Shown here: positions 1 through 60,134 of the stretch, in pieces
Layout of the letters: each line of letters begins with the position of its first letter
How positions within the stretch are numbered: position 1 is the stretch's first letter
Virus record (IMG/VR): IMGVR_UViG_3300028025_004184
Coordinates: 1 to 60,134 of that record
From: a virus
Reading direction: 5' to 3' (one strand)
DNA: 60,134 nucleotides
Made by a program: the position numbers and the translations under genes
The notes under the pieces: model-generated
Told to the model about the DNA's origin: nothing
What the model saw: the letters and a program-made list of their open reading frames with translations, nothing else
Database searches by the model: none

Positions 1-131
1 AGGATAGCCATATTAATCTGGTCTAGTTGCGATCTTAAGTTTTTAGCCTCTTCACTTGTCCAGCCATAAAACTCAACGTAAACATCTAATTTCTTTTCGA
101 TTGTTTCAACTTTTGCTTGTAAATCTTTCAT
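1..131 (-). CDS. Small coiled-coil protein (partial, runs off left edge)
   Basis: Leftward reading frame starting at the ATG at 131-129. It is open to the window edge, so only the first 43 residues are visible. A good ribosome site (AAAGGAAATTAT) lies just upstream. The visible part is charged and helical (KVETIEKKLDVYVEFYGW) and looks like a short coiled coil. It is the first gene downstream of the promoter at 170-198. Not recognised. Confidence 0.75.
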   Translation of the reverse strand, partial: MKDLQAKVETIEKKLDVYVEFYGWTSEEAKNLRSQLDQINMAI

Positions 132-169
132 ATAATTTCCTTTGTTTTGTTGTTCGTTTCCTTAAAGAG

Positions 170-198
170 ATATTACCAGAAATGAAATAATGCGTCAA
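170..198 (-). promoter_or_regulatory. Sigma70-type promoter with extended -10
   Basis: On the minus strand: TTGACG, 17-base spacer, TAATAT, with TGG directly before the -10 (TGn extension). Predicted start near 163, about 30 bases before the gene at 131. It diverges from the late-type element at 228-248. Confidence 0.75.
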
Positions 199-227
199 CA
201 ACAAAGTGACAATCTCCTAACTTTTTT

Positions 228-248
228 ATAGCACCCTCATATAATGAG
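228..248 (+). promoter_or_regulatory. Late-type phage promoter element
   Basis: TAGCACCCTCATATAATGAGG matches the late-gene element (consensus CACCCTTATATTA) with C in place of the second T. The 3' part forms the palindrome CCTCAT-ATA-ATGAGG. No protein gene follows on this strand, only the structured non-coding stretch 249-576, so it is the likely promoter of that RNA. Confidence 0.6.
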
Positions 249-425
249 GATAAAGACTCGCATTGACTTTAGTCGGGACCGTGAAAAAAAGCAGACCTTA
301 GACCTTTTAAGCTCTGTCAGCGTATGCCCCTGAGATAGCATAACTTGTCATCGTGGGATAATGAGACAAGCGGAATGCCCCTAAATCAATGACAATTTAC
401 GCCAAGGTTGATGAAACGAGACTAG

Positions 426-442
426 TTGGCACAGACTTTGCA
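426..442 (+). promoter_or_regulatory. Sigma54-like -24/-12 site 1
   Basis: TTGGCACA-GACT-TTGCA. GG and GC dinucleotides are separated by 10 bases as in sigma54 promoters (consensus TGGCACG-N4-TTGCW). It lies inside the candidate RNA A, so it could also be chance conservation of RNA sequence. Confidence 0.4.
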
Positions 443-543
443 AGGAAAGTGTTGAGTACTTGGAAAGGCATAAAACGGCATGTCAAGCAATGACAGCTTA
501 GTTCTTTTGCGCCCTATTGTCAAATTAAAATCATTTATAAAGG

Positions 544-574
544 AAAACAGCCTAGGCATAACCTAAGCTGTTTT
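544..574 (+). terminator. Hairpin, possible end of RNA A
   Basis: AAAACAGC (544-551) pairs perfectly with GCTGTTTT (567-574). An inner TAGG/CCTA helix and a CATAA loop follow after one mismatch. The short T run at the 3' side suggests an intrinsic terminator. Confidence 0.5.
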
Positions 575-651
575 AAAGGTAGGATAAGACTCGCCACCAG
601 CGTTTTGACGGCCTGAAAGGGCCTCTGGTGACTTGCCCGACTAGTAGTGTA

Positions 652-744
652 TTAGTTGATCTCGAAGGCTTTGAGCAAAAGCTCTGATCTTGAGATTATG
701 TTAAGTGTTATTAAAAGTATCACTAAGCCTATGTAATTTCTCAT
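652..744 (-). CDS. 30-residue membrane peptide
   Basis: ATG at 744-742 preceded by the strong ribosome site AAGGGGATAAT, the same AAGGGGA type used by other early genes here. The peptide is one hydrophobic helix (GLVILLITLNII, residues 6-17) followed by a short polar tail. No family recognised. The minus-strand sigma54-like site at 1076-1092 and weak sigma70-like sequence near 770 could serve it. Very short, but the ribosome site argues it is real. Confidence 0.5.
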   Translation of the reverse strand: MRNYIGLVILLITLNIISRSELLLKAFEIN

Positions 745-863
745 ATTATCCCCTTGCTTAAAACAATATTACATCACAACGCATCAAAATACAATAGCCA
801 AACAAAATAAAGTTTTGTCAAGCCATTTATTTGCAATCTTGAAAATAATTCCCTTGACAAGCA

Positions 864-880
864 TTGGCACGAGTCTTGCA
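864..880 (+). promoter_or_regulatory. Sigma54-like -24/-12 site 2 (exact consensus)
   Basis: TTGGCACG-AGTC-TTGCA, identical to the published sigma54 consensus TGGCACG-N4-TTGCW, with exact GG-N10-GC spacing. It points right, where no plus-strand gene follows. Confidence 0.65.
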
Positions 881-925
881 TTAGCAAAGCCAATTACCAG
901 CGTATATTCTTGCAAAGAAAATGTT

Positions 926-942
926 TTGGCATGGCTTTTGCG
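926..942 (+). promoter_or_regulatory. Sigma54-like -24/-12 site 3
   Basis: TTGGCATG-GCTT-TTGCG. All key dinucleotides are at the right spacing. It lies 46 bases after the end of site 2 on the same strand. Confidence 0.55.
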
Positions 943-1056
943 TTATTGCATTGCTTTCCAGAAATGCTATAATAAGTTAACACCAGCGAAACAAGGCAAG
1001 TTGGATAAAAGAGCCTGACAGTAATCAAGATTAGGGGAAAAGCAAGCAAAAAAAAA

Positions 1057-1073
1057 TAGGCAAGAAACTTGCA
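1057..1073 (+). promoter_or_regulatory. Sigma54-like -24/-12 site 4
   Basis: TAGGCAAG-AAAC-TTGCA. Weaker -24 half, perfect spacing. It is part of a 36-base imperfect repeat (1059-1094) that recurs at 2339-2374. Confidence 0.45.
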
Positions 1074-1075
1074 TC

Positions 1076-1092
1076 TGCAAGGCCCATGCCAA
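1076..1092 (-). promoter_or_regulatory. Sigma54-like -24/-12 site 5
   Basis: On the minus strand TTGGCATG-GGCC-TTGCA. It begins only a few bases beyond the early operon terminator and points left toward the membrane peptide gene at 744. Confidence 0.6.
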
Positions 1093-1095
1093 GCT

Positions 1096-1117
1096 AAAAA
1101 AGCTCCCCGAAGGGAGC
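1096..1117 (-). terminator. Early operon terminator with UUCG tetraloop
   Basis: Read leftward: GCTCCC-TTCG-GGGAGC followed by a T run. C(UUCG)G is the ultra-stable tetraloop. It lies 16 bases after the last gene of the leftward early operon. Confidence 0.9.
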
Positions 1118-1132
1118 GTAGCGACTGGAGAG

Positions 1133-1378
1133 TTAAACCATCGCCATAGCTGATTTTAGCACGTTGGGCTTAAGGATAGCGTCTGTTAGCATTTGGAGTT
1201 GATTCTTGTCTTCAAGTTCCATGCCAAAGTGGTTGAACAGCATATCATTGACCAGATCAGTCTCGTTGCCTCGCCACCCAAGTTCGTCAAGCTCATAGTC
1301 AAGGTCTGAAAACATTGCCAAGAATTGTTGGCGTTGTTGCTTGTTTAGTCTCTTAAGTATTTGTAATAAATAAATCAT
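1133..1378 (-). CDS. Early protein, 81 residues, unknown
   Basis: ATG start with ribosome site AAGAGGATCAAC. Acidic, helical protein (MIYLLQILKRLNKQQRQQFL... DLDYELDELGW) with no recognisable domain. Last gene before the UUCG terminator and probably co-transcribed with the genes at 1598 and 1933. The C-terminus ends AMAMV and lacks the SSLxKEL tag of the genes upstream. Confidence 0.75.
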   Translation of the reverse strand: MIYLLQILKRLNKQQRQQFLAMFSDLDYELDELGWRGNETDLVNDMLFNHFGMELEDKNQLQMLTDAILKPNVLKSAMAMV

Positions 1379-1400
1379 GTTGATCCTCTTTGTTTAGTAA

Positions 1401-1598
1401 TTAAATCTTGTTTACTAGCCAGTAAAAACTCTTATTTTGCTCTTCAATATCTTTGCTAGGCTTTGTTACTGGAATGTCCACCATGTTTGATTGATGGTCA
1501 TCAGCCAAAACTTGATAATTACCATCTGAAAGTAAAACAAGCCTGACATAATCCTTTTGAGAAATTGAATATTCTTTTTTAAGTGTAGCGTAGTTCAT
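1401..1598 (-). CDS. Early protein, 65 residues, unknown
   Basis: ATG with ribosome site AAAGGGGAAATAA. Short, probably mixed alpha/beta (SQKDYVRLVLLSDGNYQVL). It has its own extended -10 promoter directly upstream (1630-1657), giving a leader of about 25 bases. No family recognised. Confidence 0.8.
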   Translation of the reverse strand: MNYATLKKEYSISQKDYVRLVLLSDGNYQVLADDHQSNMVDIPVTKPSKDIEEQNKSFYWLVNKI

Positions 1599-1629
1599 TT
1601 ATTTCCCCTTTGTTTTTTCGTCCTATGTC

Positions 1630-1657
1630 ATTGTACCACACTGACAGGTAGCGTCAA
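1630..1657 (-). promoter_or_regulatory. Early sigma70 promoter with extended -10
   Basis: Minus strand: TTGACG, 16-base spacer, TACAAT, with TGG before the -10. The surrounding word CAGTGTGnTACAATGA is shared with the promoter at 1967-1994. Confidence 0.8.
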
Positions 1658-1660
1658 GCT

Positions 1661-1933
1661 TTATTTGTTAAGCTCATCTAGTTCGTCCTGTAGGTTAAAC
1701 TTTTGCTTTCTCAGCTCATAAAACTTAATTTGTAGCAGTCTAGTGGTTTCCGAGAAAGATGGCATGTCCTTTGAAGGCATTGGAAAAAAATCTCTCTCGT
1801 AAAGCCCCATGGCATTTAATATCTTTTGAATGGCATCTAGTTCGTGCTGTAGTCTTGCGATATTACACTGCAACGTGCTTTTCTTTTGCACTTGTGACAT
1901 GTTTAGTATAAACTCTTTTGTTGGCGTTTGCAT
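1661..1933 (-). CDS. Early coiled-coil protein, 90 residues
   Basis: ATG with ribosome site AAGGGGAACACA. Two helical, charged segments (about residues 15-45 and 62-90, ending LQDELDELNK) suggest an antiparallel coiled coil. No domain recognised. A promoter lies immediately upstream at 1967-1994. Confidence 0.8.
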   Translation of the reverse strand: MQTPTKEFILNMSQVQKKSTLQCNIARLQHELDAIQKILNAMGLYERDFFPMPSKDMPSFSETTRLLQIKFYELRKQKFNLQDELDELNK

Positions 1934-1966
1934 TGTGTTCCCCTTGTTGTTGTCTTGATATACCTC

Positions 1967-1994
1967 ATTGTATCACACTGCATTAATTCTGCAA
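1967..1994 (-). promoter_or_regulatory. Early sigma70 promoter with extended -10
   Basis: Minus strand: TTGCAG, 16-base spacer, TACAAT, TGA before the -10. Shares CAGTGTGnTACAATGA with the promoter at 1630-1657. Confidence 0.75.
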
Positions 1995-2034
1995 CTTCAA
2001 TGACTTAGACGTTTCCTCCAGTGTTATCAACAAC

Positions 2035-2068
2035 TTAGCAGGATAAAATCTTTAGAATAAACTGCTAA
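2035..2068. repeat. Inverted repeat TTAGCAG/CTGCTAA
   Basis: Seven-base perfect arms (2035-2041, 2062-2068) around a 20-base spacer, in the intergenic stretch between the gene at 1933 and the plus-strand gene at 2176. It could be an operator or a weak hairpin. No T run. Confidence 0.35.
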
Positions 2069-2117
2069 AGCATTGTAAACACACTTTTTGCTAAGCTAAG
2101 CTATTGAATTTCAAAGA

Positions 2118-2146
2118 TTCTTTGATTTTATGTTTTTTGCTATAAT
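2118..2146 (+). promoter_or_regulatory. Sigma70 promoter with extended -10 (TGCTATAAT)
   Basis: TTCTTT, 17 bases, TATAAT, with TGC before the -10. Perfect -10 and extension, weak -35. Drives the plus-strand gene at 2176. Confidence 0.7.
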
Positions 2147-2175
2147 TTAGGAGTGAGATAAACAAAGGGGAGAAT

Positions 2176-2295
2176 ATGAAAGAATATTTTGTTATCTTTG
2201 ATGCGAATGATAAAGTGATTGCCTATGTTGACCGTAAAGGTCTAAACGATTGGCTTGAAAATGTAGAAGGTGAGTGGTATTACACTATGGCATAA
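2176..2295 (+). CDS. 39-residue early protein on the opposite strand
   Basis: ATG preceded by AAAGGGGAGAAT and by its own promoter at 2118-2146. The protein (MKEYFVIFDANDKVIAYVDR...) looks like a small beta-rich domain. It is the only credible plus-strand gene in the leftward early region. Unknown function. Confidence 0.7.
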   Translation: MKEYFVIFDANDKVIAYVDRKGLNDWLENVEGEWYYTMA

Positions 2296-2305
2296 TAATT
2301 GCATA

Positions 2306-2322
2306 AGCAAGAACCATGCCAA
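2306..2322 (-). promoter_or_regulatory. Sigma54-like -24/-12 site 6
   Basis: Minus strand TTGGCATG-GTTC-TTGCT. First of three leftward-facing sites within 93 bases. Confidence 0.55.
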
Positions 2323-2336
2323 GGAAGGCAAGGCTT

Positions 2337-2353
2337 CTGGCACGAAGCTTGCA
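2337..2353 (+). promoter_or_regulatory. Sigma54-like -24/-12 site 7 (exact consensus core)
   Basis: CTGGCACG-AAGC-TTGCA, exact TGGCACG-N4-TTGCA match on the plus strand. It faces the 3' end of a minus-strand gene. Confidence 0.65.
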
Positions 2354-2355
2354 AG

Positions 2356-2372
2356 TGCAAGATCAATGCCAA
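2356..2372 (-). promoter_or_regulatory. Sigma54-like -24/-12 site 8
   Basis: Minus strand TTGGCATT-GATC-TTGCA. Confidence 0.55.
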
Positions 2373-2381
2373 GCCAACCCA

Positions 2382-2398
2382 TGCAAGGCTGATGCCAA
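2382..2398 (-). promoter_or_regulatory. Sigma54-like -24/-12 site 9
   Basis: Minus strand TTGGCATC-AGCC-TTGCA. Confidence 0.55.
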
Positions 2399-2418
2399 GC
2401 CGGAGCCAGCCAAGGGCA

Positions 2419-2431
2419 GGGGGGGGGGGGG
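2419..2431 (+). repeat. Run of 13 G
   Basis: A 13-base G homopolymer in an otherwise AT-rich genome, between the sigma54-like array and the 3' end of the gene at 2496. Length may vary between particles or be a sequencing error. Confidence 0.8.
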
Positions 2432-2495
2432 ATTAGAGTGTGGAGATGGATGTGAATATGCTTCACAATATATTTCCCACTTTATAGTTAGTCTG

Positions 2496-2726
2496 TCACA
2501 ACAATTCTAGCTCAAGGCTACTTAGCTCATCAATCACTGACCAGTCGCTAGGATAAAGATATACGGTACGCCCATCCTCATTATTCGACACAATCACAGC
2601 TGGGTAGTAAATATCCTCTCCAGACGCTCTAGCTTCGGCCACAATCCTAACTATGTAGGTATCCTCGTTCCAAGGGTCATACAGGGAATGCTTGATCTTA
2701 TAGACCCTATTAACCTGCAATTTCAT
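2496..2726 (-). CDS. Small early protein, SSLxxELL-tail family
   Basis: 76 residues. Looks like a small beta barrel (MKLQVNRVYKIKH at the start, alternating hydrophobics) and ends in DELSSLELELL. Its ATG overlaps the stop of the gene upstream by 4 bases (ATGA), so the two are translationally coupled. Overall layout resembles its two upstream neighbours: a strand-rich body, a W or Y near the end, then the shared tail. Unknown function. Confidence 0.85.
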   Translation of the reverse strand: MKLQVNRVYKIKHSLYDPWNEDTYIVRIVAEARASGEDIYYPAVIVSNNEDGRTVYLYPSDWSVIDELSSLELELL

Positions 2727-2938
2727 AGCAGCTCCACTTCCAAGGAGGTGAGCTTAACGACGTTATCCCAGTATGAGGGGGTAATAGCCACTATGCCGTA
2801 GTTATAGCCACTATCTGAGCTTAACTTACATTTGTAGGATTCGCTAAGACTATCTTCAATTTTATTAAGGGTATAGACTATGTATATGTCAATAGGTATG
2901 AGATCTTGCCAGACTTTATAATAAGTATTTAATTCCAT
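2723..2938 (-). CDS. Small early protein, SSLxxELL-tail family
   Basis: 71 residues, strand-rich body, C-terminus VVKLTSLEVELL. Starts 1 base into the stop of the preceding gene (TAATG type overlap at 2938). Likely a diverged paralogue of the genes at 2726 and 3156. Unknown function. Confidence 0.85.
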   Translation of the reverse strand: MELNTYYKVWQDLIPIDIYIVYTLNKIEDSLSESYKCKLSSDSGYNYGIVAITPSYWDNVVKLTSLEVELL

Positions 2939-3156
2939 TAATAAAGCTCCGCTTCCAGACTGGACAGCCTTCGTATCTCTACGTCATAGAAATAATAGCC
3001 CATTGGTATTAGAACCATTACTCCACCAAATGCGAACTCAATGTCAAAGTATCTATCATAGGAAAAGCCATATATGTAATTACAAGCAGTTATCCTAACT
3101 ACTTCGTCATTCATCCAGAACATATCATTCTCTTTAGTGTCTGGAGGAAAGCTCAC
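2938..3156 (-). CDS. Small early protein, SSLxxELY-tail family
   Basis: 72 residues, aromatic and strand-rich (IYGFSYDRYFDIEF), C-terminus IRRLSSLEAELY. Overlaps the upstream gene end by 4 bases. Member of the same tail family. Unknown function. Confidence 0.85.
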   Translation of the reverse strand: MSFPPDTKENDMFWMNDEVVRITACNYIYGFSYDRYFDIEFAFGGVMVLIPMGYYFYDVEIRRLSSLEAELY

Positions 3157-3290
3157 CCAAGTTCCTTTCCAAGAAGGGTTTTCCTGAATGTTAGCTCATC
3201 TTCTAAAGCCTTGACTTCCGTATAATACTCAGAACTCCACATAGCGTACATATCAAGCAATGTCTCTAAGTCATCAGTTTCTAATTGCAT
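3153..3290 (-). CDS. Small early helical protein, LLGKELG tail
   Basis: The reading frame can start at 3353, but that would overlap the upstream gene by 47 bases. The ATG at 3290 gives a 45-residue protein (MQLETDDLETLLDMY...) and clears the upstream stop. Helical, acidic, ending RKTLLGKELG. The tail is nearly identical to that of the gene at 3737 (STLLGKELN). Start choice is uncertain. Confidence 0.65.
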   Translation of the reverse strand: MQLETDDLETLLDMYAMWSSEYYTEVKALEDELTFRKTLLGKELG

Positions 3291-3306
3291 TATAGCACTT
3301 CTGTAT

Positions 3307-3552
3307 TTAGAATAACTGCTTTCCGAGTCCTGTGTTTTTAAAGAAATGGACATGCTTCTCAGCTCTCTTGTATTCTGGAGTATTATGGACTTGCCTATAA
3401 TCTCCGTATAATCGTTGGGTTAAAATTCTAGCATTAACGTCTTCAGTTATCTTATATGCTTTATCTAAAAGCATAAATTCCACACACTTATCAAATAGTA
3501 TTGTACTGGCTTCTTCGATTGACATCGTATTCCAGTTGGGTAATGTCGTCAA
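3307..3552 (-). CDS. Small early protein, LGKQLF tail
   Basis: 81 residues, mostly helical (MSIEEASTILFDKCVEFMLL), ending FKNTGLGKQLF, a variant of the shared tail. Overlaps the upstream gene stop by 4 bases. No domain recognised. Confidence 0.8.
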   Translation of the reverse strand: MTTLPNWNTMSIEEASTILFDKCVEFMLLDKAYKITEDVNARILTQRLYGDYRQVHNTPEYKRAEKHVHFFKNTGLGKQLF

Positions 3553-3737
3553 TTCAATTCTTTTCCTAGTAGGGTAGAGTTTAGTCTGTCACGTATAAGC
3601 TTCGCTTCTTCCATAGCGTCTATAATCTCAATTGCTGTCATTCCAGATACTCTGTCTTCTAGAGTTTGCATATCTAGATCGCAAAATCCATTAGATACAA
3701 GGTGATGAACTAGCCAATCTTGTTGTTTCTGACTCAT
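3549..3737 (-). CDS. Small early protein, LLGKELN tail
   Basis: 62 residues, helical, starting MSQKQQDWLVHHLVSNGF and ending RLNSTLLGKELN. Similar in tail and in the preceding helix to the gene at 3290. Separated by 1 base from the gene upstream. Unknown function. Confidence 0.8.
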   Translation of the reverse strand: MSQKQQDWLVHHLVSNGFCDLDMQTLEDRVSGMTAIEIIDAMEEAKLIRDRLNSTLLGKELN

Positions 3738-3738
3738 A

Positions 3739-4095
3739 CTAATCCTTTATGGTTACAGTAAATCCTACAAGCTTACCGTCTTTCATCTTCTTTTTAACAC
3801 TAAATGAGCCACCTTGCAAGTGAGTATTTAATAAAACTCCTCTGCCCGGTAGGTATGGCCCAAGTTCCACGTTAGTCTCAGTGTCACCTACCATGTCAAA
3901 CGTCCTATCAATAGTATTAAAAGGATTTAGAGGGTCTTTTGGCGTTACATCCACTGTCTCACCTGTGGCAGGATCTAGCTCAACTACCTTACTTCCTGCG
4001 AAGAATTGGCAGTCTCCGATGAAGATTACCCCGCTTTGAATGCTGCCTTTGAGATCCACTTTATTTTTTCTTGATTTTTTAGTTTTATTTGTCAT
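3739..4095 (-). CDS. Early protein, 118 residues, unknown
   Basis: Basic N-terminus (MTNKTKKSRKNK), then a strand-rich domain with proline and glycine turns (DPATGETVDVTPKDPLNPF, LPGRGVLL). It ends KDGKLVGFTVTIKD and lacks the shared tail. Overlaps the upstream gene by 4 bases. The body resembles a small beta-sandwich, but no family was recognised. Confidence 0.8.
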   Translation of the reverse strand: MTNKTKKSRKNKVDLKGSIQSGVIFIGDCQFFAGSKVVELDPATGETVDVTPKDPLNPFNTIDRTFDMVGDTETNVELGPYLPGRGVLLNTHLQGGSFSVKKKMKDGKLVGFTVTIKD

Positions 4096-4301
4096 AGCAA
4101 CTCCTTAATTAGGGATGGAGGGTCGAGTATTAGCGACTTCCTCAGTACAGTATATCCATCTTTATCAATATTTTTAAATACATAGCCTTCAGACTCACAA
4201 TACTCACAGAAGGCCATATAGCGTTTGAAGAACTCTGACCATATAACCTGACCTTCTACCAGATTATCCAGCTCTAATCCAACGGTCTTTTTCTTAGACA
4301 T
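4092..4301 (-). CDS. Small early protein, SLIKELL tail
   Basis: 69 residues. Contains an aromatic middle part (FFKRYMAFCEYCESEGYVF) and ends LDPPSLIKELL, a match to the shared tail. Its start overlaps the preceding gene by 28 bases. Confidence 0.8.
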   Translation of the reverse strand: MSKKKTVGLELDNLVEGQVIWSEFFKRYMAFCEYCESEGYVFKNIDKDGYTVLRKSLILDPPSLIKELL

Positions 4302-4576
4302 GATAATTTACCCTTAATGGTAGTGTTACTTGTAGTAATTTCAATGGATTCCTCTAATGCTTGCTCAGAAAGCTTCTTTCCAACGTGCTCTTTTAGGAAA
4401 TCCTCGAAGTCTGATGTCAAATATCTTTGATTTAGAACAGCTTGCTCATATTCAAAGGTAACAAGCCAGCGTTCTATCCAATCTTCCATGGCTCTTTCAC
4501 GCATTTCTGTACAGTTCCAGTGTTTTTGGTCTGTCATCTGTGCAATTTTACGTAATTCCTTCAAGGCATCTTTCAT
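4274..4576 (-). CDS. Early helical protein, 100 residues
   Basis: Helical, charged protein (MKDALKELRKIAQMTDQKHW..., VGKKLSEQALEESIEI) ending in a basic segment LSCLRKRPLD. Directly abuts the gene upstream. No domain recognised, no shared tail. Confidence 0.75.
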   Translation of the reverse strand: MKDALKELRKIAQMTDQKHWNCTEMRERAMEDWIERWLVTFEYEQAVLNQRYLTSDFEDFLKEHVGKKLSEQALEESIEITTSNTTIKGKLSCLRKRPLD

Positions 4577-4804
4577 TTATCTCAATTCTGCCAGCAATGG
4601 TTGATGTTTTTCTATATTATCCACAAAATCTTGGTATTGTCGCATAGTGCTCGGACTTACTAGGTAGATATAAGCGTCTTCTCTGTCATAATACCCAGAA
4701 GCATCCCATAAATAGGCTATATTATCTGGAATATATAGCTGACACTGGACTTCTTTTCCAGAAAAATAGATGTGTCGTAGGTTCTCAGTTGTTATCTTTA
4801 GCAT
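4577..4804 (-). CDS. Small early protein, PLLAELR tail
   Basis: 75 residues from the ATG at 4804. A GTG three codons upstream is the alternative, and neither has a clear ribosome site. Strand-rich body with many aromatics (YLWDASGYYDREDAYIYL), C-terminus HQPLLAELR, a loose version of the shared tail. Confidence 0.7.
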   Translation of the reverse strand: MLKITTENLRHIYFSGKEVQCQLYIPDNIAYLWDASGYYDREDAYIYLVSPSTMRQYQDFVDNIEKHQPLLAELR

Positions 4805-4886
4805 ATCTGTCACTTTTTATCTAGTTGCCTATACTTTTATCTGTCACTAGCACAGGAATTTTGCTACACCTTCAAATTGGTATGTG

Positions 4887-5108
4887 TCACTCTTCTGAGT
4901 CTTCAGAAAGCCCAAAATTGGCTGGTCCGAAGTTTTGTAGATTATAATGCATTACTATTGCCTTTGCAAGCTCGTTAGCATTGTGACGGACTAATTCCTC
5001 GTTGCCTGAGAAATCCCATAGAACTAGCTCGGTTATCATAACCCCAACTGGCATTATTAGTCTCTTTTGTTTTTTTAACGCATTACGCTTAGTTTTTTGT
5101 TTTCTCAT
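4887..5108 (-). CDS. First gene of the leftward early operon, 73 residues
   Basis: The frame is open further upstream but would run into the divergent gene at 5213. The ATG at 5108 gives a basic N-terminus (MRKQKTKRNALKKQKR) and an acidic C-terminus (FGLSEDSEE). The promoter at 5125-5153 would leave a leader of only about 10 bases, so either the message is nearly leaderless or translation starts at the next ATG (5054), preceded by AAGAGA. Unknown function. Confidence 0.65.
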   Translation of the reverse strand: MRKQKTKRNALKKQKRLIMPVGVMITELVLWDFSGNEELVRHNANELAKAIVMHYNLQNFGPANFGLSEDSEE

Positions 5109-5124
5109 GCTACTACTTAAGGGG

Positions 5125-5153
5125 GTTATATCACAAATCAGGAGATTTGAAAA
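5125..5153 (-). promoter_or_regulatory. Early leftward sigma70 promoter
   Basis: Minus strand: TTTTCA, 17-base spacer, TATAAC, with TGA before the -10. Starts the early operon and diverges from the late element at 5196-5212. Confidence 0.65.
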
Positions 5154-5195
5154 GGTAGGACTTTCAGGTGCGATTTTGATGCAGGAAGCAACAAA

Positions 5196-5212
5196 GAGCA
5201 CCCTTATAAGAT
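5196..5212 (+). promoter_or_regulatory. Late promoter element at the start of the rightward unit
   Basis: GAGCACCCTTATAAGAT with the CACCCTTA core at 5199-5206. It ends directly at the start codon of the gene at 5213, unusually close (see findings). Confidence 0.75.
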
Positions 5213-5470
5213 ATGGGAAAAGCAAAGAAAGATGAATATAATGAAGAAACCTTATCAGGATTGCTAACTGGAGCATTTGAGGCTATACTTCCAGAAAGGA
5301 AGGAAAGAGATAAAACTCCAGAAGAGCTTCGTGATGAGGAGTTGAAGTATGAGCTTAGAAAATCCGCATTAGGTAAAACTGCCGGATGGGGAGACTATAA
5401 GTTTAATTGGGAAGAAGAAAGAGATAAAAAACTAAACTTACCTGTAAAGCCTAGAAAGTATAAAGATTAG
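5213..5470 (+). CDS. Charged protein, 85 residues, first late gene
   Basis: Very charged helical protein (ERKERDKTPEELRDEELKYELRKSALGK) with no second methionine. There is no ribosome site at normal distance; GCAGGAAG lies 30 bases up, before the promoter core. Possibly translated leaderless. Position beside a structural-type gene suggests a virion or assembly role, unproven. Confidence 0.7.
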   Translation: MGKAKKDEYNEETLSGLLTGAFEAILPERKERDKTPEELRDEELKYELRKSALGKTAGWGDYKFNWEEERDKKLNLPVKPRKYKD

Positions 5471-5472
5471 AT

Positions 5473-5727
5473 ATGAAAAAGAAAAGATGGTCTAGCTTAA
5501 AAGAAAAGCTTTCTTGTAATAGTCCGAAGAGAACCTCTGGCGAAAATAAGTCTTGGGTTGTTAAGGGTTGTGAAGGCGGAGAAGAGAAGATCGTAAGATT
5601 TGGCGATCCTAACATGCCAGATAAGTCATATGTCGCAGAACGTAGAAAAAATTTTCGTGCTCGCCACAACTGTGACGAGAAAAAATCAAAACTTAAGGCT
5701 GGTTACTGGTCTTGTAAAAAGTGGTAA
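5473..5727 (+). CDS. Conserved phage head-region protein, 84 residues
   Basis: Basic protein with VVKGCEGGEEKIVRFGDPNM (about residues 29-48) and RRKNFRARHNCDEKKSKLKA, ending YWSCKKW. This pattern (VxKxGxKVIRFGD...RAKSFRARH...YWSxKxW) is a recurrent small protein of unknown function near portal and terminase genes in many phages. Family placement from memory. Confidence 0.75.
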   Translation: MKKKRWSSLKEKLSCNSPKRTSGENKSWVVKGCEGGEEKIVRFGDPNMPDKSYVAERRKNFRARHNCDEKKSKLKAGYWSCKKW

Positions 5728-5730
5728 TCA

Positions 5731-6540
5731 ATGTCTAGTGTAAGAAAAAAAGCTCTTGAAGATTTTGCTAAAGATGTGGAAAGAGGGATACCTCTAGCAG
5801 AGGATTACGTTGGAAAAACAGGCGATATTTATGATGACGCACTTCGAGCTAGAAATTTAGCGGAAGAATCATTGGCTCAAAAAGTATTGGATAATACTTC
5901 TATACCTATTCCGGATAGAAACGCTCCATTGTCTAAAAAAGAAGACTTCCTAAATCAAATGCTGCAAGGTCAGTACCCAGAATTAAAAAAGCAAGTGCAA
6001 TTTAAAGATATGCAGGGTAATCTTGGGTTATATGATAAAGGTAATATATATCTTAATAAAGAAATGGCAAAAAATAGAAGCCCTCAAAAATTAGTGGCCG
6101 ATACTTTCCATGAAGGCGGTCACGCATACGACGATGTTAAAAAACTTGTAACTCCTGATCAAGTTGAGGATTTTAATAAAGAACTTAGAAAATTAAAAGC
6201 TTCCGGCTTTGATTTAAAAAATGCTGATCCAGCGCAGATATATGAACTTATTGCCAATAAGCATCATGCTCAAGTACCAAATTTACGTGAAGGTACTTTT
6301 GGTCTAGGTGCTCTTAAGTCATATCTAAAGTCTGGCACATTTAAAGCTTTACCATTCGTTGGTCCAGCAATTGGTGCAGCTGCTGCCTTATCTTCTGGAG
6401 ACGCATCTGCTGCAGTTCCAATTCTTTCAGAGGCTGAGTCTTTAGGCCCTGAAAAAGGTTCTGAAGATTATGAGATTGAGAATCCACAAAGAAATCCAGA
6501 AGCTAGACGAGCTGCTTTAGAAAAGTTAATGAGGAAGTAG
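5731..6540 (+). CDS. Zinc-metallopeptidase-like protein with virion-type C-terminus
   Basis: 269 residues. Helical N-terminus. The central domain has a zinc-peptidase motif HEGGH at 127-131 (FHEGGHAYDD) and a following E172 in YELIANKHH that could be the third ligand. Residues 206-232 form a segment of small and hydrophobic residues (LPFVGPAIGAAAAL, then SGDASAAVPILSEAESLG), and the protein ends ARRAALEKLMRK. Both this segment and the tag recur in the next two genes. Stop and next start are 1 base apart. Probably carried in the virion and delivered with the DNA, by inference. Substrate unknown. Confidence 0.75.
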   Translation: MSSVRKKALEDFAKDVERGIPLAEDYVGKTGDIYDDALRARNLAEESLAQKVLDNTSIPIPDRNAPLSKKEDFLNQMLQGQYPELKKQVQFKDMQGNLGLYDKGNIYLNKEMAKNRSPQKLVADTFHEGGHAYDDVKKLVTPDQVEDFNKELRKLKASGFDLKNADPAQIYELIANKHHAQVPNLREGTFGLGALKSYLKSGTFKALPFVGPAIGAAAALSSGDASAAVPILSEAESLGPEKGSEDYEIENPQRNPEARRAALEKLMRK

Positions 6541-6541
6541 C

Positions 6542-7630
6542 ATGGCAGAAGATAATGTAGGAAAGAAACTATTAAAACAAACTGATGTTCTAAATAAAGA
6601 TACTTCAGCAAAAATTCAAGCATTAAAAGAAATAAGAAATACTCAAGATTTTAAATATGGAAATTTAGCAAAAGCTTTAAAAGAAGAAATTTTAAATACA
6701 ATTCCAGAAGGATCTATTACAGCTAAAGATTTTTCTAAAATTGATAAAGCTATTAAAGAAATCCCAGAAAATGAAATTCTAGATCTGTATAATAGATTTA
6801 CAAGTTTGCCGGATGAAGAAAGACGTAAATATAGAATAGGTTCTGGGGCTTTCAAAAACGCTTATCAATTACCAGATTCTGATATTGTACTTAAAACTAG
6901 TCCGGCAGAGAAAAATCTTAATATTTTAGAAAAAGATTATTTAACTCATAAAATTACAAACAAACTTGGAAAAAGAGGAGATATAGAAACTCCTATGCTT
7001 GTAAAATCTCCAGATAAAGAGGCAGTTTTAATGCAGAGGAGACTTGTAACCCCTGATGATATTTTAAAATTTAAGAACGCCGCTGGAGATTCTGGAATAA
7101 CTAAAATTAATCCAGAATTTTATGATAAAGCTTCTTTTGGTGGAGGACTTCAAGGAGAGATAGATAATTTAATTAAGGGATATACACCAACTTCTATGCC
7201 AGAAGATGTCCATGCAGGAAATGTAGGAATAGATCCAGTTACAAATAAAATGAAAATTTTTGATACTTTAGGCTCTGTAGATGCGATGGATGTTGTAGAA
7301 AAAAAAGCTACTAGACTTTCTAATATACTTAATAATTTAAAGAAACCTACTATTTATCGCTCAATTCCTATCATTGGTCCAGCTGCTGGATTAGGACTAG
7401 CTGCTATGTCTGGAGATGCGTCTGCTGGCATTCCTATTTTATCAGAAGCTGACGAATTAGGAAATCCCGATGAAGAAAAAGCAATGCTTCGTGATATTAA
7501 TCAAAAAAATAGAGAGAAGAAAATACTCCAAGCTATTCCAGAACAAAATCGTGTAGCTGTAGAAAAAGATCTAGAGGATCAAAGACTTGGGGTTAGACGT
7601 TCTGCAATAGAGGACTTATTAAGGAAATAA
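6542..7630 (+). CDS. Protein-kinase-like protein with virion-type C-terminus
   Basis: 362 residues. After a helical N-terminus (1-95) comes a kinase-like fold: glycine loop GSGAFKNAY at 100-108, VLK with candidate ATP lysine K118, a catalytic-loop-like DVHAGNVGID at 222-231 (D-x-H-x-x-N as in aminoglycoside phosphotransferase and related kinases) and FDT at 240-242 in the DFG position. Then a GPAAGLGLAAMSGDASAGIP segment (279-298) and the tag RRSAIEDLLRK. N-terminus MAEDN is shared with the next gene. Whether it is active or a pseudokinase cannot be told; the aspartates of loop and metal site are present. Confidence 0.7.
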   Translation: MAEDNVGKKLLKQTDVLNKDTSAKIQALKEIRNTQDFKYGNLAKALKEEILNTIPEGSITAKDFSKIDKAIKEIPENEILDLYNRFTSLPDEERRKYRIGSGAFKNAYQLPDSDIVLKTSPAEKNLNILEKDYLTHKITNKLGKRGDIETPMLVKSPDKEAVLMQRRLVTPDDILKFKNAAGDSGITKINPEFYDKASFGGGLQGEIDNLIKGYTPTSMPEDVHAGNVGIDPVTNKMKIFDTLGSVDAMDVVEKKATRLSNILNNLKKPTIYRSIPIIGPAAGLGLAAMSGDASAGIPILSEADELGNPDEEKAMLRDINQKNREKKILQAIPEQNRVAVEKDLEDQRLGVRRSAIEDLLRK

Positions 7631-7631
7631 T

Positions 7632-8414
7632 ATGGCAGAAGATAATAAAAAAAATAGTTTAGCGTCATTAGCAGCATATTCAGCTGCTCTTAGAGAATTA
7701 TATGATTCTACCCCGGACAGATTAAGCAAGGCCTCTGCAGGAGAATTTAGCGATATTATAAATAAAGCTGTAGCAAATGATGCTATGAAAAAAGCTAATA
7801 TAACGCCATATACTCCAGAAGAGTATTCCAAATTCAAAACATTTTTATCAAAGGATAAGGAATCTGGCTATGCTATTAAGCCCGGTTCCATGACTGATGC
7901 CGGTAAGGATGAGTTAATTTCCGTATTTTCTAATAAAAGAGGTAGAGGTCCGGGGATACTAGAACATGCGGTAGATGTCGGAGGAGCTAAGCAATTAGAT
8001 GCTTTTGACATAAACAATAAACTACCTAGCTTATACGGTAAAGAATTTAATGAAACTTATAGATATAAATTTGATCCGCAATACGCCCCTGCTGATTGGA
8101 ATTATGAAAAAGTAGGAACTCCGGATGTTATAGGAATGCAGTTAGATCCAGAAAAAGCTGCTATCAGAACTGGTCGTCAAGTAGGAAAATCTATTGCTAA
8201 ATTTGGACTCCCAGCATTGGCATTAGGTGCGGCATCTGCCTCCGAATCTCCAGAGCAAGCTTTGATGGACATGATAATACCCGGTGGAGTAGAATCTGTG
8301 GGATCTGCAGATGATGATGCTATTATGAGAGGCGAAGCTCAGGGATATAAAAATTATCAAAATAGCCCTGCTGCTAAGGCTAGACGAGCTGCATTAGAAA
8401 AGTTAGGAAAATAA
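7632..8414 (+). CDS. Acetyltransferase-like protein with virion-type C-terminus
   Basis: 260 residues, starting MAEDN like its neighbour. Residues 77-170 (SGYAIKPGS..., ELISVFSNKRGRGPGILEHA, AKQLDAFD, YGKEFNETYRYKFD, YAPADWNYEKVGTPDVI) follow a pattern known from phage polyvalent-type and GNAT-like domains: VFS, a glycine-rich turn, GAxxLDxFD, then LYxKxFxExxR. A hydrophobic stretch (191-204, FGLPALALGAASAS) and the tag KARRAALEKLGK close the protein. The enzymatic assignment is tentative; the C-terminal similarity to the two previous genes is plain. Confidence 0.6.
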   Translation: MAEDNKKNSLASLAAYSAALRELYDSTPDRLSKASAGEFSDIINKAVANDAMKKANITPYTPEEYSKFKTFLSKDKESGYAIKPGSMTDAGKDELISVFSNKRGRGPGILEHAVDVGGAKQLDAFDINNKLPSLYGKEFNETYRYKFDPQYAPADWNYEKVGTPDVIGMQLDPEKAAIRTGRQVGKSIAKFGLPALALGAASASESPEQALMDMIIPGGVESVGSADDDAIMRGEAQGYKNYQNSPAAKARRAALEKLGK

Positions 8415-8433
8415 TATAGCCAAAAAGATAGAT

Positions 8434-9375
8434 ATGAAAATAAAAAAAATACAAGTACCATACCAGCCTGATTATAATGAACCTACTGAAGTACCCTATC
8501 AGTCTGGGTATAGCATTCCAGTAACATCTAAGAGACTTCCTAGTAAAGAAGATGTTAACTATCTTCAGAATCTAGTAAAAGAAGGAAGAAATCAAGAAGC
8601 TGAGAATTTTATCAATAAAGCGGTCTTACCCTATGAAGTAGAAGGGCTGCATCCGGGAATTTCAACTAGAAACTATATTGCAAATGCACTTCATCAGTCT
8701 ATACTAAATAGAAATCCATACTTAGATAATTATACTCCTGAAGGTCAATCTGCACATTTACCAGATATAGTATATCCCGGATTAAAAGATTTAAAAGAAA
8801 AATTAAATCTTTCTAATGAACTTGAACATCTATACAGCAGCTCTTATACTCCAATTGATTCTAAAGTTCCAAATAGAAAGCCGGGAAGTATAAAACTTGA
8901 TACCATGTCTGATTCTTATCTTGATGACGTATTACATGAATATGCACATTCTGTTGACGACATATTTAATAATGCAAAAAAAGGAAAGTGGAAAGAAGGA
9001 AGTACTGAGCTTAAAGCCATTCAGAATTTTGTTAAAAATAATCCTAAATTGAAAAAACTATATGAGAGTCCTGTTAAAGAAACTACACGAAGGGAAGATA
9101 CACCTCTATCAGCATCTAATATATTTGATAAACAAGAATATTCTCCAATTAGAAGAGTTCCTAATTTTCAAGAATATGATCCTAAAACAGGAGATTTTGG
9201 TTCTGATATTATAGAGTCTCCTATAGATAAGTATAAAGAAGTTGGTGGAGAGCATCATATTGAAAGACCATTCTCTCTTGAGAATTTTAATAATTTTAAT
9301 AGAGGTGATCTTAAAGACATAGTGGATACTCCAGCTCCCTCTAAATTCCCTAAAATAAAGAAATTAATTGGATAA
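8434..9375 (+). CDS. Second zinc-metallopeptidase-like protein
   Basis: 313 residues. HEYAH at 168-172 (DDVLHEYAHSVDDIF) is an HExxH zinc-peptidase motif set in a predicted helix, as in the gene at 5731 (HEGGH). Proline-rich N-terminus with repeated VPYQ (8-11, 20-23). No hydrophobic C-terminal segment and no ARRAALEKL tag; ends FPKIKKLIG. End of the first late block; a new promoter follows immediately. Confidence 0.7.
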   Translation: MKIKKIQVPYQPDYNEPTEVPYQSGYSIPVTSKRLPSKEDVNYLQNLVKEGRNQEAENFINKAVLPYEVEGLHPGISTRNYIANALHQSILNRNPYLDNYTPEGQSAHLPDIVYPGLKDLKEKLNLSNELEHLYSSSYTPIDSKVPNRKPGSIKLDTMSDSYLDDVLHEYAHSVDDIFNNAKKGKWKEGSTELKAIQNFVKNNPKLKKLYESPVKETTRREDTPLSASNIFDKQEYSPIRRVPNFQEYDPKTGDFGSDIIESPIDKYKEVGGEHHIERPFSLENFNNFNRGDLKDIVDTPAPSKFPKIKKLIG

Positions 9376-9392
9376 CACCCTTATATAGTAAT
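9373..9392 (+). promoter_or_regulatory. Late promoter element
   Basis: TAACACCCTTATATAGTAAT, core CACCCTTA at 9376-9383, overlapping the stop codon of the preceding gene. Drives the terminase block. Confidence 0.75.
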
Positions 9393-9445
9393 AGTAATTA
9401 CTTAGATACCAATAGGCTCTAAGTGCTTGACTTATAAGGACATTC

Positions 9446-9784
9446 ATGAAAAAATATCTAGACGCTATCCCAGCATCACTTCTATTGATTTTCTCCATAA
9501 TTATTAATTTTAAATCTGAAAGCATAGGTGTAGCAGTTGGCTTAATAGCCTCAGCTTTTCTATTTGGTTATCAACAATATTTGCTTAGAACTGAGCAGCC
9601 TGATATTTTAGGTGAGCTTGAAAAGCTTCGTAAAGAAACTGACGCAAGAGTTTTAAATATCCAAACAAAAGCAGAGACTGAGCTTACTCAACTTCGTGAT
9701 GATGTTGCTAAGTTTAGCTTAACTATGGCCAGAGTTCCGGGAATTATGGAAAGACCTAAAGATAAACCTAAAATACAATTTTAA
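9446..9784 (+). CDS. Membrane protein with cytoplasmic coiled coil, 112 residues
   Basis: Two hydrophobic helices (about residues 8-22 ASLLLIFSIIINF and 28-45 GVAVGLIASAFLFGYQ) followed by a charged coiled coil (PDILGELEKLRKETDARVLNIQ...). Placed just before the terminase genes. A holin-like or head-region role is possible but not shown. Confidence 0.75.
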   Translation: MKKYLDAIPASLLLIFSIIINFKSESIGVAVGLIASAFLFGYQQYLLRTEQPDILGELEKLRKETDARVLNIQTKAETELTQLRDDVAKFSLTMARVPGIMERPKDKPKIQF

Positions 9785-9792
9785 AGGCTATT

Positions 9793-10137
9793 ATGAGCGT
9801 TTATCACGAGTTAGATAATTTAGAAATTGAAAGACTTAGAAAAAAAATTGTAGAGCTTGAGCTAGAGTTATCTAAAGCACATTCTCTTTTACAAGACAAT
9901 GACTTATTTGAAGAATTGCCAAGTACTTCTGACGAAGAGGTAATATGCGTTAACGAGATTCACAAGTTAAGAGTTGCATCAGACAACGGCATTCTTACGC
10001 TAGAAGATGTGAAAATTCTAGACCTTTTAGTTAAGAATTTATTAGCTATTAGAGGTAAGCCAGCTGAAGAAAAGAAAGACAGAAAAAAAGGTGCTAAGAG
10101 TGTAGCTGAGCTTCTTAGCATTGTTGATAAAAAATGA
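9793..10137 (+). CDS. Probable terminase small subunit
   Basis: 114 residues, helical. Coiled coil at the N-terminus (LERLRKKIVELELEL-type), then VNEIHKLRVASDNGILTLED and VKILDLLVKNLLAIR, a pattern seen in small phage terminase subunits, and a basic tail. Its stop overlaps the start of the large terminase gene by 4 bases. Assignment rests mainly on position and size. Confidence 0.55.
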   Translation: MSVYHELDNLEIERLRKKIVELELELSKAHSLLQDNDLFEELPSTSDEEVICVNEIHKLRVASDNGILTLEDVKILDLLVKNLLAIRGKPAEEKKDRKKGAKSVAELLSIVDKK

Positions 10138-11618
10138 GTGAAAAAAAAGAACGACCTATTTCACGAGAAGAAGCTATTACCCAATTATGGGAGCATGGCG
10201 TTCTAGATTATAAACTTACCGAGCCTCAGAAAATAATTAAGAAAGGTATTCTAGAAGATAAGAGTAAGATCAGTGTTGTCATGTGTGCTCGTCGTCTTGG
10301 TAAAAGTTATCTAGCACTTTCCATGGCGATAGAGGCTTGCCTAAAGACTCCAGATACTATTGTCAAATATGTATTCCCTAAACAAAAAGCTGCTAAGAAA
10401 AATATCCTTCCAATTATGAAAACTATTCTAGAGGACTGTCCAAAGTCTCTGCGTCCTGTGTTTATGGCTGCTGATCTTTTGTATAAATTTCCTAATGGTA
10501 GTGAGTTGCAAATGGCAGGTTCTGATAATGGCAACATAGAAAATATTCGAGGTGGTAACTCCAGTTTGAATATCGTAGATGAGGCTGGATTCTGCGATGA
10601 TTTAACATACGCTGTTAGATCAGTATTAGCTCCTACAACTAAGTTAACGCATGGTAGAACTATACTAGTATCTACTCCATCTCGTTACGAAGATCATGAA
10701 TTTGTTCAGGACTGGGCTTTAAAATATCAAGCAGAAGGCCGTATTAGAGTCTTTACTATTTTTGATAACCCACAGTTTACAGAAGCTATTATTAAAGACG
10801 CTCTAGATGATTATCCAGACGGTGAAAAAGATCCCGGATTTCGTCGTGAGTATATGTGTGAGATTGTACGCAGCGCAGATACATCTATTTTACCATCATT
10901 TAGCTCAGATGTTGAAAGAGTAATTGTAAGATCTGACTATCCTAGACCAGTATTCTATGATGCATACGTTTCTATGGATATCGGGGGATCAGATTTAACC
11001 GCTGTAGTTTTTGGGTATTACGACTATCTAAATGCCACTACAGTGATAGAAGATGAGCTTATTTTTGGAAAAGAAGTAAATACTAGGCTAGTTGCTGAAG
11101 CTATAAGAAAAAAAGAAGAAGAGCTTTGGAGAAATTCTATAGATGAGAGCATTATTCCTCCATACCTAAGAATTGCCGATAACAATAACTTAATTATGTT
11201 AACTGACTTACAAAGAGATCACGGTATAACATTCATCCCAACAAGAAAAGATAACAGAGAAGCGGCTATTAATGCACTAGACGTAGGATTATCCCAACAT
11301 AAGGTAATTATTCACCCAAAGTGTACACATACCTTGTATCACATGAAATTTGCAAGATGGGATAAGAATAGAAGAAATTTTCTTAAGCTCAAAGACTCTC
11401 CCTCTGGCCAAATTAAAGGCGGTCACGCAGATGCTCTTGCCGCAATCATATACTTACACAGAAATATTATTAAAAGTAAAAATCCTTATCCAGTTGGGTA
11501 TGGCGATATTTCTGGTTCTGGAGTTTTCGCATCTCAGCTAAAAAAAGATGAGCAAAAAGATAAGTCTATGAAATCTTGGCTTTCTGGTATGGTGTGGAAG
11601 AGGCCTAGCGGTAAGTAA
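10134..11618 (+). CDS. terL: Terminase large subunit
   Basis: 494 residues. The packaging ATPase has a Walker A-like ARRLGKS at 52-58 and Walker B LNIVDE at 145-150. A C-terminal RNase H-fold nuclease follows: SMDIGGSDLT near 285 with the first metal aspartate, and GGHADALAA near 435 with the last. It cuts concatemeric DNA and drives it through the portal. Full length for the family, no odd features. Confidence 0.95.
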   Translation: MSEKKERPISREEAITQLWEHGVLDYKLTEPQKIIKKGILEDKSKISVVMCARRLGKSYLALSMAIEACLKTPDTIVKYVFPKQKAAKKNILPIMKTILEDCPKSLRPVFMAADLLYKFPNGSELQMAGSDNGNIENIRGGNSSLNIVDEAGFCDDLTYAVRSVLAPTTKLTHGRTILVSTPSRYEDHEFVQDWALKYQAEGRIRVFTIFDNPQFTEAIIKDALDDYPDGEKDPGFRREYMCEIVRSADTSILPSFSSDVERVIVRSDYPRPVFYDAYVSMDIGGSDLTAVVFGYYDYLNATTVIEDELIFGKEVNTRLVAEAIRKKEEELWRNSIDESIIPPYLRIADNNNLIMLTDLQRDHGITFIPTRKDNREAAINALDVGLSQHKVIIHPKCTHTLYHMKFARWDKNRRNFLKLKDSPSGQIKGGHADALAAIIYLHRNIIKSKNPYPVGYGDISGSGVFASQLKKDEQKDKSMKSWLSGMVWKRPSGK

Positions 11619-11645
11619 TTGATAATTCAATGCATTAATATGATA

Positions 11646-11668
11646 TAGCACCCTTACATATTAGAAAA
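11646..11668 (+). promoter_or_regulatory. Late promoter element
   Basis: ATAGCACCCTTACATATTAG, core at 11649-11656, 34 bases before the portal start codon. Confidence 0.75.
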
Positions 11669-11682
11669 GTAAAGGAATTTAC

Positions 11683-13842
11683 ATGGCTTATTTTGATAAA
11701 GACGAGTATTTTGCAGCTAGTGACGATGAGACACTTGTCTTATATTTGCAAAAAAAATCAGACGCTTGGTTTAATTCCTTAATTTCTACAGACTACTTAG
11801 ATAAGATTAAAAGAAGCTGGCAAGCCTATTATGGATTTTATTATGAAGGTGGCCACGCCATTACTTTCGGTGGAGAAACTGGAGAGCTAGTAAATTTGCC
11901 AATGAACCATTACGGTAACATTGCAAGCCATATTCTTACTATGGTAACAGCTACTAGACCATCTTTTCAAGCAAGATCTGTTAACACTGATGTAAAATCT
12001 CAAATACAAACAAACTTAGCGAATGGTTTGTTAGAATATTACATGAGGGACAAAAGACTTGAGCAAGATCTTAAGAGAGCTGTTGAATATGCTATTATCA
12101 TGGGTTCCGGCTATATTAAAATGGAGTGGAATGCCACTACTGGTGAGATATATGACTTTATTGAGCCAGAATATAAGCCACTTGTTGATGAAAGTGGAGA
12201 AATTCAGTATGATGTTGACGGACAGCCTGTATATGAAACTGACGAAAATGGCGAGAAAGTTGAGCTTAGAGCAGGAGTTCCACTATATAGCGGTGACATC
12301 ATTTTTAATGTTATGTCGCCTTTTGATGTAGTATTTGATCCAACTAAGTCAGATAGTAACCATGACTGGCAGCTTTGCCGTAGTTTTAAAAATAAATATG
12401 ATCTAATCGCTAAATATCCTGAGTTTTCTGATAAAATCAAAGCTCTTAAAACAAAGTCTGATCTTAACACTACTCGCATAACTATGTCAGCTTACGATGA
12501 GACTACGGATGTTCCGGTATATGAATTTTTTCACAGACCAACAGAGTCTCTTCCTAAAGGGCGTTATGTTCTTTATCTAGACTCTGATATTGTACTAGAA
12601 GATACTGTGCTAGTTTATAAGCACCTGCCAATTTTTAGAATTGCTAGTAGAGATATCCTAGGTACTCCGTTCAGCTACACAGCAATGTTCGATTTACTTC
12701 CAATTCAAGACGCAGTTAACTCTCTGTACTCTACAATCATGACCAATCAGAATACTTTTGGTGTTCAGAATGTCTATGTAGAAAGAGGTTCTGATGTTCA
12801 AATGGAGCAAGTTGCTGATGGGTTAAATTTTATCCAAGGTAATCCGGGATTCCAACCTCCTAAAGCTTTAAACTTAACATCTACACCAGCTGAAATATTT
12901 AATTTTTTGAAAATGCTAGAGTCATCGATGGAGACTATATCAGGCGTAAATTCTGTCGCACGAGGTAATCCAGAGTCTCAGCTTAAATCGGGTAATGCCC
13001 TAGCATTAATTCAATCTCAAGCTCTGCAGTTTATTTCTGGGCTACAGCAATCGTATATCCAACTGATTGAAGATGTTGGAACTAATGTTGTGGAGCTTCT
13101 TAAAACTTTTGCTAAGACTCCTAGAGTTGCGGCAATTGCTGGTAAGTCTAATGTAACTTATATGAAAGAGTTTACATCAGATGATTTAAGTTCTATTACA
13201 AGAGTAATTGTAGACGCTGGTAACGCACTAGCTCAAACTACAGCTGGTCGTGTTGAAATGGCCAGTCAAATGATGCAAATGGGTATTATTACTACTCCTG
13301 AGCATTATATATCTGTTATTAATACAGGTAAATTAGAAACTATGACTGAAGGTCAAAACAAGGAGTTGTTGCTTGTTAGAGCTGAAAGAGAACGCCTTGT
13401 GGACGGTACAACTCCCGTGGTGGCTGTACTTACTGATTCTCATTCATTGCATATTAGAGAGCATAAGGCTGTTCTCGCAGATCCTGATTTACGTATGGAT
13501 GCGGAGCTTGTTCAACGAACGCTTGCGCATATTCAAGAGCACATTAACATCCTCTCTGATCCTAATGTTGCTAATATTCTTACTATGTTAGGAGAGCAGC
13601 CACTAGGCCCTCCTATGGGAACTCCTCCAGCTCCGGGCACAGTAGCTCCAGAGCAACCAATGCAACAAGGTCAAGAGCAGATACCTCCTTTATTAGAAAA
13701 TCCTCAAGCTCAGAGCGTTGCAGCAACTGCTAATCAAGGGCCTCTGCCATCTCCTGCGCAACCTGCAGGTGTTTCTCAAGGAGTACTGCCTCCTCAACCA
13801 ACAACGCCAGAACAGCTGGCTGCAAATAACTTAGGAGCATAA
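11683..13842 (+). CDS. Portal protein
   Basis: 719 residues, directly after the terminase. N-terminal features typical of podovirus portals: a W-rich start, MNHYGNIASHILTMVTATRPSF, and NVMSPFDVVFDPTKSD. The core holds DLLPIQDAVNSLYSTIMTNQ and SGVNSVARGNPESQLKSGNA (near 420), the conserved portal region. The C-terminal 100 residues are rich in P and Q, probably disordered. Forms the dodecameric DNA channel at the capsid vertex. Confidence 0.9.
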   Translation: MAYFDKDEYFAASDDETLVLYLQKKSDAWFNSLISTDYLDKIKRSWQAYYGFYYEGGHAITFGGETGELVNLPMNHYGNIASHILTMVTATRPSFQARSVNTDVKSQIQTNLANGLLEYYMRDKRLEQDLKRAVEYAIIMGSGYIKMEWNATTGEIYDFIEPEYKPLVDESGEIQYDVDGQPVYETDENGEKVELRAGVPLYSGDIIFNVMSPFDVVFDPTKSDSNHDWQLCRSFKNKYDLIAKYPEFSDKIKALKTKSDLNTTRITMSAYDETTDVPVYEFFHRPTESLPKGRYVLYLDSDIVLEDTVLVYKHLPIFRIASRDILGTPFSYTAMFDLLPIQDAVNSLYSTIMTNQNTFGVQNVYVERGSDVQMEQVADGLNFIQGNPGFQPPKALNLTSTPAEIFNFLKMLESSMETISGVNSVARGNPESQLKSGNALALIQSQALQFISGLQQSYIQLIEDVGTNVVELLKTFAKTPRVAAIAGKSNVTYMKEFTSDDLSSITRVIVDAGNALAQTTAGRVEMASQMMQMGIITTPEHYISVINTGKLETMTEGQNKELLLVRAERERLVDGTTPVVAVLTDSHSLHIREHKAVLADPDLRMDAELVQRTLAHIQEHINILSDPNVANILTMLGEQPLGPPMGTPPAPGTVAPEQPMQQGQEQIPPLLENPQAQSVAATANQGPLPSPAQPAGVSQGVLPPQPTTPEQLAANNLGA

Positions 13843-13843
13843 T

Positions 13844-13891
13844 ATGGCTAAATGTGGATCAAAAAAAGGTAAAGGAAAAAAAGGGAAGTAG
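13844..13891 (+). CDS. 15-residue basic micro-ORF
   Basis: MAKCGSKKGKGKKGK, too short for usual gene finders, but preceded by a good ribosome site (TTAGGAGCATA) and placed 1 base after the portal stop. Lysine/glycine rich. Could encode a DNA-binding or head peptide, or be the remnant of a longer gene cut by the HNH insertion. Confidence 0.45.
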   Translation: MAKCGSKKGKGKKGK

Positions 13892-13892
13892 C

Positions 13893-14399
13893 ATGCCAGC
13901 TAAAAGTGATTTTGGTCATAAAAATTGCTTAGAATGCGGTAATGTTATTATTCATAAGATAAAAAGAGATATAGAACGTAAAAAGTTTTGCTCACAGACC
14001 TGTATGGGAACTTATTATGGAAGAAAAAGACCATTAGATCACATGAATAAAATGTGGGTTTTAGGATGTAGTCCAGAAGCTAATGCTAAAAAGGGGCGTA
14101 AAGGAGAAAACCACCCTCAATATAAAAAGGATAGAAGCCAAGTTAAGAGTAAACGCTCTAGATATGAAAATACTGTTTGGACTAGAAGTGTTTTTGAAAA
14201 AGATGATTTTACTTGTCAGGATTGTGGACAACGTGGTGGAAAATTACAAGCCGACCACATAAAACCATACTGCATTTGCTCTGAGGATGAGAAATGGAAT
14301 TTAGAAAATGGAAGAACTTTATGTGTAGCATGTCATAAGAAAACAGATACTTATGGAATTAAAATGGTACATAAATTAAGAAAGGAAAAAGAACAATGA
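13893..14399 (+). CDS. HNH endonuclease (probable homing or selfish nuclease)
   Basis: 168 residues from ATG 13893 (ribosome site AAGGGAAG). Two zinc-type Cys pairs at the N-terminus (CLECGN, FCSQTC), then the HNH core: CQDCGQRGGKLQADHIKPY and LCVACHKKTD. Genes of this kind commonly sit as insertions between structural genes; here it lies between portal and a small head-region gene. Confidence 0.85.
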   Translation: MPAKSDFGHKNCLECGNVIIHKIKRDIERKKFCSQTCMGTYYGRKRPLDHMNKMWVLGCSPEANAKKGRKGENHPQYKKDRSQVKSKRSRYENTVWTRSVFEKDDFTCQDCGQRGGKLQADHIKPYCICSEDEKWNLENGRTLCVACHKKTDTYGIKMVHKLRKEKEQ

Positions 14400-14569
14400 G
14401 TGCTAAGTCAAAAGCTCAATTTCGCTTTATGAAAGCAGCGGAAAATAATCCTGAGTTTGCAAAAAAAGTTGGGATTGAACCAGATGTAGCTGCGGAGTTT
14501 ACCAAAGGTAATGTTGGTAAAAAAAGATTTGCTAAACTTAAGGAAAAAGTAGATGGAAAAAAGAAGTAA
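14396..14569 (+). CDS. Small basic phage protein, DUF3008-like
   Basis: 57 residues. MSAKSKAQFRFMKAAENNP and VGKKRFAKLKEKV match the recurring small phage protein that begins MPAKSKAQQRFM (DUF3008 type). Overlaps the HNH stop (ATGA) and the next gene start. Role unknown; always near head genes in related phages, from memory. Confidence 0.75.
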   Translation: MSAKSKAQFRFMKAAENNPEFAKKVGIEPDVAAEFTKGNVGKKRFAKLKEKVDGKKK

Positions 14570-14747
14570 AAAAACTTTAGAAGATTATTACACAGAAGAT
14601 CTTTTAAAAGACCCTTATAGAGAAGTTAACCTAGAAGATATGTCTATGGCAGAAGATCCAGAAGCTATGGCTAGAGCTGTGGGTAAACAAAAAAAGCAAA
14701 AAGCTTATTTTGAAAGATTAAAGCAAAAGCTAGATAGAGGGATGTAA
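14553..14747 (+). CDS. Small charged head-region protein, 64 residues
   Basis: Helical and strongly charged (LEDYYTEDLLKDPYREVNLEDM, then KKQKAYFERLKQKLDRGM). Overlaps the upstream gene by 17 bases and the next by 1. Unknown; position suggests an assembly role. Confidence 0.75.
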   Translation: MEKRSKKTLEDYYTEDLLKDPYREVNLEDMSMAEDPEAMARAVGKQKKQKAYFERLKQKLDRGM

Positions 14748-14947
14748 TGAGCGACGCTAATAAAAAAGCTAGAAGACCTGCGGGATATAAGCCTTTTTGG
14801 GAAAGCGACGAGGAAGAACAGCCTGTAGAACAGCCTAAGCCATCTTATGATTGGTCTGCTCTAAAAAGTAGAGTCCTTGGAGACAAGACAGCTGCTGAAG
14901 TAGCAGAAGAAGAAACCAGAAAATTAAAAGAAAGATACGGTAGATAA
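14747..14947 (+). CDS. Small head-region protein, 66 residues
   Basis: Basic start (MSDANKKARRPAGYKPFW), acidic proline-rich middle (DEEEQPVEQPKP), helical end (KTAAEVAEEETRKLKERYGR). No family recognised. Confidence 0.75.
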   Translation: MSDANKKARRPAGYKPFWESDEEEQPVEQPKPSYDWSALKSRVLGDKTAAEVAEEETRKLKERYGR

Positions 14948-14964
14948 TAGTAATACCAGACTTA

Positions 14965-14978
14965 TCCCAATAATGGGA
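14965..14978 (+). other. Small hairpin before the scaffold gene
   Basis: TCCCA-ATAA-TGGGA in the 71-base gap before the scaffold gene. No T run; may affect message processing. Confidence 0.3.
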
Positions 14979-15018
14979 CAGTCATTTTAGGCTCATACAA
15001 ACAGCCGAAAGGAAAGTT

Positions 15019-15975
15019 ATGTCAGACGAAGTATCAATGTCAGAAGAAGTTTCTCAAGAAGTTTCAGGCCAAGAAGGTGCTGAAGAAGTATCTGCTGGTT
15101 CAGAAGAAGGCTCTAGTGAAGCGCAATTACAGAGTGCTGTAGAAGATGCTATTGCTAGTGGAGCTTCTAAGAAAGAAGTTCAGAATCTAATTAAAGAGTT
15201 CCAACTAAAAGTAAACGGTAAAGTTATCAATAAGCAAATTGACTTATCTGATGAGAACAATCTCAGAAATGAACTTCAACTTGCTGCTGCTGCTCGTCAA
15301 TCTATGCAGGAAGCCGCTAACCTTAAAAAAATGTATGAAAAAGAAGTTGGCCGTCTTAGACAGAATCCGTGGGAAGTTCTACAAGAGCTTGGATTAGATC
15401 CAGATGAACTTGCTGAACTACGCATTCAACAACGTATCGAAGAGATGAAAAAATCTCCTGAGCAATTAGAGAAAGAAAGAATCCAGTTGGAGCTACAATC
15501 TGCTCGTGAAGAAGCTCGTCGTCTTAAAGAAGAACGTGACGCAACTCAGTTTGAACAGCTTAAAGAACAAGCTGCTGCTCAGATTGAATCAGAAATTGAA
15601 CAGGCTTTAGACTCTCATAAAACACTTCCAAAATCTAGACACATTGTTAAGCGTATTGCAGATTCTATGCTATGGGCTATGAACAATGGTTTTGATGACG
15701 TAAGTGCTGAAGACGTTATGCCTCTTGTTGAAAAAGAATGGCGTGATGAAATGAGCAGACTAATGGATGACTCTCCAGAAGATATCCTTGAGCAACTTAT
15801 CGGTCAAAGAAATATCGAAAGACTAAGAGCTAAGAGACTTAATGCTATGAACACTTCCAATATTAAGACAGCTTCTTCTGTAAAATCTACAGCTGGATCT
15901 GTTCAGAAAAAGGATGATGCTCCAAAGCAAAAGATTAAGCAACGTGATTTCTTCCGCCAATTGGGACGTAAATAA
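15019..15975 (+). CDS. Capsid scaffolding protein
   Basis: 318 residues, acidic and almost wholly helical. Serine/glutamate-rich N-terminus (MSDEVSMSEEVSQEVSG), a long central coiled coil (ERIQLELQSAREEARRLKEE) and a basic C-terminus (KIKQRDFFRQLGRK), the usual capsid-binding end. Directly upstream of the major capsid gene. Start preceded by AAAGGAAAG. Confidence 0.85.
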   Translation: MSDEVSMSEEVSQEVSGQEGAEEVSAGSEEGSSEAQLQSAVEDAIASGASKKEVQNLIKEFQLKVNGKVINKQIDLSDENNLRNELQLAAAARQSMQEAANLKKMYEKEVGRLRQNPWEVLQELGLDPDELAELRIQQRIEEMKKSPEQLEKERIQLELQSAREEARRLKEERDATQFEQLKEQAAAQIESEIEQALDSHKTLPKSRHIVKRIADSMLWAMNNGFDDVSAEDVMPLVEKEWRDEMSRLMDDSPEDILEQLIGQRNIERLRAKRLNAMNTSNIKTASSVKSTAGSVQKKDDAPKQKIKQRDFFRQLGRK

Positions 15976-16000
15976 TTAAAATTACTAGGGTGTTATTATA

Positions 16001-16017
16001 TAAGTATGTGTAATACT
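16001..16017 (+). other. Hairpin before the capsid promoter
   Basis: AAGTAT-GTGTA-ATACTT with A-rich flank, directly before the promoter element. Possible weak terminator or processing site. Confidence 0.3.
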
Positions 16018-16021
16018 TAAA

Positions 16022-16042
16022 ATAGCACCCTTATACATTAGC
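16022..16042 (+). promoter_or_regulatory. Late promoter element
   Basis: ATAGCACCCTTATACATTAG, core at 16026-16033. It leaves an unusually long leader of about 120 bases before the capsid start codon, with no small gene seen in it. Confidence 0.75.
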
Positions 16043-16162
16043 TGGTGTATTTAGTACAGACGATGCCTCCAAATATCCAAGGACTTTGGACAAGCTAGTT
16101 AGGAAGAATATAACTAAGTTATAAACAAACTAACAAAACTTAACGTAGAAAAAAGGAAATTT

Positions 16163-17431
16163 ATGGCTATTGAATCAACAAACACCGTATCGACACTTGA
16201 CGGTCATTTTAAAGAAGTGTACGCATCAAAAATTAGAGATCTAGTACCTGAAGGTATGAAAATGCTTAAGCTTGCTGAGTTCTCAGCAGCTGAGAAACTT
16301 CTTGGTAATCTCTATCACCAACCAGTTGTTCTAGGTCTTGAGCACGGCTTCACATACGGCGGATCTGCTGGTGATGCTTTCATCCTTAACGCAGCTGTTG
16401 CTTCTCCTAACCGTGATGCACAAGTTAAAGGTCATGAGCTAGTTCTAGTATCTGCTATTTCAGTAGGTGCTGCTTCTCGTTCTATCTCTTCTAAAGCTGC
16501 TTTCGAGCAAGAAACTAAACGTCTTGTTCAGAACATGCTTAAGTCAACTCAAATCCGTATGGAAATCCAACTTATGTACGGTGGATCTGGTATTGCTAAA
16601 GTTGCAATTGTTGATACTGTTAATAACATTCTAACTATCTGTGGTTCTGAATGGGCTGCTGGTATTTGGTCTGGTTCTAAAAACGCTGCTCTTGAAATCC
16701 GCTCTCAATCAGGTGCTCTTCGTGGTACTTGTAACGTAGTTAAGCCAAACCTTAAAGATCAAACTATTGAAGTAGATCTTATTCCGAGTTTAGTTAGTGG
16801 TAATCCAGATTCTGAAAATTCTGCTGCTGATGTTATTTACTTCAAGGGCGCATATAATAAAGAATTTGCTGGTCTCCATAAAATCATTACAAATGATCAA
16901 ACTCTTTTCAATATCGACGCATCTGAGTTCGACCTTTTCAAAGGTAACGTAGTAACCGTCGGTACTTCTGAAGCTTCAAAAGCTTTCATTTCTTTCGATA
17001 AAGTTGAAGAAGCTGTAGCTCTTTGTATGGAAAAAGGTCTTACTGAAGAAGACGTTGTTTGTCTTGTAAATCCTAAGCACTGGAACAAGTTAATGACTGA
17101 GCAAGCTGCTAAGCGTCAGTATGATAGCTCTTACTCTTCTGAGAAAATGGAAAATGGAGCTAAGTCTCTAGTTTTCTACGGCCAGAATGGTAAAATCGAA
17201 ATTCATGCTTCACTTTTCGTAAAAGAAGGTTTTGCTTATATCTTCCCACCTGCAGAACTTGAGCGTATCGGCTCTTCTGATATCACTTTTGAGCGTCCGG
17301 GCTTTCCGGGTAAGTTCTTCCGTGAAATGGAATCTGCTAATGGTTACGAACTTCGTGCTTACTCTGACCAAGCTTTATTCACTTCTGCTCCGGGTAAAAT
17401 GGCTGTTCTTAAGTATATCAAAACAGCTTAA
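16163..17431 (+). CDS. Major capsid protein
   Basis: 422 residues. Follows the scaffold, has its own promoter, and is closed by the strongest terminator of the late region, as expected for the most abundant protein. Codon use is visibly biased (CGT, GCT, GTT endings) compared with neighbours. Sequence features such as QVKGHELVLVSAISVGAASR, SGALRGTCNVV and ERPGFPGKFFREME are consistent with an HK97-fold coat protein, though the fold cannot be proven by eye. Confidence 0.9.
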   Translation: MAIESTNTVSTLDGHFKEVYASKIRDLVPEGMKMLKLAEFSAAEKLLGNLYHQPVVLGLEHGFTYGGSAGDAFILNAAVASPNRDAQVKGHELVLVSAISVGAASRSISSKAAFEQETKRLVQNMLKSTQIRMEIQLMYGGSGIAKVAIVDTVNNILTICGSEWAAGIWSGSKNAALEIRSQSGALRGTCNVVKPNLKDQTIEVDLIPSLVSGNPDSENSAADVIYFKGAYNKEFAGLHKIITNDQTLFNIDASEFDLFKGNVVTVGTSEASKAFISFDKVEEAVALCMEKGLTEEDVVCLVNPKHWNKLMTEQAAKRQYDSSYSSEKMENGAKSLVFYGQNGKIEIHASLFVKEGFAYIFPPAELERIGSSDITFERPGFPGKFFREMESANGYELRAYSDQALFTSAPGKMAVLKYIKTA

Positions 17432-17454
17432 TTTTAACATTCTTTTAAAATTAG

Positions 17455-17484
17455 AAAAGCCTCCGTTCTGGAGGCTTTTTTTTT
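17455..17484 (+). terminator. Strong intrinsic terminator after the capsid gene
   Basis: GCCTCC-GTTCT-GGAGGC flanked by AAAA and a run of nine or more T. Confidence 0.95.
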
Positions 17485-17490
17485 GATAAA

Positions 17491-17523
17491 CCCTCAACAA
17501 GCAAGGGAGAAACTCATTGAGGG
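17491..17523 (+). other. Second hairpin after the capsid terminator
   Basis: CCCTCAA (17491-17497) pairs with TTGAGGG (17517-17523) around a 19-base loop, followed shortly by ATTTTTTG. Could act as a back-up terminator. The rest of 17432-17686 holds only this, the capsid terminator and a promoter. Confidence 0.5.
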
Positions 17524-17645
17524 TGTGTATTTTTTGAGGAAAGGGGGAGTAACCTCTTTTGTAGAATACCAATTATTTACAAACATGTCAATAAAATATA
17601 TTATATATAATTTCAAGTACTTAATTTAATAATGCACATTTACCT

Positions 17646-17668
17646 AAAACACCCTTATATTACAGATA
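17646..17668 (+). promoter_or_regulatory. Late promoter element
   Basis: AAAACACCCTTATATTACAG, core at 17650-17657, 30 bases before the first fibre-region gene. Confidence 0.8.
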
Positions 17669-17686
17669 CTTTCAAAGAGGAAGCTA

Positions 17687-18151
17687 ATGCCTAAAATATT
17701 AACCGTGGGAACTGAAGAGTTTGAATTTCCACTAGAAGGTGAAAATCCGGGATATGGGTCTGAAATTACGGATTGGGCTGAAGCTGTATCAACCGCACTT
17801 GCATCTGTAGAAAAACCAAATGATATCTCAACAACAACTAAAACTATAGGAAATTCTATTGGAACTTTTCCAATACCTAACTTCTCTTTTCCAACATCTG
17901 AAGTTATTGCTATTGATTGTAAGTACTTTGTTAAAAGAACTTCCAATGCCACTGCATACACTGAAGTTGGTTATATAGAAGGTTACTATGATGGCAACTG
18001 GGGTATTTCTATTAGAACTACTGGAGATGCTAAGATATTATTATCAATAGATTCTACAGGACAAATGAACTATACACTTACTGCAAGTGATATTTTATCT
18101 GGAACCTATACTGGTTCTATTACATTTGAAGCTAAAGTTATAAATAAGTAA
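17687..18151 (+). CDS. Small fibre-type protein with shared C-terminal domain
   Basis: 154 residues. N-terminal 45 residues are a capping or attachment segment (EEFEFPLEGENPGYGSEITDW is a common start of phage appendage proteins). The remaining 105 form a beta domain ending STGQMNYTLTASD...SGTYTGSITFEAKV. The same domain ends the proteins at 18168 and 24465. Likely a short receptor-binding or trimer-cap protein. Confidence 0.7.
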   Translation: MPKILTVGTEEFEFPLEGENPGYGSEITDWAEAVSTALASVEKPNDISTTTKTIGNSIGTFPIPNFSFPTSEVIAIDCKYFVKRTSNATAYTEVGYIEGYYDGNWGISIRTTGDAKILLSIDSTGQMNYTLTASDILSGTYTGSITFEAKVINK

Positions 18152-18167
18152 TTAGGAGTTATAAGTC

Positions 18168-19439
18168 ATGTCAACTAAAAAAACCCGATTTATTAAAGGC
18201 ATAATTTTAGCCCCAGATAATGTCGCTTTAGATGGAGTTGAAGGTGAATTAAAAGTTGACACAAGTGGTAAGCTAAAAGCTACACTTGGCTCTGCAGAAA
18301 GAGAAATTGCAACTCTAGATCAATCCCAAACACTTGCTAATAAAACTCTCACCTCTCCAGTTATAAATACTGGGGTTAGTGGGACTGCTATCGACACTGA
18401 TTTAACATCTGTGTCTGCTTCCCATGATACGCTTCCATCTGCTAAGGCTGTTAAGGATTATGTTGATGCTCAGGTTGGCTCTAAAGATCAAGCTAATGAA
18501 ATTTTAACAAACCCTTCTATTAGTGGCACGGTAGGAGAATCTGTTCAAGATGTTTTAGAAGAGCATGAAGATAGATTAGACGATCTAGTAACTCTATCCG
18601 GAGTTGCAGCAAATGCTGAGAATCTCGGTACATTTACTGGAGCAACAATTCCAGATGATTCTACTGTAAAAGCTGCTTTACAGGCTATAGAAACGGCTCA
18701 CGAAGAAGTTGATCAAAATGTTAACGATCTTATCACGTTATCTGGTGTGGCTGAAAATGCTACAAGCTTAGGTACATTTACAGGCACAACTATTCCAGAT
18801 AGTTCTACAGTAAAAGGTGCTTTACAGTCAGTTGAAACAAGCTTTGAATCTCATACTTCTTCGAAAATTCAGCATGGAGTTACAAGCGATTTGGTTGGTA
18901 AAGACGATAACCAAACCTTAACAGAAAAAACAATAAATGCCGACAATAACACTATTTCCAATTTACAAGTTGGCAATTTAAAGGCTGGAGTTTTAGATAC
19001 TGACTTAACTTCTGTGTCTGCTCTTGATGATACATTACCATCTGCTAAGGCAGTTAAGACTTACGCAGATTCTTTAGTTCCAGCACATATATCTAATGAA
19101 GTATCCTTTACTCTTGTTAATAATCAACAATCTAGTGCAGCAAGCATTACAGGACTTGTTTTTAGCCCGTCTACTTATCGTAGTGCTAAAGTTGAGTATG
19201 CTATTTATAGACAAACAGATTCTGCTTCTACGGGAGTTGCTCAAGTTGGACAGTTAAGACTTGTGTATAATTCACAACAATCTACTTGGTTACTGTCTGA
19301 TGACTTCTCAGGTCAAAATTCTGGAATTGAGTTTAGTGTAACATCTCTTGGTCAAATTCAGTATAAGTCCTCAAATATATTGGGAGCAAACTATTCTGGA
19401 ACTTTAAAATATTCAATTAGAAAAACTTTTGGAATTTAA
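18168..19439 (+). CDS. Modular tail fibre protein
   Basis: 423 residues. N-terminal attachment module (GELKVDTSGKLKATLG), repeats of the phage fibre motif DTLPSAKAVKDYVDA (near 85 and again near 290), a tandem pair of about 46-residue repeats (LSGVAANAENLGTFTGATIP and LSGVAENATSLGTFTGTTIP) and a C-terminal beta domain ending SLGQIQYKSSN...SGTLKYSIRKTFGI, homologous to the ends of 17687 and 24465. Confidence 0.8.
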   Translation: MSTKKTRFIKGIILAPDNVALDGVEGELKVDTSGKLKATLGSAEREIATLDQSQTLANKTLTSPVINTGVSGTAIDTDLTSVSASHDTLPSAKAVKDYVDAQVGSKDQANEILTNPSISGTVGESVQDVLEEHEDRLDDLVTLSGVAANAENLGTFTGATIPDDSTVKAALQAIETAHEEVDQNVNDLITLSGVAENATSLGTFTGTTIPDSSTVKGALQSVETSFESHTSSKIQHGVTSDLVGKDDNQTLTEKTINADNNTISNLQVGNLKAGVLDTDLTSVSALDDTLPSAKAVKTYADSLVPAHISNEVSFTLVNNQQSSAASITGLVFSPSTYRSAKVEYAIYRQTDSASTGVAQVGQLRLVYNSQQSTWLLSDDFSGQNSGIEFSVTSLGQIQYKSSNILGANYSGTLKYSIRKTFGI

Positions 19440-19490
19440 TATAGCAATTTAAAATAATCATATAACTTATCTGGAAAATGGAAGGATAAA

Positions 19491-22400
19491 ATGTCAAATC
19501 AAAGCTTTAAAGTAAAATCTGGTCTTACCTTAACACCTGTAGACGTAACTACGCTAGTAAATCCACAAGCTGGAGATATTGCGTGTGATAGCAGTGACAA
19601 TAATAAAATTAAACGCTGGGATGGAGCTAGTTGGGTCCAAGTAGGATCTGGCGGAGTTGGCGGATTAGACTTTCTTTTCACACAAGACTTTGAAGAAGCA
19701 ACTCTATTAGACTTTACCCAAGTCGGCTTATCCTTAGATACTGTAGATAATTTGCACGGCAAAGTGTCTGCAAAATTAACGCATGATGCTAGTGTTAACC
19801 AGTATGTTAAGCAAGCTGTGGATGTAGATCCTAAGTTCCGTGGTAAAAATGCTACTGTCCAGTTAACAGTAAAATCAGCGGCATCTGCTGGTAATGTCGT
19901 CTTAAAAATTACTGACGAGACTGGCAGTACAGACCTTGTTGTATCAGAGCAATTACAATTATCAAATAATGCTGGCGGAGCATCTAGTTCTGTTAGCTTT
20001 GACATTCCAGAAACATGCCTAAGCCTTTCATATACAATTACTGCATTGCCAGAAGCTGGGTCTCCGGTTACTATTATCGATGATGTGTATTGTGCGCTAA
20101 CTGCCAGTAACATGTTTCAGAGTGGTGTGGTGCAAGAAGCGGATAGTTCAATTAGAGTGGACACTATTAATGGTTTTGGTAGTTCTAGTACGGCAATTAG
20201 AAGATTTTTAAATCAAATAGAGAGCACTGGGTCTGATATAGTATATGTGGATTCTCCAACAAAAGGGGCCTCTTTTACAGTACAGTCAGATGGTGTGTAC
20301 AGTATTTCTTATACTGATGCTACTAATAATGTTGGTGGTATTATTATTTTAAAAAATCCTACATATCCTGTAACAGGTACTTATACAGCTACGTTAGCTA
20401 GTTTTAAAAATAACGTACTAGCTAACTCTTTTAACAGCTATACCAACAACTCAGATACTAACATATCTTGGACAGGAGAATTAAGTGCTGGGGATGTTAT
20501 AGTTCCATTTTCTGATGGGGCTAATCCGGGTGTAGCTAATAGATCTAGATTTACAATAAGTAAGCAAGGCTCTTTAAAACAAGTAACTGTAAACTCTGAT
20601 CAAAAAATCACTATTCCAACTTCAGAATTAATGTTAGACACTAGTACTTCTAGAGGAACAGGATCAGAATCTTTTATTGTTCAATTTGAAAATATTTCAA
20701 AATTAAGGGGTGATGCTTTTGAAGTAAGTAATGCAAACGGTACTAGCATTACTGTTAAGAAGAATGGTATCTTAAATATAACTGCTTCTGTATATCGAGT
20801 AGCTTCTTCTGAACTATATCTTACTAAAAATCAAGCAACTAGAACTACATTTCCATTGGTATCAGAAATATTAGCAAATATTTCTAAAAGTGTCAATGAA
20901 GGTGGAGCAGACAGTATTTCTTGGAGTGGTAGCGTAGTTTCTGGAGATGTAATAAGATTGGCTGCCGATAGTGCACCATCTGCATCAGGTGCTAATATTA
21001 CATCATTTTTCAATCTTTATTTTCAAGAACAAGATATATCTGTTTCTGTAACCAATACTCTACCACAGTTTAGTGAAAGCGATAGTTCTATTAGAATGGA
21101 TACAGCTAATGGTTATGGATCTACTGCTACTAAAGTTAGAAGACTTAGTAATACGAGAGATAATCTTGGAACTGATATACAATACAATCCAAATAATGAT
21201 GAGGGTGTAAACGGTGCTAGTTTTAAAATATTAACTAGTGGTATTTATCATATAAGTTATAGTGAATCTTTACCTGCAGCCGCTGCAACCAATCCATTTG
21301 GTATTTCTAAGAATGCATCTTCTCTTATTACAAATATAACATCATTATCTTCTCCGGAAGTACTTATTATCTCTAATCCACAAAGTAGTGGTATTGCTAA
21401 TGGAACGGCAGTATCTTGGTCTGGGTATCTAATGGCAGATGATATAATTAGACCCCATACTAATGGTGGAGTTGCTTCAATCAATTCAAATGTAACTTTT
21501 ACAATTTCTAAAGTAGGTAAACCTAATGTAACTGGAGTAGATGTAACTCCGTTTGTTAACATACCACAGCCTGATACACAAAGCTCTTATTTATACACAA
21601 ATACATCTTTCTCATCTAGTAATCCTGTAACTGGTTCTTTAACTAGATCTGTAAGCTCTGGCATTTTTTCTTACAACTCATCTACAGGTACTTATACTGT
21701 TCTTAAGAAGGGCTTATTTAATTTAGCTTATAGCAACTCTGCTGTTGGAGCTAATATTACAGCTACAGTTATTATATTAGATGGTAATGCTGTTGCATAT
21801 AATAACACACAATCAACTGCTACAGCTAGTAATAGTTGCTCTTATACAGAGATACTACTTCCCGGTCAACAATTTTATTTCAGACCTTCTACTAATGCTG
21901 CAAATAATCACTCTATTTCTGTAACTGCAGAAGCTACTTCTGACCAAGTTCTCACACAGACTGAGACTTTTAGCACAGATACGGCAACTCTTGCATATAG
22001 CTCTAGCTATACACTATCTACGCTTCAGAATGCTCCAGTAGGGACTTATATTACGTTTACATATGCAGGAGGAAGTAATACAAGAACGCAGACAACCTTG
22101 AATAATAGACCTACTCAGACTGATGCTGAAATGAATGCAAATGGGATTTTACTATACACTAGAGGTTATACTTCACCTAGTACAGCGGCTCAACCAGTAG
22201 CGATTGCTATTCAAATTGGTAAAGGAATGAAAGGAAAAAGTTTAGATTTATATAAAAGTGCTGGTAAAACTACAACTGGTAGTTTAGATTTTATGAATAA
22301 TACGGCTTCTTCTAGAATTGGAATACAGCACAAAGAGTATAATGAATCAACTGGAATTATTATTATAGATGCAGGAGACACCTATTCTTCATCCTTTACT

Positions 22401-22937
22401 TCTTCTACTTTTGTATTTTCAGATCTCACAACGCAATCTTCTGGCTATCTCGTAATCAATGCAAGCAAGAACCCTGCGCTTACTGGAGTAAATTCTAACA
22501 TAGTAGCGGCTAGAGCATTGAGTACAACTGGAGTTGCAGTGTCTGGTGGAACTGACGCACTAGTAACAATTGGATCTTCTGATACAACCATACTTAGCAA
22601 TATGTCTATAAATTCTGGTAATAGCTCATTTATTATTCCTGAAACTGGCATATACTCTGCAAAGGCAGCGATTCAATTTATCTCTGCGAGTTCTGCAGCA
22701 GCTGCAATTTTTTCTATTAAAGTATATAAAAATGGAGCATATCACTCTACTATTGCTAGTAAGACTATAGACGCTACTGTTACTGCAAAACAAGGTTTAC
22801 AAGGCTGCGATGAAATTAGATGTCAAAAAGGCGATTATCTCCAGTTTTATGTAAACAAGTCAGCTGGTACTGGTAGTACTTCTACTACATCAGGTGAGTG
22901 CTTCTTAAGTGTCCTTAAATTAGGTGGAGTAAATTAA
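19491..22937 (+). CDS. Large adhesin/fibre with repeated jelly-roll-like domains
   Basis: 1148 residues. An attachment module at the N-terminus (PQAGDIACDSSDNNKIKRWD), a carbohydrate-binding-like beta domain (70-200), then about five repeats of a 120-150 residue domain with the pattern SSIRxDTxNGxGS, SGxYxISYS, SWSGxLxAGDxIxPxxxG and FTISKxG, of the kind seen in C1q/TNF-like repeats of phage fibres. Serine/threonine and asparagine rich. Likely a host-binding protein. Confidence 0.75.
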   Translation: MSNQSFKVKSGLTLTPVDVTTLVNPQAGDIACDSSDNNKIKRWDGASWVQVGSGGVGGLDFLFTQDFEEATLLDFTQVGLSLDTVDNLHGKVSAKLTHDASVNQYVKQAVDVDPKFRGKNATVQLTVKSAASAGNVVLKITDETGSTDLVVSEQLQLSNNAGGASSSVSFDIPETCLSLSYTITALPEAGSPVTIIDDVYCALTASNMFQSGVVQEADSSIRVDTINGFGSSSTAIRRFLNQIESTGSDIVYVDSPTKGASFTVQSDGVYSISYTDATNNVGGIIILKNPTYPVTGTYTATLASFKNNVLANSFNSYTNNSDTNISWTGELSAGDVIVPFSDGANPGVANRSRFTISKQGSLKQVTVNSDQKITIPTSELMLDTSTSRGTGSESFIVQFENISKLRGDAFEVSNANGTSITVKKNGILNITASVYRVASSELYLTKNQATRTTFPLVSEILANISKSVNEGGADSISWSGSVVSGDVIRLAADSAPSASGANITSFFNLYFQEQDISVSVTNTLPQFSESDSSIRMDTANGYGSTATKVRRLSNTRDNLGTDIQYNPNNDEGVNGASFKILTSGIYHISYSESLPAAAATNPFGISKNASSLITNITSLSSPEVLIISNPQSSGIANGTAVSWSGYLMADDIIRPHTNGGVASINSNVTFTISKVGKPNVTGVDVTPFVNIPQPDTQSSYLYTNTSFSSSNPVTGSLTRSVSSGIFSYNSSTGTYTVLKKGLFNLAYSNSAVGANITATVIILDGNAVAYNNTQSTATASNSCSYTEILLPGQQFYFRPSTNAANNHSISVTAEATSDQVLTQTETFSTDTATLAYSSSYTLSTLQNAPVGTYITFTYAGGSNTRTQTTLNNRPTQTDAEMNANGILLYTRGYTSPSTAAQPVAIAIQIGKGMKGKSLDLYKSAGKTTTGSLDFMNNTASSRIGIQHKEYNESTGIIIIDAGDTYSSSFTSSTFVFSDLTTQSSGYLVINASKNPALTGVNSNIVAARALSTTGVAVSGGTDALVTIGSSDTTILSNMSINSGNSSFIIPETGIYSAKAAIQFISASSAAAAIFSIKVYKNGAYHSTIASKTIDATVTAKQGLQGCDEIRCQKGDYLQFYVNKSAGTGSTSTTSGECFLSVLKLGGVN

Positions 22938-22939
22938 TT

Positions 22940-23347
22940 ATGATACATGTATTAATAAAAAAACAAGATCAAGTTACTAACATGGGCTTATTCCAATCAA
23001 TGGAGGAGGCTCAGTCTTGGCTTGATAAGCATGAAAAGTCTGGAACATTTGGACAAAAAGCTCAGCAAATAGAGCAGCAGGTAGAGATCTCTCCAGCTGT
23101 TATAGATGAGGAAGGTAATGAAATTTCTCCTGCTGTAACTGAAATGCAACTTGTAGACATTCAAGGTTATGTTGCAGAAGTTCAGGACATTTCTGAAAAA
23201 ATTAGTCAAGAGAAAATTAATGAAGAATCTCTTAAGCTACTAGCTGATACTGACTGGATGATTATTAGAGAGTTAGACTGCGGAATTGCTTGTCCAGCGG
23301 AGATTAAACAGGCTAGAGCAGAAGCTCGTGCCAAGATTGTAAGATAA
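22940..23347 (+). CDS. Fibre-associated protein / probable assembly chaperone, 135 residues
   Basis: Helical, acidic. The C-terminal part LLADTDWMIIRELDCG, PAEIKQARAEARAKIVR matches the end of phage tail fibre assembly chaperone-like proteins (TDWxxxRxxE...R). Follows a large adhesin gene, the usual place. Overlaps the next gene by 1 base. Confidence 0.6.
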   Translation: MIHVLIKKQDQVTNMGLFQSMEEAQSWLDKHEKSGTFGQKAQQIEQQVEISPAVIDEEGNEISPAVTEMQLVDIQGYVAEVQDISEKISQEKINEESLKLLADTDWMIIRELDCGIACPAEIKQARAEARAKIVR

Positions 23348-23832
23348 TGTACAGGCTCATTGTTAAAAAAGATAATGATGAGCAAGTGCATGAGTTTGAA
23401 AGTGCTGAGTTAGCACAGTTATACAGAGATTATCATTTAGCTTTTGGACAATGGAATGGTATAGTAAAATGGGTTGAAGAGGCTCATCTTACGGAAGAAC
23501 AAAAGATATTTATAATAGATGAAAAAACAGAACTTATAAATGGAAATATTGTAAGATTCTATAAGTTATCTGAGGGATTAGAACTAAAAATAGAAGAAGC
23601 TGACATAGGGTCTCTAAAGCAAGTTTGGAACATATTTAGAGATAAAAGAAATAAGCTACTTTTATTTACGGACTGGACGCAGTTAGCTGATTGTCCACTG
23701 AGTATGGAAGACAGAAAAGACTATAGAAACTATAGGTCTTATTTAAGAGTGCTTCCATCCCTGCATAATGACGATTCTGTTCTTTATGCAAAAGTTTATG
23801 GATTTGATGACTGGAAAAGAGGGAAGAGATAG
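23347..23832 (+). CDS. Probable fibre assembly chaperone, 161 residues
   Basis: The C-terminus (LLLFTDWTQLADCPLSMEDR, then YRSYLRVLPSL) fits the phage tail assembly chaperone pattern LLxxTDWxxxxDxPL...YRxxLRxLP. The body has a lysine/glutamate-rich part unlike the short family members. Pairs with the gene before it. Confidence 0.65.
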   Translation: MYRLIVKKDNDEQVHEFESAELAQLYRDYHLAFGQWNGIVKWVEEAHLTEEQKIFIIDEKTELINGNIVRFYKLSEGLELKIEEADIGSLKQVWNIFRDKRNKLLLFTDWTQLADCPLSMEDRKDYRNYRSYLRVLPSLHNDDSVLYAKVYGFDDWKRGKR

Positions 23833-24104
23833 TGGATAAGATTAAGCAACTTCAAGATAAACTAACTGAATGGTGCGTTAAAAAAGGAATCCCTGTCCCA
23901 ATTCTTAGAGATGCTGTTAGTCAAAAACCGTCTGCATCTTTCACATTACTGGTAGTATCTTCTGGTATTGTTATATTTGGCTTACTAAATAAAATGGCCA
24001 AACTGGTAGACGGTGTGGATATTGACAATGCGTTACAATTTTTTTATGCATGCGCAGGATTATATTTTGGTAGAAAATTAACTTCAGATAAAAAAGAGGA
24101 ATAG
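23832..24104 (+). CDS. Small membrane protein, 90 residues
   Basis: GTG start inside the previous stop. Two hydrophobic segments (ASFTLLVVSSGIVIFGLL, about 35-52, and LQFFYACAGLYFG, about 69-81) with a basic end. The pattern ending AGLYFGRK is known from small phage membrane proteins near tail genes; holin-like role possible, unproven. Confidence 0.65.
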   Translation: MDKIKQLQDKLTEWCVKKGIPVPILRDAVSQKPSASFTLLVVSSGIVIFGLLNKMAKLVDGVDIDNALQFFYACAGLYFGRKLTSDKKEE

Positions 24105-24105
24105 T

Positions 24106-24462
24106 ATGGGAGCTGTTTTAGATATTATACGACAGAAAGAAATTTTAGAGCAGTCAGAGCCAATTAATATGGACTGGACTTCTCCTTCTTTTTCTCTTGA
24201 TGACAGGGAAGATGAGTTTTCTATAAATGTTTTTTATGAAAATGGTGTAGCATTTAGTGGCCAACTAGTGCTGCAAGTATCTGCAGATAACATTAACTTT
24301 GCGGATATTAGTGAATCTATCCAAAGCGTTACAGACTCTTCAGGTTTCCACATGTGGGATATTGCGGGATCTGGAGCGTTATACGCTAGAGTGAAAGTGG
24401 TAGTTAGTGGCGGATCAGTTGATATTACTAGAATTTTCTACGCTGGAAAACAAAGGCATTAA
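24106..24462 (+). CDS. Small beta-rich structural protein, 118 residues
   Basis: Short helical start, then a beta sandwich (FSINVFYENGVAFSGQLVLQ, VSADNINFADISESIQSV, LYARVKVVVSGGSVDITRIF). This type occurs in many phages next to fibre genes. Two bases from the next gene. Unknown precise role. Confidence 0.7.
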   Translation: MGAVLDIIRQKEILEQSEPINMDWTSPSFSLDDREDEFSINVFYENGVAFSGQLVLQVSADNINFADISESIQSVTDSSGFHMWDIAGSGALYARVKVVVSGGSVDITRIFYAGKQRH

Positions 24463-24464
24463 TC

Positions 24465-27400
24465 ATGGCAAATACAGTTATACGATTAGGTTATATAAGC
24501 ATATCAACAGGATCTGGAGCTGGATTTGAGGAGTATGCATCATTAAGTGCGTTTCCATTAATTGGACAGAGTGAGGTTATTTACGTAGCTTTAGATACTA
24601 ATAAGACTTACAGATGGTCTGGAACTGTATATGTGGAGATCTCTCCTTCGGAAGTAATTTCTGTTAATGGTGAAGTCGGAGCTGTAGAGCTAGATAAAAC
24701 TGATATTGGTCTTGGCAATGTAGATAATACTTCTGACGCAGATAAGCCAATTAGTACAGCAACTCAAGCCGAGTTAGACTTAATCACTGATGTAAATTGG
24801 ACTGGCGATTATGATAATGGAGTAACCTACACTGTTGGTGATGGCGTAATGTTCAATGGTGCTTCGTTCAGAATGATCGTATCAATTGGAGCAGCAGGTT
24901 ATAATCCAGCAGCTTACCCAGCAAATTGGCTTCAAGTTACAGATTACCTTTCAGCTAACGATATCGGTTTAGAAAATGTAGATAATACATCAGATGCGGA
25001 CAAGCCTATAAGCGACGCTACGCAAACTGCTCTAGATGGTAAAGTTGATGTAGTTGGCGATACCATGACTGGAGATTTAATTATAGATAATGGATTTGGA
25101 GGAACTCATACTGTATCTGCTGAAGGTAGTTACATAGCAACTGCAGATGTTACATCTGAATATACTAGACTTGGATACTTTACAAATCTTGCTCCAGTTG
25201 GATCTACTTTTCAAAAATATAGCGATGGTGGTATAGGATATTTGAATTTAGGGGAGTCTGATTACTCTACGGGTCTTCAAAAAACTATTGATATACAGTT
25301 AACTGGTATCGAGATGACGCAGACTCCAGATGGGTCTCCTGCAACTCCAATTATGCCAATAAATCCGGGTCATGTAACAGTTAAGAAATACGTAGATGAA
25401 CAAGACGCTTTAAAAGAAGATCTTGCAAATAAATCTACAGATGGAACTTTAGCTTCTGATTCTGATACTCTTTATCCTTCCCAGAAAGCTGTGAAGACAT
25501 ACGCAGACTCAGTAGCATCTCAGATTCAATCAAGCCTTGATGCATCTACTTATTATCATGAGCTTCATGTTAATTATGACTATACTGGAGCAACCTCTGA
25601 TGGATCTCCTTATAAACCATTTAAAACAACTCAAGCTGCTGTAAATGCAGCGCAGTTACAAAATATTGGCGGTAATACTGCAATTCTAATTCATTTAAAA
25701 AATGATCTTACTATGGTAGAGAATATCGTAGTTAATAATGCAGTGTCAAATTTATACATTATGCCAGCTGTTAGAAATAACACTTCATCTGGTCCTTTTA
25801 AAATTATCGGTAGCTTAACAATTAGCGGATCTCAAACTAATAGAGTTAGAGTTCAGGATATTGAATTTGCTCCAACTTCTGGGTATGCGTTAACGATTAA
25901 CGATACAAATGGAAGGCACTTATTTGAGAATTGTGCATTTGTAAATGGATCTCTTCCGGGACAAGCGGGAACTGGTGTAACTTTAATTAGTACTTATAAG
26001 AACTTTATTGAATTTGTAGACTGTACTATAGAAGGTGTTTTTAACATTGATGGAACTCCTTCGGCAGGAACAACTGTAACAATGTATAGGTGTAAACTTA
26101 CTTATGCGAATGTTATTGTAAATAGCGCAAACGTATCGGTTGGAATGTATGATACTTATGGATTGTATGGACTTACTCACACAGCTGGTGCACTAGCTAT
26201 TACTGGATTGTGGGGAGCTATTGGCTTTTTTAACTCTACAGCAAATGTATCTGCCACTAACTTTATAAGTTTATCCAATGTATCTCTTCAAAAATATGAT
26301 CTAAGTTTTGTTCCTTTAAATAAAACAGGAACTTGCTTTTATCAATTAATGAACGTACATCGTGGAGAAACAGCCGATGTATTAAATGGAACTAGAACAG
26401 TTTATGGCCCAACAGCTACAGACGCTGGTTATAAAATGGGCGTATCGGGTAATTGGTCTCCAGCTGTATCCAATGTGGCTGGTGCGTTAGATCAACTTGC
26501 TGCTAATAAAATATCATCATCTGAGAAAGGTGCTGCTAATGGCGTAGCTCCATTAAATGGCTCTTCTAAAATTGACGCTACTTACTTGCCAAGTTACGTA
26601 GATGACGTTGTAGAAGTTGCTAACTATGCTGCACTTCCCGGAACAGGTGAAACTGGAAAAATTTACATTACATTAGATACAAATCTATGCTATAGATGGT
26701 CTGGATCAGTGTATGTAGAAGTATCTCCTGCACCAGTTACATCAGTTAATGGAAAAACAAACGCTGTAACTCTAAATGCTGTTGATATACCATTTTCTCC
26801 AACTTTAACAATATTCTCTGATGATGTTCAAGCTGCGATTGAAGAAGTGCAGACTAATGCTATGGCTAGTACTGCGGCTATTTTTGAAGACACAAAAGAG
26901 CCTACAGGATTTGTTAATAGAGCTGAGTCTACTACATCATTCTCAGATTTAGATAGAAAGTTTACAATTACTCCAGTCTCCCCTTCTTTTAGCTTTTATA
27001 TTAAAGGTGAGAAATTTACTAAAACTGTGGCGCAAGAACTAACTATTCCTAATCTTGCTGGAAATCATTATATTTATTTTAACGCTGCTGGAGAACTAGA
27101 ATCTACTCAAGTTTTTAGTAGTGATATAATTGAAAGTTACGCTTTTGTGTCAATTATTTACTGGAATACAGATACAAATACGCACGTATATTATGCTGAA
27201 GAAAGACATGGCATAACTATGGATGGTGCGACACATTCATACCTACATACTACTTTTGGATCTAGATATCTATCAGGACTTGCTTTACAAAACTTCACAG
27301 CTGATGGTAACGGAAGTTTAGACGCTCATGCTCAGTTTACTGCAGATGAAGGATCTATAAGAGATGAAGATATTCTACTTTCTAGTGTTGCTCAAACTGA

Positions 27401-28307
27401 AATTCCTATATTATTCAGACAAGGGCAGCTTTGGAGAAAGAAAACTGCTGATGCATTTCCAGTTATCTATAGCGGGACTGCTGGATATACAGGTGCAAGT
27501 GGAAGACTTCCATATAATCAGTATATCGCAGGTGCTTGGCAGTTAACAGAAGTAGCTACAGCTAATTATGTCTTAGTTCATTTTTTTGCAACTAATGATA
27601 AAGAAAATCCAATAGTTGGTATTCAGGGTATTGCTGAATATAATAATGCTCCTCAAGCAAAAGCAGCTGCCAGTTCAGAAATTACAAGCTTAACTGGCTT
27701 ACCTTTTGCTGAATTTGTTGCAATTGGTACTGTTCTATTCCAAACTAACTCATATACAAATACTCCAGATGCTCGTGTTATAAGTGTAAATGGTGGGAGT
27801 TATATTGATTTTAGAGGAACGCAGCTTTATACGCCAGCTGGTACTGCCACTACACACAGCTTATTATCTGGGTTAACTAACGATGATCATATCCAATATC
27901 ATACAGATGCTAGAGGAGATATTAGATACTATACTAAATCTCAGGTAGATAGTCTTATATCTGGGGTATCTTCTCCGGGAGATATTGATGAGACATCTTT
28001 CAGCATATCCAACTCTCAAGCATTGCCTGATGGCATCCATAATTTAACCTTCTCAAACGCTGTAGTAAGATCTTTTGAAGTGTTAGCTTCTGTAGAAATT
28101 AATGCAACTGCGCCATTATTTGAAGTGTTTAAAATTCAAGGTGTGCAAAAAGGCTCAGAATGGGATATATCTGTTAGTAGCTCTGGAGATGTGTCCGGTG
28201 TACAATTTAGCATAAACTCATCTGGTCAGATGCAATATACTTCGGAAAACTACACTGGTTTTGTATCTGGTACGATTAAATTCAGGGCCTTAACTACTTC
28301 TGTGTAA
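24465..28307 (+). CDS. Very large tail fibre/tailspike-type protein
   Basis: 1280 residues, mosaic. N-terminal module (ASLSAFPLIGQSEVIYVALD, TYRWSGTVYVEISP) that is repeated near residues 710-775. Two GLxNVDNTSDADKPIS repeats. A right-handed beta-helix candidate in the middle (YTGATSDGSPYKPFKTTQAA to about 690). A THSLLSGLTNDDHIQYHTD motif typical of phage fibres near 1130. A C-terminal domain ending SSGQMQYTSEN...SGTIKFRALTTSV shared with 17687 and 18168. Likely host receptor binding, perhaps with polysaccharide contact. Confidence 0.8.
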   Translation: MANTVIRLGYISISTGSGAGFEEYASLSAFPLIGQSEVIYVALDTNKTYRWSGTVYVEISPSEVISVNGEVGAVELDKTDIGLGNVDNTSDADKPISTATQAELDLITDVNWTGDYDNGVTYTVGDGVMFNGASFRMIVSIGAAGYNPAAYPANWLQVTDYLSANDIGLENVDNTSDADKPISDATQTALDGKVDVVGDTMTGDLIIDNGFGGTHTVSAEGSYIATADVTSEYTRLGYFTNLAPVGSTFQKYSDGGIGYLNLGESDYSTGLQKTIDIQLTGIEMTQTPDGSPATPIMPINPGHVTVKKYVDEQDALKEDLANKSTDGTLASDSDTLYPSQKAVKTYADSVASQIQSSLDASTYYHELHVNYDYTGATSDGSPYKPFKTTQAAVNAAQLQNIGGNTAILIHLKNDLTMVENIVVNNAVSNLYIMPAVRNNTSSGPFKIIGSLTISGSQTNRVRVQDIEFAPTSGYALTINDTNGRHLFENCAFVNGSLPGQAGTGVTLISTYKNFIEFVDCTIEGVFNIDGTPSAGTTVTMYRCKLTYANVIVNSANVSVGMYDTYGLYGLTHTAGALAITGLWGAIGFFNSTANVSATNFISLSNVSLQKYDLSFVPLNKTGTCFYQLMNVHRGETADVLNGTRTVYGPTATDAGYKMGVSGNWSPAVSNVAGALDQLAANKISSSEKGAANGVAPLNGSSKIDATYLPSYVDDVVEVANYAALPGTGETGKIYITLDTNLCYRWSGSVYVEVSPAPVTSVNGKTNAVTLNAVDIPFSPTLTIFSDDVQAAIEEVQTNAMASTAAIFEDTKEPTGFVNRAESTTSFSDLDRKFTITPVSPSFSFYIKGEKFTKTVAQELTIPNLAGNHYIYFNAAGELESTQVFSSDIIESYAFVSIIYWNTDTNTHVYYAEERHGITMDGATHSYLHTTFGSRYLSGLALQNFTADGNGSLDAHAQFTADEGSIRDEDILLSSVAQTEIPILFRQGQLWRKKTADAFPVIYSGTAGYTGASGRLPYNQYIAGAWQLTEVATANYVLVHFFATNDKENPIVGIQGIAEYNNAPQAKAAASSEITSLTGLPFAEFVAIGTVLFQTNSYTNTPDARVISVNGGSYIDFRGTQLYTPAGTATTHSLLSGLTNDDHIQYHTDARGDIRYYTKSQVDSLISGVSSPGDIDETSFSISNSQALPDGIHNLTFSNAVVRSFEVLASVEINATAPLFEVFKIQGVQKGSEWDISVSSSGDVSGVQFSINSSGQMQYTSENYTGFVSGTIKFRALTTSV

Positions 28308-28331
28308 ACTACTTTAAGTGATTTTAAGTAG
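28304..28331 (+). terminator. Hairpin after the large fibre gene
   Basis: AACTACTT pairs with AAGTAGTT, a stem of 8 or more bases overlapping the stop codon. Only a weak T-rich tail, so termination is likely partial. Confidence 0.45.
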
Positions 28332-28346
28332 TTATAAATACTAGGA

Positions 28347-28370
28347 TTAACACCCTTATATTACAGAGGT
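28347..28370 (+). promoter_or_regulatory. Late promoter element
   Basis: TTAACACCCTTATATTACAG, core at 28351-28358. AGAGG right after it can serve as ribosome site for the gene at 28376. Confidence 0.85.
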
Positions 28371-28375
28371 TTTTA

Positions 28376-29212
28376 ATGTCAGATAACAAAAATTCTCAAT
28401 ATGATCCGGGGCTGATTGTTAAGGAAGTCCATGACTTTTATGGAAAATCTCTTAGAGTATCAGATTCTAGATCAGTTGTTGATAAATTTTATACACATTT
28501 TAGAGTTTCTTACACTGATGCTAATCTACCATCAGAGGTATCATATTTTAGAGGAACTCAAGCTCACAAGACAACTATAGGTTGTATCTCAGACGATAAC
28601 GCCTCTCTACAAAACTCATACATAAAGTTATACTCTGCGCCAGATAATAAGCCATTCTACTTATGGTTTAATGTTGACGAGCTTGGAACTGATCCAAATA
28701 TTGCAGACTCTACTGGTATTGAAATACCCATACAAAGCAACGATGACGCATCAGTTATTGCAGTAGCTATGTCTTTAGTTATAAATACTCTGCATAGGTC
28801 TGATTTTATAGCATCTAGAACTCACTCTGTAATAGAGATCGCTTCTGTAGGACTTGGTACTGTTACTAGCTCTTCAGATTTTGGAACAGACTTTGTAATA
28901 TCTAACTCTGTTGGAAAACAAGAGTTAATAAGTCATATCCAGATTTCTTACGAGAATCAACATCCTATTTACAAAGGTCAAGTATTAAAGAATTACATAT
29001 TCAATGTTTTTTCTGGGCAATTTGAATTAAAAGAAGATCTTACGAATGTTGTTCCAGAAGTTGTATGGGATGAGATCTCTACAACATTCCCAATGGAAAA
29101 TCAAGAGCTATATTCTTATAAAAATAATTCCGTTTTAGTTCAACATATGTTAGTGACTTATGCCGACTCTACAAAAAAGGCTATAGTCGCTATTCAAAAA
29201 ACAAGGTACTAG
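28376..29212 (+). CDS. Structural protein, 278 residues, unknown
   Basis: Beta-rich, with two related segments (FRVSYTDANLPSEVSYF and LVTYADSTKKAIVAI) suggesting duplicated strands. Lies between fibre genes under its own promoter, so probably an appendage component. Family not recognised. Confidence 0.65.
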   Translation: MSDNKNSQYDPGLIVKEVHDFYGKSLRVSDSRSVVDKFYTHFRVSYTDANLPSEVSYFRGTQAHKTTIGCISDDNASLQNSYIKLYSAPDNKPFYLWFNVDELGTDPNIADSTGIEIPIQSNDDASVIAVAMSLVINTLHRSDFIASRTHSVIEIASVGLGTVTSSSDFGTDFVISNSVGKQELISHIQISYENQHPIYKGQVLKNYIFNVFSGQFELKEDLTNVVPEVVWDEISTTFPMENQELYSYKNNSVLVQHMLVTYADSTKKAIVAIQKTRY

Positions 29213-29398
29213 ATGGGCTGGAAATTTGATCCTTTCGCAATGGATATTGTCTGGGTTACATCAGTTACTATTGTTGAAAATGTTGGAGATATAGATATGG
29301 GAACTATGGATAGCGATATTGCTATTGACTTAGGTTCCAGAGAGGACAGCCCTTCGGGGATTGACCAAGGTTTGAGAGTTTACGATGGCGATATTTAA
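29213..29398 (+). CDS. Small structural protein, 61 residues
   Basis: Immediately after the previous stop, overlapping the next start by 14 bases. Starts MGWKFDPFAMDIVWV and ends in an acidic stretch (DIDMGTMDSDIAIDLG). Short linker-type proteins of this shape accompany fibre genes. Unknown. Confidence 0.65.
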   Translation: MGWKFDPFAMDIVWVTSVTIVENVGDIDMGTMDSDIAIDLGSREDSPSGIDQGLRVYDGDI

Positions 29399-29762
29399 AG
29401 CACCTAAATTAACTACTGCTCAAAGAAATACCCTAGTATTAGAGGTAAGTGAATTGGTCTATGATTTAGATCAAAAAGCCTTTTATGGAGGAGATGGTAG
29501 TGCTCAAGGTGGATTTCTAGTAGGTGCTACGTCAGGGTTTATTGTTGAAAAAGTTGAATTAACTCAACAGAATGTAGATGACAAATTTGTGACGCTTGCG
29601 CAGACACCCTTAATTCCTAGTGCAGTCATAGTTGTTCCAGAGGGAGGAATAGCTCAGGTAAATGGAATTGATTTCCAGATAGAAGGGAATAAGCTACTTT
29701 GGAGTGGACTAGGGCTGGATAATTTTTTAGACGAAAACGATGTGCTGCTAGTGCAGTACTAA
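29385..29762 (+). CDS. Fibre-tip-type protein, 125 residues
   Basis: N-terminal APKLTTAQRNTLVLEVSELV and YDLDQKAFYGGDG form the common phage appendage module (LTTAQR...ELVYDxxxxxLxxGDG). C-terminal about 70 residues (KVELTQQNVDDKFVTL to NDVLLVQY) are a beta domain related to the C-terminus of the 889-residue protein that follows. Confidence 0.75.
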   Translation: MAIFKAPKLTTAQRNTLVLEVSELVYDLDQKAFYGGDGSAQGGFLVGATSGFIVEKVELTQQNVDDKFVTLAQTPLIPSAVIVVPEGGIAQVNGIDFQIEGNKLLWSGLGLDNFLDENDVLLVQY

Positions 29763-29781
29763 ACTCAAAAGGGAGAGTAAC

Positions 29782-32451
29782 ATGGCTCAACAAATTAAAA
29801 AGAAGTTTATCGGCCAAGATCAGGTTGATGGATCTAAGGTAAAACTTCTTAAAGACCAGTCTTTACGTGGTCAAAAACAAGATGGTTCTGATGTAGAACT
29901 ATTAAAACTAGATGGTAGCGACAAGCTAGTATCTGATGGGCAAGAAATTGCTTTTAAATCACAAGTAGATGCTGAACAAGCTCGTGCTGAAGGTGAAGAA
30001 TCTCGTATTGAGGGATTACTTTCTCAAGAAGTTTCTGACCGTCAATCTGAAGTTTCTCGTGTAGAAGGTCTTCTTTCTGATGAAGAAGCTGCTCGCATCG
30101 CTGGTGACTTAGATCTTCAAGGTCAAATGGATTCTGAAGAATCAGCTCGTATTTCAGCAGATCAAACTCTTCAATCTAATTTAGATTCTGAAGTTTCTCG
30201 TGCTGAAGGAGAAGAGTCCCGCATTGAAGGTAAAGTAGATCAAGAAATCTCTGATCGTCAATCTGCAATATCAACTGAAGAAGCTGCTCGTATTGCTGGT
30301 GATGCAAGTACTTTAGCATCTGCTAATGAGTACACAGATGGAGAAATTGAGACACTTAGTCAGTCAGTTAATTCACAACTTGAGCAAGAAATTGCTGATA
30401 GAGAAGCTGCTGATCAAAACTTACAATCTCAAGTTAATACTGAAAAAGGTCGTATTGATGCAATTTTATCAGCATCTCAAGCTGATAAAGATAGCTTTGC
30501 TGAAATCGTTGATTTAATCAATTCAGTAGATACTGAGAATGATTCAGCTTTCGCTTCTTACGTTCTTTCTAATAATGCTGCTCTAGCCCAAGAAGTTTCT
30601 GATAGACAGTCTGGAGATCAAACTCTTCAGTCTAACATTGACTCAGAAGAATCTCGTGCTATGGGTGTTGAATCTGACCTCCAATCTCAAATTGATTCTG
30701 AGGAATCAAGAGCTATGGGAGTTGAGTCTAGCTTACAAAGTCAAATTGACGCTGAAGAGTCTAGAGCTATGGGCGTTGAATCTGATCTTCAAAGCCAGAT
30801 TGATACAGAAGAGTCTCGTGCTATGTCTGCAGAATCTGCACTTAGCGGAAGAGTTTCCACTCTTGAAGCAGATGCTGTAACTAAGACTTATGTTGATACA
30901 CACGATGGTCTTTTACAAACAGCTATTACTGCTGAAGAAACAGCGAGAATTGCTGGAGATGCTGCTCTAATGTCTACTATCGAAAATCTCGATGGTTATG
31001 CACTAGACGTTCGTGATGATTTAGACGCTGAAATTGCTGCAAGAATTGCTGGTGACTTAGATCTTCAAGGTCAAATTGACAGTGAAGAAGCTGCTCGTAT
31101 CGCTGCTGTTTCTGCTGAGCAAACTGCTCGTGAAGCTGCGGATTCTACAGAGCAAGCTGCTCGTATTGCTGGTGATGATGCTTTACAAGCTTCTTTAACT
31201 CAAGAAATTTCTGATCGTCAATCTGCAGTATCTGCTGAAGCTTCTGCTAGAGAATCTGCTGATACTACGCTTCAATCTAATATTGACGCTGAAGAATCTC
31301 GTGCTATGGGCGAAGAGTCTCGCATTGAGTCTAAATTTGATGGAATGATGTCTGATGAGCAAACTGCTAGAGAAGCTGCTGACACTGTACTTCAAGGCAA
31401 TATTGATGTTGAAAAAGGTCGTATTGATGCTATTCTTTCTGCTTCTGAAGCAGACAAAGATAGTTTTGCTGAAATCGTTCAGTTGATTAACTCTGTTGAT
31501 ACTGAAAATGATCAAGCTTTTGCTGGATATGTTCTTTCTAATAATCAAGCTCTTGCTGATGAAGTATCTGCTAGAGAAGCTGCTGACACTGTACTTCAAG
31601 GTCAGATTGATGCAGAAGTAGCAAGAGCTACTGAAGCTGAGGGATTTTTACAGGATGATATAATAACAGAAACACAAGCTAGACAAGCTGCTATTTCTAA
31701 TGTTATGCAGCAGACAGACGAGAATTTTATTATGAAAAATTCTCAGAACAGAGCCAGTGGTGAAGAGGATATGTATGGTACATATGTTGGAAATGATCTA
31801 ACATTTGAAATGGGTAGATATTCTGGAGGTACTTCTGGATCAGGTACAGTACTTTTTAGTGGAAATAGCTTATCCAGTGAACTTAAGTTAATGGCAAAAA
31901 ATCAAAATGGAGATTTTGTTTCCTATTCTAGATTACAACCGAGTAACTGGATTGTTAGCGATTACATGGGATCTAATAATGTTCAGATTGCTCCGGGAGT
32001 TATACACGTACAACAAGGTAATAAGCATTTAGATTTTAGTAATTTTGACGTAGGTCAAATTGAAATTCTAAATTTTGAAGATTATTCTCCTGTGATGCCT
32101 ACTTTAGCAGGTAGTTTAGTTGTTAAAGCTTATGTTGATCAAGAAGTTTCTGATCTTTCTAGTCGTTTAGACGCTATTGAGTCTGAAACGGATGGTCCTT
32201 TCTTTGAAAAACAAAAGTTTATTATCGATGAAGCTTCTGAACTTAGCTCTATTGAGTTAAGCCACGAGTGTATCGAAAACTCACTTGTTGTTTGCGTCGG
32301 TCGTCTAATGGCTCACAAAGATGAAGATTACTCAGTATCTGTTGTTGGCGGTAAAACCGTTCTAACATGGATGGGTGATTTTGCTCAAGGTGGATCTGAA
32401 GGCATCGAGAATGGTGATGTAATTTTTGTTACATTCGCTAGAGAAGTCTAA
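29782..32451 (+). CDS. Coiled-coil tail fibre shaft protein
   Basis: 889 residues. About 600 residues of repeats (SRAMGVESDLQSQID, AREAADTVLQGQID) predict a long trimeric coiled coil. A globular module beginning GRIDAILSASxADKDSFAEI occurs twice, near residues 226 and 547. Then a beta part (670-790) and the C-terminal domain (FIIDEASELSSIELSH..., GDVIFVTF) also seen in the gene before. Strong ribosome site GGGAG. Own terminator follows. Confidence 0.85.
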   Translation: MAQQIKKKFIGQDQVDGSKVKLLKDQSLRGQKQDGSDVELLKLDGSDKLVSDGQEIAFKSQVDAEQARAEGEESRIEGLLSQEVSDRQSEVSRVEGLLSDEEAARIAGDLDLQGQMDSEESARISADQTLQSNLDSEVSRAEGEESRIEGKVDQEISDRQSAISTEEAARIAGDASTLASANEYTDGEIETLSQSVNSQLEQEIADREAADQNLQSQVNTEKGRIDAILSASQADKDSFAEIVDLINSVDTENDSAFASYVLSNNAALAQEVSDRQSGDQTLQSNIDSEESRAMGVESDLQSQIDSEESRAMGVESSLQSQIDAEESRAMGVESDLQSQIDTEESRAMSAESALSGRVSTLEADAVTKTYVDTHDGLLQTAITAEETARIAGDAALMSTIENLDGYALDVRDDLDAEIAARIAGDLDLQGQIDSEEAARIAAVSAEQTAREAADSTEQAARIAGDDALQASLTQEISDRQSAVSAEASARESADTTLQSNIDAEESRAMGEESRIESKFDGMMSDEQTAREAADTVLQGNIDVEKGRIDAILSASEADKDSFAEIVQLINSVDTENDQAFAGYVLSNNQALADEVSAREAADTVLQGQIDAEVARATEAEGFLQDDIITETQARQAAISNVMQQTDENFIMKNSQNRASGEEDMYGTYVGNDLTFEMGRYSGGTSGSGTVLFSGNSLSSELKLMAKNQNGDFVSYSRLQPSNWIVSDYMGSNNVQIAPGVIHVQQGNKHLDFSNFDVGQIEILNFEDYSPVMPTLAGSLVVKAYVDQEVSDLSSRLDAIESETDGPFFEKQKFIIDEASELSSIELSHECIENSLVVCVGRLMAHKDEDYSVSVVGGKTVLTWMGDFAQGGSEGIENGDVIFVTFAREV

Positions 32452-32462
32452 TTAATTCTACG

Positions 32463-32490
32463 GGAGGGGAGAAATCCCCTCTCTTTTTTT
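32463..32490 (+). terminator. Intrinsic terminator, GAAA loop
   Basis: GAGGGGA-GAAA-TCCCCTC followed by seven T. Its core GGGGAGAAATCCCC is repeated in the terminator at 33941. Confidence 0.95.
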
Positions 32491-32532
32491 GTGCGGTAAT
32501 TCTGCTGAAACGCACACAGCAAAGGAAAAAAT

Positions 32533-33933
32533 ATGGCTAATATATATGTAAAAAAAGATGGCTCTGGAGACAGTGTCACAATTCAAGGTGGTATCCAGTT
32601 AGCACAGGTTGGAGATATTGTAAATATCGAAGCTGGTACGTTTGATGAGAACTTAGATCTTTGGAAAGGCGTTACCCTCATGGGTGCTGGAATGGAATCT
32701 ACTATTGTCACTGGTGCTATTAGATCTGCAATAACTTCAAAGACTTTTACTTGGACACTCGGTGCTACTACTCTTACTATTTTCGGTGCTGGTAACAACA
32801 CTAGTCAATATGAAGTTGGTAGAATCGTATCAGGTACAGGTATTCCTGCAAACACTAGAATTGTTTCTAAAACAAGCACAACTTTAGTAATTTCTGCAGC
32901 TACAACTCAAGCAACTACAACTGCAAGATCTGTTGCTATGACTCTGCAAAACGATGCCACTATAAGAATGAGAGGTGTCGGTCCTAAATTAGAAAACTTG
33001 AAAGTGGTCGGATTTGACGGGGCTTCTCCGGGAGGTGAGTTTCCAGCAATTTATTTTAAAAACGCAGGACTTGGATCTGTTCCTTGTACTCAGTTTTCAG
33101 TTAAAAACTGTGAAATTGAAGCTAAGGGAGAGGGTGCACTTCTTAGTGATTACATCAATACTGTAGGAAATGGAACTGTAGAGGGATGTATTATTTCTGG
33201 AAAAACTTTTACTGGAAGTGTTCCGGGGATTGGAAATCAATACACAGTTGCTAACGTCCCAAGAGCTTTAGTTTTTTTTGCAAGTCCTAACTTGCCAATT
33301 ACATTCAAAAATAACACTATTACAGCTACAACAGGTGGGATTGCCAGCACTGGTCTTCCTTCTTATAATACAGCTGTTACAATCGATGCTTCGTCAAGTA
33401 CTGTAACTGGGAACACCTTTAACGGTGTTTTTGGTACTGGATTTGCATTACGTTGTAGAAATGTTATGACAATTGAAGATAACATTAACTACTCTATTGC
33501 TCCGTATACAAATAACGGATACTATTTTGGAGCTTCAGGATCTGAACAAGTTGGAATGAATGTTGGAACTAACATTACAATAAGTCAAGAACTAGTTGCA
33601 GTAAGTGTTGTGGCTGGTCAACCGTTAGAAGTAGAAATGAGCAAGAATATTCTAAAGAGTATGACGCAAGTTTCTTCTAGTCCCACTTTTTCTAATGATG
33701 CAAACTGGGGAATGGTAAGTTACGTATTTAAGCACACTACGTCTTCAAAGAGACTAGTTGCTTCTTTTACAGACTTTACTGAACCTAAGAGTGTAAGTCT
33801 TAAGTCTGGAATGGTGTCGGGAGATCAATATCAACTTCATAAGATTATTATATCTACTCCTTCTAGGACGCTATTAGTACTTAAGAGAAGTGATATTTCT
33901 GACGCATCTAGTTTTGATTTTACTTTAGCTTAG
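32533..33933 (+). CDS. Beta-helix (pectin-lyase-like) tailspike-type protein
   Basis: 466 residues. N-terminus IYVKKDGSGDSVTIQGGIQLAQ resembles the start of pectinesterase/pectate-lyase-like beta-helices (AxDGSGxxxTIQxAI). The central part has the expected rungs (FKNAGLGS, FSVKNCEIEA, GNGTVEGCIISG, ITFKNNTI). No catalytic signature assignable. Bracketed by two near-identical terminators and without an obvious promoter of its own. Confidence 0.7.
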   Translation: MANIYVKKDGSGDSVTIQGGIQLAQVGDIVNIEAGTFDENLDLWKGVTLMGAGMESTIVTGAIRSAITSKTFTWTLGATTLTIFGAGNNTSQYEVGRIVSGTGIPANTRIVSKTSTTLVISAATTQATTTARSVAMTLQNDATIRMRGVGPKLENLKVVGFDGASPGGEFPAIYFKNAGLGSVPCTQFSVKNCEIEAKGEGALLSDYINTVGNGTVEGCIISGKTFTGSVPGIGNQYTVANVPRALVFFASPNLPITFKNNTITATTGGIASTGLPSYNTAVTIDASSSTVTGNTFNGVFGTGFALRCRNVMTIEDNINYSIAPYTNNGYYFGASGSEQVGMNVGTNITISQELVAVSVVAGQPLEVEMSKNILKSMTQVSSSPTFSNDANWGMVSYVFKHTTSSKRLVASFTDFTEPKSVSLKSGMVSGDQYQLHKIIISTPSRTLLVLKRSDISDASSFDFTLA

Positions 33934-33940
33934 TAAGTGG

Positions 33941-33965
33941 AAGGGGAGAAATCCCCTTCTTTCTA
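33941..33965 (+). terminator. Intrinsic terminator, GAAA loop (twin of 32463)
   Basis: AAGGGGA-GAAA-TCCCCTT with T-rich tail. Shares GGGGAGAAATCCCC with the previous terminator. Confidence 0.85.
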
Positions 33966-34001
33966 TTTTATAACTCTTTAATATTATTAAAATCACTATA
34001 A

Positions 34002-34024
34002 AAACACCCTTACTTAATGTAGCA
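34002..34024 (+). promoter_or_regulatory. Late promoter element
   Basis: AAACACCCTTACTTAATGTAG, core at 34005-34012. Drives the adaptor/nozzle block. Confidence 0.7.
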
Positions 34025-34040
34025 TAAGGAGCTATAAACT

Positions 34041-34424
34041 ATGGAAAAGAAAGCAAAAGCTAAGTCTGAAATGCTAAAAGAACTTTCTAAGGAAATGTCT
34101 GATGACATGTATTCTCCGATGAAAGACATGATTGGCAAAAAAGGGCTTAAGAAAGTTTCTGTAATGTCTGACTCTCCGCAAGGTCTTGAAAAAGGCCTCT
34201 CTATGGCAGAAAAGCTTATGAAGCTTAAGTCTAAGCAGGGTGGCGAATCTGAGATGGAAGATGAGTCTTCTTGTGAAATGTGCAAAGGCAAAGGCTGCCG
34301 TGCTTGTGAATCAGAAGAAAGTGAATCTCCAGAGATGATGGCTGCGGATGAAGTTTCTGAGATGTCAGAAGACGAAATGATGGCTATGTACGATTTGCTA
34401 AAAGAAAAACTGGGCAAAGCCTAA
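34041..34424 (+). CDS. Charged protein with Cys cluster, 127 residues
   Basis: Methionine, serine and charge rich. Cysteines CEMCKGKGCRAC (about 88-99) resemble a DnaJ-type zinc site with one repeat. Acidic around it (ESEMEDESS, SEESESPEMM). Directly before the adaptor gene, 12 bases apart; possibly a tail-assembly factor. Unknown. Confidence 0.7.
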   Translation: MEKKAKAKSEMLKELSKEMSDDMYSPMKDMIGKKGLKKVSVMSDSPQGLEKGLSMAEKLMKLKSKQGGESEMEDESSCEMCKGKGCRACESEESESPEMMAADEVSEMSEDEMMAMYDLLKEKLGKA

Positions 34425-34436
34425 AAGAGGGCTTAG

Positions 34437-35639
34437 ATGAGCAGTATTCTTAAAACCGGGGACTTAATACGCAGTATTAAGCGTCGAGCATTCATACCTT
34501 CTAGTCAAGAAACTTTCACGGATGAAGATCTGTTAGAGATGGCTACAGAGGAAGTGAATCTTGGATTAGTCCCACTAATAGAAAGAATGCATGAAGAGCA
34601 TTTGGTCTATTATATAGAAGTAGAGCTAGAGTTAAATAAGAAAAGATACCCTATTCCAGCAAGAGCGCATGGTAACAAGCTAAGAGACGTTGCGCTTGTT
34701 GATGAGAATGATAATGTTTTCGAAATGCACAGATACTCAATAAATGAGCTATCTGACTTTTCAAACACAACTGCTTACATTAACGCTCGTGGATTCTATT
34801 TAGAAAACAATGACGTCCTTTTAACAAACTTCCAGACTAATATCGGTCAAAAACTTAGACTATACTTTTATATGAGGCCTAATGTCCTTGTACTAGAAAG
34901 TATGGGAGCTTCTATTCTATCTATCTCAGATGAGGTAGAGGATAACCAGATTTCTCCAGTTTCTGGGTCTATGACTAGTCTAGTACCTTCTGGATCAAAA
35001 ACAATTATTACATCAAGTAATCATGGGCTACCATCAAATTCCAAGGTTAGAATTTCTTCAACAGGATTTACTATAGATGGCAATGTTTATGCGGTTTCTA
35101 TTATTGATGCAAATACTTTTAGTATTGGGGCTACTATCCCTTCTACTGGAACTTCCGGTACATTCACTCTAAGTATAGATGTAAAGAAACTTAGTTTAGA
35201 CTCTTTTCCAAAAAAGTTTAATCTAGCAACATCTACTCATTTTGATTTTGTTCAGCATATCTCGCCAAACAAGATAATGTATTACGATATCCCTGTTAAT
35301 AAAAAAGATGACTCAGTGTTTACAATTAGCTTCCCTGCAGATGCGTTCTCTGAGCTTCCAGTTGGATCTCACGTTACAGTTGCTGAAGACAGTATTGTGC
35401 CAAATATCCCTACTGAGCTTCATCCTATTTTAGCTCAGCGTGTAGCTGTTTCTTGTTTAGAGGCTATGGGTGATGAGGCTAATAAGCAGTCTGCTGAAAG
35501 AAAACTAGCGGCTATGGAAAAAGACGCAGGAACATTCTTAGACAATCGAGTTGAGGGTGCTCAACAAAAAATAAAATCTAGACATTCTCCATTAGTAAAT
35601 ACATTAAATACTTTAGGAAGACGAAATAGAAGGTGGTAA
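34437..35639 (+). CDS. Head-tail adaptor (T7 gp11-like) with inserted beta domain
   Basis: 400 residues. N-terminal helical part (LIRSIKRRAFIPSSQETFTDEDLLEMATEE in pattern) and PARAHGNKLRDVALVD are typical of podovirus adaptor proteins, which form the ring between portal and nozzle. About residues 180-250 carry an inserted domain (SNHGLPSNSKVRISSTGF...NVYAVSIIDANTFSI) of the kind found repeatedly in the next gene, which makes this protein longer than T7 gp11 (about 200). Confidence 0.75.
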   Translation: MSSILKTGDLIRSIKRRAFIPSSQETFTDEDLLEMATEEVNLGLVPLIERMHEEHLVYYIEVELELNKKRYPIPARAHGNKLRDVALVDENDNVFEMHRYSINELSDFSNTTAYINARGFYLENNDVLLTNFQTNIGQKLRLYFYMRPNVLVLESMGASILSISDEVEDNQISPVSGSMTSLVPSGSKTIITSSNHGLPSNSKVRISSTGFTIDGNVYAVSIIDANTFSIGATIPSTGTSGTFTLSIDVKKLSLDSFPKKFNLATSTHFDFVQHISPNKIMYYDIPVNKKDDSVFTISFPADAFSELPVGSHVTVAEDSIVPNIPTELHPILAQRVAVSCLEAMGDEANKQSAERKLAAMEKDAGTFLDNRVEGAQQKIKSRHSPLVNTLNTLGRRNRRW

Positions 35640-35642
35640 TTC

Positions 35643-38600
35643 ATGGCGGTACTAACGATCAAACGAGGACTAGTAACTTCGCCAAATGAATTAGCTCTGC
35701 CTGATGGGGCACTTTCTGTAGCCGATAACTGCGTTATTGACTCTGATAATATCATAGAGCCTAGAAGAGGATTTTCTGAGTTTGGAAATAAAACAGATGA
35801 GTCTGATTCTGTTGTAAAACAGTTAATGACCTACAAGGGTCGAATAATTAGACATTTCGATAGCAAGCTAAGTTTTGACTCAAACGGTAATGGATCATTT
35901 CTAAACTTCGATGGCTCATACTCTGAACTAGTATCTAGGCTAAGAATAAAATACTTCGAGCTTAACTCCAATCTATACTTTACGACAAACGAAGGTATTA
36001 AGAAAATATCGGCTAAATCGGCTGATGACTTTTCAACTAATGCTGACTATATTACTAACGCTGGAGGAGTAAAAGCAGTAGGTCTTGAGGCTAAACTTGT
36101 TCCAAATGTGGCTGGGTTTTTACCAGCTCAGTCTAAAGTTGCGTATAAGGTGCTATGGGCTAGAAAAGACGCTAATGGTAATATCATAAGAGGCGTTCCC
36201 AGCTCTAGAAAAGTTATAACCAATACCTCAACCGATGTTAATACTGGAGAATCATTTACAGTTACAGTGTATGACGCTGGTGCTGGTATTCATAAATCAT
36301 TCGATTCTACTTCTAGCATATCTAGTGGAGTTCAGACTACATTCTTAGCTGCTGCAGTAAATATTACAGACAATACAATCGCACTAACTACTGGCGCAAC
36401 CGATCACAATTATCAAACAAATGATTTAGTAAAGCTAGTACAAAATGGAACTGATGCATTACCTACAGGACTTTCTGCTGGTAACTACTATGTAATTAGA
36501 GTAGATACTAATAAGATTAAACTAAAGACAACTCCTACTGGAACAGAAGTGGATATTACTGCGACTGGAGTTAGTGGTATAATTGAAAGCACTAATGTTG
36601 GAAAAACAATTACAATAACTTCTCATGGATACGAAGATGGAGATAAAGTTAGGCTTTATGGAGTGTTGCCAAATGAACTTGATACTACTAAGACCTATTA
36701 TATAGTAAATAAGACAACCGATACATTCCAGTTATCTCTTACCTCTGGCGGAGCTGCAATTTACTTAACTAAAAAAGTTGGAACAGCTAATATCTACAGT
36801 GGCTTATCTAGTAATGACTTCTTTCTGTTTGATTCACCAACAAATAAATTTGCTGCATGGTTTAATATATCTGGAGAAGATGTTTCTCCAACAAGTAGTC
36901 TTTTACTTGGTCGTCAACTTATAGAAGTTCCTATCTATAAAATAGCTATAAAGAATAAGATAAACTATGCTTCAAAAATAGCAGAGTCTCTTTACACAAT
37001 ATCAGATATTGAAGTAGAGGTTGGCACTGAAGTTGTTACTGTTACTAACCGAGATGGCGGAGATGTGTTGGATGCTAGTCAGGGCGGTATGGATGTAACA
37101 TACGCTGCAGTATCTAAAATTTATGACGGTAGAACAGCTATAGGAACTCCTGCGAATGTACAGATTACTGCCATAGTTCCGGGGGAAATAGCTAGTAAAG
37201 ACTATTTTTATGAGGTGTATAGGACAGCTGTAGTAACTGTTCAGACTGGTCTAGCGCTAAATGATATAGATCCGGGAGAAGAGTTTCAAAAGATATTTGA
37301 GTCTCCAGTTTCTACAAATGGGACCATTCCTTCAGAAGTAGTATTTGATGATACCTTACCAGAAACTTTTAGAGAGGGTGGAGCATACCTTTACACTAAC
37401 CCAGTAACAGGTGAGGGCGTACTTCAGGCAAACGAAGCTCCTCCGATATCACACGATGTCGCTATTTTTAAAGGGTCTGCATTTTACGCAAACACTAAAG
37501 AGCGTCATAGATTACAATTTAATATACTATCTGTATCTCAGTACACATCGGGTGTATCTAAGTTATTTATTGGTAATTCTACAAAAATGAATACTTACAC
37601 TTTTGTAGGAAAAAATGAAATTTTAAAATTTACAGCTAAGAAAAAAAGTGAAACTACCGAAAGTTCTTACTTTGATATAATGTCAGCTCAAAATAAAATA
37701 AAATATAGAGTTTGGTTTGATAAAGGAGGATCTACTCCTCCTGATCAAGATAATTGTTTATTGCTTAAAGTTCCAATGCAGACTTATGAAGATACCATTC
37801 AGGGTTCTGTAGACGCTTTTGTTGAGGCTTTTTTTGATATTAATGATTTTTCAATAACAAATATTAATCATGAGTTTAACTCTCTTGATGATGTAAATAG
37901 TTCTACAGAGACAATCACTATTCCAGCTCATGGATTTTTAGATGGTGATACTGTAACCTTTTCTGGGACATCTCCAACAAATATTACTAATGACACTGTT
38001 TATTATATAGTAGATAAAACTGCTGATACCTTTAAAGTATCGCTATCTAGTGGAGGAACTCCTGTGGATATTACTGCTATTGCAGGAACTTCTAGGGTGG
38101 CACAAACAACCGTTATTGTAACTTACGCTGACAATGGTGACGCAGATCCCGTAGTTCAATCTTCTCCAGCTACCGGTTGGATTTCTCCTACTATAATTCA
38201 AGAAGGTGATGGAGAGAATGCTTCAAATAATGAAGTACTATTATCAGGACTCGCTTCTCAATCCTTATCTATTGAAGACACAGCTAGATCTTTAGAGAAA
38301 GTCATAAACAAAGACCCTACTTCTCCAGTAAATGCATTTTATTTATCAGGCTTAAATGACCTTCCCGGATTGTTATTACTGGAATCTAGGTCTCTTCTGG
38401 ATGACCCATTCTACCTAGCTTTTAATGAAGAGTTTACAGACTCTCTAGGTAATCCAATAGCAGTATTTGAACCTAGTTTGCCAGTAGCGAAAACAATTAC
38501 TAGCATTGTAACTTCTACTCCTGAAGCTGTGTTTTATACAACCCCTGTTTTGCATGGATTATCTTTAAATCAAGAAGTTTATGCATACGTAGACGCTACC

Positions 38601-40256
38601 ATTGACTCAGTAAAAAATCCTACTATAATAGGTAAGAAGTTGGTGTCTGGAATACCTTCCACCACATCGTTCAAATTATCTGGTGTTTCTTCAGCATCTC
38701 TTTCAGCTTTTCAACAAGCTATTGTATTTCCAGCTGATGTGGTTTCTGATAACTCTGTAAATCCAAATAGAGTGTATTTTTCCAAGATTTACCAACCAGA
38801 GGCTGTGCCTCTTGTCAACTATATTGATATTGGAGCAAGAGATAAGAAGATTCAAAGAATCATCGCACTTAGAGATAGTTTAGCTGTTCTAAAAGAAGAG
38901 GGTGTGTACATCATATCAGGGCCTTCTGCTCCTAACTTCTCAGTGAGGCTTTGTGACTCCTCTGCGTTAACTTTCGCACCAGACACGGCTGTTAACTTGA
39001 ACAACCTTGTGTACGTACTAACGAGCCAAGGTGTGGTTACTGTTTCAGAAACAGGTATCCAAGTTATGTCAAGAAATATTGAGAACAAGATACAGGAAGT
39101 GACTACTTCCAAGTTTGATTATAAAATGATGAGCTGGGGACTGTCTTCAGAGTCTGACAGATGTTACATTCTATGGCTTCCAGAAAAGACAACAAACCAA
39201 TATGCAACACAAGCATATAGGTATAATACATTTACTAGAGCTTGGACTAGATGGACAAAGCCAGCTAATTGTGGAGTTGTAAATCCCGCAGATGACAAGA
39301 TGTACCTTGGAGACTCGTCAGGAAGACCTTATGTTCTTCAAGAAAGAAAGAATTTTGAAAGACAAGATCACGCAGACAGAGAGATCATAAAGAGCATACA
39401 GCCTGATGGAGTTAGTGGAACTACTCATACCCTATCATCAGCTTCTGAAATAGCTATTGGTGATGTTATGACTCAGATACAGTACTTAGATATAAATAAA
39501 TTTAATAGATTCTTAAAGAAACTAGATAGGGATAGGTTCTCTTCATCCCCTGATAAATATATAACTCTAAAGGCAGTAGCAGGAGACAGCTTAGGACTTA
39601 AGCTTCAAGAAGTTGAAGCCAAACTACTATCGGATGGGATTATAATAACTCCTAGCAGCTCTGGATCAGATGTAGCAGCAGATATTGCTAATAACTTTAA
39701 CGCAATTGTTACAGTTTTAAACGATCCTCTTACCTTGAATAATTACAAAGACTACAAGTATGTTGAAGACGCACTAACCTACGAAGTACTCATAGTTGGA
39801 GTGAATGTAGGAACTAACTCTGTTACTACTAAGTCACAGAATAAGTTTGTAGCTGGGGATGTGTCCATATTCAAAGGAATACAGTGCATTGTTCAGTACG
39901 CTCCGCAACACTTTGGAAAACCAGAGGCTACTAAGCAGATATCAGAAGGAACGCTAATATTCGACCAGAATAACTTCTGGGGCGGATCTGTTGCCTATTC
40001 TTCAGACAGATCTTACGACTTCTCTAGTATAGAATTTTCAGGAAGAGGACCGGGATACTGGGACGGATACAACTGGGCTAATGCTACTTTTGGTGGAGAA
40101 GGTAATGAAGTTCCTGTGAGAACTTTACTTCCAATTGACAAGTCAAGATGTAGGTACTTGCATGTGCAATTTACCCACATTAACGCAAGAGAACAGTGGA
40201 AACTAATTGGAGTTTCTTTACAGCCTAGAGAAGTGTCTACTAGAGGGTACAGATAA
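35643..40256 (+). CDS. Tail nozzle protein (T7 gp12-like), enlarged
   Basis: 1537 residues, roughly twice the T7 gp12 length (794). Start RGLVTSPNELALPDGALSVA with NCVIDSDNIIEPRRGF is the nozzle signature. The C-terminal third has NRVYFSKIYQPEAVP and RIIALRDSLAVLKEEGVYII typical of the family. Several FCCH-like inserts are visible (HNYQTNDLVKLVQNG..., HGYEDGDKVRLYG..., HGFLDGDTVTFSG..., HGLSLNQEVYAY...). Forms the tail tip channel. Confidence 0.85.
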   Translation: MAVLTIKRGLVTSPNELALPDGALSVADNCVIDSDNIIEPRRGFSEFGNKTDESDSVVKQLMTYKGRIIRHFDSKLSFDSNGNGSFLNFDGSYSELVSRLRIKYFELNSNLYFTTNEGIKKISAKSADDFSTNADYITNAGGVKAVGLEAKLVPNVAGFLPAQSKVAYKVLWARKDANGNIIRGVPSSRKVITNTSTDVNTGESFTVTVYDAGAGIHKSFDSTSSISSGVQTTFLAAAVNITDNTIALTTGATDHNYQTNDLVKLVQNGTDALPTGLSAGNYYVIRVDTNKIKLKTTPTGTEVDITATGVSGIIESTNVGKTITITSHGYEDGDKVRLYGVLPNELDTTKTYYIVNKTTDTFQLSLTSGGAAIYLTKKVGTANIYSGLSSNDFFLFDSPTNKFAAWFNISGEDVSPTSSLLLGRQLIEVPIYKIAIKNKINYASKIAESLYTISDIEVEVGTEVVTVTNRDGGDVLDASQGGMDVTYAAVSKIYDGRTAIGTPANVQITAIVPGEIASKDYFYEVYRTAVVTVQTGLALNDIDPGEEFQKIFESPVSTNGTIPSEVVFDDTLPETFREGGAYLYTNPVTGEGVLQANEAPPISHDVAIFKGSAFYANTKERHRLQFNILSVSQYTSGVSKLFIGNSTKMNTYTFVGKNEILKFTAKKKSETTESSYFDIMSAQNKIKYRVWFDKGGSTPPDQDNCLLLKVPMQTYEDTIQGSVDAFVEAFFDINDFSITNINHEFNSLDDVNSSTETITIPAHGFLDGDTVTFSGTSPTNITNDTVYYIVDKTADTFKVSLSSGGTPVDITAIAGTSRVAQTTVIVTYADNGDADPVVQSSPATGWISPTIIQEGDGENASNNEVLLSGLASQSLSIEDTARSLEKVINKDPTSPVNAFYLSGLNDLPGLLLLESRSLLDDPFYLAFNEEFTDSLGNPIAVFEPSLPVAKTITSIVTSTPEAVFYTTPVLHGLSLNQEVYAYVDATIDSVKNPTIIGKKLVSGIPSTTSFKLSGVSSASLSAFQQAIVFPADVVSDNSVNPNRVYFSKIYQPEAVPLVNYIDIGARDKKIQRIIALRDSLAVLKEEGVYIISGPSAPNFSVRLCDSSALTFAPDTAVNLNNLVYVLTSQGVVTVSETGIQVMSRNIENKIQEVTTSKFDYKMMSWGLSSESDRCYILWLPEKTTNQYATQAYRYNTFTRAWTRWTKPANCGVVNPADDKMYLGDSSGRPYVLQERKNFERQDHADREIIKSIQPDGVSGTTHTLSSASEIAIGDVMTQIQYLDINKFNRFLKKLDRDRFSSSPDKYITLKAVAGDSLGLKLQEVEAKLLSDGIIITPSSSGSDVAADIANNFNAIVTVLNDPLTLNNYKDYKYVEDALTYEVLIVGVNVGTNSVTTKSQNKFVAGDVSIFKGIQCIVQYAPQHFGKPEATKQISEGTLIFDQNNFWGGSVAYSSDRSYDFSSIEFSGRGPGYWDGYNWANATFGGEGNEVPVRTLLPIDKSRCRYLHVQFTHINAREQWKLIGVSLQPREVSTRGYR

Positions 40257-40666
40257 TGCCAAAATTATCGGATATTAGAAGAATTGTTCCTGAAGACTAC
40301 GAAGAAGAATTTCAAGAGTCAGCTGAACTAATAGCTGGCTCTTATAATGAATTTGCTGACGAAGTGTATCAGCTAGTTAATGGTGGACTTGACTTTGATA
40401 ACTTAGCTAGGGCCTCTATTAGCATAGACATAACTTTTGACGCTTCTGGTAATCCTGTTGGAAATGCCAGTATTTCATGCAAACTTGCGTACGTGTCTAT
40501 GGTCCATATTGGAAAGATTCAAAATCTAACCAATAAGTCAGCTAGGATAACTCAAGTTCCCTATATAGACTGGACCTACTCCGGAGGAGGAATTGTTAAG
40601 ATTCTTTACGGAGTTGGATTTACAGCTGGTTCTAAATATAGACTAATATTAGAGCTTATTCAATAG
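40256..40666 (+). CDS. Tail-tip-associated protein, 136 residues
   Basis: Overlaps the nozzle stop by 1 base (TAATG). Helical start (PEDYEEEFQESAELIAGSYN) then a beta domain ending KYRLILELIQ. Proteins of this layout follow the nozzle gene in many podoviruses; probably connects nozzle and fibres. Confidence 0.7.
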   Translation: MPKLSDIRRIVPEDYEEEFQESAELIAGSYNEFADEVYQLVNGGLDFDNLARASISIDITFDASGNPVGNASISCKLAYVSMVHIGKIQNLTNKSARITQVPYIDWTYSGGGIVKILYGVGFTAGSKYRLILELIQ

Positions 40667-40689
40667 TTTACATAGCTTTACCTATATAG

Positions 40690-40960
40690 AGCATTAATCT
40701 CTTTTCAATAAAACCAACTCCTTAGTGTGCTTTTAGCTATTTGGGGTGAGGGCTTGGGCTTTTAACCTGAATGTATCTTTTCTACAAAGTTCCAAACTTC
40801 CAATAACTTTGCTTGACTCTCTGGCTTTCCGCTAGGTACTTAGTGGTTTTGCGACACCTAGTCGAGTATTTCGTTTCCTACACCGGCTCGTATATCGGAC
40901 TCGCTTGTAAGTCCTCTATTTCACGGTCCAAAAGAGCAAAAAGAGAAGAAATTAATCTTC
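40690..40960 (-). ncRNA. Candidate structured RNA, copy B
   Basis: A gap of nearly 400 bases between nozzle-associated and internal virion genes without a coding frame. Read leftward from the promoter at 40967-40995 it contains GGACCGTGAAA (40930-40920), the hairpin GGACT/AGTCC (40914-40910 with 40901-40897), and CTAGGT/ACCTAG (40861-40856 with 40837-40832) directly followed by CGGAAAGCC, as in copy A. A further stem CAAAGTT/AACTTTG follows. The 3' end is uncertain; a weak hairpin is seen near 40695-40710. Confidence 0.55.
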
Positions 40961-40966
40961 CTTGCT

Positions 40967-40995
40967 AATATACCATAACTTTTATATACTTGCAA
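40967..40995 (-). promoter_or_regulatory. Strong sigma70 promoter with extended -10
   Basis: Minus strand: TTGCAA, 17 bases, TATATT, with TGG before the -10. No protein gene follows, only RNA B. Diverges from the late element at 41030. Confidence 0.8.
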
Positions 40996-41029
40996 CTGTG
41001 TGCTAATCTGTATAGGTAAAAGGATGATT

Positions 41030-41052
41030 TAACACCCTTATAATACAGAGGA
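41030..41052 (+). promoter_or_regulatory. Late promoter element
   Basis: TTAACACCCTTATAATACAG, core at 41033-41040; AGAGGAATT after it is the ribosome site of the gene at 41060. Confidence 0.85.
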
Positions 41053-41059
41053 ATTAACT

Positions 41060-43441
41060 ATGGGAATGCGTTCAAATACAAATCAAGTTGGTCAAGGAAT
41101 GGGCACAGCCCTGACTGAGGAAGAAAAGAGAAAGCAGGAACAAGAACAAGCTCCACAGCCTCAAATCCAACAAACAACATCCGCAGCTCCTCGCATCGGA
41201 GAAGCTCAGGCAACAGCCATGAAAGCGGCTCCAAAAGAGCAGAAAGCTGGAACTGGTACTTTCGCTAATCTTAAAAGTTATATACAGGCTGCTCAGGGCG
41301 GAGGTCAGCAAAGAATTGCTCAGGCCGCAACGCAAAAAGTTCAGAATGTGGCAACTGGTGCTCAGAAGGGTATCCAGCAAGCTCAGAACGTATTTGGAAA
41401 AAAAGTAGAGGCAGGAAGTTTGTCTGGAATAGCTGCTCCGGGAGGAGTAGAGGCGGTTGGAAAAGAAGCCCAAGATATTATTAACGCAGCTAGAAAGGTT
41501 ACATATCAAGCTCCACAGCCAGCTACTGCACCTGCTACTCAGGCCACGGCTCCTGCCACAACAGCTGCAACAGCTCCTTCAGGTGAACAACCACAGCAGT
41601 CAGTTGTAGAACCCACAGTTGCTCAAGCTCAACAGTATTTTACTCCAGAACAGCAAAAGCGTTTTGCAGACATTATTAACGCACAATATGGTGGCCCAGC
41701 ATCTTTACAAGAAGCTGGACTTTATAGCGACATTGCTAAAAAAGCCAGAACAGCTCAAGAAGCAATTGGTCAAACTCAGACAGCCGCTGGAAGAGAGCAG
41801 TTGTTAAGAAATATCTTCAGCCAAGGTAGAGATTATACTAGAGGGCAATCTAAGCTAGATGCTTTACTTTTAAACACATCTCAGCAAGGTGTTGGAGAAT
41901 TACAGAGTCAGGCAAAGCAAGCAGGTAACATTCAGCAGCAAGCAGAACAAGCGCAGACACAATCTGCAAATGAAGCAGCTCAGAGAGCTAAAGAAATTTC
42001 AGATGTGCAACAAGCTTCTAGAAAAGCATTTTTAGAAGGTAGAACTGCTGAAGAAGCAGCTACTGAAACTAGAATGGACAAGCTTATAAAAGATCCAGCA
42101 TTAGATGCTTCTGGAAATAAAATACCTAAACTAGATATGGAAGGAAAGCCTATAGTAGATGCAGCTGGTAATCCAGTTTATCAAACTCAGTGGGACCAGC
42201 TTCCAGAATATTTTAGAGATATTATTAGAAATAAAGAAGCTAATAACAAAGCTATGCAAGCAGAGGCGTTTGCAAATTTAGACTCGTCAACTGGACTCAA
42301 TGAAGCAGGATATAAAAAAGCTCAGGCTAATCTCAAGGCTCAGCAAATAGCATTAGAAAATGCTAAAAATATTAATATGTATAGAGCTATAGGTGGATTG
42401 GCTCCTGATGAAAATGTGGATGAAAAAATTAAAATAGCTCAGCAAAATTTAGATGCTGCAAAATCTGACTTAGCTGGCTACTCAGATTATTTAAAACAGC
42501 GTAAAGATATCCAGAATATGAGCATGAAGCAGCTTAGATTAAGCCCTGAAGAAGCGGCTATTCTGGGGGTATCTTCTGGTGAAGGATTTTATAATGAACT
42601 GCCAACATTAATAAAAGACGTTAACGCAGAAAGATCAAGATTAATTACAAAAGATGAATTTGCTAGACAACAAGCATTAGCACAGTTAGCAGGTACAGAT
42701 ATTTCAAGAGCTTTACAAAAAGATTTAATGTACACAGACGCAGAAAAAGCAGGATCTCAGACATTAAGTAGTTCTTTAGATACTCAAGCAATAAGAAACG
42801 CTCTTAATGAAGCACAAACAAAATTTAAAGAAAGTGCAGAGGCCGCTAATTTAACTGGAAGTGGTAAAAAGAAAGTGTCCAGAGGTAACTGGGCGGGAAC
42901 AAGAACTAAAACATATACAGCTTCACAAGAAGGTAATGTTGCAGATATGTTGCGTCAAGCAGGATATGATGTTTCTGCAGAAAGTCCTGAAGCAGCTAAA
43001 TCATTGCTAACAGATAAAGAAGCTTTAGCTAATTATTTAGGAGCAACAGATACTTCTAGAGGAGATTCTGGGAGTATGTGGGCAGAAGGTGCTGCAAGAA
43101 CAGGAACAGGAGCTGCTATAGGAGCTGCTCTTGGATCATATGTTCCGGTTATAGGAACAGGTGTAGGAGCCGCTATAGGTAGTATGTATGGATCTATTCT
43201 TGGAGGAAATTCTACTCTTTCTAATGTAGTAGGAAATCTAGGTGGAGGTAGAATGAGTGATTCTGCCATGGCAGAAGTAGGTAAAGGTACTGCGAAAGAA
43301 TTAGCAATAAAAGATTTATATAATAAATATAATAAATATTTAGCTGGACAAGGATTTGAAAATAGAGCTAATATAGTAGACTCTGATATTACATCAGCTA
43401 GATCTGCTGCGCTTCAAGATTTATTACGTAGACAAGGCTAA
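41060..43441 (+). CDS. Internal virion protein (ejection protein), tagged C-terminus
   Basis: 793 residues, rich in Q and A, helical, with coiled coils. A glycine-zipper hydrophobic region (TGAAIGAALGSYVPVIGTG, then VGAAIGSMYGSILGG; about 680-715) could insert in membranes. The end RSAALQDLLRRQG resembles the tag of the proteins at 5731, 6542 and 7632. Position after the nozzle and composition fit a protein stored in the capsid and ejected with DNA. Confidence 0.75.
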   Translation: MGMRSNTNQVGQGMGTALTEEEKRKQEQEQAPQPQIQQTTSAAPRIGEAQATAMKAAPKEQKAGTGTFANLKSYIQAAQGGGQQRIAQAATQKVQNVATGAQKGIQQAQNVFGKKVEAGSLSGIAAPGGVEAVGKEAQDIINAARKVTYQAPQPATAPATQATAPATTAATAPSGEQPQQSVVEPTVAQAQQYFTPEQQKRFADIINAQYGGPASLQEAGLYSDIAKKARTAQEAIGQTQTAAGREQLLRNIFSQGRDYTRGQSKLDALLLNTSQQGVGELQSQAKQAGNIQQQAEQAQTQSANEAAQRAKEISDVQQASRKAFLEGRTAEEAATETRMDKLIKDPALDASGNKIPKLDMEGKPIVDAAGNPVYQTQWDQLPEYFRDIIRNKEANNKAMQAEAFANLDSSTGLNEAGYKKAQANLKAQQIALENAKNINMYRAIGGLAPDENVDEKIKIAQQNLDAAKSDLAGYSDYLKQRKDIQNMSMKQLRLSPEEAAILGVSSGEGFYNELPTLIKDVNAERSRLITKDEFARQQALAQLAGTDISRALQKDLMYTDAEKAGSQTLSSSLDTQAIRNALNEAQTKFKESAEAANLTGSGKKKVSRGNWAGTRTKTYTASQEGNVADMLRQAGYDVSAESPEAAKSLLTDKEALANYLGATDTSRGDSGSMWAEGAARTGTGAAIGAALGSYVPVIGTGVGAAIGSMYGSILGGNSTLSNVVGNLGGGRMSDSAMAEVGKGTAKELAIKDLYNKYNKYLAGQGFENRANIVDSDITSARSAALQDLLRRQG

Positions 43442-43443
43442 GA

Positions 43444-43800
43444 ATGTCAAGTTTATACGCTCAATTTGTTAAAGAAACTGTTAATTGGGACACTTTAGAA
43501 GACGAAGACAGCTTTACAACTTATGAGATTCAGTCTGTTGGTCCAGTTAAGTGTTTAAAAGTTATAGAGATGTATGTTGCTCCATATGCTAGAGGTAAAG
43601 ATAAGTGGAGAGATTTAATGATTAAAATTGAAGAAATTGCCAGACAAGAAAAATGTAAGACAATTTCTGCACAGATAAGTAAAAGTACTTCAGAATTTAC
43701 ACAACAAAGAACTGCGCACTTATGCAGGTTGTTTGGAATGCAACATTCGTATGAAGATGTATATCAGATAGTTTATAATAGAGGTGTCAAATATGAGTAA
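43444..43800 (+). CDS. Internal virion protein with GNAT-like fold (T7 gp13-like)
   Basis: 118 residues. IEMYVAPYARGKDKWRDLMI-type segment (the A-x-x-x-R/G-x-G-like acetyl-CoA loop is poorly kept), then IEEIARQEKCKTISAQI and HLCRLFGMQHSYEDVYQIVY as in GNAT C-terminal strands. T7 gp13, a small protein in the same genome place, is of the same type. Catalysis doubtful. Confidence 0.6.
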   Translation: MSSLYAQFVKETVNWDTLEDEDSFTTYEIQSVGPVKCLKVIEMYVAPYARGKDKWRDLMIKIEEIARQEKCKTISAQISKSTSEFTQQRTAHLCRLFGMQHSYEDVYQIVYNRGVKYE

Positions 43801-44653
43801 GAACGCTGGAAAAAGTGAAATGTCAGATGCTACAGCATTGATGCGAGATAACATAGCTCGTCTTGAGGCAATCGGCATTCCTACCATAGAAGCTCAAAAA
43901 ATTGCACTACAAAGTCCAGAGTTAGTAGGATTATTAGAAGCTGAGCAGTTGGGACCATCTGCCATGCAGGGAGTTCAAGAAGATCCTAGACTTAAAGCAG
44001 CTCAAATGGCAGTTTTAGAGGAATATGCTAATACTGGAAATAGAGGTGGATTAGATGCTGCATCAAGACTTAATATAGAACAAGGATTAGGAAGAGTAGC
44101 AGGATCTGAACAGGCTAGGCTTCAAACTATCGAAGAAGATCCTACTTTAGGTCAAGGTCAGAAATTAGCCCTTAAAGAGAAGGCAATACAAAATGCTGGT
44201 CAGGCTGGAAGAGATATTGCATTACAAACAGCTGCTCAAGCTCAACAAGCTAAAATGGCAGCATTAGGACAACAAGGAAGTATGGCCTCTCAAATGTCTC
44301 AACAACAACTTGCATTAGCTGGACAAAAGGCTTCTGCAGCAGACGTTATAAATCAGTTTAATACACAAAACAGACAAAATACAAATCAATTTAATGCTCA
44401 AAATAGAATTGCAACACAAAGAGGAACAGAGGCTACAAAAAATCAACAACAACTTTATAATACAGGACTTATTCAGCAGCAATTTCAAAATGAAATGGCA
44501 AGAGCTACGGGAATCACCGGTCAACAATCTAATCTTGCTAATTTATATGGACAACAAGCAGCCTCAGCTCAACAAGCTCAACAAGCTCAGACAGGAGCAC
44601 TACTTAACTTAGGTGGTACACTTGGAGCAGCAGCTTTAACAAAAGGGAAGTAG
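43784..44653 (+). CDS. Internal virion protein (T7 gp14-like), 289 residues
   Basis: Helical, Q/A-rich (MASQMSQQQLALAGQKA, NQFNAQNRIATQRG) with a short hydrophobic end (LLNLGGTLGAAALTKGK). Composition, size and place match channel-forming ejection proteins such as T7 gp14. Overlaps the previous gene by 17 bases. Confidence 0.7.
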   Translation: MSNMSKNAGKSEMSDATALMRDNIARLEAIGIPTIEAQKIALQSPELVGLLEAEQLGPSAMQGVQEDPRLKAAQMAVLEEYANTGNRGGLDAASRLNIEQGLGRVAGSEQARLQTIEEDPTLGQGQKLALKEKAIQNAGQAGRDIALQTAAQAQQAKMAALGQQGSMASQMSQQQLALAGQKASAADVINQFNTQNRQNTNQFNAQNRIATQRGTEATKNQQQLYNTGLIQQQFQNEMARATGITGQQSNLANLYGQQAASAQQAQQAQTGALLNLGGTLGAAALTKGK

Positions 44654-44654
44654 T

Positions 44655-45926
44655 ATGGCAATGTTTCCATTTATAAAAACAGAAGAAGATGATAACTTAT
44701 TGCAGGAAATTCCTCAGTCTCCAAGCTATGAAGATTCTATTAGAGGAATAGCTGGATACCAACCAGAAGAAGCTCCAATGGCTTCTACTTCTCCAGACAT
44801 TACAACTGCACCAACTGCACCAACTGCTCCAACTAAACTAGCTGATCTGTTGCCAGCAAAGGCTGAAACTGATACGTCAAAAACTCCAGAAGCTCCTATG
44901 TCTGCTCAAGATAAGCTATTGAAAGAGTACTTACAGTTATTTGGTAAAGATACAACAGATGAGTTGAAGTCTGCTAGAGATCGTGATAGGATGCTTAAGA
45001 TAGGCGGATCTATCGGAGATGCACTAGCTACTTACATTAATGCACAGGGACAAATGAATGCTAAGGTTCCGGGAGTACAGGTTCAGCAAGGTGCTGGATT
45101 AGGGAAAGTGGCTGATATGTTTGCCACAGCTCCGGAGATTCAAAGCGATATTGCTACTAGAAGAGAAGCTTTGATGAATCAATATAAGCAATTAGCTATG
45201 CAACAAATGTCTGAAGCAAAAAGAGAATCAGCTGCTAAAATTGCAGAAAATAGAAATAAAACAATACTAGAAGCAGCTCAAATTGGTGCAAGTGGAAGAA
45301 GTGATTTAGCTGAAATAGGCAGAGAAAATAAAAAAAATGAATTAATTGATAAAAATACTATAAAATTAAAGTCAGATCTTACTGAATCTCAAGCGGTAGC
45401 TACAACTATCTCTAATGTAGAGAAGTTACTAGGGTTTAATTTAGATGATGTAGATTTAGAGACAGGTACAGTTAAAGGAAAACCTGTAGATATTCCGGGA
45501 GTTAATATTCCCGGTAAAGGCAGGACTACTTTTTACTCTTCAGCAGCTAGAGAACTTGATGATACTATGAGCAACCTTTTTAACGTAGAATTAAAAAATA
45601 GATCTGGTGTTTCAGTTACTCCTCCAGAATTACAAGCACTAAAAAAAGAATTTAGTGAGGGTAAATTTAATACCGAGGAAGAAAAATTAAAAGCATTAAA
45701 AAGATTTAAACAAGCTCTTAAGACAGCCTTCAGAAATATAGAAGCTGGATATTCAAAAGAAGTGATTTCTGAATATCAAGATAGAGGGGGATTTACATCT
45801 GATAGACTTGGTAAAACTTCTGAAAAAACAACTAAAAAGGCTGCTGCAGGAGATATAGTTACTGTAAAAGGTAAAAAATATAAAGTTGCAGAAGATGGCG
45901 ATTCTTTAATTCCAGTAGGTCAATAA
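44655..45926 (+). CDS. Internal virion protein, 423 residues
   Basis: Proline/threonine-rich linker near residues 45-75 (TAPTAPTAPT), then helices with QYKQLAMQQMSEAKRESAAK, and a KOW-like end (AGDIVTVKGKKYKVAEDGD) preceded by NIEAGYSKEVISEYQDRGG. Overlaps the next start by 1 base. Part of the ejection cluster by position and composition. Confidence 0.65.
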   Translation: MAMFPFIKTEEDDNLLQEIPQSPSYEDSIRGIAGYQPEEAPMASTSPDITTAPTAPTAPTKLADLLPAKAETDTSKTPEAPMSAQDKLLKEYLQLFGKDTTDELKSARDRDRMLKIGGSIGDALATYINAQGQMNAKVPGVQVQQGAGLGKVADMFATAPEIQSDIATRREALMNQYKQLAMQQMSEAKRESAAKIAENRNKTILEAAQIGASGRSDLAEIGRENKKNELIDKNTIKLKSDLTESQAVATTISNVEKLLGFNLDDVDLETGTVKGKPVDIPGVNIPGKGRTTFYSSAARELDDTMSNLFNVELKNRSGVSVTPPELQALKKEFSEGKFNTEEEKLKALKRFKQALKTAFRNIEAGYSKEVISEYQDRGGFTSDRLGKTSEKTTKKAAAGDIVTVKGKKYKVAEDGDSLIPVGQ

Positions 45927-48049
45927 TGAAATTATCCGAATTAAATGAAAACGAATATGAAATAGAAACTCCAAAGAATGAAGAAGCTCCTCTTTCTTTG
46001 TCATCGTTGTCTGATAGTGATTATGAGATAGAAAGTCCAACTGAATCAAAAGAAACTTTACCGGAAGATGAAGTAACAGCACCTGCAATTGGGTATTTAG
46101 CTGGAAAAGCAACTCAGAGAGGTATTGAAAAAACTGGAGAATACGCCGAAAAAGGCTTAGAAAAAATAGCTCAAATGGGAGGAACTTCTCCAGAGCAACT
46201 TAAAGTTATTAAAGAAAATTTTCCAGCATTTAAAAATACAGATCCAATACAAGAGATGAATGATCTTTTAGCTCAAGCTAGAGGAACAAATACTAATATT
46301 AATGAAATGTACCAACAAGCTGAAAAGTTATTAGCTGATAAAAAAATAACTCCAGATCAATATAAAAATATAGTTCAAAATGCCATACTAGAAAGAGATG
46401 AATATGGTCAGCGAACATTTGCTAAACCTATATCTCAAAGTGAAATAAATAAAGCAGATACTAAAGTTTTAAATGATTTAAGAAAAGAAGCTGTTATAAA
46501 AGAACAAAAAATGTTAGATGAATTTGCTAAATTAAAAGCAGATGAAGCTATAAAAACAGCAGATTTTAATTATAAAATAACAAATGCTACAGATCAGCAA
46601 TTGCCAAGAAATATTGAATCTGAAATAAGAAAAAATACTATAGATAAAATTAAAACTAATCCACAAGAATTTGGTTTTAAAGGACTAGAGTCTGAGATTT
46701 TAGGAGATTATGATACTAGAATAAGTAAAGAAATTGCAGCACTACAGACTCCTTTAGCAAAAGAATTTCCATCATTACAAGGTAAATCTATAGTTCCAGC
46801 GGAAGAACGTGCTTTTCAAAAAATACTAAATATGCCTAGTAAGGCAGATATTTCTGGTAATAGATTACAAGAAATGTTAAGAGAATTTAGAGATCGTGGA
46901 TTTACAGAGCAAGGTCAGTTAAGTGAAAAGCCAGCGGTAGCAACAGCAACTCAAGTAAGAAAAAAAATATCAGAACTTTCTCCTGAAGCTGGAAGATTGA
47001 TGGAAGCTGAAAATGTTGAATTATCTAAACTAGAAGCTTTAGAAAATGCAGGATATATAAAAAGAGTTGGCGAAGGTACTAAAACAACAATTGATATGCC
47101 AGACTCTCAAATAAATAATATGGTTAAAGATCTAGCTACTTCTTATGATAAAGCTAGTCCAACAAATGTTATAGAAAATATAGAAGTTTTAAAAAAGTAT
47201 TTACCAGAAAATAAATTTAAGAAACTCCAAATAGCTGCATTAAAATTAGCAGAAAAGAAGGATGGAGGAATTGGTTATGTTAACGCTAATATAATCAATC
47301 AAATACTACAAAGTATAACTACTAGAAGCGTATCTAGAGCAGTTGCTACTTTACCCGAAGCTGTTAGTAATATGTTACCTAAAACTACAATGGTAGCAAA
47401 AGTTATAGGAAAAGGTGCGCTTAAAGCACTTCCAGCGGTAGGAGCCGGGATTGGTGGAATTGCCGCACAAGCTGCTGAAGAAGCTCTATCTCCAGAGACA
47501 TCAGGAGCACTACCTACAGAAGTAGAAACAGAAGATAGAAGAAATGCTCCAATCCCAGTAAATCCACAAGAAGCAGATAGAATTAAATCTACCTATTGGT
47601 TTGAAAAAGGATATACCCCAGAAGAACAAGTTCAAAAAGCAAGACTTGCCAGCTTTAGACAAGAGCTTCCAGATCAAGGTAGAATGGATGAAATGCCATC
47701 TCCTTACGCAAAGCCTGAAGTTAAGCAATATAAAGAACAAGTATTAGCTGCTAAAAAAGCAGGAGCATTGGCTCCAACTTATGTAGAAGCCCCTCTTAAG
47801 CAAGTTTTAAAAGCTGATAGTCCAGCTGAGATCTCATCTATTGCTCAGTCTATGCAAACTATGCCAGACAAAGCTTCGCAAGAGTATAGTCGTGTATTAA
47901 GCCAAATTGTTGATGCCCCAGCTTCTCAGAAGGAAGCTGTACTATTTGGATTAAATCAGCAACCAGCTTTCAGAGAGTTAGTGCGTAAACTTAAAGATCA
48001 GCAAAAGACAGAAGAAGAAACACCCTTAATGTTAAAAGGCCCTGCTTAA
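45926..48049 (+). CDS. Large internal virion protein, 707 residues
   Basis: Mostly helical and charged. A hydrophobic glycine-rich stretch KGALKALPAVGAGIGGIAAQ (about 492-511) resembles the segment KALPFVGPAIGAAAAL of the protein at 5731. The C-terminal 180 residues have WFEKGYTPEEQVQKARLASF. No lysozyme or transglycosylase motif seen. Last gene of the ejection cluster. Confidence 0.7.
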   Translation: MKLSELNENEYEIETPKNEEAPLSLSSLSDSDYEIESPTESKETLPEDEVTAPAIGYLAGKATQRGIEKTGEYAEKGLEKIAQMGGTSPEQLKVIKENFPAFKNTDPIQEMNDLLAQARGTNTNINEMYQQAEKLLADKKITPDQYKNIVQNAILERDEYGQRTFAKPISQSEINKADTKVLNDLRKEAVIKEQKMLDEFAKLKADEAIKTADFNYKITNATDQQLPRNIESEIRKNTIDKIKTNPQEFGFKGLESEILGDYDTRISKEIAALQTPLAKEFPSLQGKSIVPAEERAFQKILNMPSKADISGNRLQEMLREFRDRGFTEQGQLSEKPAVATATQVRKKISELSPEAGRLMEAENVELSKLEALENAGYIKRVGEGTKTTIDMPDSQINNMVKDLATSYDKASPTNVIENIEVLKKYLPENKFKKLQIAALKLAEKKDGGIGYVNANIINQILQSITTRSVSRAVATLPEAVSNMLPKTTMVAKVIGKGALKALPAVGAGIGGIAAQAAEEALSPETSGALPTEVETEDRRNAPIPVNPQEADRIKSTYWFEKGYTPEEQVQKARLASFRQELPDQGRMDEMPSPYAKPEVKQYKEQVLAAKKAGALAPTYVEAPLKQVLKADSPAEISSIAQSMQTMPDKASQEYSRVLSQIVDAPASQKEAVLFGLNQQPAFRELVRKLKDQQKTEEETPLMLKGPA
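48015..48036 (+). promoter_or_regulatory. Possible late promoter element inside the preceding gene
   Basis: AAACACCCTTAATGTTAAAAGG with the CACCCTTA core at 48018-48025, 34 bases before the start at 48059. Match downstream of the core is poor and an 8-base core is expected about once or twice by chance in the window. Confidence 0.4.
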
Positions 48050-48058
48050 AGGAATGTT

Positions 48059-48334
48059 ATGCAAGAGCAATTAGACAAAATTGAAGAAAAAGTTGACAGA
48101 ATTGAGTCTAAGATATCTAACATAGATGTTACTCTTGCTAAGCAAGAAGTAAACTTAGCTGAACATATGAGAAGAACTGAGTTGAATGAAATAGCGGTTG
48201 AAAAAATAAGAGAAACATTAGTTCCCATAAACAAACACGTAAATATGTTAGAAGGTGTTTTTAAATTTTTTGGACTAATATCTATTTTATTAGGAATTGT
48301 AGTTTCTTTATTAAAACTAATTAGTTTGATGTAA
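48059..48334 (+). CDS. Membrane-anchored coiled-coil protein (XhlA/holin-like), 91 residues
   Basis: N-terminal coiled coil (LDKIEEKVDRIESKISNIDV), segment TLAKQEVNLAEHMRRTEL as in haemolysin XhlA-type phage proteins, and one C-terminal transmembrane helix (FGLISILLGIVVSLLKLI). Last rightward gene. Could help lysis or anchor a virion component; ribosome site AAAGGAATG-like just upstream. Confidence 0.7.
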   Translation: MQEQLDKIEEKVDRIESKISNIDVTLAKQEVNLAEHMRRTELNEIAVEKIRETLVPINKHVNMLEGVFKFFGLISILLGIVVSLLKLISLM

Positions 48335-48956
48335 AATATTCAAAAATTAAGTTTCTAGTATGTGTAGCTTTTTTTCTACAAACTTTAATAATAGTAGTAG
48401 CATGAAGCCCTAATTCTTGTGCCGCAATAGACGCTGATTGATAAATCACTCCAGTATTAATACAAATAACAGGCTTGCATCCATGACCTCTGAGTTTTCT
48501 AGTTTCAGATATCTTTTTCTTAGTTCCCTCTGACCTTAGTTTTCCATACATTGGGTTATTAATACCTTTTACCTTTTCTGATGTTTTTCTTTTTGATTCT
48601 TCACTTCTCTTCTTGCCATACATCGGATTTCCTTTGCCAGAATATAAAACAGATCTATATTTTATAGTAGACTCTTGAGCTTTAAATCCCCACGCACCCT
48701 CTCCACCATTAGTAAGATTTGCTTCACAATAACCTAAAGATTTATACAGCTTTATTAATTCAACTTCTTTTTTATAAGCTTCTTTTTGAGTTAAATTTTT
48801 TAAAATTATTTGAACTTTATAACCAATTTTAGAAATGCTTTTCCAGTATTTGTTCCTACTCTTTTTCTGAAAAGCTCTATCCCCACTACCTTTCCCTATA
48901 TAAAATGGAGTATTATTATCAATTCTTATGTGTCTATAAATATAATACTTATTCAT
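48321..48956 (-). CDS. GIY-YIG homing endonuclease
   Basis: 211 residues. GIY-YIG core: YYIYRH (4-9) and FYIGKGSGDR (18-27), later K/E residues of the domain. Two NUMOD3-like DNA-binding repeats (NPMYGKKRSEESKRKTSEK and NPMYGKLRSEGTKKKISET) and a NUMOD1-like helix-turn-helix end (SASIAAQELGLHATTIIKV). Full layout of a free-standing selfish nuclease, inserted at the point where the two transcription units meet; its 3' end overlaps the convergent gene by 14 bases. Confidence 0.9.
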   Translation of the reverse strand: MNKYYIYRHIRIDNNTPFYIGKGSGDRAFQKKSRNKYWKSISKIGYKVQIILKNLTQKEAYKKEVELIKLYKSLGYCEANLTNGGEGAWGFKAQESTIKYRSVLYSGKGNPMYGKKRSEESKRKTSEKVKGINNPMYGKLRSEGTKKKISETRKLRGHGCKPVICINTGVIYQSASIAAQELGLHATTIIKVCRKKATHTRNLIFEYFTSN

Positions 48957-48968
48957 ACATAATTAGGC

Positions 48969-49127
48969 TTATTTCTTAATACAAAAAGCTTTCACTTTAA
49001 ATGACTTACTTTCTAGAGCAACAAGCTTCTCAATAGCTTGCATGCATGTTATGTTAGATTTAAAATCCTGAGTTTTAAGCTGGACTTCACCTGACAAAGA
49101 AAAATAGTAAAAAAATAAAACGTACAT
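48969..49127 (-). CDS. Small possibly exported protein, 52 residues
   Basis: ATG preceded by AAAGGAATT. Hydrophobic start (MYVLFFYYFSLSG) that may be a signal or anchor sequence, then a polar part with two cysteines (NITCMQAIEKLVALES, FKVKAFCIKK), which could form a disulphide in the periplasm. Unknown. Confidence 0.55.
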   Translation of the reverse strand: MYVLFFYYFSLSGEVQLKTQDFKSNITCMQAIEKLVALESKSFKVKAFCIKK

Positions 49128-49149
49128 TATAGTAATTCCTTTTCAAGGC

Positions 49150-49566
49150 TTAAAAATTTACACTTATTGCATGAGTAATAATCCCAAATGATACTAGGTT
49201 ATCAACCACAATTTGGTAATCATCTGTTGTAATCACAGGTATCTTAATATCTAGTCCGATAACTGGAGTAAACCCAGCGACTGACGGAGGAACAATTCCA
49301 CGTTTTTGAAAAGTATTAAAATTAGTATTATACCCACCTATCATAAAATCAGTGTACTCACCAACTTTAAAGCTAGATATTGGTCCAACAATATTCCCAC
49401 AAGCCGAATCTTTACCCTTAAGAATACCTATCTTAGCCTTATCGCTTCCAGCCATAGCTATAACGTATTCGTTATGTATAGTTCCAACATTATTTATAGT
49501 ATTACAATAATTTAACTTAGGAGCCATGTAGTGATGTGTTATTCCGCCGTAAATCAGGGATATCAT
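49150..49566 (-). CDS. Probable outer-membrane-type beta protein, 138 residues
   Basis: Start chosen at ATG 49566 because GGAGG lies 6 bases before it; an upstream GTG is the alternative. Alternating strands with glycine turns (EYVIAMAGSDKAKIGILKG, SFKVGEYTDFMIGGYN, GFTPVIGLDIKIPV) and a terminal phenylalanine (THAISVNF), as in outer membrane barrels. No clear signal peptide. Unknown; could alter the host surface or act in lysis. Confidence 0.6.
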   Translation of the reverse strand: MISLIYGGITHHYMAPKLNYCNTINNVGTIHNEYVIAMAGSDKAKIGILKGKDSACGNIVGPISSFKVGEYTDFMIGGYNTNFNTFQKRGIVPPSVAGFTPVIGLDIKIPVITTDDYQIVVDNLVSFGIITHAISVNF

Positions 49567-49669
49567 ACTTTTCCTCCATGCCACTATAAAGTTTGTGACA
49601 TGCCAAAAATCCTAGCATGAAGAAAAGGAAAGCACAACATATAAAAGTTCCCCAAGTCATATCTTTCAT
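49517..49669 (-). CDS. 50-residue membrane protein overlapping the next gene
   Basis: Starts in the stop of the upstream gene (ATGA). One hydrophobic helix (TFICCAFLFFMLGFLACH, residues 8-25) with cysteines, then a polar tail that is encoded over the first 50 bases of the following gene in another frame. Overlapping membrane-protein pairs are typical of spanins, but no lipobox is clear (FLAC is imperfect). Confidence 0.6.
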   Translation of the reverse strand: MKDMTWGTFICCAFLFFMLGFLACHKLYSGMEEKYDIPDLRRNNTSLHGS

Positions 49670-50217
49670 GATCCTACAATCCAATGTTTTTCATTAGCTT
49701 TATACTTCGGAAGTTCTTCTTGCTCAAATAAAGCCTTATCTAAAAACCTAATTCTATACTGTGGATAAAGCATAAGATAGCCATCATTTGTCTGAATGGC
49801 GTGTAACTGTTTCCAGTGAGTAGGGTGGCGAGAAAACCCCTCTCCAACAAAATCTATAGTAAAAAGATACTTTCCAGACTTGGCTGGTATCATATCAGGC
49901 TTAACTTCACACTCAGCGTACCTAAGAGTTTCCATAACAAAAAAGTCAATGTCATCGCTTACACAGTCCCACATCTGAGCGTCTTGAAGGTTTATAAGCC
50001 CATTAAACTCGTCCTCTCTAAAGGTTATGGCATGTGCCGGTAGTCCAGTAAAAAGAGCACCATTGTCCAATAAAATGCTAAATTGCAAAGCTTGGTTTTG
50101 TCTAGCCCTTACAGACACTAAATGTCCAGCCGTTTTGCCATAGAAGTTAGAGTCATCATTAAATAAGAACCTATTCCAAACATACACACGAATTGGAGGC
50201 AAGTTAGCGTTACTCAT
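49666..50217 (-). CDS. Conserved phage protein of unknown function, 183 residues
   Basis: ATG at 50217 overlaps the ClpX-like gene stop by 4 bases (ATGA). Begins MSNANLPPIRVYVWNRFLF, a start seen in conserved proteins of other large phages (NLPPIRVYVRxxYLY...), with LDNGALFTGLPAHAI and LINLQDAQMWDCVSDDI following that pattern (family from memory). The coupling to the ClpX-like gene suggests a partner or substrate adaptor, inferred. Confidence 0.75.
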   Translation of the reverse strand: MSNANLPPIRVYVWNRFLFNDDSNFYGKTAGHLVSVRARQNQALQFSILLDNGALFTGLPAHAITFREDEFNGLINLQDAQMWDCVSDDIDFFVMETLRYAECEVKPDMIPAKSGKYLFTIDFVGEGFSRHPTHWKQLHAIQTNDGYLMLYPQYRIRFLDKALFEQEELPKYKANEKHWIVGS

Positions 50218-51143
50218 CCCCAAACCCACTTAGGTTTACCACTCAACACTACCATAGAGTCTAGCGTGAATTGTTTTGGTTTAATCGCTAAGCTAGGGGC
50301 CTCAAACTGAGCGTTTAGCAAAGCTTCATCCAGTACACTGTGTAAGCCCCTAGCTCCTAATCCCTTCTCAATAGCCTTCTGCGCTATGATGTTAATAGCA
50401 CTATCTTCTACCACAAGCTCAATACCTTCGCTCAAAAACCACTCTTTAAACGAGTTTAGAATAGACCCCTTAGAGTCACGTAGGATCTTCCTGTAATCGT
50501 CAAATTTAAGCTCCTGAAGCTGTGTGATAACCGGGAATCTTCCAAGAAACTCAGGTATCATGCCAAAGTCCGTTAAACTCTGCACACTTGACGACTCTAG
50601 CCCTATAAAAGCACCAGAGCATATAAACATAATATCTTTAGTGTTCATCTTCTTATCATACTCGCCATTCTGAGAGTATTTAGAAATATATGGAACATCA
50701 CTACCTTCCAGTAGTTTTAGAAGTGACTGCTGCACTCCAAGACCATTAACATCTGGTCCATTTCCGTCATTAGATTTTTTACGAAGCTTATCTATCTCAT
50801 CGATGTATATAATAGACTTTGAGGCCTTATACTCGTTGCCTTCGCATATACCCAGTAAGTCTGTTATAAGTTCTTCTACACTTCTTCCCTGATATCCAGA
50901 GGAAGTGAACTGAGTTGCGTCACTTGTCAAAAAGTTAACGCCTAGTATTTGAGCCAGTATGGACACTAGATATGTCTTGCCACACCCAGTAGGTCCGATT
51001 AATAGCACGTTAGACTTTTTAATAGTACTGCCGTTCATTCTTTTAAAATGGTTATAAGCGGCCACAGACAAGGCTCTTTTAGTTTTCTCATGACCGATAA
51101 CGTACTCATCTAGCTGCTTTTTAATTTCTTCTGGAGTTTTCAT
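50214..51143 (-). CDS. ClpX-like AAA+ unfoldase lacking the ClpP-docking loop
   Basis: 309 residues. Clear ClpX homology: TPEEIKKQLDEYVIGHEKTK start, Walker A GPTGCGKT (50-57), pore loop GYQG (83-86, GYVG in ClpX), Walker B IIYIDE (111-116), GVQQSLLKLLEGS, arginine finger in PEFLGRFPV (R202), sensor 2 GLGARGLHSVLDEAL. It has no N-terminal zinc domain, the RKH loop is replaced (NGEYDKK), and the stretch that carries the IGF loop for ClpP binding is gone: only about 10 residues lie between GAFIGLE and FGMIPEFLG. So it probably remodels proteins without feeding ClpP. Confidence 0.9.
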   Translation of the reverse strand: MKTPEEIKKQLDEYVIGHEKTKRALSVAAYNHFKRMNGSTIKKSNVLLIGPTGCGKTYLVSILAQILGVNFLTSDATQFTSSGYQGRSVEELITDLLGICEGNEYKASKSIIYIDEIDKLRKKSNDGNGPDVNGLGVQQSLLKLLEGSDVPYISKYSQNGEYDKKMNTKDIMFICSGAFIGLESSSVQSLTDFGMIPEFLGRFPVITQLQELKFDDYRKILRDSKGSILNSFKEWFLSEGIELVVEDSAINIIAQKAIEKGLGARGLHSVLDEALLNAQFEAPSLAIKPKQFTLDSMVVLSGKPKWVWG

Positions 51144-51145
51144 TC

Positions 51146-51700
51146 TTAGTCTTCACTCTGAGTAATTAAGTCTTCAATTGTAGTGTTGTCCAGCTCTTCA
51201 ACATTGCTATTGTACTGAACGTCTTCAAAAGACTCTAGCTGCAATCCTTTAGCCGCATTGTTCTGAATGTCGTATCTTCTTTTATAATCATCAGAGTTTA
51301 TTTCTCTCTGCTCCCAAAAGTCATACGCCATATTGCCAAGCGACTTACTTTTCTTGTTAAAGTCTTCAATAGCAGTCTCAACTTCCATTGGATAGAACCC
51401 ATTCTGATCAAAGAACTTTACGTTCTCTTTTTTCTTTGAAAGCTTCTTAGCTTTTTTAAAAAGTCTGGTAGATTCTTGATCTGTGTTGAAAGTTCCGTGA
51501 ACAAACTCTTTGTAGTAATTGTTTAGAAAATCTTTCTCATTGTCATCTAAAGCACGTATTACCTTCTCACCATGTTCGTTAACTACTCCAGAAAGATAGG
51601 AAGCTTCTATAAACTCCTGCCTCTGAACTCTCGCACCTTTTTTATTCAGGTACTGAAAGTTTTTTTTGTGCTTTTTTACTTTGCCAGTGTTGCTTGTCAT
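51146..51700 (-). CDS. Basic/acidic helical protein, 184 residues, unknown
   Basis: Lysine-rich start (MTSNTGKVKKHKKNFQYL), helical middle (DNEKDFLNNYYKEFVHGTF, TRLFKKAKKLSKKKENVKFF), acidic end (NTTIEDLITQSED). Overlaps the upstream gene by 59 bases, so the true start may be later, but no other good start codon is near. Two bases from the ClpX-like gene; possible cofactor. Confidence 0.7.
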   Translation of the reverse strand: MTSNTGKVKKHKKNFQYLNKKGARVQRQEFIEASYLSGVVNEHGEKVIRALDDNEKDFLNNYYKEFVHGTFNTDQESTRLFKKAKKLSKKKENVKFFDQNGFYPMEVETAIEDFNKKSKSLGNMAYDFWEQREINSDDYKRRYDIQNNAAKGLQLESFEDVQYNSNVEELDNTTIEDLITQSED

Positions 51701-52031
51701 ATTGTTTCGCAGCCTTTAAAATATCTTGGTTAACTTCAAAAATACCCTCTTTGATCATATAATACCGCTGATGGTTTTTTCGGTAATCTGGAAAGTGTTT
51801 TCCAAATGTTTGGAAGAAGGTTATTTTCTTAGCCTTCTTCTTAACTTGATCAACTCTCCAGATAGATCTATATACGTAGAATATTAAATAATTTGGTACA
51901 GCCTGAGTTCCAGATTCGATACTTAGATCCTGTATAAAACTTAACACATCTCTATTATCTTCTCTCTGCTTTCTTTGGTCTCTAGGCTTTTCTTCAATTA
52001 ATTTCAATAACTCTTCAATAGATTTTGGCAT
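51642..52031 (-). CDS. Basic protein, 129 residues, unknown
   Basis: Helical start (MPKSIEELLKLIEEKPRDQR), then VPNYLIFYVYRSIWRVDQVKK and FFQTFGKHFPDYRKNHQRYY. Rich in K, R, Y; may bind nucleic acid. Between the ClpP-like and ClpX-like genes. Not recognised. Confidence 0.75.
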   Translation of the reverse strand: MPKSIEELLKLIEEKPRDQRKQREDNRDVLSFIQDLSIESGTQAVPNYLIFYVYRSIWRVDQVKKKAKKITFFQTFGKHFPDYRKNHQRYYMIKEGIFEVNQDILKAAKQYDKQHWQSKKAQKKLSVPE

Positions 52032-52038
52032 AGCTACC

Positions 52039-52809
52039 TTAAAAAGTCAAACTAACTTTTTTGTTTCTTACTTCAATAAACTTTCTAGCATGTGAGAAGT
52101 TTTCTTTCTTAACATCTCTAGAGAACTTGATATCAATAGGAGCTGGAAGCAATGGACATGCCGAGAACACTACATTAATGATACCGAATGGAGTAGAAAC
52201 TTCTTCTGTGATCTCATCTTCAATAAGAGCTTTATCACATGTAACATCAGCTACTTGATCAGCTTGTCCAGTTTTTACAGCGTTCTCTCCAAAGCTCCAA
52301 AGCTCATTAACGATAGAGGCTTCGTAGTCTTTTAGAGGAATACCGATTCGTTTAGCAGCAGCTTTGTTCATGCCAGACAATACTTGATGAATTAGATCAA
52401 GTCTAGAATCTAGTTCTCCGGGAACTTGCCCAGACAGTCCTGAGATTGCACCTCTGTGACTCATCAATGTTCCAGATGGAGTGATGTATCGAATACCGAG
52501 TTGCTGAACTACTTGATAGCCCATAGATGCAGCTGATAGTGTAATTGTGTGAACAGGAATCTTTAGTGACTTAATTGTATCAATAAATCTTAGACCGTCC
52601 GCAACAGATCCACCCGGAGTGTCTAGAACTAAATAAAGCTTATTTGAAGACGTAGACTTAGCAAATACTTCCATGATCTTTTTAGCAACATACAGTCCAG
52701 TAAATGGCTGGTTAAAAACTACACTATTATCTTTAGTAAGTGTAATTTGTGCATTTTTAGCGAAGGCAGTATTGCAAATTAAAGCAATAATCATAATTAA
52801 TTTTAACAT
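52039..52809 (-). CDS. ClpP-like serine protease with export signal
   Basis: 256 residues. Signal peptide: K3, hydrophobic IMIIALICNT, AFA cleavage site before K18. ClpP/crotonase fold: PGGSVADG (65-72) oxyanion loop, nucleophile S95 in SAASMGYQ, H118 in LMSHRGAISG. At the usual third triad position (RDxFMS in ClpP) there is N168 in VNELWSFGE, so the acid seems to be missing. It lies in the same operon as the ClpX-like gene but would be outside the cytoplasm after export. Substrate unknown; periplasmic host protein degradation or lysis support are options. Confidence 0.85.
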   Translation of the reverse strand: MLKLIMIIALICNTAFAKNAQITLTKDNSVVFNQPFTGLYVAKKIMEVFAKSTSSNKLYLVLDTPGGSVADGLRFIDTIKSLKIPVHTITLSAASMGYQVVQQLGIRYITPSGTLMSHRGAISGLSGQVPGELDSRLDLIHQVLSGMNKAAAKRIGIPLKDYEASIVNELWSFGENAVKTGQADQVADVTCDKALIEDEITEEVSTPFGIINVVFSACPLLPAPIDIKFSRDVKKENFSHARKFIEVRNKKVSLTF

Positions 52810-52823
52810 GAACTCTCCAATAA

Positions 52824-52848
52824 TAAAAAAACAAACGTAACTGTTTGT
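52824..52848 (-). terminator. Intrinsic terminator between MazG-like and ClpP-like genes
   Basis: Read leftward: ACAAAC-AGTTAC-GTTTGT followed by seven T. The ClpP-like gene starts about 15 bases further on with its own ribosome site TTGGAGAG, so read-through or a nearby promoter must serve it. A second A/T-rich hairpin (GTAAGAA/TTCTTAC) lies at about 52870-52897. Confidence 0.75.
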
Positions 52849-52886
52849 GATAAAGTTGTAACATATTTTGTAAGAAAAAACAATAT

Positions 52887-53204
52887 TTATTTCTTACACT
52901 CTCCAATTAATACTACTCCGTCCAAAAATCCTCCTCTTTCCAAGAACTTAGCTTCTCTTTTTTCGAAGATTAGGTCGGTTATATTTTGCTTAACTGCTAT
53001 GGCTCTGATAACTTCAAGCACATCTGCCAACTCTTCTGCAAGGTCAGATATGGACTCTGCACCAGCCACTTCGTTAGCTTCCTCTACGATCTTATTCTTC
53101 AATAATTGGAGCATCTCATCATCAGACGCTTTCCTAGTATTAAGAGTTTCACCTCTTTTAGAATATACATACTCTACTATCTTGTCACGAACTAATTTTT
53201 CCAC
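52887..53204 (-). CDS. MazG-like nucleotide pyrophosphohydrolase
   Basis: 105 residues, GTG start overlapping the upstream stop. MEKLVRDKIVEYV, then KIVEEANEVAGAESISDLAE and ELADVLEVIRAIAVKQN give the ExxE...ExxD metal motif of the MazG/HisE all-alpha superfamily. Expected to hydrolyse nucleoside triphosphates (dNTP pool cleaning or alarmone lowering). Confidence 0.85.
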   Translation of the reverse strand: MEKLVRDKIVEYVYSKRGETLNTRKASDDEMLQLLKNKIVEEANEVAGAESISDLAEELADVLEVIRAIAVKQNITDLIFEKREAKFLERGGFLDGVVLIGECKK

Positions 53205-53347
53205 TAAAGTAACTCCCTTCCAAGAGCAGTTTTCTGCAACTCTTTCTCCAATTCACGATCTTCTAACAGTTCCTTCGCTTCTTCTATTGATATAAGACCT
53301 GACTCTAATAGAATAAGCATTAATTGAACTTTACTGTCAAAACTCAT
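53204..53347 (-). CDS. 47-residue protein with LGRELL tail
   Basis: ATG at 53347 overlaps the upstream HNH stop (ATGA); TAG stop overlaps the GTG of the MazG-like gene. All-helical acidic peptide (LILLESGLISIEEAKELLED) ending QKTALGRELL, the shared C-terminal tail of the early small proteins, 48 kb away. Confidence 0.75.
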   Translation of the reverse strand: MSFDSKVQLMLILLESGLISIEEAKELLEDRELEKELQKTALGRELL

Positions 53348-53709
53348 TTCTTATTCTCTCTTCTAGCCAATGCCCTATCACCTCTTTCAGCCAAGCTCTT
53401 AGATTTATGGCAAATCCAGCATATGCTCTGAACATTGTCCTCTTCACAAAACATTCTAGTTATCACCTTATTCCAATCCTTATTCTTACCAGAGTCTTCA
53501 ACTGGAATAACTGGCTCAATATGATCAACATCCATTCTACCAGCTATAGCTGTTGGATAGTCATTTCTTATAGACTCTATAGATCTTTTTCCAGTATAAA
53601 TTATTTGCTTGCATAAAGGGCATTTATGAAGCTCAGGGCCTATCTTAGTCTTTTTCTTTGCCCTTAATATTGGAGGCCACTGCTTTGTCAACTTTCTTAA
53701 TGCCGACAT
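53344..53709 (-). CDS. HNH-type endonuclease, zinc-binding
   Basis: 121 residues from ATG 53709 (a GTG at 53757 would add 16 residues but overlaps the upstream gene by 113 bases). HKCPLCKQI and ICWICHKSK supply four cysteines; MDVDHIEPVIPVED is the catalytic HNH part, with FCEEDNVQSICWICH. This conserved phage type sits among replication genes and probably acts on DNA in recombination or packaging rather than as a homing enzyme. Confidence 0.8.
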   Translation of the reverse strand: MSALRKLTKQWPPILRAKKKTKIGPELHKCPLCKQIIYTGKRSIESIRNDYPTAIAGRMDVDHIEPVIPVEDSGKNKDWNKVITRMFCEEDNVQSICWICHKSKSLAERGDRALARRENKK

Positions 53710-54064
53710 TATTTTTGATTCGAATTTCTTGTCCACTAGGTTTCTCCGGTTTAACACTTACTACTTCTACTTTAGGATCAGGATACCTAACCAGCTTATC
53801 TTTTATAGCCGTAAGACCATAGTCTTGTAACATATTAAAAGCACTAACCTGTGGTAGCATTTTTCCATAGAACGGACTTCTAAACCAGTCCCCAACTAGC
53901 ACTATATATAATTGCTTATTATCTAGCTCTACCAAGGTTCCACTATTATTGGACAATATCGTAGCCTTAACTGGAGTTACCCAGTCTTTTTTTGTGGCAT
54001 CAGCAGCATTGCTGTTTACAACATCATCCAGTGTAATTCTAATTCCTCTAACTAATTTACTCAA
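53645..54064 (-). CDS. Unknown protein, 139 residues
   Basis: TTG start at 54064, overlapping the upstream stop. Beta-rich first part (IRITLDDVVNSN, VKATILSNNSGTLVEL, LYIVLVGDWFRSPFYGKML), lysine-rich end (KVDKAVASNIKGKEKD). The C-terminal 20 codons overlap the HNH gene in another frame. Not recognised. Confidence 0.65.
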   Translation of the reverse strand: MSKLVRGIRITLDDVVNSNAADATKKDWVTPVKATILSNNSGTLVELDNKQLYIVLVGDWFRSPFYGKMLPQVSAFNMLQDYGLTAIKDKLVRYPDPKVEVVSVKPEKPSGQEIRIKNNVGIKKVDKAVASNIKGKEKD

Positions 54065-54233
54065 CTTCTACCTCGCAATAATCTTCTTCGTTTCCGCTAA
54101 TTCTCATATAATATTCAGTCTGATCTACTGAGATGCATCCACACTTACAAGTAACATACTCTCCGGGATATCTGGAGCTTATTATATCTGCACAGTTATT
54201 ACATCTAAGTTTAACAGGCTCAAAATAAGTCAT
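54057..54233 (-). CDS. Small zinc-ribbon protein (DUF7695-like), 58 residues
   Basis: CNNC (11-14) and CKCGC (29-33) with ISSRYPGEYVTC and ISVDQTEYYMRISGN between and after: the pattern CxxC..S....xFVxCxCG..xVD..xYxRxxGN of a widespread small phage and bacterial family. Function unknown. ATGA overlaps with the upstream gene. Confidence 0.75.
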   Translation of the reverse strand: MTYFEPVKLRCNNCADIISSRYPGEYVTCKCGCISVDQTEYYMRISGNEEDYCEVEVE

Positions 54234-54499
54234 TTCTTCCTCACTGATCTATACCCACAAGCTGACTCACATAAGTCTAAATATCCCATAGGTAACTCTG
54301 TTGTCTTTACTGAAGCTCCGCACTTAGGACATTCTCTTTCTACCACTTTCTTAACAAACTTTTCAGGCTTAGTAATCTTAACATCTTTTTCTTTTTCTTT
54401 CAACAATTTTTTTAGTTTAGCAACCTCTTGCTTGAGATCCTTTATTTGACGCTCCATCTCATATTCTATTTCTAAGTTAGCTTTTCGTTTTCTTCCCAT
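54230..54499 (-). CDS. Coiled-coil zinc-finger protein, 89 residues
   Basis: Start taken at MGRKRKANLE (54499). Coiled coil (MERQIKDLKQEVAKLKKLLK), basic linker, then CPKCGASVKTTELPMGYLDL with CESAC as a four-cysteine zinc site. May bind nucleic acid or be an adaptor. Unknown. Confidence 0.75.
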   Translation of the reverse strand: MGRKRKANLEIEYEMERQIKDLKQEVAKLKKLLKEKEKDVKITKPEKFVKKVVERECPKCGASVKTTELPMGYLDLCESACGYRSVRKK

Positions 54500-54534
54500 T
54501 AGATACCTCAAGTAAGTATATTTATGATCTATCT

Positions 54535-54708
54535 TTACTTTTCTTTGACTTCATATACCTTTCCATCAATATAAACAATATTTGTTTTAAGACTGGTTTT
54601 TGACACAAACTCTTCAACTATGATCCATCCAGTCACGCCTAACATTATCACAAAGCTTATGTAAAATCCAATTAAAAAACTATTCATACATTTTATAAAT
54701 CTCATCAT
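54535..54708 (-). CDS. 57-residue single-span membrane protein
   Basis: ATG overlaps the upstream stop. One transmembrane helix (FLIGFYISFVIMLGVTGWII, residues 11-30) and a polar tail (VEEFVSKTSLKTNIVYIDGK). Unknown. Confidence 0.6.
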   Translation of the reverse strand: MMRFIKCMNSFLIGFYISFVIMLGVTGWIIVEEFVSKTSLKTNIVYIDGKVYEVKEK

Positions 54709-54914
54709 TTACTCATTTCTTGAATAAGCTTATCTAAGTATATTTTAGCTTTTTTCAAATCCTCAATACCATTCTTTTCTTTATATCTCCAGACGTATTT
54801 GATTATATTACCCTCTAAGAAGTTCATTTCCTGATCTATGATTACGTCCCAGCATTCTAATTTACCACGCTTATTGTATCTAACTGGCTTTTCTACATCT
54901 TCTACTTTTTTCAT
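54705..54914 (-). CDS. DUF3310 family protein, 69 residues
   Basis: VEKPVRYNKRGKLECWDVI, NFLEGNIIKYVWRYKEKNG and IEDLKKAKIYLDKLIQ match the DUF3310 consensus (HYxxGxxExIdxI...FxxGNxIKYxwRyxxKng.eDLkKAxwYLxxLi). Common in phage replication modules, sometimes called nucleotide kinase; role not established. Confidence 0.9.
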   Translation of the reverse strand: MKKVEDVEKPVRYNKRGKLECWDVIIDQEMNFLEGNIIKYVWRYKEKNGIEDLKKAKIYLDKLIQEMSK

Positions 54915-55147
54915 AGCACAACCTCGTCTGCAGCTTGGTTTAGATAATCCTTTACTTCTTTCTCACTTAAAGCCATCCACTCACATATATCCTCTATTTT
55001 CTCGTCACATACATATAACATACATACAAACCACTTAACTCCACCAATGTGAATTAGTCCGTCCATAGCTAATCTTACCTCAGACTTGGTAGGAATGCCA
55101 TAAATGAATCTGTGAATTTTAAAAATAATTTTAGCTATTTTTTTCAT
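54911..55147 (-). CDS. Helix-turn-helix-like protein, 78 residues
   Basis: Basic start, hydrophobic middle (GGVKWFVCMLYVC), then DEKIEDICEWMALSEKEVKD with YLNQAADEV, which reads as a helix-turn-helix of the sigma region 4 type. Could be a small regulator. Assignment by pattern only. Confidence 0.6.
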   Translation of the reverse strand: MKKIAKIIFKIHRFIYGIPTKSEVRLAMDGLIHIGGVKWFVCMLYVCDEKIEDICEWMALSEKEVKDYLNQAADEVVL

Positions 55148-55473
55148 CGTAAAAAAAAGTTTAGAATTTGGTCTACCATTAAAAACATTTCTGCACCATG
55201 CTCTCCAAATATCTCAGCGCAAACCTCTTCCATTTGATCTGCGGTTAGGCTAGAGGAGTTTATACTGCAACACATTACATAAGCATGCATAAGCTCGTGC
55301 CTAACATACTCTGGAGATAATTCAGATAGCTTAAAAAAAATCTCATGCTCTTTTGTGTATGTAATAGCGTGACTATCTCTTCCGTGTAGTCTATGATAGG
55401 TAGAAGTTGCTTGAGCGTAGATTTTCCAATCTACACCCTTTATCTTAACTGTAAGAAACTTAGACTTTTTCAT
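55144..55473 (-). CDS. Small zinc-metallopeptidase-like protein, 109 residues
   Basis: HELMHAY (residues 60-66, in YVRHELMHAYVMC) is an HExxH motif, with a downstream acidic helix (MEEVCAEIFGEHG) that could give the third ligand. The layout resembles small phage peptidases with a SprT-like core. Unknown substrate. Confidence 0.7.
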   Translation of the reverse strand: MKKSKFLTVKIKGVDWKIYAQATSTYHRLHGRDSHAITYTKEHEIFFKLSELSPEYVRHELMHAYVMCCSINSSSLTADQMEEVCAEIFGEHGAEMFLMVDQILNFFLR

Positions 55474-55670
55474 TTTAATCTCTTAATTATATCTTCCTCT
55501 TCACCATCAAGATTAGCTCTAATATACTCTCCAATTACTAATCCGTCAACCCAATAGAAATCCTTGTTCATTTCTATAATAGGTTTTGCAAAACTTAATG
55601 CATCATTCTTATCTTCAAAGCTCTTGAATTTTGGAGTACCGTCGTCTACGTATAACACCGTGTATTTCAC
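55470..55670 (-). CDS. Unknown small protein, 66 residues
   Basis: Start MKYTVLYVDDGTPKFKSFED, then KNDALSFAKPIIEMNKDFYW and an acidic end. Small alpha/beta protein; overlaps both neighbours by 4 bases. Confidence 0.75.
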   Translation of the reverse strand: MKYTVLYVDDGTPKFKSFEDKNDALSFAKPIIEMNKDFYWVDGLVIGEYIRANLDGEEEDIIKRLK

Positions 55671-56476
55671 TTCTTACCTTTACTTGCGTTATAGGCTCTC
55701 ATAGCATCAGTTACTTTAGCATTACCTTTAGCAAATTTAGCAAGAGTTTCTACAAAAAGCTCTTCCATACTAAGTACATCAAATTGATTATATTTCTTCA
55801 TACATTCCCAAGCTTTTCTATTACCTTTCATACATTGATCCCATAGATCCCATCCGGGAAATTGCTTATGCGATTGTTTTTTATATTTTCTATTGAAACG
55901 CTCAGTCATGTAAGCTAAGCTATACCAAGGAAGTCTTAAGTGCCTTTTAGCAATCTTCTTAGTATCTATAGTCTTATACTCATCTGGAACTGGAAGTTTA
56001 TGCTCTGCAATTCTATTATTTATTTCTCCATAATCAAATCCATCACCATTTTGCCAAATAATAATATCGGACTCACTCATTAACTTAACTAATGGTTTTA
56101 ATAAATCTTTTTCATTCATTAAATTCTTTTCATTTCCACGCTGATCTTTATAAAAAATCTCCTTTTCTCCAATCCATTTAGCTGACCAAGAAAGAATGGC
56201 TCCATCTTCAATCATCATATTATAACTAAGATTTTGTTGCCAAACACCCCAATGCCACGATTTCTTAGGCTTTGTTTCAATATCTACTAATAAAACTCTA
56301 GGAAGTTCTTTTTCTACATCTAAAGCATAAACGTCAATTGCATGCTTAATAGAATCTGGAGATCTAGTATAATTAAATCTAATTCTAAATTTCTTTGCAA
56401 TTTCAAATCTGGAATAACCTTTCTTGTAATGAGTAAGTACAAAAGTTATTTCCGTAGTGCTCCATTCTTTTTTCAC
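55667..56476 (-). CDS. 3'-5' exonuclease (DnaQ/RNase H fold) with N-terminal HTH
   Basis: 269 residues. N-terminal Myb/HTH-like helices (EITFVLTHYKKGYSRFEIAK, 9-28). Exonuclease: Exo I VDIET (64-68, D65 and E67), Exo II NGDGFDYGEINNR (N143, D148), Exo III YNQFDVLSMEEL near 225. This is the PolB-exonuclease-like group often paired with phage polymerases lacking proofreading; it probably acts with the family A polymerase at the right edge. Confidence 0.85.
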   Translation of the reverse strand: MKKEWSTTEITFVLTHYKKGYSRFEIAKKFRIRFNYTRSPDSIKHAIDVYALDVEKELPRVLLVDIETKPKKSWHWGVWQQNLSYNMMIEDGAILSWSAKWIGEKEIFYKDQRGNEKNLMNEKDLLKPLVKLMSESDIIIWQNGDGFDYGEINNRIAEHKLPVPDEYKTIDTKKIAKRHLRLPWYSLAYMTERFNRKYKKQSHKQFPGWDLWDQCMKGNRKAWECMKKYNQFDVLSMEELFVETLAKFAKGNAKVTDAMRAYNASKGKK

Positions 56477-56772
56477 TCCAACTCCTTTAATAATCCAGTT
56501 TTTTTACTAATCTCATATTCATGATAGTAACTCTCAACCATCTTACCATGACTCATATTACGAGGTAAACAAAAATATGTATATGGTCTAGAGTTTCTAG
56601 CAATTAAAATTATTTCGAACTCCGTGTCGTTAATCATTACAAACTCGCCAACTTTAAATCTAGGTTTTTTTAATTTCCTATAAATCCAATAATAAGCTTG
56701 TGTCAACTTCTCTGTGTGTAGAAGAATAATATTGATTATAAGCAATACTGCGACTATTATCATTATTACCAT
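56473..56772 (-). CDS. Membrane protein, 99 residues, LLKELE tail
   Basis: N-terminal transmembrane helix (VIMIIVAVLLIINIILL) then a soluble basic domain (YRKLKKPRFKVGEFVMINDT) of SH3-like look, ending KKTGLLKELE, a variant of the shared C-terminal tail. Overlaps neighbours by 4 and 1 bases. Confidence 0.75.
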   Translation of the reverse strand: MVIMIIVAVLLIINIILLHTEKLTQAYYWIYRKLKKPRFKVGEFVMINDTEFEIILIARNSRPYTYFCLPRNMSHGKMVESYYHEYEISKKTGLLKELE

Positions 56773-56903
56773 TATAGCTTATGTCCCAATAAAATTAACG
56801 TAGATATCAGCGTTATTGCTTGTATCAGCACCTGCGCAAACTGTAGCTTAGATTGTAGCTTTTGCAACTTAATTCTTTCCAAATGATAGTCTTCTGGTCT
56901 CAT
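56772..56903 (-). CDS. 43-residue membrane protein (possible holin)
   Basis: ATG overlaps the stop of the M15 peptidase gene (ATGA). Amphipathic start (MRPEDYHLERIKLQKLQSKL) and one transmembrane helix (LIQAITLISTLILLG). Immediately follows the probable endolysin in one operon, so a holin or pinholin role is plausible. Confidence 0.6.
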   Translation of the reverse strand: MRPEDYHLERIKLQKLQSKLQFAQVLIQAITLISTLILLGHKL

Positions 56904-57289
56904 GGCATGAAAAACCTTTTACCACTCTTAGGTGGCACTATTTGACAATGTACCCATGTTGTAGTTACAGAGAAGTCTTCAAACCAAAGACCAATGTTAC
57001 CACAAAACTCTTCGTTGTTTTTAATCCATCTCTGGAGATCTTTAATATCTTTACAAACTAAGTCACAAGCCTCTCCAGACAAATGCTTGCTTTTCATTGG
57101 AATTTGTGACTTATCAGTTATACCTTTATCTTTGTATATTCTTAGATGATCCTCTAGTGATCTGTAGCCAGAACTAATGCTTAATGGCTTACCGTAAGCT
57201 TCTCTTAACTGAGAAACAATAGCGTGTAAATCTTGCAAGTTTTCCCAGTGGTCTGCTGGAATTTTTAGTAGCTCTCTAAGTTCAATCAC
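56900..57289 (-). CDS. M15 family peptidase, probable endolysin
   Basis: 129 residues. SGYRS (40-44), SKHLSGEACD with zinc ligands H69 and D76, and WVHCQ with H114: the D-Ala-D-Ala carboxypeptidase / L-Ala-D-Glu endopeptidase signature. No cell wall binding domain and no signal peptide, so it needs a holin. Cleaves peptidoglycan stem peptides at lysis. Confidence 0.9.
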   Translation of the reverse strand: MIELRELLKIPADHWENLQDLHAIVSQLREAYGKPLSISSGYRSLEDHLRIYKDKGITDKSQIPMKSKHLSGEACDLVCKDIKDLQRWIKNNEEFCGNIGLWFEDFSVTTTWVHCQIVPPKSGKRFFMP

Positions 57290-57290
57290 A

Positions 57291-57881
57291 CTAACCTCTT
57301 AACGGATGATCTTCTGGAAACTCTTGCTGCATAATTTCAAGATTCTTTCCATACTTAAGCCAGTATATGCCATTTTCACCTTTTATAAAGCTATCAACCT
57401 TAGCAATGGCCCAATAAAGTATATTGAACTTTCCCCACTTTGTCAATATAAAGTGTCTATCCACTAATGGAACTGAGAATGCAAACCTATACAGCTGATC
57501 CATATTATTCTGCCACAGATAATTCCTGTGTTTACCTTTTATTTCAAGTAACTGCTTAATTGTAGAAATAAGGCTAAACTTAGGAATTGGGTATGGAGAG
57601 AAACTCCATCCGTTAAGATGACTTTGCTTTAGAAATCCCAAAGAAGCCATTCCTAGAATCTCATCTCTTGATATTGGAGGAGAAAACTTAGCAGGACTTC
57701 TTAGCAGAACTCCATTACCTCTACAGCTGTCGAAACACACTTTGAGCATAGACATATCTAATTCAAGCCCATACTTCTCTGCATAAGCCGTATATATCCA
57801 GCCGTTATTGCTTGGTATAATATTTCTGTCCTTAACTGGCTTGTCGTGATATCGTCCCCACATGTCAATGTAATTATTCAA
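57291..57881 (-). CDS. Unknown protein, 196 residues
   Basis: Starts MNNYIDMWGRYHDKPVKDRN; aromatic-rich, with FDSCRGNGVLLRSP and SRDEILGMASLGFLKQSHLN followed by WSFSPYP. This block is a pattern of conserved hypothetical phage proteins, from memory. No catalytic motif identifiable. One base from the endolysin gene. Confidence 0.75.
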   Translation of the reverse strand: MNNYIDMWGRYHDKPVKDRNIIPSNNGWIYTAYAEKYGLELDMSMLKVCFDSCRGNGVLLRSPAKFSPPISRDEILGMASLGFLKQSHLNGWSFSPYPIPKFSLISTIKQLLEIKGKHRNYLWQNNMDQLYRFAFSVPLVDRHFILTKWGKFNILYWAIAKVDSFIKGENGIYWLKYGKNLEIMQQEFPEDHPLRG

Positions 57882-58111
57882 AGTAACTCCTTTTCTAAGG
57901 AAGAAAGTTTTCTTACAAATCTATCTTGTTCGCAAGAAGCAATATGGACTTCAATATCATCTCCATCCCATACAGTACTCATCCATCGTATAAATATCAC
58001 ACTATTTCTCATTCTTTTAGAAATAACAACGTAGGACTCTCCAAGCATTGGATCATACCAAACCTCTCCAAATTTAGGAGATACGTCATTACTCTTTTTT
58101 CCATCTTTCAT
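57878..58111 (-). CDS. Small protein with SSLEKELL tail
   Basis: 77 residues from ATG 58111 (AAGAAGATT upstream); an earlier start would overlap the neighbour further. Strand-rich, SH3-like body (PKFGEVWYDPMLGESYVVIS) with the end VRKLSSLEKELL. Strikingly similar in plan to the early proteins at 2726-3156, 55 kb away. Confidence 0.8.
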   Translation of the reverse strand: MKDGKKSNDVSPKFGEVWYDPMLGESYVVISKRMRNSVIFIRWMSTVWDGDDIEVHIASCEQDRFVRKLSSLEKELL

Positions 58112-58292
58112 AATCTTCTTTCTTAACTCCACACTTAGCACAATCATACACTGAACTTGTTATAAGCACAATCTTTTTCCAGTCATGGCTGCATATTTTT
58201 TGATTCCAAGGTAGGTCTACTGTTTCCTTGCAATTTCTAGGAACAGGAGGAGGTAAGCAATCTTCGCCTTCATCGTCAGGAATCCAGAACAT
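58089..58292 (-). CDS. Small zinc-site protein, 67 residues
   Basis: MFWIPDDEGEDCLPPPVPRN, then KICSHDWKKIVLI and YDCAKCGVKKEDYERW. C/H/CxxC arrangement like a small zinc ribbon known in phage proteins. Unknown. Confidence 0.75.
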   Translation of the reverse strand: MFWIPDDEGEDCLPPPVPRNCKETVDLPWNQKICSHDWKKIVLITSSVYDCAKCGVKKEDYERWKKE

Positions 58293-58735
58293 TAAAACTC
58301 CAGAGATAAGCCTAAGCCAACTCTTTTAGAGGTATCAACTATTCCAACGGCTGATACGTTACCTATTAGTGGGATAGAAGCTATAACTCCTATATCTGCA
58401 CTTCTTTGTATATTATGAGCGTCTTTTATAGCCAAAACTCCAAGTGATATTGTAGACCCCTTGGATATTATCTTAGAAGTGCTACTACTAATAGAGGATG
58501 ATGTGTTAGATGAGGTATCTGATGTTTCTTCAGTAGTAGTGTCTGTTGTAGAAGTACCATCTGGCTTAATGACTGTAGTGGTACGAGTTTTTTTCTTTTC
58601 TTTCTTAGAAGAGGATGCTTGTTTAACTTCCACATACTTAGTAACTGTAACTATTTCTTGTTTAGGAGATAGCACATATCTTCCAATCAGTATGCAAACT
58701 GTAGCAATTATAAAATGAACTTTATACTTCATCAT
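58292..58735 (-). CDS. Membrane-anchored serine/threonine-rich protein, 147 residues
   Basis: N-terminal transmembrane helix (VHFIIATVCILIGRYVL), charged linker, long S/T-rich low-complexity segment (SDTSSNTSSSISSSTSK), then a beta-rich C-terminus ending GLGLSLEF. The layout (anchor, flexible periplasmic spacer, beta end with terminal F) suits a spanin-like or envelope-spanning protein, unproven. Confidence 0.7.
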   Translation of the reverse strand: MMKYKVHFIIATVCILIGRYVLSPKQEIVTVTKYVEVKQASSSKKEKKKTRTTTVIKPDGTSTTDTTTEETSDTSSNTSSSISSSTSKIISKGSTISLGVLAIKDAHNIQRSADIGVIASIPLIGNVSAVGIVDTSKRVGLGLSLEF

Positions 58736-58881
58736 TTTTTAATCCTCAAGCTCTTGATAAAATAAACTGCCGATATAATACCAAACAATAATCCTATTAT
58801 GTTGAATCTAGAATCTACTAAAAGTATGTTAACAAGTAAGCATGCATACCCACAAGTCAAGTATGTTAATTTCTTTTTCAT
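58732..58881 (-). CDS. 49-residue two-span membrane protein
   Basis: Two hydrophobic helices (LTYLTCGYACLLVNILL and IIGLLFGIISAVYFI) joined by a short polar turn, basic ends. ATGs overlap on both sides. Size and topology fit a small holin. No homologue recognised. Confidence 0.65.
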   Translation of the reverse strand: MKKKLTYLTCGYACLLVNILLVDSRFNIIGLLFGIISAVYFIKSLRIKK

Positions 58882-59045
58882 CCTAACTCTTTTCCTAAAC
58901 TAGATCTTCTACATAGTTCCTCAGCCAGTTCTTCATCGGTGAAATCTTCAAGAACAGAAAAATCTTTTATTTGAGCAAAGTCGCACAGAAATTCTTTGAG
59001 CATTTCATTATGATCTTCAATAATTTTTTGAATTTTATTATCCAT
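58878..59045 (-). CDS. 55-residue acidic helical protein, SSLGKELG tail
   Basis: Helical and acidic (EDHNEMLKEFLCDFAQ, LEDFTDEELAEELC) ending RRSSLGKELG. Clear member of the shared-tail set. Overlaps neighbours by 4 and 8 bases. Unknown. Confidence 0.75.
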   Translation of the reverse strand: MDNKIQKIIEDHNEMLKEFLCDFAQIKDFSVLEDFTDEELAEELCRRSSLGKELG

Positions 59046-59202
59046 TGCCTACCAACCTATCTATTACAATACAAGCAGATAGAACAACTGCCACAGTCAT
59101 AGCCATTCCTAAAAAAATACTAAGCTTATTTTTAGCAACATACACTCCAATAAACTTACCTATGTAATACCCTATAATTAATTTTAAAAGTGCGATAGCC
59201 AT
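59038..59202 (-). CDS. 54-residue membrane protein
   Basis: Two hydrophobic segments (IALLKLIIGYYIGKFIGVYV and IFLGMAMTVAVVLSACIVI). ATG starts in the stop of the upstream gene. Unknown; holin-like topology. Confidence 0.65.
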   Translation of the reverse strand: MAIALLKLIIGYYIGKFIGVYVAKNKLSIFLGMAMTVAVVLSACIVIDRLVGNG

Positions 59203-59528
59203 TAAATACGTCCTTGTAGTTTAAATTTTAATTTATCTAGAATAGACATTTTGGAAACACTTTCCACCTCATAAACACCTTCTGAGTAATACTTCATTCC
59301 ATCAAGTCTATAATCCCATCTAATGTATAGGTCTCCATCAGAGTTCATTTTCTTAACAGTACCAACTCCATGAATTGACATAAGCTCACAAATCAACTCC
59401 TCAACATTATCGGACCTAATTTCTTTCCTCAGTGGAGTAGTATGGCAATCTATCATTTTATTTATATTTGCATAGAATTGTAATCCATGCTTAGATATCT
59501 TTACTTTATCCCCAATATTAATATTCAT
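59202..59528 (-). CDS. SH3-like protein, 108 residues, unknown
   Basis: MNINIGDKVKISKHGLQFYA and KMNSDGDLYIRWDYRLDG suggest a small barrel like other phage proteins of type GDxVxIxxxG. Ends MSILDKLKFKLQGRI. Unknown. Confidence 0.75.
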   Translation of the reverse strand: MNINIGDKVKISKHGLQFYANINKMIDCHTTPLRKEIRSDNVEELICELMSIHGVGTVKKMNSDGDLYIRWDYRLDGMKYYSEGVYEVESVSKMSILDKLKFKLQGRI

Positions 59529-59719
59529 TTTCTCTCCTTAATACATTTAGCTAATGTTTTATAACTAGCATTAACCGGATCTATGCACTTTACATAATAT
59601 TGTTGGCATGATAATTGTAATTTAGATGTCATTTGTATGTTAGAACTTGAATCTGCACCTGCACCATTTAGCTGGCATAGTAAAGCTATTGTCTGTATAA
59701 TTTCCATATCAATGTCCAT
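59525..59719 (-). CDS. Small cysteine-containing protein, 64 residues
   Basis: First 45 residues contain three cysteines (IALLCQLNGAGADSSS, LQLSCQQYYVKCIDP) in a helical pattern; perhaps exported, but the N-terminus is acidic and not a good signal peptide. Overlaps the polymerase 3' end by 11 bases. Confidence 0.65.
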   Translation of the reverse strand: MDIDMEIIQTIALLCQLNGAGADSSSNIQMTSKLQLSCQQYYVKCIDPVNASYKTLAKCIKERK

Positions 59720-60134
59720 CTCGTAGGTTATATGCTATCTCAGGCTTTGCTATTAAAGGCATAGCCAATAAGTTAGTATTCTCCATACAATCTTGCACTA
59801 TTTCTTTAACTTTGTCAATACAGTCCTTATTGCAAGAAATTACCAACTGATCGTGAATCTGAAGACTAACCCAAGCATCTAGTCCTAATCTCAGAAATTC
59901 TCGTGACATAGCTATTGCTGCTCTATTCACAAGACTTGCAGCGGCTGATTGAATTGGAAAGTTTAGCGCATTGTTAAGCAAATTATTATACTCTTTTCTA
60001 ATAGTCTTAAGATCTTCCATAGGAACTTTATGCTTATGTGATAACTTAGGTAAAGCCTTGAAGTCTAAAATAGCATCTCCAAACTTTCTGTAAATCTCTC
60101 TAGCTCTTGGTAAATGCCTTACTCTACCGAACTT
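59709..60134 (-). CDS. DNA polymerase, family A (C-terminal part, runs off right edge)
   Basis: The frame is open to the window edge; 141 residues seen. GRVRHLPRA near the edge matches the fingers segment, NFPIQSAAASLVNRAAI is the conserved helix after it, and QIHDQLVI is motif C (usual HDE, here HDQ). Typical phage replicative polymerase of the Pol I type. The proofreading domain, if any, lies outside; the exonuclease at 55667 may complement it. Confidence 0.95.
   Translation of the reverse strand, partial: KFGRVRHLPRAREIYRKFGDAILDFKALPKLSHKHKVPMEDLKTIRKEYNNLLNNALNFPIQSAAASLVNRAAIAMSREFLRLGLDAWVSLQIHDQLVISCNKDCIDKVKEIVQDCMENTNLLAMPLIAKPEIAYNLRDGH

What the first reader, a model, noticed from the sequence alone, without database searches (positions are those of the whole stretch)
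249..576. Structured RNA copy A behind a late-type promoter
A 330-base stretch without coding frame, with promoter, hairpins and terminator-like end. GGACCGTGAAA, then a hairpin followed directly by CGGAAwGCC about 95 bases later, are shared with copy B at 40.7-41.0 kb. Long structured RNAs of phages (GOLLD, ROOL types) are known, but this one is not recognised.
Basis: partly seen in the sequence, partly recalled or inferred. Interest (0 to 1): 0.75.

Follow-up and report, generated by a model that had tools for sequence, protein, structure and literature searches.

The report
New paired structured RNA of phages
A group of uncultured phages carries two sister copies of a previously uncatalogued folded RNA; the fold is supported by matching base changes across relatives, but what it does is not yet known.

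Summary
Window 252-576 (+), copy A, and 40673-40960 (-), copy B, are two diverged copies of one structured RNA with no Rfam match. Relatives in 11 further phage records give compensatory changes far above shuffled and slid controls. All types share a basal helix P1 interrupted by a one-by-four internal loop (A opposite AANG), the strand CGUGAAA(U/A)A(G/A)AG, and a hairpin P4 flush against the 3' strand of P1. A covariance model finds exactly two clear copies in the window and in four other records: A points toward the terminase gene, B is antisense just upstream of one structural-region gene. Each copy has a sigma-70-like promoter and no co-directional gene close behind it, so these look like free-standing RNAs, not leaders. 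In G003 and G005 copy A was not detected. Pattern hits in cellular genomes were chance. Most likely it is a trans-acting RNA that folds and binds a host or phage protein; the partner is unknown (inference). It is not GOLLD or ROOL. A side finding is a dense cluster of sigma-54-like sites at the A locus, one inside copy A, several forming dyads.

The parts
217..245 (+). promoter of copy A, CTAACT-17-TATAAT
   Evidence: sequence; TTAACT and the -10 region aligned in L042/L043; not listed by the consensus scan
252..576 (+). copy A RNA (start and end inferred)
   Evidence: 70% identical non-coding stretch in L042-L044; alifold z -5.05
261..281 (+). P1 5' strand incl. GGG-A-CCG; pairs with 371-391
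   Evidence: covariation
292..316 (+). P2 hairpin (CAGA..UCUG; CAUG..CAUG in relatives)
323..342 (+). P3 hairpin (UAUGC/GCAUA, CAUGC/GCAUG, CAAGC/GCUUG)
344..370 (+). P4 hairpin, loop CGUGGGAUWAUG, flush against P1 3' strand
371..391 (+). P1 3' strand incl. CGG-AAUG-CCC
401..430 (+). P5 hairpin GCCAA..UUGGC (GCCAU..AUGGC in relatives)
426..442 (+). sigma-54-like site TTGGCACAGACTTTGCA inside copy A
436..467 (+). P6 hairpin with GAA (445-447) opposite AGUA (455-458), sarcin-ricin/loop E-like; kept in L042, L043, L007
544..574 (+). terminal hairpin AAAACAGC..GCUGUUUU, terminator-like on both strands
   Evidence: sequence; fold
40967..40995 (-). promoter of copy B, TTGCAA-17-TATATT with TG before the -10
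40673..40960 (-). copy B RNA (5' end about 40960 inferred)
   Evidence: 9-sequence alignment, 24 pairs with compensatory changes, alifold z -5.47
40816..40937 (-). copy B core: P1 (GCUCUUUUGG-A-CCG / CGG-AAAG-CCAGAGAGU) enclosing P2 40897-40914, P3 40863-40890, P4 40832-40861
   Evidence: CM E 8e-33 (the model was built with this row)
40776..40944 (-). outer helix CUUUUU/AGAAAAG type, enclosing the core and hairpin 40784-40812
40673..40716 (-). 3' hairpin UGGUUUUA../..GGUAAAGCUAUG

Best explanation
A and B are two paralogous copies of a phage-encoded, free-standing structured non-coding RNA of about 290-325 nt. Each is transcribed from its own sigma-70-like promoter against the direction of the surrounding genes. 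The RNA folds into a basal helix P1 holding a fixed A / AANG internal loop and several inner hairpins (P2, P3, P4), plus a 3' domain. Most likely it acts in trans: the folded core presents the conserved single-stranded and internal-loop positions to one common partner, probably a host or phage protein, while the stems drift freely. Shown here: homology of the copies, base pairing, conservation of the loop, two copies in five records, synteny. Inferred: that it is transcribed, that it acts in trans, that the partner is a protein. (That it is a real structured RNA family: about 0.93; the trans-acting mechanism on top of that: about 0.5.)
For: Homology: CM R1 gives E 1.6e-13 (L076) and 1.1e-10 (L077) for copies not used to build it. 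Pairing: P1+P4 over 13 distinct rows, 97.4% of cells paired, covariation score 0.511 against 0.109 shuffled and at most 0.12 slid; the three P1 pairs just outside the loop all show changes on both sides. Copy B: 24 pairs with compensatory changes, shuffled mean 8.7. Copy A: P2, P3, P4, P5, P6 change in concert. Consensus fold z -5.5 (B), -5.05 (A); the proposed transcript strand folds better than its complement, -51.6 against -42.3 and -68.8 against -62.5 kcal/mol. Loop: A opposite AAAG, AAUG, AACG or AAGG in every row while its flanks change. Two copies each in G000, G001, G007, G011, G012. No co-directional ORF close downstream, so not a leader. GGACCGTGAAA has no complement elsewhere in the window within one mismatch, which speaks against a conserved antisense seed there.
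Against: No transcript data; promoter calls rest on short consensus matches. No partner, phenotype or expression time is known. Copy A is fast-evolving: in G003 and G005 the model finds no A copy and only a GCGTGAAAAGAGAG motif is left, so A may be dispensable. Most of the aligned copies come from closely related phages, and most records are fragments. P2/P3 equivalence between A and B is by position, not by sequence.
Confidence: 0.5

Rival explanations
1. Cis-acting transcription element, like HK022 put: the nascent RNA folds behind the promoter and modifies RNA polymerase.
For: Two related copies per genome, each behind a promoter, as putL and putR in HK022 (PMC9378689).
Against: put RNAs are about 70 nt with two stem-loops; these are about 300 nt. 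No co-directional genes for 4.6 kb after A, and none of 80 aa or more outside opposite-strand genes for 35 kb after B. A is followed at once by a terminator-like hairpin.
Confidence: 0.12
2. The region is mainly a DNA regulatory stretch (sigma-54-like sites and dyads); hairpins are by-products of operator dyads or cruciforms.
For: 44 sigma-54-like matches in nine records against 0 for the reversed control pattern; one lies in copy A; several form head-to-head dyads.
Against: Copy B has no such site, yet the same core. Copy A of G011 (L007) has the RNA without a site inside it. The strand given folds better than its complement in A and B. Helices change sequence freely while loops stay fixed.
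Confidence: 0.12
3. Antisense small RNA that pairs with phage or host mRNAs.
For: Both copies are transcribed against the neighbouring genes; copy B runs to the end of the gene at 40256-40666.
Against: Longest complement elsewhere in the window is 14 (A) and 13 (B) nt against 12 for reversed controls; the conserved motif has no target in the window. Host targets cannot be tested, host unknown.
Confidence: 0.1
4. RNA for genome replication or packaging (origin transcript, virion RNA).
For: Two copies about 33-40 kb apart in opposite orientation on genomes of about 80 kb.
Against: GC-skew extremes (5.1 and 48.4 kb) follow gene direction and are about 4.7 and 7.5 kb away from A and B; terminase is of the ordinary TerL type, not phi29-like.
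Confidence: 0.1

Closest known systems
GOLLD and ROOL RNAs (phage/prophage ornate RNAs)
   Same: structured RNAs of phages, known from covariation, function unknown (PMC12286853)
   Different: 659 nt (ROOL env-120) to over 800 nt (GOLLD) and often near tRNA islands; here about 300 nt, no tRNA in the window, no Rfam match, two copies per genome, different core
HK022 put RNAs
   Same: two related copies per phage genome, each behind a promoter (PMC9378689)
   Different: about 70 nt, two stem-loops, followed by the genes they serve
phi29 packaging RNA (own knowledge)
   Same: phage structured RNA of fixed fold
   Different: single copy, different fold, other packaging motor; no Rfam match here
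sarcin-ricin / loop E (bulged-G) module (own knowledge)
   Same: P6 of the A type places GAA opposite AGUA next to a helix
   Different: a recurrent 3D module, not a family; seen only in the A type and L007

Membership tests
GOLLD (Rfam) | match to the Rfam covariance model | tested here: not met
   no match at gathering score in the window and none up to E=10 in either locus
GOLLD (Rfam) | size of several hundred to over 800 nt, often near tRNAs | tested here: not met
   about 290-325 nt; 0 tRNAs in the window
ROOL (Rfam) | match to the Rfam covariance model | tested here: not met
HK022 put element | two copies per genome, each behind a promoter | tested here: met
   five records with two copies; promoter hexamers
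HK022 put element | about 70 nt, two stem-loops | tested here: not met
   about 300 nt with P1-P7
HK022 put element | antitermination of host RNA polymerase in cis | not testable with these tools
   needs transcription assays
structured non-coding RNA in general | compensatory base changes above controls | tested here: met
structured non-coding RNA in general | discrete transcript | not testable with these tools
   no RNA data held
protein-coding small ORF | synonymous bias in relatives | tested here: not met
   1 synonymous and 6 non-synonymous codons, frameshift upstream
riboswitch or leader | co-directional ORF directly downstream | tested here: not met

The most novel reading that the evidence does not exclude
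A new class of phage RNA machine: a folded core (A / AANG loop in P1, CGUGAAA strand, P4 stacked on P1) that captures a host complex such as RNA polymerase, ribosome or a defence nuclease, with two paralogues per genome specialised for different targets or times, and a coupling of copy A to sigma-54-type control.
Probability: 0.2. Interest if true: 0.85.

Novelty: new variant of a known kind. Interest (0 to 1): 0.62.

Why it matters
Few structured RNAs of phages are known and most have no function assigned. This one is short enough for chemical probing and cryo-EM, has a covariation-supported core, and comes as two natural paralogues in one genome, which lets one ask which positions the common partner reads. 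The covariance model makes it possible to search metatranscriptomes and cultured phages.

Tried and rejected
Known Rfam family: none, even at permissive E-values (best hits are eukaryotic lncRNA/miRNA models and isrB with E > 5). Thermodynamic stability of single sequences as evidence: not significant. Coding peptide in copy A: rejected. Relatives in GTDB genomes: 13 pattern hits, about the number I expected by chance; R1 scores 18.5 bits or less, and the best two have broken P1 pairs. L003 and L006 from the first pattern scan: GC-rich, unrelated, chance (L003). Named phages: no meaningful DNA similarity for A or B. Copies in G008/G009 (terminase 45-49% identical): none found. Antisense targeting within the window: nothing clearly beyond chance. 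Origin/terminus by GC skew: no coincidence. P2 in one register for all types: fails for L007 (shifted by one). Literature search for phages with sigma-54 promoter arrays: nothing relevant found in the held library.

Full report
What was checked. Both shared motifs are present: GGACCGTGAAA at 276-286 (+) and 40919-40929 (-), with no other occurrence within one mismatch on either strand, and CGGAAWGCC at 371-379 and 40823-40831. Copy B is therefore on the minus strand. Rfam gives nothing, at gathering score for the window or up to E=10 for the two loci beyond chance-level hits to unrelated models, and there is no tRNA. Folding one sequence alone is no better than shuffled (z -1.0 and -0.15), so the case has to rest on comparison.

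Relatives. The window is an IMG/VR virus record of 60,134 bases. A gapped pattern of the two motifs hit 12 viral contigs; nine have exactly copy B's spacing and align with it over the whole RNA and its promoter. One (L007, record G011) is a third, more diverged type; two (L003, L006) are chance. Further patterns added no new phage record, only the second loci of records already in hand. Copy A with its surroundings is kept at about 70% in G001, G002 and G007 (L042-L044). The terminase relates the phages that carry the RNA at 63-93% identity, with remoter ones at 37-49%. Named phages are remote (best terminase 30%, a phage of Silvanigrella aquatica) and hold no similar DNA.

Two copies per genome. 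A covariance model R1 of the core (P1 and P4 pairs only; 11 rows of A, B and L007 type) was run on 33 records. Twelve records have clear matches. It found copies not used for building: G012 at 8337 (+), E 1.6e-13, and G011 at 37007-37124 (-), E 1.1e-10. G000, G001, G007, G011 and G012 each have exactly two clear copies. One is at the A locus, roughly 5-10 kb before the terminase gene and pointing toward it (in G001 this distance is counted across the ends of the record, assuming a circular map). The other is antisense, just upstream of the homologue of the 793-aa gene at 41060 (seen also in G003 and G005). Other records are fragments with one locus, or have B only. In G005 (80 kb) the A locus is there but the model does not score; a GCGTGAAAAGAGAG motif, also in G003, is all that recalls it. 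In GTDB genomes a pattern scan gave 13 hits; with R1 they score 18.5 bits or less and the best two have broken P1 pairs, so they are taken as chance.

The fold. On the 13 distinct rows of A4, P1 and P4 pair in 97.4% of cells. The covariation score is 0.511 against 0.109 in shuffles and at most 0.12 when strands are slid by 1-3 columns. A4 is fitted to this structure, which favours it, but the changes are visible by eye: the third pair outside the loop is U-A, G-C, A-U or C-G; in L076 the helix is CUUUUUUCC/GGAAAAAAG, in L077 UUUCCUAU..AG/CU..AUAGGAAA. Between these changing pairs sits an unchanging loop: a single A opposite AANG (AAAG, AAUG, AACG, AAGG). Inside P1 follow CGUGAAA(U/A)A(G/A)AG (CGUUAAAAAGAG in L076) and, at the other end, P4 directly abutting CGN. 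In copy B, 24 of 77 pairs show compensatory changes (shuffled mean 8.7; slid at most 6); helices P1, P2, P3, P4, the outer helix and the 40784-40812 hairpin all contribute. The structure counted there was derived from the same alignment, which inflates it somewhat. In copy A (three sequences) P2a, P3, P4, P5 and P6b change in concert with no loss of pairing. Column-shuffled alignments give z -5.5 (B), -5.05 (A) and -11.9 (core) for the consensus energy, and the proposed RNA strand is more stable than its complement. P6 of the A type and L007 has GAA facing AGUA next to a changing helix, the signature of a sarcin-ricin/loop E module (module recalled from general knowledge).

Transcription. Copy B has TTGCAA-17-TATATT with a TG before the second hexamer, aligned in relatives. 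Copy A has CTAACT-17-TATAAT, TTAACT in relatives; the consensus scan did not list it. L007 has TATAAT shortly before GGGACC. Copy A ends in a hairpin AAAACAGC..GCUGUUUU that would also end a convergent minus-strand gene. Neither copy precedes an ORF on its own strand: after A the next substantial plus-strand gene starts at 5213; after B no minus-strand ORF of 80 aa or more follows for 35 kb apart from overlaps inside plus-strand genes. Both run against the local gene direction. This argues for free-standing RNAs.

How it most likely works. Stems vary and loops do not, in paralogues that have otherwise diverged strongly (the longest exact match of A and B is 11 nt). That is what selection for one shape recognised by one partner looks like. 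I therefore favour a trans-acting RNA that binds a protein or ribonucleoprotein. The partner, the timing and the effect are unknown; this step is inference and I give it about even odds. Rivals (put-like cis element, DNA element, antisense RNA, replication or virion RNA) are listed with their tests.

A second thing in the same place. The sequence TGGCAY-N5-TTGCW, the consensus of sigma-54 promoters (own knowledge), occurs 8 times in the window (6 for a stricter form, 0.02 expected), all between 427 and 2397, and 44 times in nine records against none for the reversed pattern. One lies in copy A at 426-442, kept in L042-L044; others follow the core in G012 and lie in the A locus of G005. Many stand in tandem 25-26 bases apart or as head-to-head dyads (TTGCA facing TGCAA), an arrangement that does not suit promoters, so a protein-binding repeat or a decoy array is as likely. 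It is absent from copy B and from within the RNA of G011, so it is not part of the RNA family.

Novelty. Not a member of any Rfam family; the kind is known (structured phage RNA), the fold and two-copy arrangement are new to me. I found no earlier description in the held literature, which excludes most subscription journals and all preprints.

Noticed in passing
window 426-2398; L042 2202-3768; L114 4698-6711; L111 40-964: Dense cluster of sigma-54-like sites TTGGCAY-N5-TTGCA, 44 in nine related records against 0 for the reversed control; some in tandem with 25-26 bp period, some as head-to-head dyads. Promoters, decoys or operator repeats.
   Followed up: partly
window 652-744 (-): Tiny conserved ORF MRNYIGLVILLITLNIISRSELLLKAFEIN, probably a membrane peptide, convergent with copy A; L042/L043 encode a similar peptide (L044 strand: MKTYIILVLTLTLVNLLSRSDTVLKAFEQ).
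   Followed up: partly
window 2419-2431; L114 6739-6756; L111 1-8; L020 4503-4515: Long poly-G tract next to the sigma-54-like array in several phages; the records of G001 and G005 end near it.
   Followed up: no
window 580-640: Further hairpin whose stem differs between window and L042 but seems to pair in both, around a conserved CGTTTTGA-like stretch; may belong to the minus-strand transcript.
   Followed up: no
G008:C1:15915-18488 and G009:C1:61738-64245: Terminase matches in two pieces within open frames of 884 and 850 aa: looks like an intein or large insert.
   Followed up: no
window 50214-51143 (-) and 52039-52809 (-): ClpX-like AAA ATPase and Clp protease genes encoded by the phage.
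   Followed up: no
window 29782-32451 (+): Long repetitive protein with degenerate repeats (54-base and related spacings), fibre-like.
   Followed up: no

What the first reader, a model, noticed from the sequence alone, without database searches (positions are those of the whole stretch)
5731..8414. Three consecutive enzyme-like proteins share one C-terminal module: a candidate set of virion-delivered effectors
The proteins at 5731, 6542 and 7632 have unrelated N-terminal domains (metallopeptidase-like, kinase-like, acetyltransferase-like). All end with a small-residue hydrophobic segment (GPAIGAAAAL/SGDASAAVPILSEA, GPAAGLGLAA/SGDASAGIPILSEA, LPALALGAASASES) and a basic tag (ARRAALEKLMRK, RRSAIEDLLRK, ARRAALEKLGK). 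Different activities on one common tail suggest a targeting signal, perhaps for loading into the capsid or passing the host membrane. It resembles polyvalent proteins of large phages, but split into single-domain proteins.
Basis: partly seen in the sequence, partly recalled or inferred. Interest (0 to 1): 0.9.

Follow-up and report, generated by a model that had tools for sequence, protein, structure and literature searches.

The report
Phage enzyme cassettes with interchangeable tails
Next to its packaging gene, this uncultured virus of bacteria carries a row of unrelated enzyme-like genes ending in the same exchangeable tail, part of which also ends a probable DNA-ejection protein, which suggests but does not prove that the tail loads changeable enzymes into the virus particle for injection.

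Summary
The three ORFs (5731, 6542, 7632) have different heads and related tails: A/B E=5e-11; C's tail matches a tail in a related phage, E=3e-7. Across seven distinct genotypes of the same phage lineage, the stretch between a phrog_7595 gene and the 112-aa gene before terminase is a cassette slot. Four tail types each occur on at least two different heads, and one head (a zincin-like HExxH protein) carries all four. One locus is a clean DNA chimera: 92.5% identical to one relative up to nt 669, 91% to another from nt 666. The window's A and B tails are swapped in a relative.

C's head is homologous to a domain fused to a MuF-type head protein, embedded in giant polyvalent phage proteins, and nearly confined to viral contigs (154, versus 3 bacterial contigs). 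The extreme C-terminal basic motif also ends a conserved 793-aa glycine-zipper protein encoded beside an ejection-type gene triad.

Best explanation: an exchangeable set of virion-loaded, injected effectors whose C-terminal tag works like the T4 capsid-targeting sequence at the opposite end. Modularity is shown; loading and injection are inferred. The tag's last codons also form the next gene's Shine-Dalgarno, so part of the conservation may serve translation.

The parts
5473..5727 (+). 84-aa phrog_7595 gene: conserved left border of the cassette slot (not itself an effector; common in marine phages)
   Evidence: (E=7e-15); same left neighbour in every related locus that reaches this far
5731..6342 (+). 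Cassette A head: HExxH zincin-like metallopeptidase domain (family M1); HExxH at about 6109-6123
   Evidence: invariant H127 E128 H131, E172; core pLDDT 78-89; best fold matches include zincins, all E>0.06
6343..6540 (+). Cassette A tail (type T1): hydrophobic Gly/Ala segment, acidic linker, basic C-terminal tag
   Evidence: 39% to B tail E=5e-11, 63% to kinase tail of L001 E=1e-24
6502..6537 (+). C-terminal tag ARRAALEKLMRK; its last codons contain AGGAAG (6532-6537), a Shine-Dalgarno-like site for the gene starting at 6542
6542..7327 (+). Cassette B head: kinase-like (glycine loop, VxK, conserved Q, DxHxxN, later D)
   Evidence: invariant columns; motif description in PMC5512222; no significant Pfam or PHROG hit, AF2 model failed
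7328..7630 (+). Cassette B tail (type T2): hydrophobic segment plus AMLRDI..NREKKIL..EQNR..KDLEDQRLG and tag VRRSAIEDLLRK (7592-7627); AGGAAA at 7622-7627 precedes the next ATG
   Evidence: T2 end 65% identical to the metallopeptidase tail of L001, E=2e-21
7632..8195 (+). Cassette C head: GNAT-like acetyltransferase domain (phrog_2563; domain core about 7728-8147)
8196..8414 (+). Cassette C tail (type T4): short hydrophobic stretch, AMDMxIPGGxESxG motif, tag ARRAALEKLGK (8379-8411)
   Evidence: E=2.7e-7 to L028 tail; 26 of 27 nt identical to A tag
8434..9375 (+). Gene D, fourth gene of the slot: HEYAH protein without the tail; no relative found in eight related records
9446..9784 (+). 112-aa protein with a hydrophobic N-terminal stretch: conserved right border of the slot
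10134..11618 (+). Terminase large subunit, same strand as the cassettes
41060..43441 (+). 793-aa glycine-zipper protein, candidate ejection/internal virion protein, ending in the same kind of tag (ARSAALQDLLRRQG, 43397-43438)
43784..48049 (+). Three genes of 289, 423 and 707 aa in the place and size order of a P22/epsilon15-type ejection triad (inferred)
   Evidence: sizes compared with PMC8954989 Table 1

Best explanation
The slot is an exchangeable cassette array of phage effector enzymes. Each cassette has an N-terminal enzyme domain (zincin-like protease, kinase-like, GNAT-like acetyltransferase) and a C-terminal trafficking tail: a mildly hydrophobic Gly/Ala segment, an acidic linker, and a basic amphipathic tag at the very end. 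The most likely mechanism is as follows. The genes are made late, with the packaging and structural genes. The tag docks each enzyme onto the same partner (portal, scaffold or ejection core) that takes up the 793-aa glycine-zipper protein bearing the same tag. The enzymes are thus packed with the ejection proteins, and on infection they enter the host with the DNA and modify or cleave host proteins, as T4 Alt and internal proteins do. Recombination inside the repeated tail DNA swaps heads and tails, and because the tag codons also carry the next gene's ribosome-binding site, cassettes can be strung in any order. Shown: homology of tails, exchange at DNA level, shared tag, homology of C's head to head-protein and polyvalent domains. 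Inferred: late expression, loading, injection, enzymatic activity, targets.
For: Tail homology. Swapped A/B tails in L001. Four tail types each on two or more heads, M1 with all four: and the ORF sets. Chimeric locus L010 with its breakpoint within a few bases, in phages with 95-97% identical terminase. Tag on the 793-aa protein: 23.9 bits against a shuffled maximum of 11.5 +/- 2.0 (200 shuffles, highest 17.6), and present in four relatives; no C terminus among 2089 ORFs from other loci exceeds 11.1 bits. C head fused to the VG15/MuF-type minor capsid protein of Microbacterium phage Caron, inside LPD22/ART-PolyVal giants, 71 of 80 best viral loci in ORFs of at least 1000 aa, 154 viral contigs against 3 bacterial contigs. 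The domain set equals part of that reported for polyvalent proteins. All slot genes run in line with terminase and portal.
Against: No virion proteomics, isolate or known host. The tag without its ribosome-site part gives the 793-aa protein 17.1 bits against shuffled maxima of 11.7 +/- 1.9 (highest of 300 was 18.3), and its homologues in relatives score only 10-14 bits. The ejection role of the 793-aa protein is inferred from place, size and composition; it has no informative database homologue. Gene D has no tail, tail type T3 has a different ending (NRIKALQDLKxQG), and a small slot protein (129-136 aa) has the tag without the hydrophobic part. The kinase model failed; zincin fold matches are not significant.
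Confidence: 0.55

Rival explanations
1. Late-expressed membrane-tethered enzymes. The hydrophobic segment anchors the enzymes to the inner membrane of the already infected cell, where they act in lysis timing, superinfection exclusion or blocking of membrane-linked defence; they are never packaged.
For: The most hydrophobic stretch of every tailed head lies in the tail, with basic residues before and acidic residues after it; an AxA-like motif follows it in most T1/T4 tails.
Against: Kyte-Doolittle maxima are 1.0-1.65, mostly below a usual membrane-span threshold; the small slot protein carries the tag without any hydrophobic segment; it does not explain the tag on the 793-aa protein.
Confidence: 0.17
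2. The tail is mainly a DNA feature: a recombination seam with an embedded Shine-Dalgarno for the next gene, so its protein sequence has no common role.
For: Genes abut by 1-2 bases and AGGA-type sites lie in the last codons of internal cassettes; 26 of 27 bases are shared between A and C tags.
Against: Slot-terminal cassettes lose the AGGA site but keep L-K-K; RRAAL is kept with different codons (AGACGA and CGTCGT); tails keep 60-65% protein identity at 73-78% DNA identity; the tag recurs in a distant gene.
Confidence: 0.12
3. The tail is a complex-forming or chaperone-binding module, for example keeping toxic enzymes inactive or joining them into one complex, without virion loading.
For: Short amphipathic C-terminal helix shared by adjacent co-directed genes; helix predicted at the end of A.
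Against: The head set and C-head homology point to delivered effectors; the 793-aa protein also has the tag.
Confidence: 0.11
4. The similarity is only compositional (Ala/Gly-rich and basic).
For: The C-A similarity alone is weak (E about 0.06).
Against:: significant protein and DNA alignments with sharp ends.
Confidence: 0.01

Closest known systems
T4 internal proteins Ip1-Ip3 and Alt with the capsid targeting sequence (PMC9026906, PMC12373910)
   Same: Several non-homologous proteins at variable loci share only a short targeting peptide; T4 Ips are packed, injected and act on host defence; related phages carry different sets.
   Different: The T4 peptide is N-terminal and cut off by the prohead protease; here the shared part is C-terminal, longer and partly hydrophobic, with no known cleavage; this phage has a P22/SU10-type portal; packaging here is unproven.
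Polyvalent proteins (Iyer et al. 2017, PMC5512222)
   Same: Same kinds of domain (zincin-like peptidases, reduced protein kinases, GNATs); C's head is found inside such giants with LPD22 and ART-PolyVal.
   Different: Here each enzyme is its own gene with its own tail, not one multidomain chain; no LPD domains detected.
MuF polymorphic toxins (PMC5576092)
   Same: Variable effector domain attached to a common virion-linked part; the C-head domain occurs as C-terminal domain of the MuF-type gp4 of Microbacterium phage Caron.
   Different: Opposite polarity (common part C-terminal), no MuF domain, several cassettes in a row.
Podovirus ejection proteins (P22 gp7/gp20/gp16; PMC8954989)
   Same: The 793-aa protein that shares the tag lies next to genes with the sizes of such a triad.
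   Different: Slot proteins are enzyme-like, smaller and variable, not conserved conduit proteins.

Membership tests
Polyvalent proteins | Two or more conflict domains in one polypeptide | tested here: not met
   one recognisable head per ORF
Polyvalent proteins | Domains of the polyvalent repertoire (peptidase, kinase, GNAT) | tested here: met
   C by homology to domains inside giants with LPD22/ART-PolyVal; A only by HExxH and weak fold match; B only by motifs
Polyvalent proteins | Delivered with the phage particle | not testable with these tools
   No virion data
T4-type internal proteins with capsid targeting sequence | Non-homologous bodies sharing one short conserved terminal peptide | tested here: met
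T4-type internal proteins with capsid targeting sequence | The shared peptide is N-terminal | tested here: not met
   It is C-terminal
T4-type internal proteins with capsid targeting sequence | Proteolytic removal and presence in virions | not testable with these tools
   Needs proteomics
MuF toxins | MuF domain in the protein | tested here: not met
   No Pfam MuF or VG15 match in A, B or C
Zincin-like metallopeptidase (A head) | HExxH with downstream Glu ligand, three-stranded sheet and helices | tested here: inconclusive
   Invariant residues and predicted topology fit; fold matches to selecase, SprT, PprI have E>0.1
Protein kinase-like (B head) | Kinase fold and catalytic residues | tested here: inconclusive
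   Motifs conserved between two divergent homologues; model pLDDT 38
GNAT-like domain phrog_2563 (C head) | Significant profile match and alignment to annotated phage acetyltransferases | tested here: met
   1e-10; down to 1e-11

The most novel reading that the evidence does not exclude
The C-terminal tag is a capsid or ejection-core loading signal shared with a structural ejection protein, making this a plug-in injection platform: any enzyme head joined to the tail by recombination is loaded into virions, and the same DNA supplies the ribosome-binding site of the next plug-in.
Probability: 0.4. Interest if true: 0.82.

Novelty: new variant of a known kind. Interest (0 to 1): 0.66.

Why it matters
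How short-tailed phages load non-structural proteins into their heads is little known outside T4 and a few model phages. If this tail is the loading signal, it gives a sequence handle for finding injected effectors, a testable docking partner (the 793-aa protein or its binding site), and a natural example of effector sets diversified by exchanging enzyme heads and delivery tails.

Tried and rejected
Direct DNA or protein matches in 50,697 phage records: none for the A-C DNA, for B, or for the T1 and T3 tails. B and C alone gave no relatives in viral contigs by their own short patterns. Pfam, PHROGs and NCBIfam for A and B: nothing significant. Solved-structure sequence search: nothing useful. 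Kinase structure prediction failed. The phrog_7595 neighbour was considered as part of the system and rejected: it lies near terminase in phages without the slot. The hydrophobic segment resembles one in the 707-aa ejection-type protein (KALPAVGAGIGGIAA), but E=0.18 only, so no homology is claimed. The nearest isolate terminase (Silvanigrella phage, 30%) shows no comparable slot in the stretch read. M1, M2 and gene D all have HExxH and may be distant relatives (probabilities 5-13%), so M1 and M2 are called different families, not proven unrelated folds.

Full report
What was checked. The window is a 60,134-bp virus record of a tailed phage with a terminase large subunit at 10134 and a P22-type portal at 11683. 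BLASTP with composition adjustment aligns the A and B tails over 80 residues at E=4.6e-11. C is weak against A (last 19 residues, E about 0.06), but its tag-coding DNA is 96% identical to A's over 27 bases, and its tail is recognised in a related phage at E=2.7e-7. So the common tail is real for all three.

A cassette slot. Relatives found through A's head, through the tails and through terminase show the same arrangement: the 84-aa phrog_7595 gene, then one to four slot genes, then the 112-aa gene and terminase. The slot content differs: M1 zincin-like plus kinase (L001); M2 HELSH protein plus a small protein (L009); M1 alone (L010, L028); M1, a GNAT and the small protein (L020); M2 plus the small protein (L021); and A, B, C, D in the window.

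Exchange of tails. Window A's tail is 63% identical to the tail of the L001 kinase (E=1e-24), and window B's tail end is 65% identical to the tail of the L001 metallopeptidase (E=2e-21): the two tails are swapped. At DNA level, L010-M1 is 92.5% identical to L001-M1 over nt 1-669 and unrelated after it, while nt 666-1137 are 91% identical to the tail of L009-M2, whose head shares no detectable DNA similarity; the terminase genes of these three are 95-97% identical, so the event is recent. L021-M2 and the L020 GNAT share 84% DNA identity over their last 195 bp only. Four tail types were distinguished by eye from these alignments: T1 (on M1, kinase, GNAT and M2), T2 (kinase, M1), T3 (M2, M1) and T4 (M1, C's GNAT-like head).

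Heads. A: HExxH and a downstream YE are invariant in five homologues; the predicted core (pLDDT 78-89) finds zincins first in the PDB (selecase, SprT-type protease, PprI) but with E above 0.1. B: glycine loop, VxK, a conserved glutamine, DxHxxN and a later Asp are invariant in two divergent homologues, resembling the reduced kinases described for polyvalent proteins (PMC5512222); the structure model failed. C: phrog_2563 at 1e-10, homologous to 'acetyltransferases' of Streptomyces phages (one lying a few genes from an OCR-like antirestriction gene), to the C-terminal domain of the MuF-type (VG15) minor capsid protein gp4 of Microbacterium phage Caron, and to a domain in a 3125-aa LPD22/ART-PolyVal protein of Limnohabitans phage DC33. 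A profile of this domain found 154 viral contigs but only 3 bacterial contigs in 84,980 genomes (the degenerate patterns differed slightly), and in 71 of the 80 best viral loci it sits in an open frame of at least 1000 aa. Those 80 are the closest to the Caron query, so the fraction may be biased.

The tag. A position-specific matrix made only from slot proteins (ARRAALEKLMRK and kin) was scored against all ORFs of at least 60 aa in the window. Besides the slot genes only one ORF stands out: the 793-aa glycine-zipper protein at 41060, at its C terminus (ARSAALQDLLRRQG, 23.9 bits; shuffled-ORF maxima 11.5 +/- 2.0, highest of 200 was 17.6); its homologues in four relatives carry the tag at the same place. 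Among 2089 ORFs of other loci the best C terminus reaches 11.1 bits. This protein lies just upstream of genes of 289, 423 and 707 aa, the size order of P22/epsilon15 ejection proteins (PMC8954989). Its role as an internal or ejection protein is inferred.

A second role for the same DNA. Slot genes abut, and in the internal cassettes the last codons (for example TTA AGG AAA TAA t ATG) hold an AGGA-type site in front of the next start. The last cassettes of the slot, which need no such site, end CTT AAG/AAA AAA TAA (or TAG) and keep L-K-K. Thus the ribosome-site role can explain the codon choice but not the retained basic residues. With these columns removed the 793-aa protein still ranks first among non-slot ORFs (17.1 bits), but the margin over shuffles is smaller (11.7 +/- 1.9, highest 18.3) and its homologues score 10-14 bits, so the shared tag is good but not overwhelming evidence.

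Mechanism. The most economical reading is an exchangeable, virion-loaded effector set: late genes, a common C-terminal docking tail, injection with the DNA. It works like the T4 internal proteins, which share only an N-terminal packing peptide and block different type IV restriction enzymes (PMC9026906, PMC12373910). It is not a member of that family (the peptide is at the other end), nor a polyvalent protein in the strict sense (single-domain chains), nor a MuF toxin (no MuF domain). Loading, injection and enzymatic activity remain to be tested.

Limits. No host is known, and all relatives are uncultured contigs, some of them samples of the same virus (seven distinct slot genotypes, counting L001/L002/L003 once and L019/L020 once). 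The viral-contig scans use two or a few short patterns each, so absence elsewhere is not shown.

Noticed in passing
window 6532-6537 and 7622-7627; ends of L020, L021, L028 slot genes: The tag codons double as a Shine-Dalgarno for the next gene in internal cassettes and lose it in slot-terminal ones while keeping the basic residues.
   Followed up: yes
window 8434-9375: A fourth slot gene with HEYAH but no tail and no relative in the eight related records searched; possibly a distant member of the same zincin group.
   Followed up: partly
window 43444-43800: A 118-aa GNAT-like gene lies between the 793-aa tagged protein and the ejection-type triad and is conserved in the relatives whose stretch was read; it may be another packaged enzyme.
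   Followed up: no
window 52039-52809 (-): A ClpP-like/head-maturation-protease-like gene (phrog_133, 1e-10) lies on the opposite strand near an AAA-type gene (50214), not in the structural block.
   Followed up: no
L051-L130 (viral contigs): The phrog_2563-type acetyltransferase domain is a common part of giant phage proteins but has no Pfam match of its own; it would make a useful new family.
   Followed up: partly
window 49666-50229 (-): Ferredoxin-like auxiliary gene (phrog_3704, 7e-27).
   Followed up: no

Follow-up and report, generated by a model that had tools for sequence, protein, structure and literature searches.

The capsid-targeting sequence of phage T4 is N-terminal and is cleaved by the prohead protease. 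The T4 internal proteins IPI-IPIII are described as diverse and small, some of them with counter-defence functions, and as having in common only a short terminal sequence for head targeting, which directs proteins into the scaffolding core (PMC3012670). Phage P1 packages DarB and the Dar antirestriction proteins in its head for delivery to the host, and a short terminal segment is enough to load a reporter (PMC9024508). The DarB signal is N-terminal and, in the same report, BLAST found no consensus across the Dar proteins (PMC9024508).

Two other systems are relevant. The polyvalent proteins of Iyer et al. (2017) contain 2 to 15 domains per chain and are presumed to be injected (PMC5512222). 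The T7 ejection protein gp16 is reported to have putative membrane helices, and positive residues at its C-terminus are required for infectivity (PMC8954989). A shared C-terminal virion tag was not found described in the open-access library that was searched.

The locus analyzed here resembles the T4 system in that different domains stand on shared terminal tails. Unlike the T4 signal, the element is C-terminal and also occurs in ejection-cluster proteins, and no site of cleavage was recognized in the tails. Unlike the P1 Dar proteins in that report, different proteins here clearly have tails in common. As in the polyvalent proteins, metallopeptidase-like, kinase-like and GNAT-like domains are present (PMC5512222), and the genes are near the virion genes; unlike them, the genes here mostly seem to encode a single domain, which stands on a tail of a common kind. 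As with the T7-like ejection proteins gp14-gp16, the cluster closes the structural block, and proteins at the position of the 707-aa gene match PHROG 342 or carry endolysin/M23 domains (below). The sharing of tails with effectors is a difference, as it is not described for T7 in the available part of the source. The closest precedents, the T4 capsid-targeting sequence and P1 DarB, use other signals, and sharing with ejection proteins is not described for them in the available parts of the reports. The exchangeable tails on predicted effectors and ejection proteins suggest a loading-and-ejection tag that can be tested.

Gene order and relatives

The window was the whole IMG/VR record IMGVR_UViG_3300028025_004184, 60,134 bases long with 36.6% GC. 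The main ORFs were on the + strand across 5213-48334. Small and medium ORFs were followed by the packaging, capsid and tail genes, and the cluster at 41060-48049 came last (Table 1). The gene functions given here are predictions from sequence alone.

Relatives were reached via the terminase, which gave 28 loci with related terminases. The homologues were all metagenomic. Hints of the host were one contig in a MAG named Bacteroidales and a 30% match of the terminase to a Silvanigrella phage, neither of which decides the host.

Two ORFs resembled endonucleases by eye. The one at 13854-14399 (+), between the portal and scaffold genes, was HNH-endonuclease-like, and an 83% identical copy was present in L002. 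The one at 48321-48956 (-), directly past the ejection cluster, was GIY-YIG homing endonuclease-like.

Table 1. Features of the window discussed in the text
Feature	Position	Strand	Remarks
Effector-like ORF, 269 aa	5731..6540	+	zincin-type HEGGH (residues 127-131); residues 199-269 form a full type-1 tail
Type-1 tail of ORF 5731	6343..6537	+	KALPFVGPAIGAAAAL...DYEIENPQRNPEARRAALEKLMRK
Effector-like ORF, 362 aa	6542..7630	+	kinase-like motifs GSGAFKNAY and DVHAGNVGID; type-3 tail, residues 268-362
Effector-like ORF, 260 aa	7632..8414	+	PHROG 2563 match, E=1.2e-10; tail end ARRAALEKLGK
Adjoining ORF, 313 aa	8434..9375	+	HEYAH motif; without tail
Terminase large subunit	10134..11618	+	PHROG 2, E=3e-29; anchor of the relative search
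Portal gene	at 11683
Major head protein gene	at 16163
793-aa ejection-cluster protein	41060..43441	+	C-terminal half of tail
Glycine-zipper-like stretch of 793-aa protein	43103..43207	+	residues 682-716; weak Pfam Gly-zipper match, E=0.07
C-terminal motif of 793-aa protein	43400..43438	+	RSAALQDLLRRQG, residues 781-793
Three ORFs, ejection cluster by position	43444..45926	+	GNAT-like 118 aa (PHROG acetyltransferase, E=2e-5), 289 aa and 423 aa
707-aa ejection-cluster protein	45926..48049	+
Hydrophobic segment (KALPAVGAGIGGIAA) and charged linker of 707-aa protein	47393..47788	+	residues 490-621; homologous to G021 GNAT-like tail

Effector-like ORFs before the terminase

In the family of ORF 5731, HE..H.YD was invariant in six sequences, and thus the HExxH conservation of a zincin metallopeptidase was present. 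Searches of Pfam, PHROG and PDB with this ORF gave no match, and it is therefore called peptidase-like at most. In ORF 6542, the glycine loop and DxHxxN were conserved in one homologue; the only PHROG kinase match had E=0.14, and the Pfam search gave no match. Profiles of the 5731, 6542 and 793 families were also searched against PDB, with no credible hit.

A GNAT-like ORF of 255 aa with a type-1 tail in L007 matched Pfam Acetyltransf_1 at E=0.0014, with 19.3 bits versus a cut-off of 20.7. A 589-aa ORF in L012 contained the peptidase-like domain and an additional part of about 200 residues. The effector ORFs of the window were small and single-domain in look, and no Pfam domain was recognized in them. 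All these enzyme names are at the motif level, and the activities are putative.

Some minor features were noted in this block. A small basic protein of 84 aa (5473-5727, +) stood first in the effector block of nearly all close relatives. A short VPYQ repeat was present at the N-end of ORF 8434. In ORF 5731 and its peptidase-like relatives, residues 1-20 (VRKKALEDFAKDVE, PRRKALEEYAKNVE) resembled their own C-end motif RRAALEKLLRK.

Tail architecture and exchange

The tail had two parts. Part (a) was a Gly/Ala segment of marginal hydrophobicity, joined to a linker that was acidic or charged; in the tail of ORF 5731-6540, KALPFVGPAIGAAAAL is at residues 205-220 (nt 6343-6390). Part (b) was a basic C-end, R-x-x-A-L-x-x-[LM]-[LM]-x-[RK], which is probably amphipathic and may form a helix. 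Three types of tail were distinguished, and 'the tail' refers to this set of related types.

In the loci with 81-93% identical terminases, the ORFs between the small basic protein and the terminase varied from phage to phage. Peptidase-like, kinase-like and GNAT-like proteins of related phages sat on exchangeable tails before the terminase. In the window, the peptidase-like and kinase-like ORFs had only the last 80 residues or so in common (BLAST E=6e-11). Between L003 and L006, the peptidase-like ORFs were 91% identical over residues 1-232 and then had different tails. L002 and L003 carried one tail on two different domains.

Pairs of tails gave dS mostly of 0.7-2 and dN of 0.13-0.71. The synonymous divergence was high, often near saturation, and the nonsynonymous divergence was lower. 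This suggested that the tails are maintained by purifying selection and were not recently copied. It also argues against the tails being recombination relics, i.e. gene fragments that homologous exchange has spread among gene ends and that have no function in common. Frequent swapping is in line with relics, and recombination at conserved 3' ends can be self-maintaining. Given the divergence values, together with the recurrence of tails in distant branches at different gene positions, we consider relics very unlikely.

Tail segments in the ejection cluster

The 793- and 707-aa proteins of the window gave no good match to described families, including ejection proteins, in Pfam and PHROG. A direct search of viral contigs found no relatives of the 707-aa protein, and searches of 50,697 phage records with the 707, 793 and tail sequences found no relative. 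An ejection role of the two proteins is predicted, because their cluster ends the structural block and because of matches of relatives at the 707 position. The G021 protein at this position matched PHROG 342 (E=5e-5), a family named 'internal virion protein with endolysin domain'; for G014 and G012, the matches were to endolysin or M23 peptidase. In two distant relatives (L145:11445-14348 and L142:7137-9971), such endolysin or M23 matches at the 707 position were C-terminal.

The earlier note had claimed that the protein at 41060 ends in RSAALQDLLRRQG after a glycine-zipper region, and that the 707-aa protein contains KALPAVGAGIGGIAA, close to KALPFVGPAIGAAAAL of the 5731 protein. All were found in place, with KALPAVGAGIGGIAA at residues 500-514 (nt 47423-47467). 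AR..AL..LL.R, or a very close sequence, was present at the end of eight of the ten 793 proteins, including that of the window. The G010 homologue was without the motif, and the ends of the L163 and L164 proteins were diverged or extended. In the 707 protein, GALKALP..GA..G..AAQAAEEA was kept in the close homologues.

A tail profile was built from effector-like ORFs, taking their tails in the window and in its relatives, and was compared with the two families by hhalign. It scored 22.7 (E 0.015) against the 707 family, versus 16.8 for the best of 100 column shuffles, which preserve composition. The score against the 793 family was 21.1 (E 0.029), versus 18.5 for the best of 100 shuffles. The alignments fell exactly on the KALPAVGAGIGGIAA and RSAALQDLLRRQG segments. 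The hhalign 'probability' was low (1.7-2.9%), presumably owing to the short stretches.

Against single ORFs of the window of at least 80 aa, the 707 protein ranked fourth (20.3) and the 793 protein fifth (19.0), behind three tail-bearing ORFs. An unrelated hydrophobic ORF at 58292-58735 (-) scored 18.4, which sets the false-positive level for the hydrophobic half. This half was rejected as sole evidence, being too weak at that level. When the tail HMM was run on the whole sibling genomes, it matched nothing outside the pre-terminase block except 707 homologues in two phages, at E 0.04-0.05.

The basic half was tested with a matrix trained on the effector C-ends alone. The C-end of the window 793 protein scored 21.6 bits, versus an internal maximum of 16.7 in 195,547 windows. 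Four 793 homologues scored 15.2-18.9 bits, and among 1,902 ORFs the 793 C-ends ranked directly behind the effectors; one unrelated 84-aa ORF end also scored 16.7. A loose C-end pattern was observed 36 times in the last 20 residues versus 4.9 expected, a count inflated by overlapping matches and homologues, with a pattern picked after the tails were seen.

These results bear on the possibility that the resemblance is due to chance or to Ala/Gly composition only. The modest score of the hydrophobic half alone, with ORF 58292 close to it, is in its favour. The column shuffles, the C-end matrix statistics and the composition-adjusted and masked BLAST all went beyond composition, and for the family as a whole this possibility was already refuted by the G021 proteins described below. 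We regard it as highly improbable. The profile comparison upheld the matches given in the note, with both families above all 100 shuffles. Its claim that the effector tail recurs in the ejection proteins stood in part: the hydrophobic half is in the 707 protein and the basic C-end in the 793 protein, and neither has the whole tail.

Tails in distant relatives

The terminase of G021 was 36% identical to that of the window. Among distant relatives, the 707 family profile picked up a G021 protein of 358 aa (L147:8636-9712, E=5.8e-24). Its N-terminal part was GNAT-like by eye only, and a Pfam search gave no GNAT match. Its last 110 residues or so were homologous to residues 490-621 of the window 707 protein (BLAST E=1.9e-11). 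The match persisted at 1.2e-11 with low-complexity masking, and that to the 707 homologues of G001 and G008 reached E of about 5e-24, with 58% over 83 residues. Scanning with the 707 tail segment yielded more 707 homologues, but the G021 effector remained the only one of its kind.

The ejection cluster of G021 itself included a 161-aa protein with a type-1 tail at its end (DDAIIEDPTQPLEIRKAAMMRM), which matched the 5731 tail at E=0.005. The structural/ejection region of G010 had two small proteins, one with the end KARRQALMDMINKR and the other with the end NIRRNALKRMSERQ; the latter contained GALPLVGAAMAFGGAREAGAS as well. Pre-terminase ORFs of L089 and L098 carried SIIENPDASPEERKAAMEAM. This indicated that tail, effector-like ORFs and ejection cluster are associated repeatedly, in branches of the clade that are separate. 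The two G021 proteins also strengthened the link between the pre-terminase block and the ejection cluster that the note had drawn.

A possible membrane segment or a proposed address

The main rival to a delivery tag is that the shared element is a segment for membrane insertion or translocation that acts after delivery, with head loading depending on something else. The ejection proteins would build their conduit with the segment, and the effectors would use it as an anchor at the inner membrane of the host or to pass through that membrane. The hydrophobic segments are rich in Gly and Ala and have a 19-residue hydropathy of 1.0-1.6, the 793 protein has a glycine-zipper stretch, and the putative membrane helices of T7 gp16 are reported to insert after ejection (PMC8954989). 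On the other hand, this hydropathy is marginal for a membrane helix. The C-end was also found without the hydrophobic segment in proteins of L002 (136 aa), L007 (129 aa) and G010 (131 aa), and the G021-tail homology was strongest in the charged linker following the hydrophobic segment, not in the hydrophobic part. The linker homology and these proteins favour more than a membrane anchor. The sequence does not separate the two explanations, because T7 gp16 has putative membrane helices as well as C-terminal positive residues required for infectivity (PMC8954989). We consider the membrane segment rather unlikely.

The tail-bearing ORFs are on the + strand among the structural genes and are probably made late. 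This would also suit proteins that act late in the producing cell, for example in lysis or superinfection exclusion, with the tail targeting assembly sites or the membrane and no delivery. The tails are, however, common to ejection-cluster proteins, and the kinds of domains recall the injected polyvalent proteins (PMC5512222). Action in the producing cell appears quite unlikely.

We consider it moderately probable that the tail works as a C-terminal module for delivery that can be exchanged between proteins. It would load effectors into the head for ejection with the core proteins, in the manner of the T4 capsid-targeting sequence. The effector-like proteins, with peptidase-like, kinase-like, GNAT-like and unknown domains, are encoded where the + strand structural block begins. 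Part (b) would dock them on a procapsid receptor (portal, inner core or scaffold) that would also recruit the 793-aa protein. Part (a) would let them travel with the membrane-active ejection proteins through the conduit. As infection starts, the delivered enzymes would then work inside the host.

Delivery is favoured by the profiles that beat their shuffles, the C-end matrix and the 793 C-ends, and by the way in which phages with closely similar terminases have exchanged domains and tails. It is also favoured by the G021 tails and the two G010 proteins, by the purifying selection on the tails, and by the internal-virion and endolysin matches of the 707-position relatives. The T4 internal proteins and P1 DarB, which are reported to load via short terminal signals (PMC3012670, PMC9024508), are a further reason. 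Against delivery, no ejection-cluster protein of the window has the whole tail, and ORF 8434 is tailless in the same block. The G010, L163 and L164 exceptions among the 793 proteins and the near-equal score of ORF 58292 for the hydrophobic half also count against it. So does the scaffold, which was rejected as the source of the tag: its C-end (KQRDFFRQLGRK) was conserved in close relatives but had a different pattern.

For this clade of uncultured phages, in which the longest records are about 80 kb, we tentatively propose that swappable C-terminal tags, belonging to families that also include segments of the phages' own ejection proteins, may serve as a general loading-and-ejection address. 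Such phages would have a polymorphic platform of virion-delivered effectors. We consider this a serious possibility, short of probable.

Virion-borne phage proteins are seldom predictable from sequence. If ejection proteins and exchangeable effectors do have a tag in common, the cargo would be predictable in this clade, and a quickly renewed set of enzymes for early host takeover or anti-defence would be revealed. Any new enzyme fused upstream of the tag would become an injected effector, and the tag would provide a defined address for trying to load proteins into phage heads.

Repeats and other N-terminal features

The proteins at the 707 position started with two or three short acidic/aromatic tandem repeats (45926-46060 in the window). 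The repeats differed in nearly every phage: YEIETP/YEIESP in the window, and SDFDPEDI, LPAFEDTE and PPTEKELEAFE in others. N-terminal repeats were also present in the 707-position proteins of L046, L048, L142, L145, L146, L147, L148 and L155. The window repeat resembled DYEIENP of the 5731 tail, with DYEIE[NS]P common to both. We leave this likeness as a side remark, because the N-termini of the sibling 707 proteins carry other repeats.

In a distant relative, the pre-terminase ORF L133:3154-4272 started with MSILPLLASLLGTDEAEA, a sequence resembling the tail's hydrophobic half but located at the N-terminus.

Follow-up and report, generated by a model that had tools for sequence, protein, structure and literature searches.

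A short C-terminal tail shared by many small early phage proteins and spelled differently in each lineage, probably a docking tag for a common partner

The window, a stretch of 60,134 nucleotides from a virus (IMGVR_UViG_3300028025_004184), contains a set of small genes whose products end in the same short tail. ORFs of the minus and plus strands were counted with the pattern L[GELIAV].[EQ]L.$, and the same pattern placed at 40 internal offsets served as a control. Twelve leftward ORFs and no rightward ORF carry the tail, while 0.28 (plus strand) and 0.15 (minus strand) ORFs per offset were expected by chance. The tail comprises about eight residues with the consensus [ST]-[SPG]-L-[EGLIM]-x-E-L-phi-COOH, and in the lineage of the window the E-L is always followed by exactly one last residue. 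Eight of the tailed ORFs form an early block, at 2496, 2723, 2938, 3153, 3307, 3549, 4092 and 4577. The tailed genes are as follows.

2496..2726, minus strand: 76-aa SH3-like protein, tail SSLELELL, last of the early run
2723..2938, minus strand: 71-aa protein, tail TSLEVELL
2938..3156, minus strand: 72-aa protein, tail SSLEAELY
3153..3353, minus strand: 66-aa protein, tail TLLGKELG
3307..3552, minus strand: 81-aa all-helical protein, tail TGLGKQLF; the homologue in L254 ends CPLRKALD
3549..3737, minus strand: 62-aa protein, tail TLLGKELN; the homologue in L254 ends TELGRALL
4092..4301, minus strand: 69-aa protein, tail PSLIKELL
4577..4813, minus strand: 78-aa protein, tail QPLLAELR
53204..53347, minus strand: 47-aa protein, tail TALGRELL; the orthologues in G001 and G003 both end TSLGKELF
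56473..56772, minus strand: 99-aa protein, tail TGLLKELE, with a hydrophobic N-terminal segment by inspection
57878..58147, minus strand: 89-aa protein, tail SSLEKELL
58878..59045, minus strand: 55-aa protein, tail SSLGKELG; the orthologue in G010 ends TSLGKELK

The sequence-only reading had reported the tail on the four distant genes at 53204, 56473, 57878 and 58878 and had seen none on rightward genes, and both observations were reproduced. It had also proposed that the two leftward blocks belong to one unit across the missing part of the genome, in which further tailed proteins and conservation in relatives should be found. This prediction holds. The tail is present in the orthologues of G001, G003 and G010. 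G001 is a near-complete relative of 81,765 bp with identical 126-bp ends, and it carries 23 tailed leftward ORFs, running through 48–79 kb and including the early block; many of them belong to the region that the window lacks. Positions 1–1394 and 2419–2500 of the window match one end of G001 and the other, and the blocks therefore join into one continuous leftward gene block. This is consistent with G003, a single 69.7-kb contig, where the orthologues of 53204, 56473 and 57878 and the early block lie on one strand with no interruption. The claim that the body of the 57878 protein resembles the early proteins was not supported, since a profile comparison with the early SH3-like family aligned the last 18 columns only, that is the tail and the strand preceding it.

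The composition of the tail was analyzed on 134 tailed ORFs, 73 of them non-redundant. All 73 non-redundant tails have L at position -6, E or Q at -3 and L or M at -2. The Ser codons are split between the TCN and AGY families (23:17 at one Ser position, 23:19 at the other), and the Glu codons between GAG and GAA (38:32). Tails are far more similar than bodies (identity 0.86 vs 0.47) at equal synonymous codon divergence (0.50 in the tail, 0.47 in the body). The mixed Ser codons and this gap in identity show that the tail is not a translated Shine-Dalgarno sequence, and by the same codon evidence it is under selection at the protein level. That the tail is a DNA by-product, with K-E as the reading of an overlapping downstream gene's Shine-Dalgarno sequence or with a signal for stop or reinitiation behind it, has a negligible chance of being true: AAGGAG does encode K-E and an overlapping or directly adjoining ORF follows 52 of 73 tailed genes (119 of 208 untailed ones), but the Shine-Dalgarno core occurs in only 40 of the 73 tails, Leu codon families are mixed like those of Ser, other lineages have A, G or I in place of the E, and synonymous sites diverge in the tail as in the bodies. 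The codon data rule out a Shine-Dalgarno artefact as the main cause. Tailed genes with nothing downstream (2496 in the window, 78617 in G001) and the variable distance from tail to stop in G024 and G033 also speak against a DNA by-product, and they weaken the case for a nascent peptide acting in termination or reinitiation. The gene at 2496..2726 has no abutting gene and no Shine-Dalgarno sequence within its tail.

We compared the bodies that carry the tail. BLAST sorted the tailed proteins into 37 body clusters. A DUF6745-type protein is truncated and then capped by the tail, and an MGTRALIH-type protein is tailed and has a homologue without tail in Vibrio phage 1.278.O. Apart from DUF6745, Pfam and PHROGs gave nothing useful for those tailed proteins that were searched. 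The AlphaFold2 model of the 2496 product (pLDDT 89) has a barrel and a C-terminal helix at residues 70–75. In the model of the 3307 product the helical body scores above 90 and the pLDDT drops to 48 in the tail, so this protein is predicted to be a helical bundle with a flexible tail. None of the Foldseek matches was significant; those returned were weak and Tudor/SH3-like. The tail sits on many non-homologous small early proteins. It is very unlikely that they form one fast-diverging paralogous family in which the last strand and helix belong to the fold. Many members do look SH3-like, with the tail as final helix, and the G024 members share a hydrophobic strand ahead of it. However, the same tail occurs on helical, DUF6745-type and MGTRALIH-type bodies, the 37 clusters argue against a single family, the profile match between two tailed families is limited to the last 18 columns, and orthologues change their spelling along with the genome.

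Other phages spell the tail differently, in concert within each genome. An EM search for generic motifs gave noisy results and failed to recover known tailed loci. Therefore, the final counts were made with explicit patterns, controlled by strand or by internal offsets; those for G019, G024, G033 and the cultured Vibrio phage phiKT1024 were composed after viewing the sequences. G014 has 22 proteins ending L..A[LM]., with the spelling TPLMEALL. The spelling is S-x-I-I-x-E-L-L in G024 (48 vs 1 ORFs by strand), SPLLRxIY in G019 (16 vs 1) and SKLIxALF in G033 (32 vs 1). In phiKT1024, 69 ORFs end in YPELFI (0.05 expected), which may be convergent with SSLEKELL rather than homologous. Proteins with homologous bodies shift with the genome. 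The 56473 orthologue ends SALTKALF in G014 and SGLLKGLE in G028, each in the dialect of its own genome, and a body homologue of the 57878 family in G028 ends CSLLRALL; such pairs read KELE/KALF/KGLE, EKELL/EKALL, EKELL/LRALL, GKQLF/RKALD and GKELN/GRALL. By these comparisons, each phage lineage spells the tail its own way across all its tailed proteins. Candidate dialects were also noticed in G023 (three doubtful tails), L201 and L226. No tails were found by search in Alteromonas phage AD45-P1, AR9 (first 80 kb), 4MG, Moorella phage MTATph1 and two N4-like phages.

The tail shows the marks of a docking peptide read in trans: unrelated carriers, constraint at the protein level and concerted change within each genome. 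Because the spellings change in concert within a genome, a common reader is indicated, and we infer that a single partner recognizes the tail in trans as a docking tag. The tail would probably act as a plug for this common partner, perhaps a phage-encoded ATP-driven chaperone or protease machine. The peptide would dock small early proteins onto one partner per phage, and peptide and partner would change together.

Less certain is which partner this would be; the best candidate is a phage-encoded pair, the MoxR AAA+ ATPase and a metallopeptidase-VWA co-protein. MoxR (70432–71619 in G001, and its homologues) matches AAA_5 (PF07728) and adjoins the VWA gene in G001, G019, G024 and G033. The co-protein matches DUF2201_N and DUF2201 (PF13203, PF09967), and its residues H91, E92 and H95 (HExxH) and D294, S296 and S298 (DxSxS MIDAS) are invariant in four lineages. 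All four tailed lineages of about 80 kb have the pair, as do two of six relatives without tails; other genes common to these four tailed lineages are mostly pan-core. Apart from MoxR and VWA, no protein of phiKT1024 is shared with G001, G019, G024 and G033 taken together. In favour of the link, G033 was retrieved by the VWA search alone and then found to be tailed. Against it, few lineages were counted: the chance of the 5/5 co-occurrence is 0.027, or 0.083 without the lineages found via VWA or MoxR, and it was likewise the pair that led to phiKT1024 and L254. MoxR-VWA also occurs where tails were not detected (G022, G023, N4-like phages, Moorella phage MTATph1, AR9, 4MG, Alteromonas phage AD45-P1); by this distribution the pair is not sufficient for tails, and its link to the tail is circumstantial. 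We put the probability that the tail docks on MoxR-VWA, with the tailed proteins as interchangeable clients or adaptors, at roughly 0.45, somewhat short of even. The proteins would plug into the machine as swappable parts, each body touching a different target. In the phage of the window the pair would be encoded in the region not covered here; the relative G001 has it at 69–72 kb.

Alternatively, the tail might be a degron by which a protease destroys early proteins at a set time, and the tailed proteins would be substrates rather than adaptors. The C-terminal position, the flexibility in one model (3307), the small early carriers and the HExxH metallopeptidase domain of the VWA partner would fit, and a co-evolving protease would also yield concerted dialects. 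We nevertheless consider this unlikely. To our knowledge the tail is unlike any known C-terminal degron. The window encodes a ClpX-like protein (50214–51143) and a ClpP, but G019 and G024 have tails and lack the ClpX-like protein, whereas G021 and G026 encode it and showed no tail. Its alignment to E. coli ClpX begins after the N-domain and skips chain residues 196–231, the region with the ClpP-docking IGF loop; of the features of ClpXP, neither this loop nor the N-terminal zinc domain was found. The distribution of tail and gene excludes this protein as the general reader, and together with the missing loop it contradicts a ClpX-ClpP degron.

Docking on another shared phage or host partner, such as a replication or transcription hub, a scaffold, or a cargo receptor for packaging or a compartment, is possible, if doubtful. 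The core evidence for a trans-acting reader fits such a partner equally, the insufficiency of MoxR-VWA leaves room for it, and G001 has replication genes scattered among its tailed genes. However, no other non-core gene matches the presence pattern of MoxR-VWA, none recurs in phiKT1024 and in each of the other four tailed lineages, and with a host receptor it would be hard to explain why phages of one type differ in their spelling. A search for the host among genome contigs matched DNA polymerases only, with identity of at most 30%.

Docking on MoxR-VWA would have partial parallels. The AAA+ protease adaptor SspB with its C-terminal ClpX-binding (XB) peptide likewise has a small adaptor body that docks on an AAA+ machine through a short peptide at its end. 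In contrast, with SspB there is a single adaptor and a single motif, whereas here 12–69 proteins per phage carry a tail that varies by lineage; no sequence resemblance to SspB was noted. The SH3-like body weakly resembles the structure of HspQ, a specificity-enhancing factor of Lon (PDB 5ycq) and itself an AAA+ protease factor (Foldseek E 0.21, TM 0.55). This match falls short of significance, and the widespread small-barrel fold alone may account for it. For effector-associated domains (EADs) and MoxR-vWA ternary conflict systems, the MIDAS site of the vWA is reported to mediate binding of an extended or unstructured peptide (PMC7159879). These systems likewise have a MoxR and vWA core and variable modules joined through a shared element, but EADs are whole domains of cellular systems that pair homotypically. 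The tail, in contrast, has about eight residues. Pfam scans of selected proteins showed no VMAP or iSTAND. The same two genes, DUF2201_N + DUF2201 and AAA_5, form the pair of jumbo phages and the N4 gp24/gp25-like pair, and in jumbo phages a role in virion assembly was proposed; the available portion of that description does not mention shared C-terminal client tails (PMC7824862). Searches in open-access literature yielded no such phage system, which is weak evidence of absence, and we know of no described system of this kind.

It is rather unlikely that several unrelated phage groups have a modular system in which dozens of swappable small adaptors, each attached by its lineage-specific C-terminal tag, direct one phage-encoded MoxR-metallopeptidase-VWA machine to many proteins of the host, as many substrate receptors serve one ubiquitin-ligase core. 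If the docking reading is true, one peptide tag would give a shared function to dozens of small phage genes that cannot be annotated, 12 here and 69 in one Vibrio phage, and would offer a handle on orphan early genes. The genome-specific spellings would then be a natural series of tag-receptor co-evolution, and the cultured phiKT1024 makes the system testable. It may also point to a role in client recognition for the widespread and poorly understood MoxR-VWA pair of phages.

The linear, 60,134-bp virus record carries a terminase and a P22-like portal, and its genes are arranged as a leftward block, a rightward structural block and a second leftward block. The sequence-only reading had reported that distant leftward genes share a C-terminal tail with the early block near the window start; the tail is about eight residues long. 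All four named tails were found (genes by start coordinate: 53204, TALGRELL; 56473, TGLLKELE; 57878, SSLEKELL; 58878, SSLGKELG), and the early block holds eight more (2496, 2723, 2938, 3153, 3307, 3549, 4092 and 4577). The reading had seen no tail among the rightward genes, and this held for all window ORFs: the pattern L[GELIAV].[EQ]L.$ matched 12 ORFs on the minus strand versus 0 on the plus strand. As a control, internal offsets of the same ORFs gave 0.15-0.28 matches. The proposed likeness of the 57878 body to the early proteins was not borne out, as the profile-profile alignment was limited to the last 18 columns. Other features of the window were the following.

866-904, 1059-1097, 2289-2327 and 2339-2377: four 39-nt repeats (GGCA..TTGCA..TGCAA..ATGCCAAG) in non-coding DNA either side of the leftmost genes, with a C run around position 2420; the repeats may serve as operator or regulatory sites
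2467-2495, minus strand: CAGACTAACTATAAAGTGGGAAATATATTGTG, immediately 3' of gene 2496, which ends the early run of tailed genes; kept in relatives G001, G002, G006 and G013
50214-51143, minus strand: ClpX-like AAA+ protein that lacks an N-terminal zinc domain, adjoining the structural block
52039-52809, minus strand: ClpP-like protease with a signal-peptide-like N-terminus

The two leftward blocks had been proposed to form one unit, with further tailed genes in the missing region. G001, a relative of 81,765 bp with identical 126-bp ends, has 23 tailed leftward ORFs, many in the stretch absent from the window. Window 4-1394 aligns with G001 79,269-80,725 and window 2419-2500 with G001 122-203; the window matches both ends of G001 and therefore runs across them. 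On the single 69.7-kb contig G003, orthologues of 53204, 56473, 57878 and the early genes lie on the same strand and in order. Thus, a single continuous leftward block was correctly proposed.

The consensus from 134 tailed ORFs (73 non-redundant) in ten related records was [ST]-[SPG]-L-[EGLIM]-x-E-L-phi-COOH. Tail codons were mixed (Ser about evenly TCN/AGY, Leu TTR/CTN, Glu GAG/GAA). Among orthologues of nine families, identity was 86% at residues -7 to -2 versus 47% in the bodies, and the share of synonymous codon change at identical residues was 0.50 in the tail versus 0.47 in the body. A Shine-Dalgarno core was present in 40 of the 73 tails, and some tails close an operon with no gene downstream. 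Selection therefore acts on the tail at the protein level.

Tailed proteins and their homologues formed 37 BLAST clusters, a few of them spurious. AlphaFold2 modelled 2496 as an SH3-like barrel with a short helix at its C-terminus (pLDDT 89), and 3307 as a helical bundle with a low-confidence tail (48-67). The MGTRALIH-type protein ends TSLEIELT in G001, and its Vibrio phage homologue has no tail. One further carrier lies in relative G002.

G002, L172-type locus, oriented 72231-72956: tailed protein of DUF6745 type that contains N-Q-L repeats; its gene is flanked by those for MoxR and VWA

This protein is shortened and ends SSLELELL; the G007 homologue runs about 100 residues further, with an S-N-L repeat and no tail.

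The spelling of the tail differs between lineages. G014, whose DNA polymerase is 78% identical to that of G001, encodes 22 small proteins with TPLMEALL-like ends, with A instead of E at -3; its part L076 has 19 such tails versus 0.1 expected. Body homologues were compared after removal of the last ten residues. One body ends TGLLKELE in the window, SALTKALF in G014 and SGLLKGLE in G028, and other homologous pairs end TSLEKELL/TPLEKALL, SSLEKELL/CSLLRALL, TGLGKQLF/CPLRKALD and TLLGKELN/TELGRALL. In these homologues the spelling shifts with the genome. More distant phages carried S-x-[ILV]-[ILF]-x-E-L-phi (G024, 48 ORFs on one strand versus 1 on the other), SPLLRxIY (G019, 16 versus 1) and SK[LIV][ILV]xA[LI] (G033, 32 versus 1). 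[YHF]PE[LEY][FL]I ends were found in L210, L214, L215, L216 and L220. In the cultured Vibrio phage phiKT1024, 69 ORFs on a single strand end PE.[FLMI][IVL], where 0.05 would be expected; the Pro and Glu codons of these ends are mixed. The patterns were written after the C-termini had been viewed, so significance rests on the strand and internal-offset controls and not on pattern choice. No tail was seen in relatives G007, G008, G009, G012, G020, G021, G022 and G025. Two MoxR-VWA loci show possible additional dialects: in L201 a C-terminal stretch like NTRLARKMYPKA...GxLxI recurs in about ten proteins, and in L226 SPLAxYxxxLLxG recurs in about twenty. Because unrelated bodies in one genome agree in spelling and their homologues elsewhere agree in another, we infer that one reader per phage, a common partner recognizing the tail, best explains the pattern.

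The window ClpX-like protein was rejected as this reader on two grounds. G019 and G024 are tailed but do not have it, whereas G021 and G026 have it and showed no tail; it also lacks the region that holds the ClpP-docking IGF loop in E. coli ClpX. It is 86-92% identical in close relatives. The ClpP-like protease is kept in nearly all ~80-kb relatives, with or without tails, and has a counterpart in phiKT1024.

Four ~80-kb tailed lineages were compared by gene content. Apart from pan-core genes and one small gene family of the structural block, all four share only the pair of a MoxR AAA+ ATPase and a metallopeptidase-VWA protein. This pair is missing from four of the six tail-less genomes compared, and its members are the only proteins common to phiKT1024 and all of G001, G019, G024 and G033. 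A VWA-alignment scan recovered the previously unseen G033, which was then found to be tailed, and wider scans with both proteins recovered L254, L248, the YPELFI loci and others. Against the link, the pair occurs without detected tails in G022, N4-like phages, Moorella MTATph1, AR9, 4MG and AD45-P1, and in G023 with three doubtful tails. The lineage numbers are also small, giving a chance of 0.027, which rises to 0.083 once lineages selected through the pair are excluded. In the VWA protein HExxH is invariant and a MIDAS motif is present; VWA MIDAS sites have been described as binders of extended or unstructured peptides (PMC7159879).

The MoxR-VWA pair itself is already known and has been termed a chaperone-cochaperone in jumbo phages (PMC7824862); docking peptides and degrons are also known as kinds. 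What is documented here is the tag with its selection, carriers and dialects. The open-access papers searched contained no description of a C-terminal tag on 12-69 proteins per phage with concerted lineage-specific spellings, and the phiTY18 paper does not mention one. MoxR-VWA may be the reader, and the bodies may be adaptors, not substrates. The flexible tail on many small, variable bodies would suit a plug by which varied clients or adaptors are brought to the MoxR-VWA machine.
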